DNA of 32,764 bases, taken from contig JAJZIP010000016.1 in NCBI GenBank assembly GCA_021810525.1, positions 1-32,764 on the forward strand. Reading direction: 5' to 3'. Source of the stretch: Actinomycetes bacterium (GTDB taxonomy: Bacteria; Actinomycetota; Acidimicrobiia; Acidimicrobiales; Acidimicrobiaceae). This document shows positions 1-32,764 of the stretch, piece after piece. The translations under genes and the position numbers were made by a program. Positions within the stretch are counted from its first letter, which is position 1. Each line of letters starts with the position of its first letter. Below the pieces are notes generated by a model. The model made no database searches and was not told the DNA's origin. It saw only the letters and a list, made by a program, of their open reading frames with translations.

Positions 1-2
1 TG

Positions 3-128
3 AAATCTGACAATCCTGTTATTTTTTTGTCAAGTCCGCTTGGTTCCAAAAGCGATTTGCTGGTGATGCCGGCTGTTGACACCTTACCTTTTAGGCTTCG
101 TCCAGCTGACGGTGCGTCTACAAACTAG
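3..128 (+). CDS. 3' end of an unidentified upstream gene (partial)
   Basis: This frame is open from the window edge to a TAG at 126-128, giving 41 codons that end in LRPADGASTN. The stop lies 9 nt before the start of the lipoprotein gene. The other two forward frames carry stops in this stretch. The peptide has normal composition but is too short to assign to a family. It may simply be a chance open frame. Confidence 0.35.
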   Translation, partial: KSDNPVIFLSSPLGSKSDLLVMPAVDTLPFRLRPADGASTN

Positions 129-131
129 GAT
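126..131 (+). promoter_or_regulatory. Putative -10 box (TAGGAT) of a leaderless lipoprotein mRNA
   Basis: TAGGAT lies 6 nt before the GTG start at 138, so transcription would begin at or next to the start codon. No good Shine-Dalgarno or -35 sequence is visible. The same arrangement recurs at several other genes in the window. Confidence 0.35.
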
Positions 132-137
132 GGTCGA

Positions 138-971
138 GTGCCAAATCGAAAGTTTCTATCTGTAGCTGTGTTGTCAGGACTTCTCGCCGCTGGCTGTGGG
201 GGTTCCCCTGGAGCAGCGACGTCCTCTTCTTCCACCACGAGCAGCGAACTCACGACCACCACCACCACCACCAGCACCACGACAACAACCCAACCGGGGA
301 TTGTGCCAGCTGTGGGACTGAAGACTTATGTTACATCGGTGAATTCTCCCAGCCTTGTTGCTAATATCTCTTACCCTGTCTTAGGTGGGATGGCATCGAG
401 CCAGATCCAGGCCAGCATCAACTCTTCCGTCTATAAGGCAGTCGAAGACTATGTATCAAGTTTTGAGACTGAGCTGGAGAGCGCGAATCTGACTCCCGTT
501 CCCGGTTCTGCCGGAGGGGGTGCGAGTTCAAGTGAGATCAGCGGCTCGTTCACCAAAGAGCTTGTTGATTCCCGCTATGCATCATTCAGGTTCCTGATAT
601 CAACCGCTGCTTCTGGCGCGGCCTCTCCCACTACGGAAGCGGAAAGCTTGACGTTTGATCTAAACTCCGGAAGGCTTCTCAGTCTCTCGGACCTATTTTC
701 CAGCTCAAACTATCTTTCTACCCTGTCTAGCCTTGCCAAATCGGCTATCACTGCAAAGCTGGGCCAGAATGCGGATCAGGCGTTTATAAACAACGGAGCG
801 CAGCCGAATGCAGCCAACTTTGCGAGTTGGAATCTGACGGGTACAGAGTTCGAGCTGACCTTTTCGCAGGGCCAGGTGGCTCCAATGGCCTCCGGTGTTG
901 TGACAGTCCTTGTTCCGTATTCGGCGCTATCCGGTATTGCAAAGAATCCTGGGCCGTTGACAAATCCGTAG
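138..971 (+). CDS. Secreted lipoprotein with C-terminal DUF3298 (RsiV-like) domain
   Basis: 277 aa, GTG start. The N-terminus is a lipoprotein signal peptide with lipobox LAAGC at residues 16-20, so Cys20 should be lipidated and the protein held on the outer face of the membrane. A Ser/Thr-rich linker (about residues 29-52, with long Thr runs) follows. The rest resembles the DUF4163/DUF3298 fold of RsiV-type proteins: a central TFDLNSGRLLSLSDLF stretch and the late LTFSQGQVAPMASG and VLVPYSAL motifs. In RsiV this fold binds lysozyme and controls a sigma factor. Here there is no cytoplasmic anti-sigma part and no adjacent sigma gene, so the role (ligand binding at the cell surface?) is unknown. 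The family call is fairly firm; the function is not. Confidence 0.8.
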   Translation: MPNRKFLSVAVLSGLLAAGCGGSPGAATSSSSTTSSELTTTTTTTSTTTTTQPGIVPAVGLKTYVTSVNSPSLVANISYPVLGGMASSQIQASINSSVYKAVEDYVSSFETELESANLTPVPGSAGGGASSSEISGSFTKELVDSRYASFRFLISTAASGAASPTTEAESLTFDLNSGRLLSLSDLFSSSNYLSTLSSLAKSAITAKLGQNADQAFINNGAQPNAANFASWNLTGTEFELTFSQGQVAPMASGVVTVLVPYSALSGIAKNPGPLTNP

Positions 972-1080
972 TTAATGTTATTATTTTCTCGTCGTAAAGT
1001 GGCTCCGAAGTGCAAGTTGTTATAACTTGGATGCACCTGGCATTTTCCGATTTCGAAAAGACAAATCTAAGGAGTTGAAT

Positions 1081-1677
1081 TTGGCTACATCTGCATTGAG
1101 CATTAGAAAGCCGCGTGTACTTGCGGATTTGGTTGCTGGAAGTGTGGTGCGGGAGATCGTTCTCGTTTTGGGGTATGCAGCATTCATTGGGATCTTTGCT
1201 CAAATCAGCGTGCCCCTTGGATTTACTCCAGTTCCTCTGACTGGTCAGACCTTTGCTGTTTTGATCGGGGCGGCAGCCTTGGGTTGGACCAGAGCGGGGG
1301 CTGGTACGCTCCTCTACGCCATCATCGGCCTTGCCGGTGTTCCATGGTTTGCCGGTGGAACCGGTGGTTTGAAGATCGCGTCCTCTGCGAGCTTCGGCTA
1401 CATCGTCGGCTTTTTTGTCTGCTCGGTCCTCGTTGGAATGTTGGCGAAGGCAGGCTGGGACCGCAAAGCGGTGGGAACTATAGCGACAATGGTCCTTGGG
1501 AACATCGTCATTTACGCCTTCGGTGTTGCGTGGCTAGCTGCATCGATTCATGTCGGCATGTCCAAAGCCATCTCTCTCGGAATGACTCCATTTTTGGTGG
1601 GTGATCTGATCAAGATCGTTATCGCCACGGCTTTGCTGCCTGGGGCCTGGTACGGGATCAGCAAGCTCTCCAGGTAG
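1081..1677 (+). CDS. bioY: Biotin transporter BioY (ECF-type S component)
   Basis: 198 aa from the TTG at 1081. That start is chosen because AAGGAG (1069-1074) lies 6 nt upstream; a TTG at 1027 in the same frame would add 18 residues but has no ribosome site. The protein is an integral membrane protein of about six helices with the BioY hallmarks: PLGFTPVPLTGQTFAVLIGA after helix 1, a GLAGVPWFAGGTGG loop, and the FLVGDLIKI stretch near the C-terminus. BioY captures biotin, either alone or with the shared ECF module (EcfA/EcfT), none of which is encoded nearby. Biotin is the cofactor of the acyl-CoA carboxylase whose beta subunit lies 1 kb downstream, a sensible but unproven link. A strong hairpin terminator follows the gene. 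Confidence 0.93.
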   Translation: MATSALSIRKPRVLADLVAGSVVREIVLVLGYAAFIGIFAQISVPLGFTPVPLTGQTFAVLIGAAALGWTRAGAGTLLYAIIGLAGVPWFAGGTGGLKIASSASFGYIVGFFVCSVLVGMLAKAGWDRKAVGTIATMVLGNIVIYAFGVAWLAASIHVGMSKAISLGMTPFLVGDLIKIVIATALLPGAWYGISKLSR

Positions 1678-1703
1678 TTCGCGGTCCTGTCTACAGATCT
1701 GAT

Positions 1704-1743
1704 GAGTGTGGGCGACGGCGTTGCCCACACTCGTTTAATTTTT
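1704..1743 (+). terminator. Rho-independent terminator after bioY
   Basis: A perfect 10-bp stem (GAGTGTGGGC at 1704-1713 with GCCCACACTC at 1723-1732) closes a 9-nt loop and is followed by GTTTAATTTTT. It lies between bioY and the convergent aat gene. The T-tract is only on the plus-strand side, so it should terminate bioY but not aat. Confidence 0.88.
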
Positions 1744-1759
1744 CGCTAGCCGGAGCCCA

Positions 1760-2509
1760 TCACAGCTCAATGCCGATCGGGCCTTGGTACGGGCGATCAA
1801 AGACCGCTGGAAGAGGCAAAGAGACCGCCTCTTCCAGGAGCTCCAAGTATTCGATTCGAGGAATTGTCACGGCTCCCAAAGAGGTGAGATGTTGGGTGTT
1901 CCACTGGGTGTCGATCAACATCCCACCCTGCTCCACCATTTTGGATACAAGGGCGACTAGTGCCGCTTTGGAGGCGTCCGTCGCGTTGTGGAACATCGAC
2001 TCGCCGGCAAAGAGTCCACCGATGGCTACTCCATAGAGACCGCCTGCCAGCCACCTCCTACCGCCGACCTCTTTCCAGACCTCGAAGCTGTGAGACCAGC
2101 CCAGCTCATGGAGGCGAATGTAGGCCGCTTTGATCTCGGGTGTTATCCACGATCCGTCCCTGTCTGGATTTGCACAGCTGGTGATAACATCCTCGAAGGC
2201 TAGGTTGATCGAGTAGCTGAACCTGGTGGTTGACTTCTTGAGTGACTTCGAGATCCGGATTCCGCCGAGACCCGCCATGGTCAGAAAGACACCCCTTTGG
2301 GTTGGGCAGAACCAACCAAGGTGGTTGTTCTCGAGCGGCATGGGGAAGAGGCCGGACCGATAGGCGTCAAGAAGAGTGGCCGGAGAGAGATCGCCGCCAT
2401 GAAATATCAGATCGTTGCCGAAAGTCGAATTTGCCAGGAGATTCATCATCTCGCCCAGCGAGGGCATGGCGAACTTTGATACTCCTGGATCTCTCCAATT
2501 CAAACTCAT
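1760..2509 (-). CDS. aat: Leucyl/phenylalanyl-tRNA--protein transferase
   Basis: 249 aa. Aat moves Leu or Phe from aminoacyl-tRNA to the N-terminal Arg or Lys of proteins, making them N-end-rule substrates for ClpS/ClpAP in the cytoplasm. Family motifs are all present: GLFPMP and WFCPTQRGVF near the N-terminus, SWITPEIKAAYIRLHELGWSH in the middle, the core GLYGVAIGGLFAGESMFH with the following DASKAAL, and LIDTQWNTQHLTSLGA towards the end. Length matches the family (about 220-250 aa). The start is ATG with no Shine-Dalgarno; a TAATTT box 7 nt upstream suggests a leaderless message. It is divergent from pccB and convergent with bioY. Confidence 0.95.
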   Translation of the reverse strand: MSLNWRDPGVSKFAMPSLGEMMNLLANSTFGNDLIFHGGDLSPATLLDAYRSGLFPMPLENNHLGWFCPTQRGVFLTMAGLGGIRISKSLKKSTTRFSYSINLAFEDVITSCANPDRDGSWITPEIKAAYIRLHELGWSHSFEVWKEVGGRRWLAGGLYGVAIGGLFAGESMFHNATDASKAALVALVSKMVEQGGMLIDTQWNTQHLTSLGAVTIPRIEYLELLEEAVSLPLPAVFDRPYQGPIGIEL

Positions 2510-2558
2510 TACTCAAAAATTAGCGTACTCTCGAATATTTTTGTTAGCCTAAGTAACC
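2510..2558. promoter_or_regulatory. Divergent, probably leaderless promoters of aat and pccB
   Basis: Only 49 bp separate the two start codons. On the minus strand TAATTT (complement of 2517-2522) lies 7 nt before the aat ATG. On the plus strand TAGCCT (2545-2550) lies 8 nt before the pccB ATG. Neither gene has a recognisable ribosome binding site. Both -10 boxes sit where a transcript starting at the start codon would need them. Confidence 0.5.
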
Positions 2559-4118
2559 ATGTCGGAACAGCCGATCACCAAAAAGCTAGAAGATTTGAAA
2601 GCGCGCAAGGCCGAGGCCTTGGTCGCTGGCTCACCTCATGCAATTGAGCGCCATCACGCGAAAGGGAAGATGACAGCCCGGGAGCGCATCGAGTATCTCC
2701 TGGACGAAGGGTCATTCCAAGAGCTCGACATGCTCGCTAGGCATCGGGCCCATGGTATGGGGCTTGAGAAGAACCGCCCCTACACCGACGGAGTCATCAC
2801 AGGATTTGGGACCATAGACGGCAGGAAGGTCTGCATATTCTCTCAAGACTTCACGGTCTTCGGAGGAGCTCTCGGTGAGGTCTTTGCAGAGAAGATCCAC
2901 AAGGTGATGGACCTTGCGGCGTCTGTAGGGGTACCGATGATAGGACTTAATGACGGAGCTGGCGCGAGGATCCAGGAAGGGGTGGTTTCTCTCCATTCCT
3001 ACGGAGGAATTTTTCATCGCAATGTCGCCTCGTCCGGGGTCATTCCTCAAATTTCGGTCATTATGGGACCCTGCGCGGGCGGAGCTGTTTACTCGCCGGC
3101 CATGACGGACTTCATATTCATGGTCAAAGAGAGCAGTCACATGTTCATTACCGGGCCAGACGTGGTGAAGACTGTGACTGGAGAGGATGTGACTCTCGAA
3201 GAGCTTGGTGGGGCAATGAGCCACGCCTCGAAGAGCGGCGTCGCCACTTTTGTGAGTGAAGACGAGAAGTCTTGCCTTGACGAGGTTAGGTATCTCCTAA
3301 GTTTTCTGCCCTCGAACAACCTGGAGACCCCGCCTAGGGTCGAGCCTACCGACGATCCCCAGAGGCTGGTTTCAGAACTCCTGGATCTAATGCCGGAGTC
3401 AGCTAACCAACCTTATGACATGAAGAAGGTCATCACAGCCACCCTCGATGACGGGGAATACTTCGAGTACTTTCCCCACTGGGCTAGAAACATAACATGT
3501 GGCTTTGGACGGCTCAACGGATACGTGGTCGGTATCGTGGGCAACCAGCCAAGTGTCCTCGCCGGCGTCTTGGATATCGACTCTTCAGAGAAGGCGGCCC
3601 GCTTTGTGCGCAGCTGCGACGCCTTCAACATCCCGCTTGTCACATTCGTGGACGTTCCAGGATTCATGCCCGGCGTAGATCAGGAGTACGGCGGAATCAT
3701 TCGGCATGGAGCCAAGCTGCTCTATGCGTACTGCGAGGCGACAGTGCCGAGAGTCCAGGTAATCACCAGGAAGGCCTATGGTGGTGCCTACGTAGTCATG
3801 AACTCCAAGTCAGTTGGAGCAGACTTTGCCTTTGCCTGGCCTAGCGCAGAACTGGCGGTCATGGGCCCTCAGGGCGCGGTGGAGGTTGTGCACAGACGGG
3901 AGCTTGCCCGTTCGGAGGATCCAGTTCAAAGGCGGCAGGAGCTGGTCGATGAGTACATCGATCGCTACGCCAACCCCTACATCGCGGCTGAGCGCGGGTT
4001 TGTGGACGACGTAATCGATCCTGCGGACACCAGAAAGATCCTGATCTCCTCTCTAGAGATGCTGAGGACAAAACGCGAGGAGCTTCCCCGTCGAAAGCAC
4101 GGGAATGTGCCTCTCTAG
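2559..4118 (+). CDS. pccB: Acyl-CoA (propionyl-CoA) carboxylase beta subunit, carboxyltransferase
   Basis: 519 aa, full length for the AccD5/PccB family. It transfers the carboxyl group from biotin to propionyl-CoA, giving methylmalonyl-CoA, as part of a cytoplasmic complex with a biotinylated alpha subunit that is not in this window. Both crotonase-fold halves are clear: the N-terminal half has [10 protein letters not shown] and the oxyanion site [15 protein letters not shown]; the C-terminal half has [17 protein letters not shown] and [11 protein letters not shown]. At the position that in Streptomyces PccB is the specificity residue Asp422 (YGGAYDVM) this protein has Val412, so acyl-chain preference may differ from strict propionyl-CoA. 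The epsilon-like ORF follows after 8 nt. Confidence 0.92.
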
Positions 4119-4126
4119 GAGTTGGA

Positions 4127-4324
4127 ATGAAGCTTGAATACACAGGCGTGGAGCCTGACGAAGAGACGGTTGTAGCCGTCGTCTCAGCGGCGGTTATAGA
4201 GATCCTCTCGAGACGCGGAGTTGTCGAGACCAAGGTTGCCCAGGACTCCGTGGCGTGGAGATTTTCGGGCCGATGGTGGAATCAGCCCATTGCGATCGGA
4301 CGTAGGCGCCCCAACAGGTTCTGA
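4127..4324 (+). CDS. Small protein, acyl-CoA carboxylase epsilon-like
   Basis: 65 aa, ATG start with AGGAG 5 nt upstream, beginning 8 nt after pccB, so the two are co-transcribed and probably translationally coupled. The layout resembles actinobacterial AccE subunits: a short N-terminal strand, an acidic PDEETVVAVVSAAVIEIL helix, a linker, and a Trp-rich end (VAWRFSGRWW). AccE proteins stabilise the carboxylase alpha-beta complex. Sequence identity in this family is always low, so the call rests mostly on position, size and pattern. The existence of the gene is more certain than its name. Confidence 0.6.
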   Translation: MKLEYTGVEPDEETVVAVVSAAVIEILSRRGVVETKVAQDSVAWRFSGRWWNQPIAIGRRRPNRF

Positions 4325-4961
4325 AGTGTACTCACCGTCAAACAGCTGGTCGATGGCATCTCCGATCAATTGCGAGGGGCCCCGTGATTAAACGAGCCGA
4401 ACCTGACGCCTTTGGCCCCTCCTCGATCGGGGAATGCACCCACCTGCGCTGAAGAGCGCCAATATCAGCATTGCGGTGATTGGATGGAAATCGAAGCCGA
4501 TCCCACCTGTGCAAAGGCCAAAGACCAGTTCCTCCCGCAACTTCACTCAAGGCCGGTGTGGCGACACTTAGACGGCAAACGCGGCTTTTCCGATGCGATG
4601 AGTCCTGAGGCCAACTACCTATGGGGCGTGAACGCCGACCTAGTTGACCAAGCAGCCTTCGATAAGTAAAACACTGTAGCCCGCCACATCTGATCCTGTG
4701 TCTAGGGGGGGAACGCGAAGGCTGGGATCCGGCGCCGCTACCAGATCGAAGAGCTGGAGCGTGGGTTTGCGTGGACCTGTCTGAATCACTACTGCTGGAT
4801 CGCAGGCATCCTCTGTAGCGGGATGTCTAGTTTTACGAACCAAAATGCATTTGTTGAATCATGTGGCAGCGGTGCAACAGAGTCGGGTCTATGGCTGGTG
4901 CGGGCTTTACCTAAAGGCGGAACTCATGGCCTTTCTGCTCCAATTATTGTTTCTGGATGGT
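4325..4961. other. 637-bp stretch without a supported gene; possible transposase debris
   Basis: It lies between two convergent genes. Short open frames occur on both strands (for example plus 4412-4669, minus 4640-4843), but none has a ribosome site or a recognisable product. One plus-strand frame, open from about 4710 to its stop near 4983, contains RYQIEELERGFAW, which recalls the ER-x-FAW segment around the last acidic residue of IS5-type transposases. The rest does not match such a protein and no terminal inverted repeats are seen. The most likely reading is decayed DNA; the transposase link is weak. Confidence 0.3.
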
Positions 4962-6959
4962 TTAGGGCTTGTGTCGACGGATAGAGATCAGCTCGAGCAC
5001 CTCGTCCATGATCTTTGCGATCTCATAGTTCTTGGGCGTGTAGACGGCGGAGACGCCTTGGGAGATCAAGGTGTCTCGATCGGAGTCAGGAATGATTCCC
5101 CCCACAATGACTATCGCATCGCTGCCGACATGGCGAAGTTCGCGGACGACTTCCGGGACGAGCTGCAGGTGGCTTCCAGACAGGATCGAGATTCCCACAG
5201 CATCGACGTCTTCGTCTCTCGCTGCGACGGCTATCTCGTGCGGTGTGAGGCGGATTCCCTGGTATACAACCTCGAAGCCAGCGTCTCTCGCAGAAACCGC
5301 TATCTGCTCAGCTCCATTTGAGTGGCCGTCCAATCCCGGCTTTGCCACAAGGAGGCGCGGTGGTCCGCCCGGCAGATTCTTTGCTCGTTCCGCGATCCCT
5401 TTGAGTTCCGGTCCCCGTCTGCCCACACCGCCGGACACTCCGGTGGGTGCACGGTACTCTCCAAAGACCTCGCGAAGAGTTTGGGCCCACTCTCCGGTCG
5501 TGCCGCCTGCCAGGGCGAGTTCGATGGTAGGGACCATGATATTGGAGTGGCCGTCCCGTGCCGCATTGCGCAAAGCCTCCAGCGCCTGATCAACCCGATT
5601 GGCATCTCTGGAGCTTCGCCATGAGATGACATCGTCTATCAGCTGCTGTTCGATTCTTGGGTCGACCACGAGATGGTTTTCGGCGCCATTCTCGACCAAG
5701 GGGGAAGGAGCGGTCTCTTTGAAGACATTGACACCGATCACCTTTTGCTCGCCGATCTCGATCCGTCTGGTTCTTTCGGATTGCGAGGCTACTAGTCGGG
5801 ACTTCAAAAGATCGATTGCGTTGAAGATACCGCCTAGATCCAGTATCTCCTCGAGCTCGCGGTAGGAGCTCTCCACAAGAGATGCGGTCAGCGCCTCTAC
5901 GACCTTTGAACCCTCGAAGATGTCAGGGTACTCGAGCAGGTCGGTCTCGTACGCCAAAACCTGCTGAATCCTCAGCGACCACTGCTGATCCCATGGCCTT
6001 GGAAGCCCCAACGCCTCGTTCCACGCAGGGAGTTGCAGAGCACGGGCGCGAGCGTCTCGGGAGAGTGTGACTCCGAGCGCCTCGAGTACGATTCGAGTGA
6101 CGTTGTTCTCCGGCTGCTGTTCTGTAAGGCCAAGTGAGTTCACTTGGACTCCGTAACGAAATCTACGTAGCTTCGAATCTCCAACCCCGTAGCGGTCTCT
6201 GGTGATCTGGTCCCATAGCCTTGTAAAGGCCCTCATCTTGGAGACCTCTTCGACGAAACGGATCCCTGCATTGACAAAGAATGAGATTCTCCCCACCACT
6301 TCGGGAAAAAGCTCTTCTGGGATCTGGCCGGACTCCTTGACGGCATCGAGAACGCCTATCGCTGTAGCAAGTGAGTAGGCGATCTCCTGAGTCGGTGTGG
6401 CACCGGCCTCTTGAAGGTGATAGGAGCAGACGTTGATCGGGTTCCATTTGGGGAGCTGGCTCACCGTGTATGAGATCATGTCGACGATCAGACGTTTCGA
6501 GTGCTCGGGAGGAAAGATGTAGGTCCCCCGTGACAGGTATTCTTTGACGATGTCATTTTGAGTCGTTCCGGACAGGGCGGAGATATCTGCTCCCTGTTCC
6601 ATCGCATTCGCTACGTAGAGGCCCAGTAGCCATGCGGCAGTCGCATTGATCGTCATCGATGTGTTCATCTTCTCGGCAGGTATGCCTTCCATTAGCTGGC
6701 GCATGTGACCCAGGTGTGCCACCGGCACGCCGACCTTGCCGACCTCCCCTTTGGCAAGAGGTGAATCCGGGTCGTAGCCGATCTGTGTGGGAAGGTCGAA
6801 CGCGATGGAAAGTCCGGTTTGGCCTTTTGACAGGTTGTTCCGGTAGAGCTCGTTCGACGCCTTCGCTGTGGAATGGCCCGAGTAAGTTCTCATGACCCAG
6901 GGTCTATCTCTCGCGGGAAGTCTTGGGTTACTCACATTGTCTAGTTCAGAAGGGCTCAT
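4962..6959 (-). CDS. ecm: Ethylmalonyl-CoA mutase (MeaA family, coenzyme B12-dependent)
   Basis: 665 aa, a single chain carrying both the TIM-barrel substrate domain and the B12 domain. Size and sequence fit ethylmalonyl-CoA mutase/MeaA better than the two-subunit methylmalonyl-CoA mutase: RTYSGHSTAKASN at 24-36, GQTGLSIAFDLPTQ, KMNTSMTINATAAWLLGLY, NVCSYHLQEAGATP, and LPAWNEALGLPRPWDQQW all resemble characterised Ecm proteins. The cobalamin-binding signature is intact: DGHSNG at 544-549 (His546 as lower axial ligand), SIL at 591-593 and GG at 620-621. The enzyme would convert (2R)-ethylmalonyl-CoA to methylsuccinyl-CoA. The start is ATG with AAGGAA 6 nt upstream. The hydroxybutyryl-CoA dehydrogenase lies 252 bp upstream on the same strand. 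Confidence 0.88.
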   Translation of the reverse strand: MSPSELDNVSNPRLPARDRPWVMRTYSGHSTAKASNELYRNNLSKGQTGLSIAFDLPTQIGYDPDSPLAKGEVGKVGVPVAHLGHMRQLMEGIPAEKMNTSMTINATAAWLLGLYVANAMEQGADISALSGTTQNDIVKEYLSRGTYIFPPEHSKRLIVDMISYTVSQLPKWNPINVCSYHLQEAGATPTQEIAYSLATAIGVLDAVKESGQIPEELFPEVVGRISFFVNAGIRFVEEVSKMRAFTRLWDQITRDRYGVGDSKLRRFRYGVQVNSLGLTEQQPENNVTRIVLEALGVTLSRDARARALQLPAWNEALGLPRPWDQQWSLRIQQVLAYETDLLEYPDIFEGSKVVEALTASLVESSYRELEEILDLGGIFNAIDLLKSRLVASQSERTRRIEIGEQKVIGVNVFKETAPSPLVENGAENHLVVDPRIEQQLIDDVISWRSSRDANRVDQALEALRNAARDGHSNIMVPTIELALAGGTTGEWAQTLREVFGEYRAPTGVSGGVGRRGPELKGIAERAKNLPGGPPRLLVAKPGLDGHSNGAEQIAVSARDAGFEVVYQGIRLTPHEIAVAARDEDVDAVGISILSGSHLQLVPEVVRELRHVGSDAIVIVGGIIPDSDRDTLISQGVSAVYTPKNYEIAKIMDEVLELISIRRHKP

Positions 6960-7001
6960 AAGCTTCCTTGCACATCCGAGAGTCGGACTGAATCTTTTGA
7001 T

Positions 7002-7015
7002 CTGATCTTGATCAG
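7002..7015. promoter_or_regulatory. Small inverted repeat upstream of ecm
   Basis: CTGATC and GATCAG flank a 2-nt spacer, 43 bp upstream of the ecm start codon. A site this short can occur by chance. It is noted because the 252-bp gap between hbd and ecm holds nothing else beyond the ecm ribosome site, and a repressor or activator operator would be expected about here. Confidence 0.2.
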
Positions 7016-7211
7016 CTCGACGCGGGCGTCAATAGCTGCTTTGGTAGATTATCGCATTGTCAGATGAAGTTGCTAACTGAAGCATTTGCTTGTGCCTAAG
7101 AGAGCGCTCATCTGGTCCAAGAGGTATCATAAAGACTTCGATCCCGGCGTCCGCTTTTGCCTGTCAGACGGTCTTGATTCTGCCAAATTATAAGAAAATA
7201 AGCGGCTTAGT

Positions 7212-8066
7212 TCAGGAGCTGTAACTGTAAAAGCCGATCTTGTTCTTCCTTCCGTACATCTTGGCCGCAACCATACGCTTGAGCAGGGGTGCCGGTGAGT
7301 AGTTCGGTTCGCCAAACTCTTCATATAGGGAATTGAGGATCGAAAGCGCGGTGTCCAACCCCACTAGGTCAAGCACTGCAAAGGGTCCCATCGGAAAGCC
7401 GCATCCGCCTTTCATCGCGAAGTCAATGTCTTCTTTGGTGGCCACTTTCTGTTCGAGGAGTTTGATGGCGTTGTTGAGATAAGGGAAGAGAAGGGCATTT
7501 ACGATGAAGCCGGCCTGATCCTTGACTTCAACCGGCTCCTTGTGACAGGAGAGGACAAAGCGCTTTGCTTGTTCGATGGTCTCTTCGGATACAACCAGCG
7601 TTCGCACGATTTCAACCAGCCTCATCACCGGCGCAGGGTTGAAAAAGTGAATGCCGCAGACCTTATCGGGCCTGGCGGTGGCGGCGGCCAGTTCCACCAC
7701 AGGGAAGGTGGAGGTGTTGGAAGCGAGGATCGTCGTTGGCTTGCAGACTATGTCAAGGTCTTTCATCAGCCTAAGCTTCACCGCAAGATCCTCGACGACG
7801 GTTTCGATCACGAGATCACAGCCTCTGAGATCAGAGATCTCATTCGTTACGGTGAGCTTGCGGAGAGCGTCATCCGCCTGGACAGGGCTGATTTTGTGGC
7901 GTTGAACCCTTCGGTCGAGAGAGGTTTTGATGGCCTTTGCGATGGCCTGGGCGCTTTCGGTGGTGCGCGAGAGGAGGATTACCTCATGACCTGATTCAAC
8001 TGCGGTCTCAGCAATTCCCGAGCCCATGATGCCGGATCCGACTACGCCTACACAAGCAAGTTCCAT
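7212..8066 (-). CDS. hbd: 3-hydroxybutyryl-CoA dehydrogenase
   Basis: 284 aa from the ATG at 8066; an in-frame GTG directly before it (8069) is an alternative. This is an NAD(P)-dependent enzyme interconverting 3-hydroxybutyryl-CoA and acetoacetyl-CoA. The Rossmann motif GVVGSGIMGSGIA is at the N-terminus. Catalytic residues expected for the family are visible: Ser in ASNTST, His in GIHFFNPAP followed by the conserved Glu of VEIV, and Asn in FIVNALLFPYLNNA. The length is standard for the bacterial family. It probably acts with Ecm and the carboxylase in C4-CoA metabolism (the ethylmalonyl-CoA pathway or butyrate/PHB-type reactions). A TATTGT box 6 nt upstream and no ribosome site suggest a leaderless mRNA. 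Confidence 0.92.
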   Translation of the reverse strand: MELACVGVVGSGIMGSGIAETAVESGHEVILLSRTTESAQAIAKAIKTSLDRRVQRHKISPVQADDALRKLTVTNEISDLRGCDLVIETVVEDLAVKLRLMKDLDIVCKPTTILASNTSTFPVVELAAATARPDKVCGIHFFNPAPVMRLVEIVRTLVVSEETIEQAKRFVLSCHKEPVEVKDQAGFIVNALLFPYLNNAIKLLEQKVATKEDIDFAMKGGCGFPMGPFAVLDLVGLDTALSILNSLYEEFGEPNYSPAPLLKRMVAAKMYGRKNKIGFYSYSS

Positions 8067-8072
8067 CACGAT

Positions 8073-8101
8073 ACAATACCCAGTTTCTGGAATTAGGTCA
8101 C
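8073..8101 (-). promoter_or_regulatory. Promoter of hbd, probably leaderless
   Basis: Read on the minus strand, GTGACC (complement of 8096-8101) and TATTGT (complement of 8073-8078) are separated by 17 nt. The -10 box ends 6 nt before the ATG at 8066. Each box matches the consensus at four of six positions. Confidence 0.45.
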
Positions 8102-8120
8102 GGACAACGGCCCAGATTCA

Positions 8121-8476
8121 TTGCTCTGCAATAGAGAGCCGCCGTCACTCGGCTATCTCGTTCGCTTTCAGGAGATGCCGGTGCTCAAGATCGATTCAGA
8201 TTTCATCCAGCTCGCGGTGGATGAGCGTCGCGGGGCGATCGTCCTGTCGGTAGTTACGCTGGGGGAATGCGTTGGGAAGCAAAGTGGTTGCCGAAGGGGT
8301 GGAGAGCCAAGAGCAGCACGACTGTGACGTCTTGCGGGCTGTGACTATGTGCAGGGCATCTGCTTGGTCACCCGATTACCGCCGAAGAGATCTTGGCTCT
8401 GCTTCAGCCAAAGGGTGACCGCAAATCTCCGATTTCTGAGAAACTCGAGGCCTGCATCGAGCGTTTTTTCGCCTAA
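8121..8476 (+). pseudogene. Remnant of an EAL-domain (c-di-GMP phosphodiesterase) gene
   Basis: Three forward frames read in turn give the C-terminal part of an EAL domain in the right order. Bases 8145 to about 8270 encode SLGYLVRFQEMPVLKIDSDF with the conserved KID. Bases 8281-8340 encode KVVAEGVESQEQHDC with the catalytic EGVE region. Bases 8334-8357 encode AGCDYVQG. From 8357 the third frame gives HLLGHPITAEEILALLQP and runs to TAA at 8474-8476. At least three frameshifts separate the pieces, and the first part of the domain, including the EAL motif, is missing where the hbd promoter begins. No functional protein can come from this. It is a decayed gene, unless the indels are sequencing errors; even then the 5' truncation remains. 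Confidence 0.85.
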
Positions 8477-8487
8477 CTTGGAGTTCA

Positions 8488-9141
8488 ATGGACTTTCGCA
8501 GGCAGGGCTTAAGGTTTTCATACTCGTTTGCATCGGTCTACAAGACTTTGATGCCCATGGTGGAGTGGGCAGGATTTTCCCGAGTGCGCAGGCAGCTTCT
8601 CGCCAAGGCGACTGGCACGGTGCTCGAGATAGGCGCCGGAACCGGGCTCAACCTTGGGTATTATCCCTCAGATGTCGACCTGGTGGTTGCGGAACCAAAC
8701 CCTGAGATGATCGAGATCCTCAGGCCGAAGGCGACGGAGCGGCGGGCGAGGGTTATCGAGTGTGCAGTCGAGGACCTGCTCGCCTCCGGGGCAGAGCCTG
8801 GTTCGTTCGATTGCGTCGTTTCCACCCTGGTTCTATGTTCAGTTCCGGACGTGGGAGAATCGCTGGAGGTTGTATCAAAACTTCTGGCTCCCGGGGGCCG
8901 CTTCTTGTTCATCGAACACGTGGTAACACCCGGCGGTTACGAGGTGGTTCAACGGTTTGCCACGCCGGTTTGGAAGAGGCTGGCTGGCGGCTGCCACCTA
9001 GACAGGGATATTCTCGGGGAGTTTGATCGTTCGGAGATGCTCGTGACCGAACTCATGAGGTTCAATTTCCCACTTGGCAGGCCTCTCATTCCGCATGGCA
9101 TAACGGGAATTGCGAGATTGAAGAGCGATTTTTTTGGTTAG
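8488..9141 (+). CDS. Class I SAM-dependent methyltransferase
   Basis: 217 aa, ATG with GGAG 6 nt upstream. SAM-binding motif I is VLEIGAGTGLNLGYYP (45-60), the acidic end of strand 2 is VVAEPNPEM, and post-motif regions FDCVVSTLVLCSVPD and LLAPGGRFLFIEHV follow. The overall pattern, including the late HLDRDI segment, is like METTL7/phospholipid-type methyltransferases (PF08241 class). The substrate cannot be read from sequence; small molecules or lipids are most likely. It follows directly after the decayed EAL gene and precedes the S51 peptidase by 26 nt, so the two intact genes probably form one unit. Confidence 0.85.
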   Translation: MDFRRQGLRFSYSFASVYKTLMPMVEWAGFSRVRRQLLAKATGTVLEIGAGTGLNLGYYPSDVDLVVAEPNPEMIEILRPKATERRARVIECAVEDLLASGAEPGSFDCVVSTLVLCSVPDVGESLEVVSKLLAPGGRFLFIEHVVTPGGYEVVQRFATPVWKRLAGGCHLDRDILGEFDRSEMLVTELMRFNFPLGRPLIPHGITGIARLKSDFFG

Positions 9142-9167
9142 ATGTTGGTAGGTTCTAGGGAACGAAG

Positions 9168-9863
9168 GTGGGCGATATGGGTGTCGGTGTCCTTGGACTC
9201 GTCGGTGGTGGCGAATGGAACGAAGGCTGCACCTTCGATGCATACCTTCTGGAGAGATCGGGGTCGAGAGAGGTCACGATTCTGCCGACTGCAGCGGCCT
9301 ATGAAAGGCCGGACCTAGCCGTGGCTCACGCCACGAAGTGGTTTTCGAAGCTGGGCGCGAGTGTGAGCACAGCGATGGTGATAACGCGGCCTGATGCCCA
9401 GGATCCCAGCTTTGCCCAGATGCTTGCAGACTCTTCGTTCATCTACATAGGCGGAGGCTCCCCGCTCCATTTGTTCTCAGTCTTGAAGCATTCGCAGTGC
9501 TACGAGGCAATAGTCAGCGCCTTTAGCGACGGGGCGGTTTTGGCCGCCTCTTCCGCCGGCGCTATGGTGCTCGGCGATCCAATGATCGATCCACGAGGTG
9601 GCGGGATTATGCTGGGACTCGGTCTGGTAAAGGAGTTGGCGGTACTGCCGCACTACTCAACCACTTCGCTCGAGCTGAAGCAAAGGATCCAGTCACTCGC
9701 AGATCCTGCCGTGGTGATAGCGGGGATAGACGAGGAGACCGCACTCATCAGAGAGGCAGACGGCAGCTGGAAGACCATGGGCACGGGATCGGTTCATCTC
9801 GTGTCAAACGGAGCGGAGATCGACATATCCGCACTATCGGAGAAAGTGCGGATATCCGTCTAG
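9168..9863 (+). CDS. Peptidase S51 / cyanophycinase-like protein
   Basis: 231 aa from GTG 9168; ATG 9177 (residue 4), with AGGTGG 6 nt upstream, is an equally good start. The protein has the class I glutamine-amidotransferase-like fold of the S51 family (PF03575): GLVGGGEWNEGC near the N-terminus, IYIGGGSPLHLF at the strand before the elbow, and the nucleophile elbow AASSAGAMVLG with Ser129. A conserved His (VLPHYS) follows. Relatives are aspartyl dipeptidase PepE and cyanophycinase, which cleave Asp-X bonds or the cyanophycin polymer. Which of these applies cannot be said: no cyanophycin synthetase is in the window, and the chain is shorter than usual cyanophycinases. Confidence 0.82.
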   Translation: MGDMGVGVLGLVGGGEWNEGCTFDAYLLERSGSREVTILPTAAAYERPDLAVAHATKWFSKLGASVSTAMVITRPDAQDPSFAQMLADSSFIYIGGGSPLHLFSVLKHSQCYEAIVSAFSDGAVLAASSAGAMVLGDPMIDPRGGGIMLGLGLVKELAVLPHYSTTSLELKQRIQSLADPAVVIAGIDEETALIREADGSWKTMGTGSVHLVSNGAEIDISALSEKVRISV

Positions 9864-9878
9864 CCGCCAATAAGCCAT

Positions 9879-10436
9879 TTAGTCATCGGACTCTGTAACA
9901 GTGATCGACTCTATGACGACTGGCTCGCTGGGTGTTCCAGAACGTGAGCCAACCGCTTCGATCGCTTTGAGCACATCCAGGCCCTTTACGATCTTGCCAA
10001 AGATCGAATATGCAGGCGGCAACTGAGTGCCGTCTTTGCCTGAGACGATGAAGAACTGGCTCCCATTGGTATTTGGGCCGGCGTTTGCCATCGCGACCGT
10101 TCCTATCTCATAACGCCCAGCAGGAGGGAGTTCGTCTTCAAAGCGATATCCGGGGCCCCCTCTTCCAGAGCCTTCGGGATCGCCCCCTTGGACTACGAAA
10201 CCAGGGATAATTCGGTGAAAAACGACGCCTTCGAAGTAGTGATACAGAGCTAGGAAGACGAAGTTGTTGACCGTCTTAGGTGCCAACTCCGAATCGAGAG
10301 CCAAGACCATCTCGCCTTTGGAGGTTACCATCTTGGCGCTGTATCGCTTCGACGGCTGGATTCCCATCTCTGGAGGAGCCGAAAAGTGCTGCATCTTAGG
10401 AGAGGAACCGTCGAATTCTGGGAAAGCTGTGGTCAT
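9879..10436 (-). CDS. Peptidyl-prolyl cis-trans isomerase, cyclophilin type (soluble)
   Basis: 185 aa, without signal peptide or membrane segment, so cytoplasmic. The cyclophilin core is complete: VFHRIIPGFVVQGGDP with the catalytic Arg, the GxGxGGPGY loop, GTVAMANAGPNTNGSQFFIV and YSIFGKIVKG. A 35-residue N-terminal extension precedes the fold. It lies 52 nt downstream of the membrane-anchored paralogue and shares long identical blocks with it, so the pair arose by tandem duplication and is probably co-transcribed. Confidence 0.93.
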   Translation of the reverse strand: MTTAFPEFDGSSPKMQHFSAPPEMGIQPSKRYSAKMVTSKGEMVLALDSELAPKTVNNFVFLALYHYFEGVVFHRIIPGFVVQGGDPEGSGRGGPGYRFEDELPPAGRYEIGTVAMANAGPNTNGSQFFIVSGKDGTQLPPAYSIFGKIVKGLDVLKAIEAVGSRSGTPSEPVVIESITVTESDD

Positions 10437-10488
10437 CTGATTGTGCCCTTTCGCTCACATTTGGCTGTTTGCATCAACTTCGGTCCTG

Positions 10489-11283
10489 CTATGGACCTTG
10501 AATCGTCACGGAGATCATCTTGTGTACGACTTTTGGCGTTCCGTTTGGAGAAGATCCACCATCGGCGGCAATCTTCTGCACAACGCTCATTCCAGAAGTC
10601 ACCTGTCCAAAAAGTGAGTACGACGGCGGAAGCTGCTCCCCCTGGGTTCCGACCACTATGAAGAATTGACTTCCACCGGTGTTTGGCTGCCCGGTGTTGG
10701 CCATCGCCACCGATCCGATCTTGTATGCTCCCGCCTTTGGAAGCTCGTCGGGAATGGTGTATCCAGGCCCGCCGCTTCCGGTTCCTGTCGGATCTCCGCC
10801 TTGGACCACGAAGCCGGGGATGACCCTTTGGAAGATCACTCCGTCATAGAAGTGGTATCGGGCGAGGAAGACGAAGTTGTTGACCGTCTTGGGTGCCGCT
10901 TTAGCATCCAGAGCGATGTCAAAGGTCCCCACGTCAGTCTTGACTATCGCCGTGTAGTTGGCTGAAGGGTTGATGCACATAGGCGGAGCTTTTGTAAAGG
11001 CTATTTCTCTGGTCGCCGATCCCGCAGCTGGAGGACAGACTGGCGCTATGGCCTTGGTGGCTGCGGTTGTGGTTGTCGAGGCTGTCGAGGTCTTGGTCTT
11101 GGGCGCCGAACTAGAGGAAGAGCTGCTTCTGGAAACGAAGTATATGGCGGTCAGTGCAATCAGTGCACCAACCACGATGTAGATAATTCGTCTTCGGGTC
11201 TTGCCTCTTCGTTTTATGGCGGCTTCGGCTTGGGCCTTTTTGGCTTGGTTCTCGCGGATTCGTTGTCTTTTTTCACTAGGCAC
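10489..11283 (-). CDS. Membrane-anchored cyclophilin-type peptidyl-prolyl isomerase
   Basis: 264 aa. Residues 1-32 are strongly basic (KKAQAEAAIKRRGKTRRR), followed by one membrane helix (IIYIVVGALIALTAIYFV, about 33-50), a Ser/Thr-rich linker, and a cyclophilin domain from about residue 100 with FQRVIPGFVVQGGDP, GSVAMANTG and GSQFFIVVG. With positive residues inside, the catalytic domain should face outside, where it would help fold exported proteins. Two extra Cys (CPPAAG and MCINP) lie between linker and domain and could form a disulfide. The start is GTG, with TAAGTT 8 nt upstream and no ribosome site. Confidence 0.93.
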   Translation of the reverse strand: MPSEKRQRIRENQAKKAQAEAAIKRRGKTRRRIIYIVVGALIALTAIYFVSRSSSSSSSAPKTKTSTASTTTTAATKAIAPVCPPAAGSATREIAFTKAPPMCINPSANYTAIVKTDVGTFDIALDAKAAPKTVNNFVFLARYHFYDGVIFQRVIPGFVVQGGDPTGTGSGGPGYTIPDELPKAGAYKIGSVAMANTGQPNTGGSQFFIVVGTQGEQLPPSYSLFGQVTSGMSVVQKIAADGGSSPNGTPKVVHKMISVTIQGP

Positions 11284-11291
11284 GGAAAAAG

Positions 11292-11297
11292 AACTTA
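11292..11297 (-). promoter_or_regulatory. -10 box (TAAGTT) of the membrane cyclophilin gene, leaderless layout
   Basis: On the minus strand TAAGTT is followed by 8 nt (CTTTTTCC) and then the GTG start at 11283. It closely resembles the TAGGTT-CTTTACC-GTG arrangement before the receiver gene at 27595 and TAGAAT-CTACCTTT-GTG before asd. Confidence 0.45.
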
Positions 11298-11401
11298 GCA
11301 GCTATTTTGCGGGAAGGCATTTATACGGATCCATATAGCTGTCAGTACTTTCTTAGAGAGGAACTTTGCTTTGGGTGTATAGATGGTTCATTCACTTCTA
11401 T

Positions 11402-11407
11402 TAGCTT
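11402..11407 (+). promoter_or_regulatory. -10 box (TAGCTT) of lysC, leaderless layout
   Basis: TAGCTT is followed by 6 nt and the GTG start at 11414. No Shine-Dalgarno sequence is present. The 130-bp region 11284-11413 is shared with the divergent cyclophilin gene. Confidence 0.4.
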
Positions 11408-11413
11408 TTAGAC

Positions 11414-12622
11414 GTGGCATTGATAGTTCAAAAATTTGGTGGAACTTCTGTCGGCGACGTGGACCGGATAAAGGCGGTCGCCGATTACATAGCTCGCACA
11501 AAAAAGCACGGTAACGATGTTGTGGTGGTTGTCTCGGCAATGGGAAAGACCACGGACGAACTCATCCATCTGGCAAATGAGGTCTCGCACTCTCACCCGG
11601 GGCGGGAACTCGACATGCTCCTCACCTCCGGGGAGAGGATCTCGATGTCCCTTCTCGCCATGGCGCTGGCCGATCTTGATATCAAAGCTACGTCTTTTAC
11701 GGGGTCGCAGGCTGGGATCATTACAGACACCGACCACACAAGGGCTAAGATTCTGGAGATTCGACCCGACAGACTGCTTGCGGCTATCAGGAGCGGATCT
11801 GTCCCGGTTGTCGCGGGGTTTCAGGGCGTCTCAACTACAAAGGACATCACGACGCTTGGCAGGGGTGGATCCGACACCACCGCCGTGGCACTTGCAGCTG
11901 CGCTCAACGCCGACATGTGTGAGATATATACCGACGTCTCCGGGGTGTTCACTGCAGATCCGAGGGTCGTTGGGACGGCGCACAGGATCAATGCGATCTC
12001 CTACGACGAAATGTTGGAGCTGGCAGCGTCCGGCGGTAGGGTGCTGGCGCTCAGGAGCGTCGAGTTTGCCAAGAATCACCATGTGCTTTTGCACGTCCGG
12101 TCAAGCTTTACCTGGGAGCCTGGTACCTGGGTTCGTGAGGAGAATGAAGAGATGGAACAGGCGGTAGTTTCAGCGATCAGCCATGATGTTTCGGAAGTGA
12201 AAGTGACGATAACCGGTGTCCCAGATAGGCCGGGAATTGCAGCGCGGATCTTCAGAGAGATCGCGGATGTCGGCGTAAACGTGGACATGATCGTGCAAAA
12301 CACCTCGAGCGAGGGGCTGACCGACATCTCGTTCACCGTGCCAAAGGATGACATCAACGCCACCATGAATGTGGCTGGAGTGGTTGCAAGCGAGATCGGT
12401 GCTAGGAATGTGTACTCCGATCCCAATATCGCAAGGGTGTCCCTGGTCGGTGCAGGGATGAAGACGAATCCCGGTGTGACTGCCCAGATGTTCGAGACCC
12501 TGGCAAATGAGGGAATCAACATCGAAATGATCTCAACCTCTGCAATCAGGATCTCGTGCGTGGTTCGTGAGGATGCGGTTGAGCGCGCCGTCCAGTCTTT
12601 GCACGAGACCTTCAAGCTTTGA
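11414..12622 (+). CDS. lysC: Aspartate kinase
   Basis: 402 aa. It phosphorylates L-aspartate, the first step towards lysine, threonine, methionine and diaminopimelate. The kinase domain starts with [11 protein letters not shown] and carries [25 protein letters not shown] and [14 protein letters not shown]. From about residue 255 two ACT domains follow ([17 protein letters not shown] and [19 protein letters not shown]), the site of feedback inhibition by Lys/Thr in this family. The size and domain order are those of actinobacterial LysC. An in-frame ATG at 12152 behind GAGGAG could start a separate regulatory beta subunit of 156 aa, as known in Corynebacterium and Bacillus. asd follows 82 nt downstream with its own -10 box. 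Confidence 0.97.
12152..12622 (+). CDS. lysC: Possible internal translation product: aspartate kinase beta subunit
   Basis: Met247 of LysC is an ATG preceded by GAGGAG (12137-12142) at 9 nt. Starting here would give 156 aa consisting of both ACT domains. Corynebacterium glutamicum and Bacillus subtilis make exactly such a beta subunit from an in-frame start inside lysC and build an alpha2-beta2 enzyme. The site is visible; its use here is inferred. Confidence 0.4.
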
Positions 12623-12690
12623 GATCGTCAGAAGCTGACAACTGGATGACATCTAGGCGGGTCGTAGACGCTGCCTGCCCAGTTAACCCT

Positions 12691-12696
12691 TAGAAT
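12691..12696 (+). promoter_or_regulatory. -10 box (TAGAAT) of asd, leaderless layout
   Basis: TAGAAT is followed by 8 nt and the GTG start at 12705. No ribosome binding site is present. It suggests asd has its own promoter in addition to possible read-through from lysC. Confidence 0.45.
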
Positions 12697-12704
12697 CTAC
12701 CTTT

Positions 12705-13721
12705 GTGAACATTGCAATCTTTGGAGCCACCGGACAAGTTGGGACCGTTATGCGGACCATACTTGAGGAGCGAAAGTTTCCTGTCGACAAAATTCGTTAC
12801 TTTGCGTCGCCGAACTCGGTAGGTAAGGTCCTGCCTTGGAAGGGTAACGAGATTACCGTCGAGGATGCTAACTCCGGCGAGTACGGCGGGATCGACATCG
12901 CGTTATTTTCCGCCGGCGCCACAGCCTCTATAGAACTGGCTCCAAAGGTCGCTGACCAAGGAGCTCTGGTCATCGACAATTCATCCGCCTGGCGAATGGA
13001 TCCGGAAGTTCCGCTCGTGGTACCTGAGGTCAATGGTCATGCGCTGTCGGACATTCGGAAGGGGATCATCGCGAATCCCAACTGCACCACGATCGTGGCA
13101 ATGTCCGCCCTAAAGGCGCTCGATAGGATTGGATCTTTGAGGAAGCTGGTAGTCAGTACTTACCAGGCGGTCTCAGGAGCCGGTCTGGCAGGTGTCAACG
13201 AGTTGGCAAAGCAGTTGAGCGACAAAGAGGGTCAACTGATGTGGCTGGCGTATGACGGGAGGGCTGTGGATTTCGGCAAGCCTGTGACATTTGTCGGACC
13301 GATCGCCGCCAACGTGCTTCCGATCGCCGGCACTTTGGTCGACGAAGAGACCAACGAAGAACACAAGTTTCGAGACGAGTCCAGGAAGATCCTGGAGCTT
13401 CCGGAGCTCGAGGTCAGTGTGACTTGTGTGAGGGTTCCAGTCTTTACGGGCCACTCCGTTTCCATCTATGCAGAGCTGGGCAGGGAGGTCTCGACGGCAG
13501 AGGCTACTCGCGCACTCTCCGAGGCGCCCGGAGTAAAGGTCGTAGACTTGCCCAACCCTCTGGATTCGGCGGGCAGGGACCAGTGCCTGGTTGGCAGGAT
13601 CCGAAAGGATCCTGGCTCGAGACCCGCGATCAATTTTTTCGTGTCGGGAGACAACCTGCGAAAGGGAGCGGCTCTGAACGCGATTCAGATCGCCGAGGCT
13701 GTAATCAAAAACCGCGCCTAG
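12705..13721 (+). CDS. asd: Aspartate-semialdehyde dehydrogenase
   Basis: 338 aa. It reduces aspartyl phosphate to aspartate semialdehyde with NADPH, directly after LysC. The Rossmann motif is IFGATGQVG (5-13). The catalytic Cys127 lies in ANPNCTT, and the acid/base His250 in RVPVFTGHS. DNSSAWRMDPEVPLVVPEVN is the typical substrate-loop region. Length and motifs match Gram-positive type Asd. The lysC-asd order is the usual actinobacterial arrangement. It is convergent with the dioxygenase gene, with 42 bp between the stops. Confidence 0.97.
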   Translation: MNIAIFGATGQVGTVMRTILEERKFPVDKIRYFASPNSVGKVLPWKGNEITVEDANSGEYGGIDIALFSAGATASIELAPKVADQGALVIDNSSAWRMDPEVPLVVPEVNGHALSDIRKGIIANPNCTTIVAMSALKALDRIGSLRKLVVSTYQAVSGAGLAGVNELAKQLSDKEGQLMWLAYDGRAVDFGKPVTFVGPIAANVLPIAGTLVDEETNEEHKFRDESRKILELPELEVSVTCVRVPVFTGHSVSIYAELGREVSTAEATRALSEAPGVKVVDLPNPLDSAGRDQCLVGRIRKDPGSRPAINFFVSGDNLRKGAALNAIQIAEAVIKNRA

Positions 13722-13763
13722 ATCCTGTGGCTCGGGCTTCTCGCCGGTCGAGAGCAGATCCTC

Positions 13764-14570
13764 TCACGCTACCTGGAGTGACCGCTTGGCAAGCCCCCAC
13801 CAGAAACCGTCGATGATTGTATCAGGGCGGTCGCCAGGGTTTCTTGCGGCCCCCAGAATCACGAAAAGGGGCGCAAGATGCTCGGCAGTTGGGTGCGCGT
13901 AGGGCATACCGGGCGCTTTTTCGAAGTTCATCAACGTGTCCAGGTCTCCCTTGTCGAGTGCCTCTTTGGCCCATTCGTCGAACTCCGCCGACCATGCCGG
14001 TGCCGGCGCGTTCGAGGTGAAATCGCGGAGGAACGGTAGTCCGTGGGTCATGAACCCCGACCCAATTATGAGCACCCCCTCGTCGCGCAGGGGACGAAGC
14101 ACGGTTCCTATGTCGAAGAGCTTTTTGGGGTCGAGAGTGGGAAGCGAGAGCTGGAGCACCGGAGTTGTGGCATCAGGATAGAGCACCTTTAGCGGAACCC
14201 ACGAGCCATGGTCGAGTCCTCGACTCGGGTCCTGGTGCAAGGAGTAGCTCGTAGGAATGGCGGCCCTGATTTTTTCGGCGAGCGCGCTTGCATCAGGGGT
14301 TGGGTACCTCATCGAGTAGAAACGGTCTTCAAACCCCCAGAAGTCATAGACCAGCGCTGTGTTAGCGTGGGTGGCGGAGAGCGATAGAGGGGCTTCCTCC
14401 CAATGTGCTGACACGACAAGGATCTCTTTCGGTTTGGGCATCATCACCGACCACTCGGCTAGCTGCCTTGTCCAAAGAGCGTCGTCCAAAAGCGGTGGTG
14501 CGCCGTGTCCTATGTAGATGGCAGGCATTGCCGTATCATGTTTGATATCATCCCGGTTTGGATCGCTCAT
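13764..14570 (-). CDS. Class III extradiol ring-cleavage dioxygenase (LigB/DODA, YgiD-like)
   Basis: 268 aa, ATG with GAGG 5 nt upstream. The protein belongs to the LigB superfamily in its 4,5-DOPA dioxygenase branch: YIGHGAPPLL with His22, VVSAHWEE with His56, a central RGLDHGSWVPL with His121, SGFMTHGLPF with His176, and HPTAEHLAPLF with His226/His231. In E. coli YgiD His22, His57 and His177 bind the metal, and the spacing here is the same. The reaction would be oxygen-dependent opening of a catechol ring; the natural substrate is unknown in bacteria. It stands alone between convergent asd and a divergent methyltransferase-like gene. Confidence 0.88.
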   Translation of the reverse strand: MSDPNRDDIKHDTAMPAIYIGHGAPPLLDDALWTRQLAEWSVMMPKPKEILVVSAHWEEAPLSLSATHANTALVYDFWGFEDRFYSMRYPTPDASALAEKIRAAIPTSYSLHQDPSRGLDHGSWVPLKVLYPDATTPVLQLSLPTLDPKKLFDIGTVLRPLRDEGVLIIGSGFMTHGLPFLRDFTSNAPAPAWSAEFDEWAKEALDKGDLDTLMNFEKAPGMPYAHPTAEHLAPLFVILGAARNPGDRPDTIIDGFWWGLAKRSLQVA

Positions 14571-14756
14571 TCGTACCTCGGATCATGTGCACTTTGCTGA
14601 CGCATAGCTAAACGTTTTCTAGTGTGAAAATATTTCGATCCTGCATTGCGGGCGCGGATGAAATATCGTCGGCGCTGTTGATAGGGCGTCTTGCTGGTAG
14701 CTTTGTAGTTCGATTGGTTCGGACACAAACCTGATCTAAAGACGAAAGGATTTTGC

Positions 14757-15254
14757 TTGAGACTCTCGATTTCTTCTACGTCTACTCGCACTTTTGTTGT
14801 GATTCCCGCTGTGGTCATGGCCGAGCAACTGGTTTCACGGCGCAAGCTGCACTTCAAGTTTGCCCCGCTTCTACTCTGGGGCTATCTGCAGTATCGGCTC
14901 AGCGGTGACTACCGGAGCAAGGTCGCAGGCGGCCCTTCAGGGATGTCTCAGGGATTTCCGGAGGGGATTGTAACGACGGGGATCTACAGATGGACAAGGA
15001 ACCCGATGTATCTTGGCCACATGATCTTTCTGAGTGGTCTGACGCTTCTCACGCGGTCTCCCATAGCTCTTGCAGCCATCTCTTCGGTCATTCCATGGTA
15101 TAACGAACGCGTCAAGAGGGACGAGGAGCGCCTTGCGAAGAAGTTTGGGCCGGTCTATGAACAATATCGAGATAGCGTGCCTCGCTGGATCGGGATTCCC
15201 GAGCAGCTCAGGCACGTGATCGAGGGATCCGAAACCAAGCTGGAGAGGGTCTGA
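14757..15254 (+). CDS. Isoprenylcysteine carboxyl methyltransferase-like membrane protein
   Basis: 165 aa, TTG start with AAAGGA upstream. The hallmark is GIYRWTRNPMYLGHMIF at mid-protein, the conserved segment of bacterial ICMT/PEMT-like integral membrane methyltransferases, followed by a hydrophobic hairpin and the ERVKRDEERLAKKFGPVYEQY motif that helps bind SAM in this family. The N-terminal region has only weak hydrophobicity, so this version is compact. Bacterial members methylate lipids or small molecules; the substrate cannot be read here. It is convergent with the YeiH gene. Confidence 0.85.
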   Translation: MRLSISSTSTRTFVVIPAVVMAEQLVSRRKLHFKFAPLLLWGYLQYRLSGDYRSKVAGGPSGMSQGFPEGIVTTGIYRWTRNPMYLGHMIFLSGLTLLTRSPIALAAISSVIPWYNERVKRDEERLAKKFGPVYEQYRDSVPRWIGIPEQLRHVIEGSETKLERV

Positions 15255-15308
15255 CAGAACCAGAGATATAGCTAGGAAATGAGTCAGCTGCGCCAAGTCG
15301 GTCAACTG

Positions 15309-16391
15309 TTAGAGTGTGCCGGTGGCCAGCTGCAGCAGGAGGCTACTTGCGGCGACGAGGATCCAGAGGATCGCACCGAGTGCAAGAGGCCTAAGGCCTG
15401 CAAGTCGGATCTTGTCCACTCTTGTCGACAGGCCTATCGCTCCAAGGGCGATTGTGATCATGAACTGCGCGAGTTCAGAGAGAGTGGTGTGCACTCCGCT
15501 CGGAATCAGACCGAAGGTGTTTAAAAAGACTGCAAGCAAGAACCAGCCTATGAAGATTGGCAGAACCTTGTGAACGTGTTTGAAATGGTGGAATCTCGAG
15601 ACCGGACCCAAGTCGTTGGCGGCCTTTTTTGAGCGCCAGAACGCTATCGCGATCGTGATCGGGATGATCATCAGTGTTCTCGTGAGTTTTACGATGATCG
15701 CGTAGGGCGTGGAGTGCAGTGAGAATATCGAGGCCGCTGCAACCACTGATGACATGTCGTTGACCGCGGTGCCCGCCCAGAGTCCGAATGCGTGAGGAGT
15801 CAGCGAGATCAGATGCCCGAAAGTGGGAAATGTCAGAACCGCAAGGACATTGAAGGCAAAGATGGTGGCGATCGCATAGGACACGTCTGTCTCTGAGGCC
15901 TCGATTACGGCATCGGTTGCAGCGATCGCGGATGCACCACAGATACCGGTTCCGACGCCGATGAGAGTGCGAAGATCCTTTGAGATTCCGAGCGTGCGGC
16001 CGAATATCCAAGCTCCGAGGAGTGCGACGCTCAGAGTTCCCAGCAGCACCGGCAAGGAAGAGGTTCCCGTCGAGACTACCTGTCTGAACGATAGGCCCGT
16101 CCCGAGGACCACGATTGAGCCCTGAAGGACTGCTTTGCTCGAAAAGGATAGGCCTGGTAGCAGTTTTGGAGAGTTCTTTCTCATCGTGGAGACTACGATT
16201 CCGATCACGATTGCAAAGACGGGTGCTCCTACGATGGGAGCCACCTTTCCAAGCACTGTGGCAATTCCCGCTAGCGCGGTTGCGACGGCAAGGCCCGGTG
16301 CGATTTCCCGTAGGCTCGCTCGGTTTCGCCCTTTGGGCACTACAGGCTCAACGTGCAACTCCTCAGGGATAGCTGATTGTTGGTTTGTCAT
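15309..16391 (-). CDS. YeiH-family putative sulfate exporter (UPF0324)
   Basis: 360 aa with about ten membrane helices and a short charged N-terminal tail. The YeiH/PF03601 pattern is clear: GLSFSSKAVLQGSIVVLG, LGISKDLRTLIGVGTGICGASAIAA, the AVNDMSSVVAA segment and a final STRVDKIRLAGLRPLALG. Members are proposed exporters of sulfate or related anions; transport has not been shown for most. It diverges from a LysR gene, the same arrangement as E. coli yeiH-yeiE, and a 17-bp palindrome lies between the two starts. No strong ribosome site is seen before the ATG. Confidence 0.9.
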   Translation of the reverse strand: MTNQQSAIPEELHVEPVVPKGRNRASLREIAPGLAVATALAGIATVLGKVAPIVGAPVFAIVIGIVVSTMRKNSPKLLPGLSFSSKAVLQGSIVVLGTGLSFRQVVSTGTSSLPVLLGTLSVALLGAWIFGRTLGISKDLRTLIGVGTGICGASAIAATDAVIEASETDVSYAIATIFAFNVLAVLTFPTFGHLISLTPHAFGLWAGTAVNDMSSVVAAASIFSLHSTPYAIIVKLTRTLMIIPITIAIAFWRSKKAANDLGPVSRFHHFKHVHKVLPIFIGWFLLAVFLNTFGLIPSGVHTTLSELAQFMITIALGAIGLSTRVDKIRLAGLRPLALGAILWILVAASSLLLQLATGTL

Positions 16392-16441
16392 GGCTACAGT
16401 CTGAGCGATTCTCTGATGGCCGGTTGCTGCTGATTTGTTTA

Positions 16442-16458
16442 GAAAGCTATAAGCTTTC
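16442..16458. promoter_or_regulatory. Perfect palindrome between yeiH-like gene and lysR: likely LysR operator
   Basis: GAAAGCT and AGCTTTC flank a 3-nt spacer (ATA). The site ends 3 nt before the lysR start codon and overlaps its probable -10 box (TAAGCT at 16450-16455, 6 nt before the ATG). LysR-type regulators usually bind such dyads in the gap to a divergent target gene and repress themselves from it. Confidence 0.5.
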
Positions 16459-16461
16459 CTT

Positions 16462-17367
16462 ATGCCACTTTCGCTTCCGGTTCCTGACCTGGTCTCACTT
16501 GATCTTCTTCGCAGCGTTGCCGAGTTCGGATCTATCCGTCAGGCGGCGATCGCCCACAATGTGAGCCAGCCTGCGGCGAGCATGAGATTGAAATCCCTCG
16601 AAAAGTCGCTGGGCTTGACGCTATTAGATCGAAGCGGCGGCAATGCGAGGTTGACGCCGGCCGGTGCAGCTGTGGTCGAGTGGAGCGCGCAAATTCTCGA
16701 GGGTGTCTCCGAGCTGTTGGTCGGCGCTCGGGCGCTTCGTCGCGAGGGGCAGAGCAGTTTGCGGGTGGCTGCAAGCATGACGGTAGCCGAATACATGGTC
16801 CCGGTCTGGTTGGTAAAGCTGAACTCAGTGGTGCCTGACATTTCAGTCTCTCTTCAGATGGGCAACACGGAGCAGGTTGCCGAGATAATCAGATCGCAGA
16901 AGGCGGACATAGGCTTTGTAGAGGGTTGGAGCGTTCCGCACGAGTTCAATCATCGCATTGTTGCAGATGACGATCTGGCAGTCGTAGTCCCGCCTGACCA
17001 CCCCTGGGCGCACAGGAAGAAGGTCGTCACAGCCAAAGTGCTTGCATCTACGCCGCTCATCTTGAGAGAGCTTGGCTCGGGCGCACGCGAGGTCTTGGGC
17101 AAGGCCTTGGAGGCTCACGGACTTCAGCCGCTTCCGTTCGTAGAGGTCGGTTCCAACACTGCGATCAAGGCCATGGTTCTTTCGGGCGTCGCTCCCGGAG
17201 TGCTTTCGAGTTTTGTCACAAAGGCCGAAGTGGAGACCGGAAGGCTGGTCGTGGTGAAGACCAGGGGAGTTTCGCTTGACCGCTCTATCAGGGCGATCTG
17301 GAGCAAAGGCGGTGAACAGACACCTTCGGCCAAGAGGCTTCTGAAGTTGATTTCGGACGGCCGTTGA
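16462..17367 (+). CDS. LysR-family transcriptional regulator
   Basis: 301 aa. The N-terminal winged helix-turn-helix spans about residues 8-66 (SIRQAAIAHNVSQPAASMRL, then LEKSLGLTLLDRSGG). The C-terminal part is a periplasmic-binding-like effector domain beginning near LRVAASMTVAEYMVPVWL. Position and orientation point to control of the divergent YeiH-type exporter, and by analogy with E. coli YeiE the signal may be a sulfur compound. Translation starts close behind a palindrome that is the probable autoregulatory operator. Confidence 0.92.
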   Translation: MPLSLPVPDLVSLDLLRSVAEFGSIRQAAIAHNVSQPAASMRLKSLEKSLGLTLLDRSGGNARLTPAGAAVVEWSAQILEGVSELLVGARALRREGQSSLRVAASMTVAEYMVPVWLVKLNSVVPDISVSLQMGNTEQVAEIIRSQKADIGFVEGWSVPHEFNHRIVADDDLAVVVPPDHPWAHRKKVVTAKVLASTPLILRELGSGAREVLGKALEAHGLQPLPFVEVGSNTAIKAMVLSGVAPGVLSSFVTKAEVETGRLVVVKTRGVSLDRSIRAIWSKGGEQTPSAKRLLKLISDGR

Positions 17368-17385
17368 CGGCCGCTGACGGCTGCA
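17356..17385 (+). repeat. Three tandem 10-mers across the lysR stop codon
   Basis: GACGGCCGTT, GACGGCCGCT and GACGGCTGCA follow each other without gaps and cover the TGA stop of the LysR gene (17365-17367). The unit is GC-rich and slightly diverged. It may be a slippage product; no hairpin followed by a T-tract is present. Confidence 0.6.
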
Positions 17386-17541
17386 TTCTTCGGGCGTCAG
17401 ACATCTCTACTCTCTGTGACGCTGCAGTTTTGGAGGGCTCCGGCGCGTTTGAAAACTCCGTCTAGGCAGCCAAGGAATAGCTGAACCGGAGTTGGTGTTG
17501 ACTCTGGAAAGGTCTTTGAGTACTGCCAAGAGGAGTGGACG

Positions 17542-18534
17542 ATGCCGGCTGTTTCCGTGGAGAACATTCTCGCACTGCCAAGAATACCCGCAATCCAAAG
17601 AGCCGTGCTAAGGGAAAGGCCGGTCAAGTCGGTGACGACAGCACCCAGTGGCTATGAAGGCGAGGGTTTTCCCGTGAGGCGGGCTTTCGCTGGTGTTTCA
17701 ACCGCTGAACTCGATCCCTTTGTCCATATGGATCAGATGGGGGAGGTCGATTATGCGCCCGGTGAGGCCAAGGGGACACCATGGCATCCTCATAGGGGCT
17801 TTGAGACAGTGACCTACATCATCGATGGTACCTTTGTTCACCAGGATTCGAACGGTGGTGGCGGGCTGATAACCAACGGCGACACTCAGTGGATGACCGC
17901 AGGAGCCGGAATTTTGCATATAGAGGCCCCACCAGAGAACCTGGTTTTGAGCGGCGGGCTTTTCCACGGTATCCAGCTATGGGTGAACCTTCCTGCGGCG
18001 AACAAGTTCAATAATCCGGCATATCAAGATATCCGGGCGCAAGAGGCGGCCCTGCTCTCCTCGCAGGACGGCGGTACTCTGCTACGCGTTATCGCTGGGG
18101 AGGTGGCCGGCCACAAGGGTCCCGGTTCGACCTTCACACCTATAACATTGATTCACGCCTCTGTGAGTCCTGGGGCAACATTGGAACTTCCGTGGAGCCC
18201 CGACTTCAACGCTTTGGTCTACGTACTGGCAGGCAAGGGGAGCGTGGGTTCGCAACATCGCCTGATCCGCAGTGGTCAGTTGGCCGTTTTCGGCGACGGG
18301 GATTGGCTCTCTTTCTCCGCGGAGTCCAAACAGGATTCCAATACCCCGAGTGTTGAAGTCCTAATCTTGGGCGGGCTGCCAATTCGTGAACGAGTAGTCC
18401 ATTACGGGCCGTTCGTGATGAATACCGAGGATGAGATAGTAAAGGCTTTGGAAGATTATAGGGCGGGAAGGCTCGGCACGATCCCCGCCGTAAACGTTCC
18501 CCACCGTCACCCCGGAGATATCGAGCTGCCGTAG
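17542..18534 (+). CDS. Pirin-family protein (bicupin)
   Basis: 330 aa, ATG preceded by AGAGGAG. The pirin signature is intact: WHPHRGFETVTYIIDG with metal ligands His82 and His84, DTQWMTAGAGILHIEAP with His126 and Glu128, then a second cupin domain from about residue 190. Metal-binding pirins act as quercetin 2,3-dioxygenases in some bacteria and as regulators in others. A short extra C-terminus rich in charged residues (EDEIVKALEDYRAGRLG) is typical of bacterial members. It is a stand-alone gene, 174 nt after lysR. Confidence 0.92.
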   Translation: MPAVSVENILALPRIPAIQRAVLRERPVKSVTTAPSGYEGEGFPVRRAFAGVSTAELDPFVHMDQMGEVDYAPGEAKGTPWHPHRGFETVTYIIDGTFVHQDSNGGGGLITNGDTQWMTAGAGILHIEAPPENLVLSGGLFHGIQLWVNLPAANKFNNPAYQDIRAQEAALLSSQDGGTLLRVIAGEVAGHKGPGSTFTPITLIHASVSPGATLELPWSPDFNALVYVLAGKGSVGSQHRLIRSGQLAVFGDGDWLSFSAESKQDSNTPSVEVLILGGLPIRERVVHYGPFVMNTEDEIVKALEDYRAGRLGTIPAVNVPHRHPGDIELP

Positions 18535-18656
18535 ATGTCGTGGGGTGTCCCTGGGACTTTGGGTCCACCCCGAGTCGGCCAACACTGAGATGCATGGGCA
18601 GACCGATACTTTTTTGCGAATCCCTCTGATGGTGTGATCAGCAAGATCTGCAGGCA

Positions 18657-18684
18657 TATAATGTTATTGCGACCTACTCGCAAT
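18657..18684 (+). promoter_or_regulatory. Consensus -10 box and overlapping palindrome before the APC permease
   Basis: A perfect TATAAT at 18657-18662 is followed 3 nt later by ATTGCGA-CCTAC-TCGCAAT (18666-18684), a dyad with 7-bp arms that covers the expected transcription start. This leaves an untranslated leader of about 65 nt before the ATG at 18734. The position suits an operator for a repressor; alternatively the dyad could form a small hairpin at the 5' end of the mRNA. Confidence 0.5.
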
Positions 18685-18733
18685 TAGAAGATTGTCAGAT
18701 TAATTTTTGGTCATCAGAGTTTCTAGAGGGTGA

Positions 18734-20191
18734 ATGTTACAGATGGCGGCTGCGAACCCGGAACAAGCACCAAATGCACTCAGGCAGAACCTGAAGATGG
18801 CGGACTTGGTAGCTCTCTCGGTTTCAAGCGTCGGACCTCTCTTCTCGATAGCAGCAACTGGTGGCGTGATGGCTGCGAACGCGGGGTTGTGGACGATTCC
18901 AGCTATAGCCCTCATTGCGATTCCATTTGTCCTTGCCTCATTTATATTCAGGCTCCTCAACAGGCACTTTCCGCATGCCGGGGCTTCATACCACTGGTCC
19001 GCCAGAGTCCTGGGCATCAAGGCCTCGCGCTTTCAGGCGTGGATTTTGATCCTGGCATATTTCGCATCGATTCCGCCGATCATAATCCCAGCCGCGAACT
19101 ATACCCTCAACTTGCTCTTTCCCTCTTACCATCCTTCAGCTTTCGCAGAGATCATGGCGGCGATGTTTTGGTCCGCCTTTGCTCTGGTCCCGCTCTTGAG
19201 GGGCTCAAGGCCGACAGCCAAGCTGACCCAGCTTTTCCTTGGCATCGAGTTGTTGTCGGTTATTTTTATCGCCGTTGTAGCCATCTTACGATGGCACGCA
19301 ATCGCAGTGCCGATGCATTTTGGAAAGCCACCAATAGGCGGAATAATCGTGACTGCGGTAGTAGCCGCGACGATACTCGACGGTTGGGAGATCGACAGCT
19401 ACGCCTCGGAGGAGGCAGTGAATCCTAAAGGGGATCCAGGCGTTGGTGGCATTGTCGGTGCGCTGATGGCACTTGGATTCTATGCTCTGATATACCCTTT
19501 GATGTTCGGTGAGACTCCGCTGAACCTGCTGTCCGGAGCCCCCAACCCAATGTCGGTTTGGGCTCAACGGCTGATGCCCCACGCGCCGTCACTGATGCTA
19601 ATCCCCGTCCTGGCCTCGACGGCGGGAGGGCTATGGCTCACATCGTTTATTCTGATTCGAGCTTTGCACGCCATGGGCAGGGAAGGTCTCGTATTTTCCG
19701 CTTTCGCCAAGATCAACTCTCGGGGAGTGCCCGGGATAGCTACCGTAGTCACCCTTTCTGCAGCTTTCTTGGTCACTCTCGGTCAGACCCTTTTCTCCTC
19801 TCTGAGCTTGTTCTTTGGACTCGTCTTGTCGGCCGCAGGTTTCTTTCTGGTTGCGGAGTTTTTCCTTGATTCGGTGACTGCAACAGTTTTTCTCTTTCGA
19901 ATGCACACATGGAAAAGCGGCGACAGGCCCCATGGGCACAAGGTGCTGCTTGCGGGTGCTGTGCTTTCAGCCCTTGCCTTCTTTTTCTTCATGGTCGGGT
20001 TCTTCATCTTCGGTCCAAAGGCGATCGGACCATCGGTCGATTACGTCGTGGGGACACTTATCGTGCTCGGCTTCGGCTTCGTGTTCTTCGCCAAGAGGCA
20101 CAGTTCCATCTACATGTTCCACGGGAACGCGGTGGAACCCGTTGGCGAAGCGGAGACGCTGGTCGGCTCGGTCGATAGGGCAAACGGCTAG
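18734..20191 (+). CDS. APC-superfamily amino acid/amine permease
   Basis: 485 aa, ATG with GAGGG 4 nt upstream; ATG 18743 is an alternative. About twelve membrane helices. The first helix carries the APC pattern SVSSVGPLFSIAATGGVMAAN (broken helix with small residues), followed by the long PHAGASYHWSARVLG segment, and helix 6 has ILDGWEIDSYASEEAVNP. These fit proton-coupled uptake of amino acids or related amines (PF13520). The substrate is not deducible. The tail ends in a short cytoplasmic stretch. Its promoter looks strong and regulated. It is convergent with the P-type ATPase at 20303. Confidence 0.9.
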   Translation: MLQMAAANPEQAPNALRQNLKMADLVALSVSSVGPLFSIAATGGVMAANAGLWTIPAIALIAIPFVLASFIFRLLNRHFPHAGASYHWSARVLGIKASRFQAWILILAYFASIPPIIIPAANYTLNLLFPSYHPSAFAEIMAAMFWSAFALVPLLRGSRPTAKLTQLFLGIELLSVIFIAVVAILRWHAIAVPMHFGKPPIGGIIVTAVVAATILDGWEIDSYASEEAVNPKGDPGVGGIVGALMALGFYALIYPLMFGETPLNLLSGAPNPMSVWAQRLMPHAPSLMLIPVLASTAGGLWLTSFILIRALHAMGREGLVFSAFAKINSRGVPGIATVVTLSAAFLVTLGQTLFSSLSLFFGLVLSAAGFFLVAEFFLDSVTATVFLFRMHTWKSGDRPHGHKVLLAGAVLSALAFFFFMVGFFIFGPKAIGPSVDYVVGTLIVLGFGFVFFAKRHSSIYMFHGNAVEPVGEAETLVGSVDRANG

Positions 20192-20302
20192 CATTTCGAT
20201 GGCCATTTGGCGGCTCTCGGGCTAGTGTCGACACAGCTTCAGCGTGAGCAGTGCATCTCTGTGCGATTGTCTTGTGCCGGAATGGTTGGGTTTCGAAATC
20301 TT

Positions 20303-22651
20303 CTATTTGGGCGAGGGAAGCGTAGGCCTAATTATCTGAGCGAGGCTCATTGCCAGCAAGAATCTCACCACTATGGCGAGGAGAAATCCAGCGGCGACGA
20401 TCATGATGATGGTCGAGTTGGGGATGGACAGTTCGAAGAAGGAGCGTCCTTGGGGAAAAAGGAGTATCCCGGCGTAGATGGCGAAAAGGCCTAGGCATAA
20501 GAAGATGACCGCCAGACCCCTCATTAAGCTCGAGGCTTCGATGAGAATGATAAGGTAGAGCATCACCAGCAGCAGCACCGAAGTTGCGATGGTCCGAGCC
20601 TCTACGAGCGAGAGGTCGAAGATTTCAAGCGCAGCCAGATACGCGGCTGTCACTCCGAGTCCCGCGCTCAATCCTGCTGGGATAGAGAATTTGGCCACCT
20701 CACGGAGAAATCCCGCGAAGCTGACTCTTCCCTGGCTTGGCGCCAGAGCTACGAAGAACGCCGGAATTCCCACTCCTAGAGATGCGATGAGAGTCATGTG
20801 ACGCGGCAGGAGAGGGTATGCGGTCGGCGATATAACGAAGGCCAGGATCATAAATGCTGTGACGGCAGACTTGGTGACGAAAAGCTTGGTCACCCTTTGA
20901 AGGTTCCTTAGGGTCGTCCGGCCCTCGGCTACCAGCTGCGGCAGGACTGCGAAGTCGTCGCGAATGAGCACCAGATCGGCGACGCTCTTGGCCATCTGGA
21001 CCCCGCTGCCCTGGGCGATCGCGAGCCGGGCGGCCTTCATCCCTGGCACGTCGTTTACTCCGTCCCCGACCATCGCGACGTAATGCCCGTCTGATAGCAG
21101 CGCCTCGATAACTCGTTTTTTCCCTTCGGGAGAAATCCGCCCTATGACATTGCGCTCTCGCAAGAGATCAAGGAGGGCTCTGTCATCCTCTGGGAGGTTT
21201 CGTCCGTCTATCGCACCTTCGCTGGTCGGTATGCCAACGTCCCCAGCGATTGCGAGCACTGTCTCCGGGCGGTCACCGGATAGCACTTTGAGCTGTACTT
21301 TCTGAGACTGGAAGAACTCCACCGTCGTGCGTGCGTTCGGGCGCAGGTTCTCGGCGAGTATGACCAGGCCAAGCGGTATCAGATTGGGTGGAGGACCTTC
21401 CATCGGGTCTACGGCTCCAAATGGTTCAGCCCTTCGAGCTATCGCAACAACCCTTCGTCCAAAGCTGGCCTCCAGCTCGACGCGTTTCGACAGCTCTCCC
21501 ATGGGAAGTAGTTCTGGCGCTCCGAGAACGTAGCTGATCTCATCAACACGGACCCCACTCCAACGCCAACGGGACGAAAACGGGATCTCCTGCGTAGCGG
21601 CGCGAGGCTCGCAGGGAAAACTCTTGCTTATCGCTCTCAGAGTGGAGTTTTTCCCACTGGAGGCGGAGGCGAATAGGCAAAGCGCCCTATGCAGCTTCTC
21701 TTCTCCGCCGTGCGGCGCAGCTGTTTCGATGACCCTGAGGTTCGCTTCGGTGAGAGTGCCTGTCTTGTCGAGGCAGATTATGTCGACAGAGGCGAGGGAC
21801 TCCATGGCGTTGATCTGTTGCGCGAGCGCCCCATGTCGAGCCATGCGAACCGCCGAAACCGCGAAGGTGAGGTTGACGAGCAGGATCAGCCCCTCAGGGA
21901 CGAGTGGCACGATTGCGGCGACGGACGTGGACACAGTGCTTCCAATGGGCGTTCGACGATGCCAGAAGGCGTAGCCGAGCAGAATGCTTAGAGGGATCAT
22001 CGTGCCTACCAGGATGTACAACAGCCTGTTCATCGTCGTTTCTAGCGGAGAGCGGGGATGCCTGAACTTTCGGGCCTCCCCAGTTATTTGTGCTGCATAG
22101 CTTTCGTTTCCGATCGCGCTGATTCTGTAGCGTGCTGTGCCCTCGGCAACGAACGACCCTGAATGCAGCTCGTCTTCACTTGCGTGATGGACTGTACGAG
22201 ACTCGCCGGTGAGGATCGACTCGTCCAACTGAAGACCCTCACTCGATTCGACCTTTCCGTCCGCTATCAGCTGATCACCCGGCTGGAGGAGCACGAGGTC
22301 GCCTTCTACGACCTCTTCGCGGGGAAGTCTCGTGGGCTTTCCATCGCGAAAGACCATGGCATTTGGCACAACCAATGCGGACAGGCGGTCCAGTGCTAAC
22401 TTCGCACGGACTTCCTGGACTGTTCCGATGAGGGTATTGACCACAAGAATCCCCAAGAAGAGTGCGTCTTGCCACGACCCATATATGAGGGTAACCGTTC
22501 CAAAGAATGCCAGAATCAGGTTGAAGACGGTAAAGACATTGGCACGGATGATACTCGCGTATGATCGTGAGGTTCTGAGAGTCTCGAGCGGGCCACGTTC
22601 CGATAAGCGGTGGGCAGCCTCAGCGGTTGATAGTCCTTCGTGGCTATCCAT
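20303..22651 (-). CDS. P-type cation ATPase, CtpE-like
   Basis: 782 aa, all domains present: actuator motif LTGES (147-151), membrane helix M4 with PLVPEGLILL (249-258), phosphorylation site DKTGT (Asp295), a small nucleotide-binding domain with LGAPE, then SGDRPETV and the hinge GDGVND, followed by the C-terminal helices. The VPEGL helix, the short N-domain and the LGAPE variant of KGAPE are as in mycobacterial CtpE, a Ca2+ uptake ATPase. The ion is therefore possibly calcium, but this is inference. It starts 99 nt after the end of a second, unlike P-type ATPase on the same strand. Confidence 0.88.
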   Translation of the reverse strand: MDSHEGLSTAEAAHRLSERGPLETLRTSRSYASIIRANVFTVFNLILAFFGTVTLIYGSWQDALFLGILVVNTLIGTVQEVRAKLALDRLSALVVPNAMVFRDGKPTRLPREEVVEGDLVLLQPGDQLIADGKVESSEGLQLDESILTGESRTVHHASEDELHSGSFVAEGTARYRISAIGNESYAAQITGEARKFRHPRSPLETTMNRLLYILVGTMIPLSILLGYAFWHRRTPIGSTVSTSVAAIVPLVPEGLILLVNLTFAVSAVRMARHGALAQQINAMESLASVDIICLDKTGTLTEANLRVIETAAPHGGEEKLHRALCLFASASSGKNSTLRAISKSFPCEPRAATQEIPFSSRWRWSGVRVDEISYVLGAPELLPMGELSKRVELEASFGRRVVAIARRAEPFGAVDPMEGPPPNLIPLGLVILAENLRPNARTTVEFFQSQKVQLKVLSGDRPETVLAIAGDVGIPTSEGAIDGRNLPEDDRALLDLLRERNVIGRISPEGKKRVIEALLSDGHYVAMVGDGVNDVPGMKAARLAIAQGSGVQMAKSVADLVLIRDDFAVLPQLVAEGRTTLRNLQRVTKLFVTKSAVTAFMILAFVISPTAYPLLPRHMTLIASLGVGIPAFFVALAPSQGRVSFAGFLREVAKFSIPAGLSAGLGVTAAYLAALEIFDLSLVEARTIATSVLLLVMLYLIILIEASSLMRGLAVIFLCLGLFAIYAGILLFPQGRSFFELSIPNSTIIMIVAAGFLLAIVVRFLLAMSLAQIIRPTLPSPK

Positions 22652-22750
22652 CGCCTGCCTGCCAGCATTCCTTGGCCGGGTTTTCCGGTAGGCCGACTTC
22701 GCGAGGTCTTAGAGGCAGTTCTGTGTCTGGGCCGGAGCACAGCGCTCTAC

Positions 22751-25309
22751 TCATCGATTCCTCACTAATTTGTAGATTTCGAACCACGCAATTCCTAAAA
22801 GGCCCGCCAGCACGGAGATGAGCCATTCTCGTGCCGTCATGGGTCCGAAGCCGAATGGGCGCCTGAGGGCGGCCACGTTTACGAGAGCCATCAAAACGAT
22901 GGCTGCGCCGGCTAGGATCCATTTGACGCTAGGGTTCTTTCTTTGACGGAACAGCTGGAAGATCGAGAGTTTCCATGATCGGTTCGCTAGAATCAACGAC
23001 AGGTTTCCGACCATCAGCGTGGTGAATGTCATAGAGCGCACTATATCGTTAGGTCTCGATCCGAGGACAGTCCAGAGGTAGACCCCGAGCACGGCTGCGA
23101 GTAACGATATGCCCTGAAGCCCCGATAGCGTCAATACGGTTTTGGAGAAGAGAGGTTCGTCGACCCGCCTGGGCTTCTGCTCCATTATTTTCGGGTCGAT
23201 CCTTTCAGCTTCGAAAACGAATGAAAGTGCCGGGTCGATTATCAGCTGCAAGAATGCGATCTGGACCGGAAGAAGGACTAAAGGCCACGCCGCGACGAAC
23301 ACGGGTATGAGCGACATGGCGAATATTGAGACGTGAACAGCAAGAAGGTACGAAACCGCCTTGCGTATGTTGTCGTAGATGCCCCGACCTTGGCGGATTC
23401 CTTCGACGATGGAGGAGAAGTCGTCATCGGTGATGACGAGTGCCGCAGCTTCGCGTGCCACGTCCGTACCTCTTGCACCCATTGCTATCCCTATATCTGC
23501 GGCGCGCAGAGCCGGGGCGTCGTTCACTCCGTCACCGGTCATTCCCACAACCTCGCCGTTTTCTTTTAACGCCCTTATAAGTTGAAGCTTTTGTTGGGGG
23601 ACCATACGGGCGAACACGCTGACGCTCTGGATCCGACGGTCGAGTTCTTCATCGCTCATCGATTCGAGCTCCGTCCCGGTGATGCAGCCTGCGGAGTAGT
23701 CGAGGCCGACCTCCTTCGCAATCGCAAGGGCCGTTCCCTGGTAGTCTCCAGTGATCATAATCACTCTTACACCTGCACGGGTACACTCGGCGACGGCATC
23801 TGCAACCCCTGGCCGCAATGGGTCGCGCAGGCAGGCCAAACCGAGATATTCGAAATCAAAGTCACGGGGATGGTTCGGTAGCGCGTTGTCCTGGTCAAGC
23901 CTCGACCTAGCCACCGCCAGTACCCTTTCACCGGTGGCGGCGGCTGTTTCAACCAACTCAGTAAGCTCTTTTGTGTGCTGCGCATCCATGTGGCATAGCT
24001 CTGCCACTGCTTCGGGAGCGCCTTTCGCGGCTATGACATAGTGGCTCGCACTGTTTGGCTGCCATACGTGCGAGAGTGCCAGCAGATCCTCTGAAAGAGG
24101 GTATTCGAGCACCAGCTTCCAGTCATCGTGGCGGTATCCCGTTCCTGCTAGGTAGGTGTCTTCCAGGCGTCTAAAAGACTTGTCCATGGGATCGAAAGGG
24201 TCGATCGGAGAGGCAAGCACGGCGTATTCGACGAGTTCAAGGAACGGTTGGGGAAGTGGTCTGCCGTCCAGTTTGAAGGGTTGATCATTGATGATCAGTT
24301 CTGCCACGGTCATGGCGTTCATCGTCAGCGTGCCGGTCTTGTCGACGCAGATCGCTGTCGCTGAACCAAGTGTCTCTATCACGGGTGCATGCCGCGCCAG
24401 GACGCTCTTTTGAGACATTCTCCACGCCCCCAGCGCCAGAAAGACCGTCAGTATCACCGGCAGCTCTTCTGGCAGCGTGGCCATGGCCGTTCCGATCCCG
24501 GCCAGAAAGCCTTCTAGCCATCGGCCTCTCGTGATTCCGTACGCGATCACGACCACTGAGGCGGCGATTAGGCTCAGACCAGCCACTATCCAGATCAGGC
24601 GGGTGATTTTTTGTTGAAGAGGCGTTTTCTCCGTCTCTATCGTGCTCAGTGCTGTGCCTATGCGCCCGAGTTCGGTGTCGATGCCAGTGTGTTTTACCAG
24701 TGCTATTCCATGGCCTTTTACAACAAGGGTTCCAGAGAATACCCAGGGCGTCCCATCACCCCCGGGTTTACCGATCTCCGCTCCAGCTTTCTCAAGATTC
24801 ACCGGAGCTTTCCGGACTGGGACGGACTCGCCGGTCAGGGCGGATTCGTCCACCAATATGTTCACGCCGTCCACGAGCACCGCATCGGCAGGAACTCTGT
24901 CTCCCTCAGCAAGCAGTGCAACGTCGTCGCGGACGACCTCGAATCCGGCGATGCGAGTTTGTCGACCGTCTCGCATAACGAGAGCCCGGGGTGACGACAT
25001 GTCGCGGAGCGCTGAAAGCGCGTTCTCGGTCTTTCGTTCCTGATAGATGGAGATTGCGATCACGACGACGATGAAAGACATCAGGATTGAACCGTCAAGC
25101 GGCTCGGAAAGCAGGAAGTTTATAATCCCAGCTACCAAAAGGAGTAGAAGCATCGGTTCGCGCACTACGTCCCATGACTGTTTGGTCAGGGAGCGCTTCT
25201 TTGTCGCGGGAAGTTCGTTCGCCCCTTCCGTCTTGAGTCGAAGCGCGGCTTCTTGAGAGCTAAGACCCTTTAGTAGCATCTCCTCGGTCACCGTATTTCC
25301 GCGATCCAT
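22751..25309 (-). CDS. P-type cation-transporting ATPase (HAD-IC subfamily)
   Basis: 852 aa from the ATG at 25309, chosen because AAGGTGG lies 4 nt upstream and the cation-ATPase N-terminal domain (GLSSQEAALRLKTEGANELP) begins right after. The frame extends upstream to 25441, but that part looks non-coding. Motifs in order: LTGES (158-162), M4 with TLPEELPVILT (PEELP at 280-284), DKTGT (Asp323), KGAPE, MITGDYQGTA, and GDGVNDAPAL. The M6 region reads QIAFLQLIIDPALSFVFE, as in many bacterial P2-like pumps annotated as calcium or general cation exporters. The ion cannot be fixed from sequence. It is the upstream neighbour of the CtpE-like pump. Confidence 0.9.
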   Translation of the reverse strand: MDRGNTVTEEMLLKGLSSQEAALRLKTEGANELPATKKRSLTKQSWDVVREPMLLLLLVAGIINFLLSEPLDGSILMSFIVVVIAISIYQERKTENALSALRDMSSPRALVMRDGRQTRIAGFEVVRDDVALLAEGDRVPADAVLVDGVNILVDESALTGESVPVRKAPVNLEKAGAEIGKPGGDGTPWVFSGTLVVKGHGIALVKHTGIDTELGRIGTALSTIETEKTPLQQKITRLIWIVAGLSLIAASVVVIAYGITRGRWLEGFLAGIGTAMATLPEELPVILTVFLALGAWRMSQKSVLARHAPVIETLGSATAICVDKTGTLTMNAMTVAELIINDQPFKLDGRPLPQPFLELVEYAVLASPIDPFDPMDKSFRRLEDTYLAGTGYRHDDWKLVLEYPLSEDLLALSHVWQPNSASHYVIAAKGAPEAVAELCHMDAQHTKELTELVETAAATGERVLAVARSRLDQDNALPNHPRDFDFEYLGLACLRDPLRPGVADAVAECTRAGVRVIMITGDYQGTALAIAKEVGLDYSAGCITGTELESMSDEELDRRIQSVSVFARMVPQQKLQLIRALKENGEVVGMTGDGVNDAPALRAADIGIAMGARGTDVAREAAALVITDDDFSSIVEGIRQGRGIYDNIRKAVSYLLAVHVSIFAMSLIPVFVAAWPLVLLPVQIAFLQLIIDPALSFVFEAERIDPKIMEQKPRRVDEPLFSKTVLTLSGLQGISLLAAVLGVYLWTVLGSRPNDIVRSMTFTTLMVGNLSLILANRSWKLSIFQLFRQRKNPSVKWILAGAAIVLMALVNVAALRRPFGFGPMTAREWLISVLAGLLGIAWFEIYKLVRNR

Positions 25310-25517
25310 CCGACCACCTTCGATGAAGGACAATTCCGGGGGTCGGACGCCCCTCGACCCGGCGGTGAGCCTCGGCCGGCTTTTCGATGTGCCGATCCTA
25401 TGTACCAGGATTTTATCGAACGCCGGACTCTCTATCAACAAGAGACTGCAGTGGTGTGTTCTCTTCGCTGTCCTGGCGGCAGTTGGCTCTGCAAATAGGG
25501 CAGGCGAGATATACCGC

Positions 25518-26564
25518 TTATCCTTGGAGGGTCAGACGACGGCCCCTGAGAGTTGCCAACGAGAGAGCCAGGGCGACGGCGAGGGTGACCGACAGCAGCA
25601 CAACGACACCCCACTCGTTTGGCTGCATCCAGTTGGTCACGTTGTCACCGACTGCGACCCCGCCGTATATGTTCGGTGGGGGGTGCGGGGCATCCAGTTG
25701 TGGCTGGTAGCTTTCGGACACCAGAACATAGTTCCCCGGACTGTTGGCGTAGAGCCTGCCCACGACGCGACCGATTTTGCCATGGCTGCTGTACTCGGGC
25801 ATCGGTGAAACTGCGGTCACCTCAACGGCATGGCCCGATGGGTCGATGACTCTGAGCGCAAGATCACCGAGGGAGGGGTAGCCCGAGTAAACATTTCCAC
25901 CCTCCGCGTATACATAGAGCGTACGTGGGCTGCTGGTCTTGACAATGAGACTGCCCGGAACCCTTGTGCGGACAAAGTCGTCAGCATGGAGGGTCAGCAA
26001 GGTTTGGGCAGCGAAGAGCCATATGAAGCTGCCTGCGATCCCGGCGAGTGCCACCAGAGCCGCCAGCTTGTATCCGGACAGAGCACCCCCGTTTCCTGCT
26101 GGTCGGGAGGAGGAAGTTTGAGAGTCCTTGCGCGTAAGCCAAAGGCATATCGAAAGCGTTAACAGCGCGGCGGCTGCGAACACCGCAATCAGGAAGTTGG
26201 CGAGTTTGGTCGAAGTCGAGAAGCCCATCTCTTCGAGGGTTGAGCCAGCAGTCTCCTCGAGAGCGAGGAACACTGCGAGGGAGAGCAACCATACTGCCAG
26301 GCGGCCCCTTCGTGAGCCGAGTCGAGCTGAGTGGACCCCGAGTATGAGACCCACGACAAGAACCCAGATCACCAGTACCAGGGCTGGCAGCTCGCGCATA
26401 AAGGCATTCCACCCAGTAATTCGCTCGGGCTGATTCATCACTGCGCTGGTAAGCATGTACAGCTCCCAGAGAAAGAGGATCACGGAAGAGATGACAACCC
26501 CCAAGAATGAGAGCAGCGCAAGATTTCCCTGTCGATTGCTTGGCGGTGCAAGGGGGTGATTCAT
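25518..26564 (-). CDS. Membrane protein of unknown function with an extracytoplasmic beta domain
   Basis: 348 aa from ATG 26564, preceded by GGGGAGA; an upstream in-frame start at 26627 lacks a ribosome site. I do not recognise a family. Helices are at about residues 15-38, 55-77, 88-106, 120-143 and 165-187. A soluble region rich in Gly, Ser and Tyr (about 190-305; ADDFVRTRVPGSLIVKTSSP through GNYVLVSESYQPQL) follows and looks like a small beta-sandwich. A last helix (EWGVVVLLSVTLAVALAL) and a basic tail end the protein. It lies 208 bp before the P-type ATPase start on the same strand, so a role in the envelope or in ion transport is possible, but nothing proves it. Confidence 0.8.
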   Translation of the reverse strand: MNHPLAPPSNRQGNLALLSFLGVVISSVILFLWELYMLTSAVMNQPERITGWNAFMRELPALVLVIWVLVVGLILGVHSARLGSRRGRLAVWLLSLAVFLALEETAGSTLEEMGFSTSTKLANFLIAVFAAAALLTLSICLWLTRKDSQTSSSRPAGNGGALSGYKLAALVALAGIAGSFIWLFAAQTLLTLHADDFVRTRVPGSLIVKTSSPRTLYVYAEGGNVYSGYPSLGDLALRVIDPSGHAVEVTAVSPMPEYSSHGKIGRVVGRLYANSPGNYVLVSESYQPQLDAPHPPPNIYGGVAVGDNVTNWMQPNEWGVVVLLSVTLAVALALSLATLRGRRLTLQG

Positions 26565-27055
26565 AGCTATCTCCCCTCGGCGACTCTGTGGCTTGGCGAA
26601 TATGGTCCAACCGGAGATCCGTTCCAAGATCCGATTCCAGTTGAGCGCGGTAGCGGTAAAGTGAGCGTGTCCGGATGCATTCTGGCAGCCGGTCGAACTT
26701 TCGAGCCTTGTATCCTGCCTCCTTGATTAGGCAGCGGAGAGGCTATCCGGCTGAGGGCGGAGGCGCGCTGGTTGCTCCAGAATCTCCGTGAGCATGTTTC
26801 TTTGCGAAGATCAGCGCAGATCGGGAGCTGGGTGTGAGGTAAGCAATCCCAAGAAAATGCGGCAGACGGTACCTTGCTCTCAGTTGGAGCAGCTTCAAGC
26901 CTCGTAATCGCCATCGCGACTCCTCCGACGGTTGAGGAGAGCACAGCAGGCCGTCACCGCCAAGACTAGTGGCACTCGACAGGCCCAGCTGTAATTGCCC
27001 GACGAGAGCACCCGAGCGAGCCCATGATAGACATCGCTCAACCACCGTGAGCAGA
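26565..27055. other. 491-bp stretch between tRNA-Pro and the membrane protein gene, no supported gene
   Basis: Minus-strand frames are open at 26567-26944 and 26743-27045, but they overlap each other in different frames, lack ribosome sites and have no recognisable product. One frame gives a hydrophobic VPLVLAVTACCALL followed by basic residues and a stop near 26895, which could be the end of a decayed membrane protein. No hairpin with a T-tract and no tRNA-derived repeat is seen. I cannot assign anything here. Confidence 0.5.
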
Positions 27056-27132
27056 TGGTCGGGAAGGCGGGACTTGAACCCGCGGCCTCAGCGTCCCGAA
27101 CGCTGCGCGCTACCAAGCTGCGCTACTTCCCG
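27056..27132 (-). tRNA. tRNA-Pro (anticodon CGG)
   Basis: Reading the minus strand, all arms pair: acceptor CGGGAAG/CTTCCCG, D arm GCGC-loop-GCGC, anticodon stem CAGCG/CGCTG around loop TTCGGGA (anticodon CGG), variable loop AGGCC, T arm GCGGG/CCCGC around TTCAAGT, discriminator A. The 3' CCA is encoded (27056-27058). The anticodon reads CCG proline codons. Confidence 0.97.
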
Positions 27133-27140
27133 TAAATTGC

Positions 27141-27168
27141 AGTTAAACCAATCAGTTTGGTCTGTCTA
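27141..27168 (-). promoter_or_regulatory. Possible promoter of tRNA-Pro
   Basis: On the minus strand TAGACA (complement of 27163-27168, five of six consensus positions) is followed after 16 nt by TTAACT (complement of 27141-27146, a weak -10). The tRNA begins 8 nt further on. Confidence 0.35.
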
Positions 27169-27190
27169 GATACTCTAGTTGGGATTGAGT

Positions 27191-27595
27191 TCAGTTGGCT
27201 GGTGCAAAGGCAGTGTCTTCGAATTGGCCAGAGGTGAGCATTTCGTTCACCGCCCTCTTGATCTTGAGCGAGTCCAGGGGCTTGATGATGAAACCATCGG
27301 CACCGGAGCGCCGGGTCATGAATACATCAGCCCTTCTGTCGAGAAGTACCAGTACTTTTGTCGGGTCGATTCTCTGGGCTTTTTCACCCAGCCTGATTTC
27401 CAGCGTTATGGCGGTTGCTCCCATATTGGCAACCTGCAGATCAACTATCACGAGGTCGGGGCTCTCCTCTTTGAGCAACTCCATGAGCTCTTTGCCCGAT
27501 GAGAGTTCCACTACCTCGTTCTTTGGCCCTGCTACTGCCGAGCTGACCAAGTTCTTCAGGTTTTGCGAGTCAGAAACTATGTATATCAATGGCAC
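27191..27595 (-). CDS. Stand-alone receiver-domain protein, divergent
   Basis: 134 aa, GTG start, a single CheY-like domain without an output domain. The phospho-acceptor is probably Asp52 in LVIVDLQVANMG, and the conserved Lys is Lys105 in GFIIKPLD. The domain is atypical: the usual acidic pair after strand 1 is reduced to IVSDS (one Asp), and the switch Thr/Ser position in strand 4 reads LVLLDRRAD. It may therefore respond to phosphorylation poorly or act as a protein-binding module. It starts 38 nt after the ArsA-like pair on the same strand and has its own TAGGTT box 7 nt upstream. Confidence 0.78.
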   Translation of the reverse strand: MPLIYIVSDSQNLKNLVSSAVAGPKNEVVELSSGKELMELLKEESPDLVIVDLQVANMGATAITLEIRLGEKAQRIDPTKVLVLLDRRADVFMTRRSGADGFIIKPLDSLKIKRAVNEMLTSGQFEDTAFAPAN

Positions 27596-27602
27596 GGTAA
27601 AG

Positions 27603-27608
27603 AACCTA
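27603..27608 (-). promoter_or_regulatory. -10 box (TAGGTT) of the receiver gene, leaderless layout
   Basis: On the minus strand TAGGTT is followed by 7 nt (CTTTACC) and the GTG at 27595. No ribosome binding site is present. Confidence 0.45.
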
Positions 27609-27633
27609 CTTTATTTTTGCAGAAATTGCACTT

Positions 27634-28713
27634 TCATGGTGAAACTGAGTTTTCAAATGTCGATCTGGAATCCACAAGAACCTCCCCGATCTCTTGGATC
27701 TCGCCAAGTGACCCAATGTCGTGAGGCAGAAGAGGGACCAGGATGTGTCTGTCCTTTCCAACTATTACCGAGAGTCTAGATAGCTGTTCGAGTTCGGCTG
27801 ATCGGAGACGGACCAGATATTCGAGGTTTTCCCGGATTTCCTTTGGCACTTCGATGCGACCGTCTTCCAGCTCGTTGCCGAATTCCGGGGTAACCCTGTT
27901 GGAGATGATCATGTCGACATCGAGTTCGTACTCGTCCAGCCTTGAGGCGAAGTAGAGCGCTTCGTCGATCGTGTCCTTGTGGGTTCCGGTCACTAGCACA
28001 AATGAGGTCGAATCTTGTGCCAAAAGGTCCTGAACCTCGGCCGCCCGCTTCTTGAAGCCCTCCTCCATCCCTTCAAATGCCTGGAAGAACTCGACTGCGT
28101 CGGAGACGACCTGTGCTCCCACCACTTTTGAAATTGTCCTCAACAATATGCGCGTTGCCACCGTCACTGGCCGGAAGACGCTTTGCGATGGGGATATGAG
28201 GAGCCGAAACATTCGGTTTTCCAGAAAGCCGACCAAGCGTTTGGGAGCATTGAGGAATTCGATAGCGTTCCTGGCCGGAGGAGTGTCCACAACGAGGAGG
28301 TCGAAACGGGGGTCTGACGCAAGTTCATGAAGCTTCTCCATCGCCATGTACTCTTGAGTTCCGGAAAGGTTCTCGGTAAGGTTTTGGTAGATAGTGTTAT
28401 GAAAGATCTTCTCGACTTGTTCTGGCGAGGTCGCAAACTTCTGAACCAGCTCGTCAAAGGTTGAGTTGGGATCGAGCATCACAGCCCAGAGGTCGAACTC
28501 GGGCGCGGTATCGATCTTTCTGGGAGTGTTGGCGAGTTCAGCAATGCCCATCGCGTCGGCCAAGCGCTTGGCGGGATCGATAGTGACCACGCAGACATGT
28601 CTCCCGGCCTTGGCGGCCATATATCCGAGCGCGGCTGCGGTGGTGGTCTTGCCGACACCTCCGGTGCCGAGACAGACGATCACTTTGGATCGTTCAATTA
28701 TGTCGAGGCTCAT
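27634..28713 (-). CDS. ArsA/GET3-like ATPase, catalytic member of a pair
   Basis: 359 aa. The deviant P-loop is GTGGVGKTT (16-24, Lys22), followed by VVTIDPAKRLADAMG and the switch region VVDTPPARNAIEFL. The protein has one ATPase domain, not the duplicated form of E. coli ArsA, and lacks the ArsA arsenite-binding Cys set and the Get3 CxxC. Its start overlaps the stop of the second ArsA-like gene by ATGA, so the two are translated together and probably form a heterodimer. Actinobacteria commonly carry such a pair (M. tuberculosis Rv3679/Rv3680). The cellular role is not settled; arsenic resistance is unlikely, as no arsB, arsC or arsR is near. Confidence 0.9.
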   Translation of the reverse strand: MSLDIIERSKVIVCLGTGGVGKTTTAAALGYMAAKAGRHVCVVTIDPAKRLADAMGIAELANTPRKIDTAPEFDLWAVMLDPNSTFDELVQKFATSPEQVEKIFHNTIYQNLTENLSGTQEYMAMEKLHELASDPRFDLLVVDTPPARNAIEFLNAPKRLVGFLENRMFRLLISPSQSVFRPVTVATRILLRTISKVVGAQVVSDAVEFFQAFEGMEEGFKKRAAEVQDLLAQDSTSFVLVTGTHKDTIDEALYFASRLDEYELDVDMIISNRVTPEFGNELEDGRIEVPKEIRENLEYLVRLRSAELEQLSRLSVIVGKDRHILVPLLPHDIGSLGEIQEIGEVLVDSRSTFENSVSP

Positions 28714-29612
28714 GTCTTGGCCCGAATCTGGAGTTCGACGATATCAGCCAAGTACCTGATGTCGTCTTTGCTGAGTTCGACCGTAGGCACCAGAGGAACT
28801 TCTATTGGCTTGAGTCCGAACGCCTTTGCAGCCATGGTCTCGAAGCGCTTTTGCGACTGCGATCGAGTCCTCATGTACTCTGCGGCTTGGTAGAAAGGGG
28901 ACGTGGACTCGAGAAAAGAGAGATCTTGCACGCTGTCATTGCCAGGTATCGATGGAAGCACGGAGTTGATGAAGAGTGCACAGGGCACGATGCCGGAGTT
29001 CTCCTTCAGCTGCTTCATAGTCTCGATGCTTTCTTTGACCGGGGTCTCCTCGGCGATGGTCACGAAGGCCACCCCGAGCCGAGTTGGGTCGTCGAGCATT
29101 TCGAGGACCTCTTTGGATTGCTTCCGCAGTGGGCCGGCGGCGGCGATATCGGCCAGCCCTTTTGGCGTCGCAATCAATCGAAGAAAGTGTCCGGAGGCCG
29201 GCGCGTCGAAAATGATCAGGTCTGCGGCGTCGGATCTTTCCATCTGTTTTATCTTTGCTAGTACCAACAGGTCGGCAATACCGGGTATGGCTGTCGAGAT
29301 GATGCTGGCCAGCCCTGTCGATGAAAGGCGTTTTCCAAGCTGGCCAAGACCGTGCTCGTTCAGGTAGCTAATAAGCACCTGGCCTGGCTCAAGGGAGCTG
29401 AAGCTTAGCAGCGGGTCTTCCTTGGCCAGAAAGTGGGTTCCTGAAGTTCCTGCTATTACTGCGACACGCTTGCCTACCTTTGTGCCAAGTTCTGCTAGAA
29501 CCCTGGCTACGGTCGTCCTGCCAGTGCCGCCCTTTCCCACAACGACAAGAACCTTCTGGGCAAACAGGTCAAAGATCTTCTTTTTGTGACCTATATTGGC
29601 CGAATTTGGCAA
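28710..29612 (-). CDS. ArsA/GET3-like ATPase, second member, P-loop Lys replaced by Arg
   Basis: 300 aa from the TTG at 29612. This start is chosen over a TTG at 29636 because that codon lies inside a good -10 box, while GGAGAG lies just upstream of 29612. The P-loop reads GKGGTGRTT (26-34): the Lys that normally contacts the phosphates (GKT) is Arg32, while the signature Lys27 of the deviant Walker A is kept. The switch region is LIIFDAPASGHFLRL, like the ArsA DTAPTGH motif. Sequence length and order match the upstream partner of paired actinobacterial ArsA proteins. With the Lys changed, ATP turnover may rest mainly on the partner. It is 55 nt downstream of VKOR. Confidence 0.88.
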   Translation of the reverse strand: MPNSANIGHKKKIFDLFAQKVLVVVGKGGTGRTTVARVLAELGTKVGKRVAVIAGTSGTHFLAKEDPLLSFSSLEPGQVLISYLNEHGLGQLGKRLSSTGLASIISTAIPGIADLLVLAKIKQMERSDAADLIIFDAPASGHFLRLIATPKGLADIAAAGPLRKQSKEVLEMLDDPTRLGVAFVTIAEETPVKESIETMKQLKENSGIVPCALFINSVLPSIPGNDSVQDLSFLESTSPFYQAAEYMRTRSQSQKRFETMAAKAFGLKPIEVPLVPTVELSKDDIRYLADIVELQIRAKT

Positions 29613-29635
29613 ATCTACTCTCCGCTCCGCATACA

Positions 29636-29641
29636 AGTATA
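29636..29641 (-). promoter_or_regulatory. -10 box (TATACT) for the ArsA-like pair
   Basis: TATACT on the minus strand matches five of six consensus positions; about 17 nt upstream is a weak -35 (CTGATG). Transcription from here would give a leader of roughly 17 nt containing GGAGCGGAGAG before the TTG at 29612. It implies that the ATPase pair can be expressed apart from the DUF929-VKOR genes. Confidence 0.4.
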
Positions 29642-29666
29642 GGAGAGCCAGCCTAGAACATCAGAT

Positions 29667-30134
29667 TCACTGTATCCGAGCCGGCGAATCCACGAAATAG
29701 TCATACACCACGAGGGCGAAGATAATGACGGTTATCACATGCACCGTGGTACACCATAAACATATCGAGTTGATTATAAGAAGCTCGGCAGACACCAGCC
29801 AGAGCACAAATGCCACGCCCAAGACCATCGATCCCAATCTCGGTACCCTAAGACTGGCCTGTCTGAATCCCCAGGGCGAATTGAGGACCGACAGGTAGAC
29901 GAAATAGATCAGACCCAAGATCGCCACTGGTATTCCGAGAAAGTATGACTGTGCTGAACTGGTTACCTTGGCACAGTCGATCACACCGGTCGAGGGGCAG
30001 GCGAGAATGCCTGGTGAGGTGAAGTGCGCGATCGTCAGATAGATCGTGATCGGAATTCCAACCAAGCTGAGTCCGAAGCAGACGTACCTGACCGGCGTCA
30101 TCGAGGTGGATCTGGTGTCCTCAATCATTTCCAT
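29667..30134 (-). CDS. Vitamin K epoxide reductase (VKOR) family protein
   Basis: 155 aa with four to five membrane helices. The four VKOR cysteines are present: the loop pair Cys46 and Cys54 (ACPSTGVIDC) and the CxxC pair Cys125/Cys128 (SICLWCT) near the quinone. The conserved Ser after the first helix-loop region (VTSSAQSYFLGIPVA) also fits. In actinobacteria VKOR reoxidises a DsbA-like partner and passes electrons to menaquinone, driving disulfide formation in exported proteins. The partner is very probably the DUF929 thioredoxin-like protein encoded 103 nt upstream. The start is ATG, with GGAG 9-12 nt upstream. Confidence 0.94.
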   Translation of the reverse strand: MEMIEDTRSTSMTPVRYVCFGLSLVGIPITIYLTIAHFTSPGILACPSTGVIDCAKVTSSAQSYFLGIPVAILGLIYFVYLSVLNSPWGFRQASLRVPRLGSMVLGVAFVLWLVSAELLIINSICLWCTTVHVITVIIFALVVYDYFVDSPARIQ

Positions 30135-30237
30135 CTTCTAACTCTCCGTTCAAACTGGCAGTTTTCCTAGGTCCCAAATCTTTCTCTGCTCTTTCAGATG
30201 TTGTCCTTTGGAAACGGCTTGCGCAGCTTGGCGTCCA

Positions 30238-31086
30238 CTACTTGAGTGCCTTTTCTATCTGCTGGATATAGCCGAGGTTACAGACATTGGATGGCTGGTT
30301 GTTATCGATCTTGCAGACAGTTGCGGTGATGATGTTGGCAGTTCCGATGATCGCCTTGGCCGGTGCCGAAGAGGGTTGTGCCAGGCTCCCGGCGATTGTC
30401 TGCAAAGAGAGTCCCTGAAGGAGGCCAGGGTTGTAGCTCGCTCCGCCGAGCACATACTTGTTAGCAAAGTCGACGAAAGGAATGCCGTCAGCAGTTGGTG
30501 TATATGGCGGCTTGTCCCAGGTGGAAAGCAGATTGTTCTGCGCTGTAGTCGGAGTTTGCAGCGTGGTGTAGCTTCCGTTTGATGCTATGTTGGTCTGCAT
30601 TTCGACGCCCTCGAAGGCAATGTATTTTGAGCTGTAGCTCGAACCGTAGAAACTGAACGTCTGTGTATTTGGATAGACGTCATTGGCTCCGGAGGAGGTT
30701 GCGCCCAGTTTCTGAAAGGTCCCGAATCTAGACAAAGCGCTGACGATGGCCCATCTCTGCGCGGCGCAGTAAGGGCAGTAATCGGCTCCCATGTACAGTA
30801 CCTCTGGGAGGCCGCCCTTTGTCAGAGACGATGTCTCTTTTATCGAAGAAGGCTTTGGCAAGGCTGAGTCGTACCCTATCGAAGCAAATGCGCTTTCTGG
30901 CACTCCGGTAGTAGCTGCGACCACATCGGATGGGGCAACAGTTGAGCTTGTTACCTTGCTCGACGAGGACTTATTGATTTTGACCAGGATCAGCGCTGCG
31001 ACGATCAGGAGCACGACAACGATCGATATCAAGGTGATGATCTGCCCACGCTGTGCAGATGCCGCCTTCTTCTTTTGTTTTGCCAT
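30238..31086 (-). CDS. DUF929 membrane-anchored thioredoxin-like protein (CPYC)
   Basis: 282 aa from ATG 31086, chosen because GGAGG lies 4 nt upstream; a TTG at 31146 in the same frame has no such site. The N-terminus is basic (KQKKK), followed by one membrane helix (about 15-36), a Ser/Thr-rich linker and a thioredoxin-like domain with GADYCPYCAAQRW (Cys104, Cys107). The C-terminal part has a Pro-containing DGIPFVDFANKY loop, probably the cis-Pro side of the active site, and two more Cys (TVCKI and NVCNLG). The domain should lie outside the membrane. The neighbouring VKOR suggests it is a DsbA-like oxidase that VKOR recharges. DUF929 is known from archaea and actinobacteria but poorly studied. 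Confidence 0.88.
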   Translation of the reverse strand: MAKQKKKAASAQRGQIITLISIVVVLLIVAALILVKINKSSSSKVTSSTVAPSDVVAATTGVPESAFASIGYDSALPKPSSIKETSSLTKGGLPEVLYMGADYCPYCAAQRWAIVSALSRFGTFQKLGATSSGANDVYPNTQTFSFYGSSYSSKYIAFEGVEMQTNIASNGSYTTLQTPTTAQNNLLSTWDKPPYTPTADGIPFVDFANKYVLGGASYNPGLLQGLSLQTIAGSLAQPSSAPAKAIIGTANIITATVCKIDNNQPSNVCNLGYIQQIEKALK

Positions 31087-31269
31087 CGATCCTCCGCCGT
31101 GAAAATGACTCCAATATCTAGGCATGTTAGTCAGAGCGACGACCAACAGTCCAGCAAGAAAACTACCAGCATCCTAGCATCAAAGCGATTCGGGTTTGGT
31201 TGTGACTGCGCTTGCTCATTGTGTGGCGCGTCTTTTATGGAGGCCGCTACCGGCTAAAATGGATTCGTT

Positions 31270-32061
31270 GTGAGTAAGCAGATTTCGCTGAGCCTTTCAA
31301 AAAGTGAAGTTGAGGGAAAAACAATCGGATACCTCTCGGGGGGAGAAGGGCCGCCTCTTCTGTTCATCCATGGTTGGGCAGTCACCCCTTTTGTCTACCG
31401 GTCGGCGCTGGATCTGGCGGCTCGAACCGGCAACAGGGTCATTGCGCCGTTTCTGCCCGGCTTTGGGCCCTCAGAGTCATTTGATGGCCAGTGGCCCTCC
31501 TCGTTGGAGGTAAGCGAGTGGATCGAGACCTTTCTGGAGCGGTCCGGTGAGGAAAGACCGGCGGTGGTAGTCGGCCACTCTCTCGGGGGAGGAATTGCCG
31601 CCAGCTATGCCGCTCATTTTCCAGGCTCGATAGAACGGCTCTTTCTGATGTCTTCGGTTGGCGGGCATGTCACACCCCAAGAGGGCTTTGCCCAGACAAG
31701 GTCCGCTCTTGGCTGGTCTCTGTCGCTTCCAATGGACCTGTTGGCGTCGGAGGTTACCTATGGCAATATGGTCACCATGATCGGCACCGGTATGATCCAG
31801 CTGATCCGTGACCCGATCGGGCTTTGGAGGCTCTCCAGGGTGGCGAGGAGCTATTCGCTGTTTTCGGAGCTCGAGAAGATCGTTGGTTCCGGGGCCAAGG
31901 TGTTTGTGATTGGAGCTGAAAGCGACAAGGTCATAACTCGGGATGCAGTAGCTCGATTGGCTAATTACGCCTCAGTTGATCCGATCTGGGTTCCCGGCAC
32001 GCACAGCTGGATCAGTGCGCATCCGGAAAAGTTTGTCGAGGTGCTGGCTAGCTCTTGCTGA
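31270..32061 (+). CDS. Alpha/beta hydrolase
   Basis: 263 aa, GTG start; TAAAAT lies 9 nt upstream and no ribosome site is seen. The fold motifs are clear: LLFIHGWAVTPF (oxyanion region), the nucleophile elbow VVVGHSLGGGIAA, an acid candidate in VIGAESDKVIT, and the catalytic His in VPGTHSWISAHP. The cap region between is short and hydrophobic. The family includes BioH-like esterases, lipases and C-C hydrolases; the substrate cannot be told. It is convergent with selB: the two stop-codon ends overlap by 14 bp. Confidence 0.87.
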   Translation: MSKQISLSLSKSEVEGKTIGYLSGGEGPPLLFIHGWAVTPFVYRSALDLAARTGNRVIAPFLPGFGPSESFDGQWPSSLEVSEWIETFLERSGEERPAVVVGHSLGGGIAASYAAHFPGSIERLFLMSSVGGHVTPQEGFAQTRSALGWSLSLPMDLLASEVTYGNMVTMIGTGMIQLIRDPIGLWRLSRVARSYSLFSELEKIVGSGAKVFVIGAESDKVITRDAVARLANYASVDPIWVPGTHSWISAHPEKFVEVLASSC

Positions 32062-32764
32062 ACTCCCTCACAAGTGCAGGGCCCGGTCGTCTGAGGTCGC
32101 CGGCTCTTCTGGTGAATCCATGTGTGTCCAGGTAGCCAACGAGAGCCAGGAGGTACTTTCGTGAGGTGTCAAGCTTGTCCCTGAGCTGGGATACGGTAAA
32201 TCCGGCCTCCTCTGTCAGAGATAGTTCCCAGATCACTTCTTTTGCCCTAGAGAGTGCGAGGGGCGAGTAATAGATTCCCTCACAGTCGATCACGAGTCCC
32301 TGTCTTACGAGCTCCCGCAACTGCTGACGGTCGACTCCGTCTGGCGACGGCGGCTTGAACAGCGAACTCTCCAACTCCTTGATGAAGGGATGGCTGCTAA
32401 GCGTGTCCCTTATCCGGCCGAACCTGGAGCTGTAGACCCTTGAGGAGTCGACGGTAAGATCTTGGATGCCTTGAAGAACCGCTCTCGAGATCTCATCCAG
32501 CTCTGAGATATCGAAGCCAAGTTCGCCAGCGTTCACGGCTCTTTCAGTCAGGTCACGAGTGATCTCAGCTTCAAGCGATTCCGAGATGACATATCGCTCC
32601 CCAGCATTGGGTGAAACGTTCTGGCCCGTCATCTTGTAGAGAAGCCCGGTGTCAATAAAGCCGCGTTCTTTGATGATCTGGCTGATGTCGAAGGGTGGGG
32701 CAGACTTGCTCACAGGAGTGAGAGGGTTCACACTTGTGACTTCTCCTCCGGCGACTGTCTCCCG
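32048..32764 (-). CDS. selB: Selenocysteine-specific elongation factor SelB, 3' part (gene runs off the window)
   Basis: The frame is open from the window edge; 238 codons are seen. The first residues (RETVAGGEV) are the end of the EF-Tu-like barrel of SelB (usual pattern ETxGGGxV). Then come the winged-helix repeats that bind the SECIS hairpin: a middle one around RDTLSSHPFIKELESSLF and the diagnostic last one, FTVSQLRDKLDTSRKYLLAL followed by HGFTRRAGDLRRPG. The GTPase domain lies beyond the window. SelB brings Sec-tRNA to UGA codons, so this organism probably makes selenoproteins. selA, selC and selD are not in the window; selA is often the next gene upstream. Confidence 0.93.
   Translation of the reverse strand, partial: RETVAGGEVTSVNPLTPVSKSAPPFDISQIIKERGFIDTGLLYKMTGQNVSPNAGERYVISESLEAEITRDLTERAVNAGELGFDISELDEISRAVLQGIQDLTVDSSRVYSSRFGRIRDTLSSHPFIKELESSLFKPPSPDGVDRQQLRELVRQGLVIDCEGIYYSPLALSRAKEVIWELSLTEEAGFTVSQLRDKLDTSRKYLLALVGYLDTHGFTRRAGDLRRPGPALVREFSKS

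Follow-up and report, generated by a model that had tools for sequence, protein, structure and literature searches.

The ATPases BagA and BagB of Mycobacterium tuberculosis (Rv3679 and Rv3680) are a heterodimeric pair with the Get3/ArsA fold, and chains of both subunits are present in PDB entries 6BS3-6BS5, in which the pair was solved together. Mycobacterial bagAB has been linked to the toxicity of glycerol and of nitric oxide, and citrate tolerance resulted from insertions in its M. smegmatis homologues (PMC10597346). The DsbA-VKOR system of M. tuberculosis combines a membrane-anchored, thioredoxin-like CxxC oxidase (Rv2969c) with a quinone-linked VKOR. Rv3143/MSMEG_2064, an orphan single receiver without output domain, is a subunit of respiratory complex I, where Rv3143 binds NuoD (PMC9274095). 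The ArsA/Get3 ATPase fold is also that of eukaryotic and archaeal Get3 of the GET pathway.

Counterparts of these components were analysed in a stretch of 32,764 nucleotides (the window), which is part of an incomplete assembly of 343 contigs from an uncultured Acidimicrobiia bacterium, with a genome completeness of about 91%. Five minus-strand genes follow one another closely, encoding a DUF929 protein (30238-31086; Pfam PF06053, E 5e-26), a VKOR-family quinone reductase with a presumed recharger role (29667-30134; PF07884, E 1e-22), a BagA-like (Rv3679-like) ATPase subunit with a TTG start (28710-29612; PF02374, E 3e-14), a BagB-like (Rv3680-like) ATPase subunit (27634-28713; PF02374, E 2e-35) and an orphan single-domain receiver (27191-27595; PF00072, E 1e-10). 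Pfam searches and open reading frames bear out the gene run as described in the first-pass annotation, including the CPYC motif of DUF929, the four cysteines of VKOR, the ATGA overlap of the ATPase genes and the single receiver. Apparent BagA-BagB and BagB-receiver fusions among the long open reading frames were rejected: only one domain was present in each, and the excess length was a spurious 5' extension across the adjacent gene, in DNA of high GC content. On the basis of gene content, synteny, co-occurrence and residue conservation, we consider it probable that the run comprises three functionally separate modules with predicted biochemical activities, namely DUF929-VKOR, a BagAB pair with a single ATP site, and a receiver without obligatory BagAB partner, which share an old chromosomal block conserved across the class.

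The intergenic gaps from DUF929 through VKOR, BagA and BagB to the receiver are 103, 54, -4 and 38 bases, the negative value being the 4-base overlap of BagA and BagB, so that a single five-gene transcript is possible; that the five genes could share one transcript is a point against the modular reading. The separate promoter previously proposed in front of the ATPase pair was not confirmed: the consensus scan gave no sigma-70-like site on the minus strand, the sole such site lies on the plus strand, and sites were fewer than in shuffles. With a TATACT hexamer in this region, a promoter may still precede the pair.

Judged by adjacency and co-occurrence, DUF929 and VKOR are a genuine two-gene unit. 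A VKOR gene lies at most 400 bases downstream of 27 of the 34 DUF929 copies, and across 108 genomes of the order VKOR was present in 27/31 with DUF929 and 11/77 without it (Fisher p ~1e-12, an optimistic value because the genomes are related). The pair also occurs far from BagAB (loci L136-L154). The window DUF929 protein combines the PF06053 match with an active-site CxxC, and CP[YF]C is present in 32/34 copies; towards the C-terminus, a further pair of cysteines (C258 and C269) is invariant in 40 aligned rows. The window VKOR domain carries both a loop cysteine pair (CPSTGVIDC) and a CxxC (CLWC), the latter motif being present in 28/28 VKOR relatives examined. In the AlphaFold model of DUF929 (pLDDT 90.6), helix 14-38 forms an N-terminal membrane anchor. 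For its fold, Foldseek returned no match below E 0.1, and VIA-align placed thioredoxins first at Z 6-7 (below 8), in agreement with the earlier assignment of DUF929 as thioredoxin-like from sequence (PMC3091736).

The likeliest functions are those of a membrane-anchored thiol oxidase for DUF929 and of its quinone-linked recharger for VKOR: DUF929 would oxidise thiols of exported proteins, and VKOR would reoxidise DUF929 and pass the electrons to quinone. The same division of roles had been suggested in the first reading of the sequence and gains support from adjacency and co-occurrence. The arrangement resembles the DsbA-VKOR system of M. tuberculosis, but the oxidase is here a DUF929 protein (PF06053) and by Pfam no member of the DsbA family; its predicted fold contains a large insertion, and it has the second conserved cysteine pair. 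Many relatives have two DUF929 copies near BagAB (L097, L225, L229 and others), which in L097 flank one VKOR; these are perhaps two oxidases with one shared recharger.

The two adjacent ArsA-fold genes are each closest in the PDB to their own mycobacterial subunit. For the BagB-like protein the top match was 6bs3_B (Rv3680; E 1e-74), and for the BagA-like protein 6bs3_A (Rv3679; E 4e-16), a nominal lead, with arsenite ArsA ATPases within two orders of magnitude. A role in arsenic resistance is less likely, since Rv3680 is a much nearer relative of BagB than ArsA is. NCBIfam names the two proteins BagA and BagB, at scores under the equivalog cut-offs (BagB 323 bits, cut-off 521; BagA 84 bits, cut-off 400). 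By these comparisons, the ATPases are homologues of the M. tuberculosis Rv3679/Rv3680 heterodimer, but we do not file them as equivalogs. The first-pass annotation of an ArsA/Get3-like pair was right as to the fold, but overlooked the homology to BagA/BagB and hence a solved structure and mycobacterial mutant phenotypes. A further likeness to the M. tuberculosis pair is that WhiB is a frequent neighbour of BagAB in other actinobacterial classes; the window pair differs in being followed by a receiver with no WhiB nearby, and in a BagA that lacks the P-loop lysine and lies far under its equivalog cut-off. It differs from Get3 as a predicted heterodimer with one predicted catalytic site, and the CxxC zinc motif of Get3 was not seen by eye in either window subunit. 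Many Acidimicrobiia have a second, more distant BagAB pair (L076-L095), in most loci sampled within a DUF3107-BagA-BagB-PdtaS-WhiB neighbourhood, the PdtaS-like protein being a histidine kinase; in the incomplete window genome one BagAB pair only was found.

The signature lysine of deviant Walker A ATPases acts across the dimer, as established for Get3 and MinD. For a motif survey, 142 sequences of each subunit were aligned, drawn from three groups: the first pair, the second pair and other classes. The signature lysine was found in 142/142 BagA and 0/142 BagB sequences, and the P-loop lysine, switch I DPA and switch II DTPP of BagB in 142/142 each; the P-loop lysine of BagA is lost in 8/142, the window protein included. 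The window BagA motif GKGGTGRT keeps the signature lysine and has arginine for the P-loop lysine, and BagB of the window has GTGGVGKT, DPA and DTPP intact. As the signature lysine occurs only in BagA and acts across the dimer, the sole complete ATP site would be that of BagB, completed by BagA. Conservation thus predicts one working ATP site, with BagB as the candidate catalytic subunit. BagA and BagB would form a Get3-like heterodimer in which the signature lysine of BagA completes the BagB site in trans, with the window BagA as a non-hydrolysing partner. By opening and closing with ATP, this heterodimer would act on a client that is hydrophobic or a membrane protein.

The distribution of the receiver marks it as a class-wide single-copy family rather than a dedicated BagAB switch. 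It gave a single match each in 239/296 class genomes. A contig profile search with the 8 closer receivers (a profile of all 38 gave no conserved stretch) led to named loci that belong for the most part to Acidimicrobiia/Acidimicrobiales assemblies. Phospho-acceptor D52 and K105 are invariant in a 38-row alignment, the usual Thr/Ser before the fourth helix is replaced, by leucine (L85) in 95% of sequences (CheY position matched by hand), and a DR..D motif is present; the AlphaFold model (pLDDT 92.7) has a plain receiver fold. The receiver adjoins BagB, co-directional and close, in 73/77 class loci (81 examined, minus three with a second-type pair only and one at a contig end) and adjoins it in 67/67 named relatives with enough flank, an adjacency beyond chance. 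It was found beside BagAB in 0/40 loci of other classes and beside the second pair in 0/20 loci. This pattern would suit a receiver dedicated to regulating the Acidimicrobiia BagAB ATPase, a role that we nevertheless consider unlikely, since the receiver is kept in 17/17 listed same-order genomes without BagB match (BagB threshold 1e-35), where WhiB, NfeD and tRNA-Pro usually remain as its flanks once BagAB is gone, and since it has moved to a site apart from BagAB in G027 and G287. The same 17 genomes speak against the earlier idea of the receiver as switch of a five-gene system. It would act by protein contact, with a partner that need not be BagAB.

Such a partner could be sought in respiration, the receiver being the Acidimicrobiia counterpart of Rv3143/MSMEG_2064 and working in complex I; we regard this as possible, though doubtful. 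The Rv3143 family model matched 28/38 receivers and gave the best E-value (5e-15) of the families listed; three class genomes had a reported match to this model (E <= 1e-8), and in each of them the matching protein is the class-wide receiver. The GGM and R..D.[FW]LA features are common to the receiver and the Rv3143 family in the alignment, and Foldseek places mycobacterial complex I (chain O) first for the receiver model, by a nominal lead. On the other side, the Rv3143 model (NF050825) scored 28 bits for the window protein and up to 41 in class genomes at a cut-off of 200, which places the window receiver far under the family threshold, and with the profile, PleD, AdeR and others scored higher. 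Furthermore, NuoD is present and the receiver absent in 15 reduced genomes (f29); co-occurrence of receiver and NuoD is otherwise uninformative, with NuoD in 52/52 genomes. A further difference is K105, kept in the receiver but absent from the aligned MSMEG protein. The similarity to this orphan receiver is thus one of weak profile match and similar fold; the tie may be suggestive, but is weak and under any family cut-off.

The conserved block has the order SelA-SelB-WhiB-NfeD-[BagA-BagB]-receiver-tRNA-Pro-Asd-aspartokinase. In the window, tRNA-Pro(CGG) (27056-27132, minus strand; ARAGORN) is the constant downstream neighbour of the receiver, found within 2.5 kb in 83/94 loci. Upstream, the C-terminal part of SelB (32048-32764, minus strand; PF09107) is cut by the contig end; SelB is a conserved neighbour, near 44/94 receiver loci, and an alpha/beta hydrolase (31270-32061, plus strand; PF00561) is a variable member, near 18/94. 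Asd/aspartokinase lies just a few kb downstream of receiver and tRNA-Pro in many relatives; in the window it is found at 11414-13721, some 13-14 kb off, and the stretch in between (13722-27055) includes two P-type ATPases (20303-25441). A gene for a membrane protein of the NfeD family runs divergently from BagA in most class loci, as it does in several other classes (for example L066:9782-11239, L047:7550-9058 and L069:9843-11204); no NfeD turned up in the genome of the window, at its completeness of about 91%.

WhiB is near 77/94 receiver loci and, in other classes, near 29/40 BagAB loci; in Acidimicrobiia its orientation is divergent from that of BagA. An antisense WhiB gene stands between VKOR and BagA in 55/57 other loci with DUF929 or VKOR upstream of BagA. 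It is still there in L038, of the same family as the window, but missing in the window, so that the unbroken five-gene run is probably derived. The link between the modules might be regulatory, with the redox-sensing regulator WhiB controlling BagAB and DUF929-VKOR jointly as a redox-stress set; the position of WhiB and the involvement of mycobacterial bagAB in the toxicity of nitric oxide and glycerol (PMC10597346) speak for it. We think this rather unlikely: it is drawn from gene order, and the window has lost WhiB between the modules despite 6 WhiB genes elsewhere in its genome. Less likely again is a WhiB-centred redox island, in which DUF929-VKOR, one-site BagAB and an Rv3143-related receiver would jointly answer the state of the respiratory quinone pool.

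DUF929-VKOR was found near BagAB in 47/67 named relatives; in the retrieval of this set, a relative that bears DUF929 came first. In the tree, such loci fall mostly into one clade (55/68 rows), plus the family of the window; the tree was made with FastTree only and the window is on a long branch, which leaves its placement unsure. Most BagAB loci sampled outside this clade are without DUF929-VKOR, and 88/150 BagAB loci examined have WhiB/NfeD upstream and no DUF929-VKOR. Conversely, five loci keep DUF929-VKOR, WhiB and the receiver and have no BagAB. The position of DUF929-VKOR near the ATPase pair is nevertheless conserved well beyond close relatives, so that the confinement to close relatives named at the outset as evidence against a functional link was not observed.

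The proposal in the first-pass annotation was a joint targeting-plus-folding system, in which BagAB would deliver membrane or exported proteins for oxidation by DUF929-VKOR, with the receiver as switch. The shared strand and short gaps in the window, together with the 47/67 relatives above, would accord with it. Yet with WhiB antisense between the modules in nearly all other loci that have both, and with DUF929-VKOR, BagAB and the receiver each found without the others, a joint system is unsupported, and we judge it highly improbable. As a counter-point to the three separate modules that we prefer, the receiver beside BagAB in almost all class loci and DUF929-VKOR near BagAB in most of one clade represent a long-kept order, which can reflect function or descent. 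In the parts of the literature accessible to our search, neither a link of the receiver with BagAB nor one of DUF929 with VKOR was found described.

The locus is an assembly of known parts in a conserved neighbourhood, of which the DUF929-VKOR pairing, the one-site prediction for BagAB and the class-wide receiver are worth testing. DUF929 gains a concrete candidate role in Acidimicrobiia, as the oxidase partnering VKOR. BagAB becomes a sharp test case, with one predicted catalytic site, on BagB and lysine-activated by BagA, across the sampled phylum, and the receiver represents an orphan regulator that most of a bacterial class holds as a single copy.
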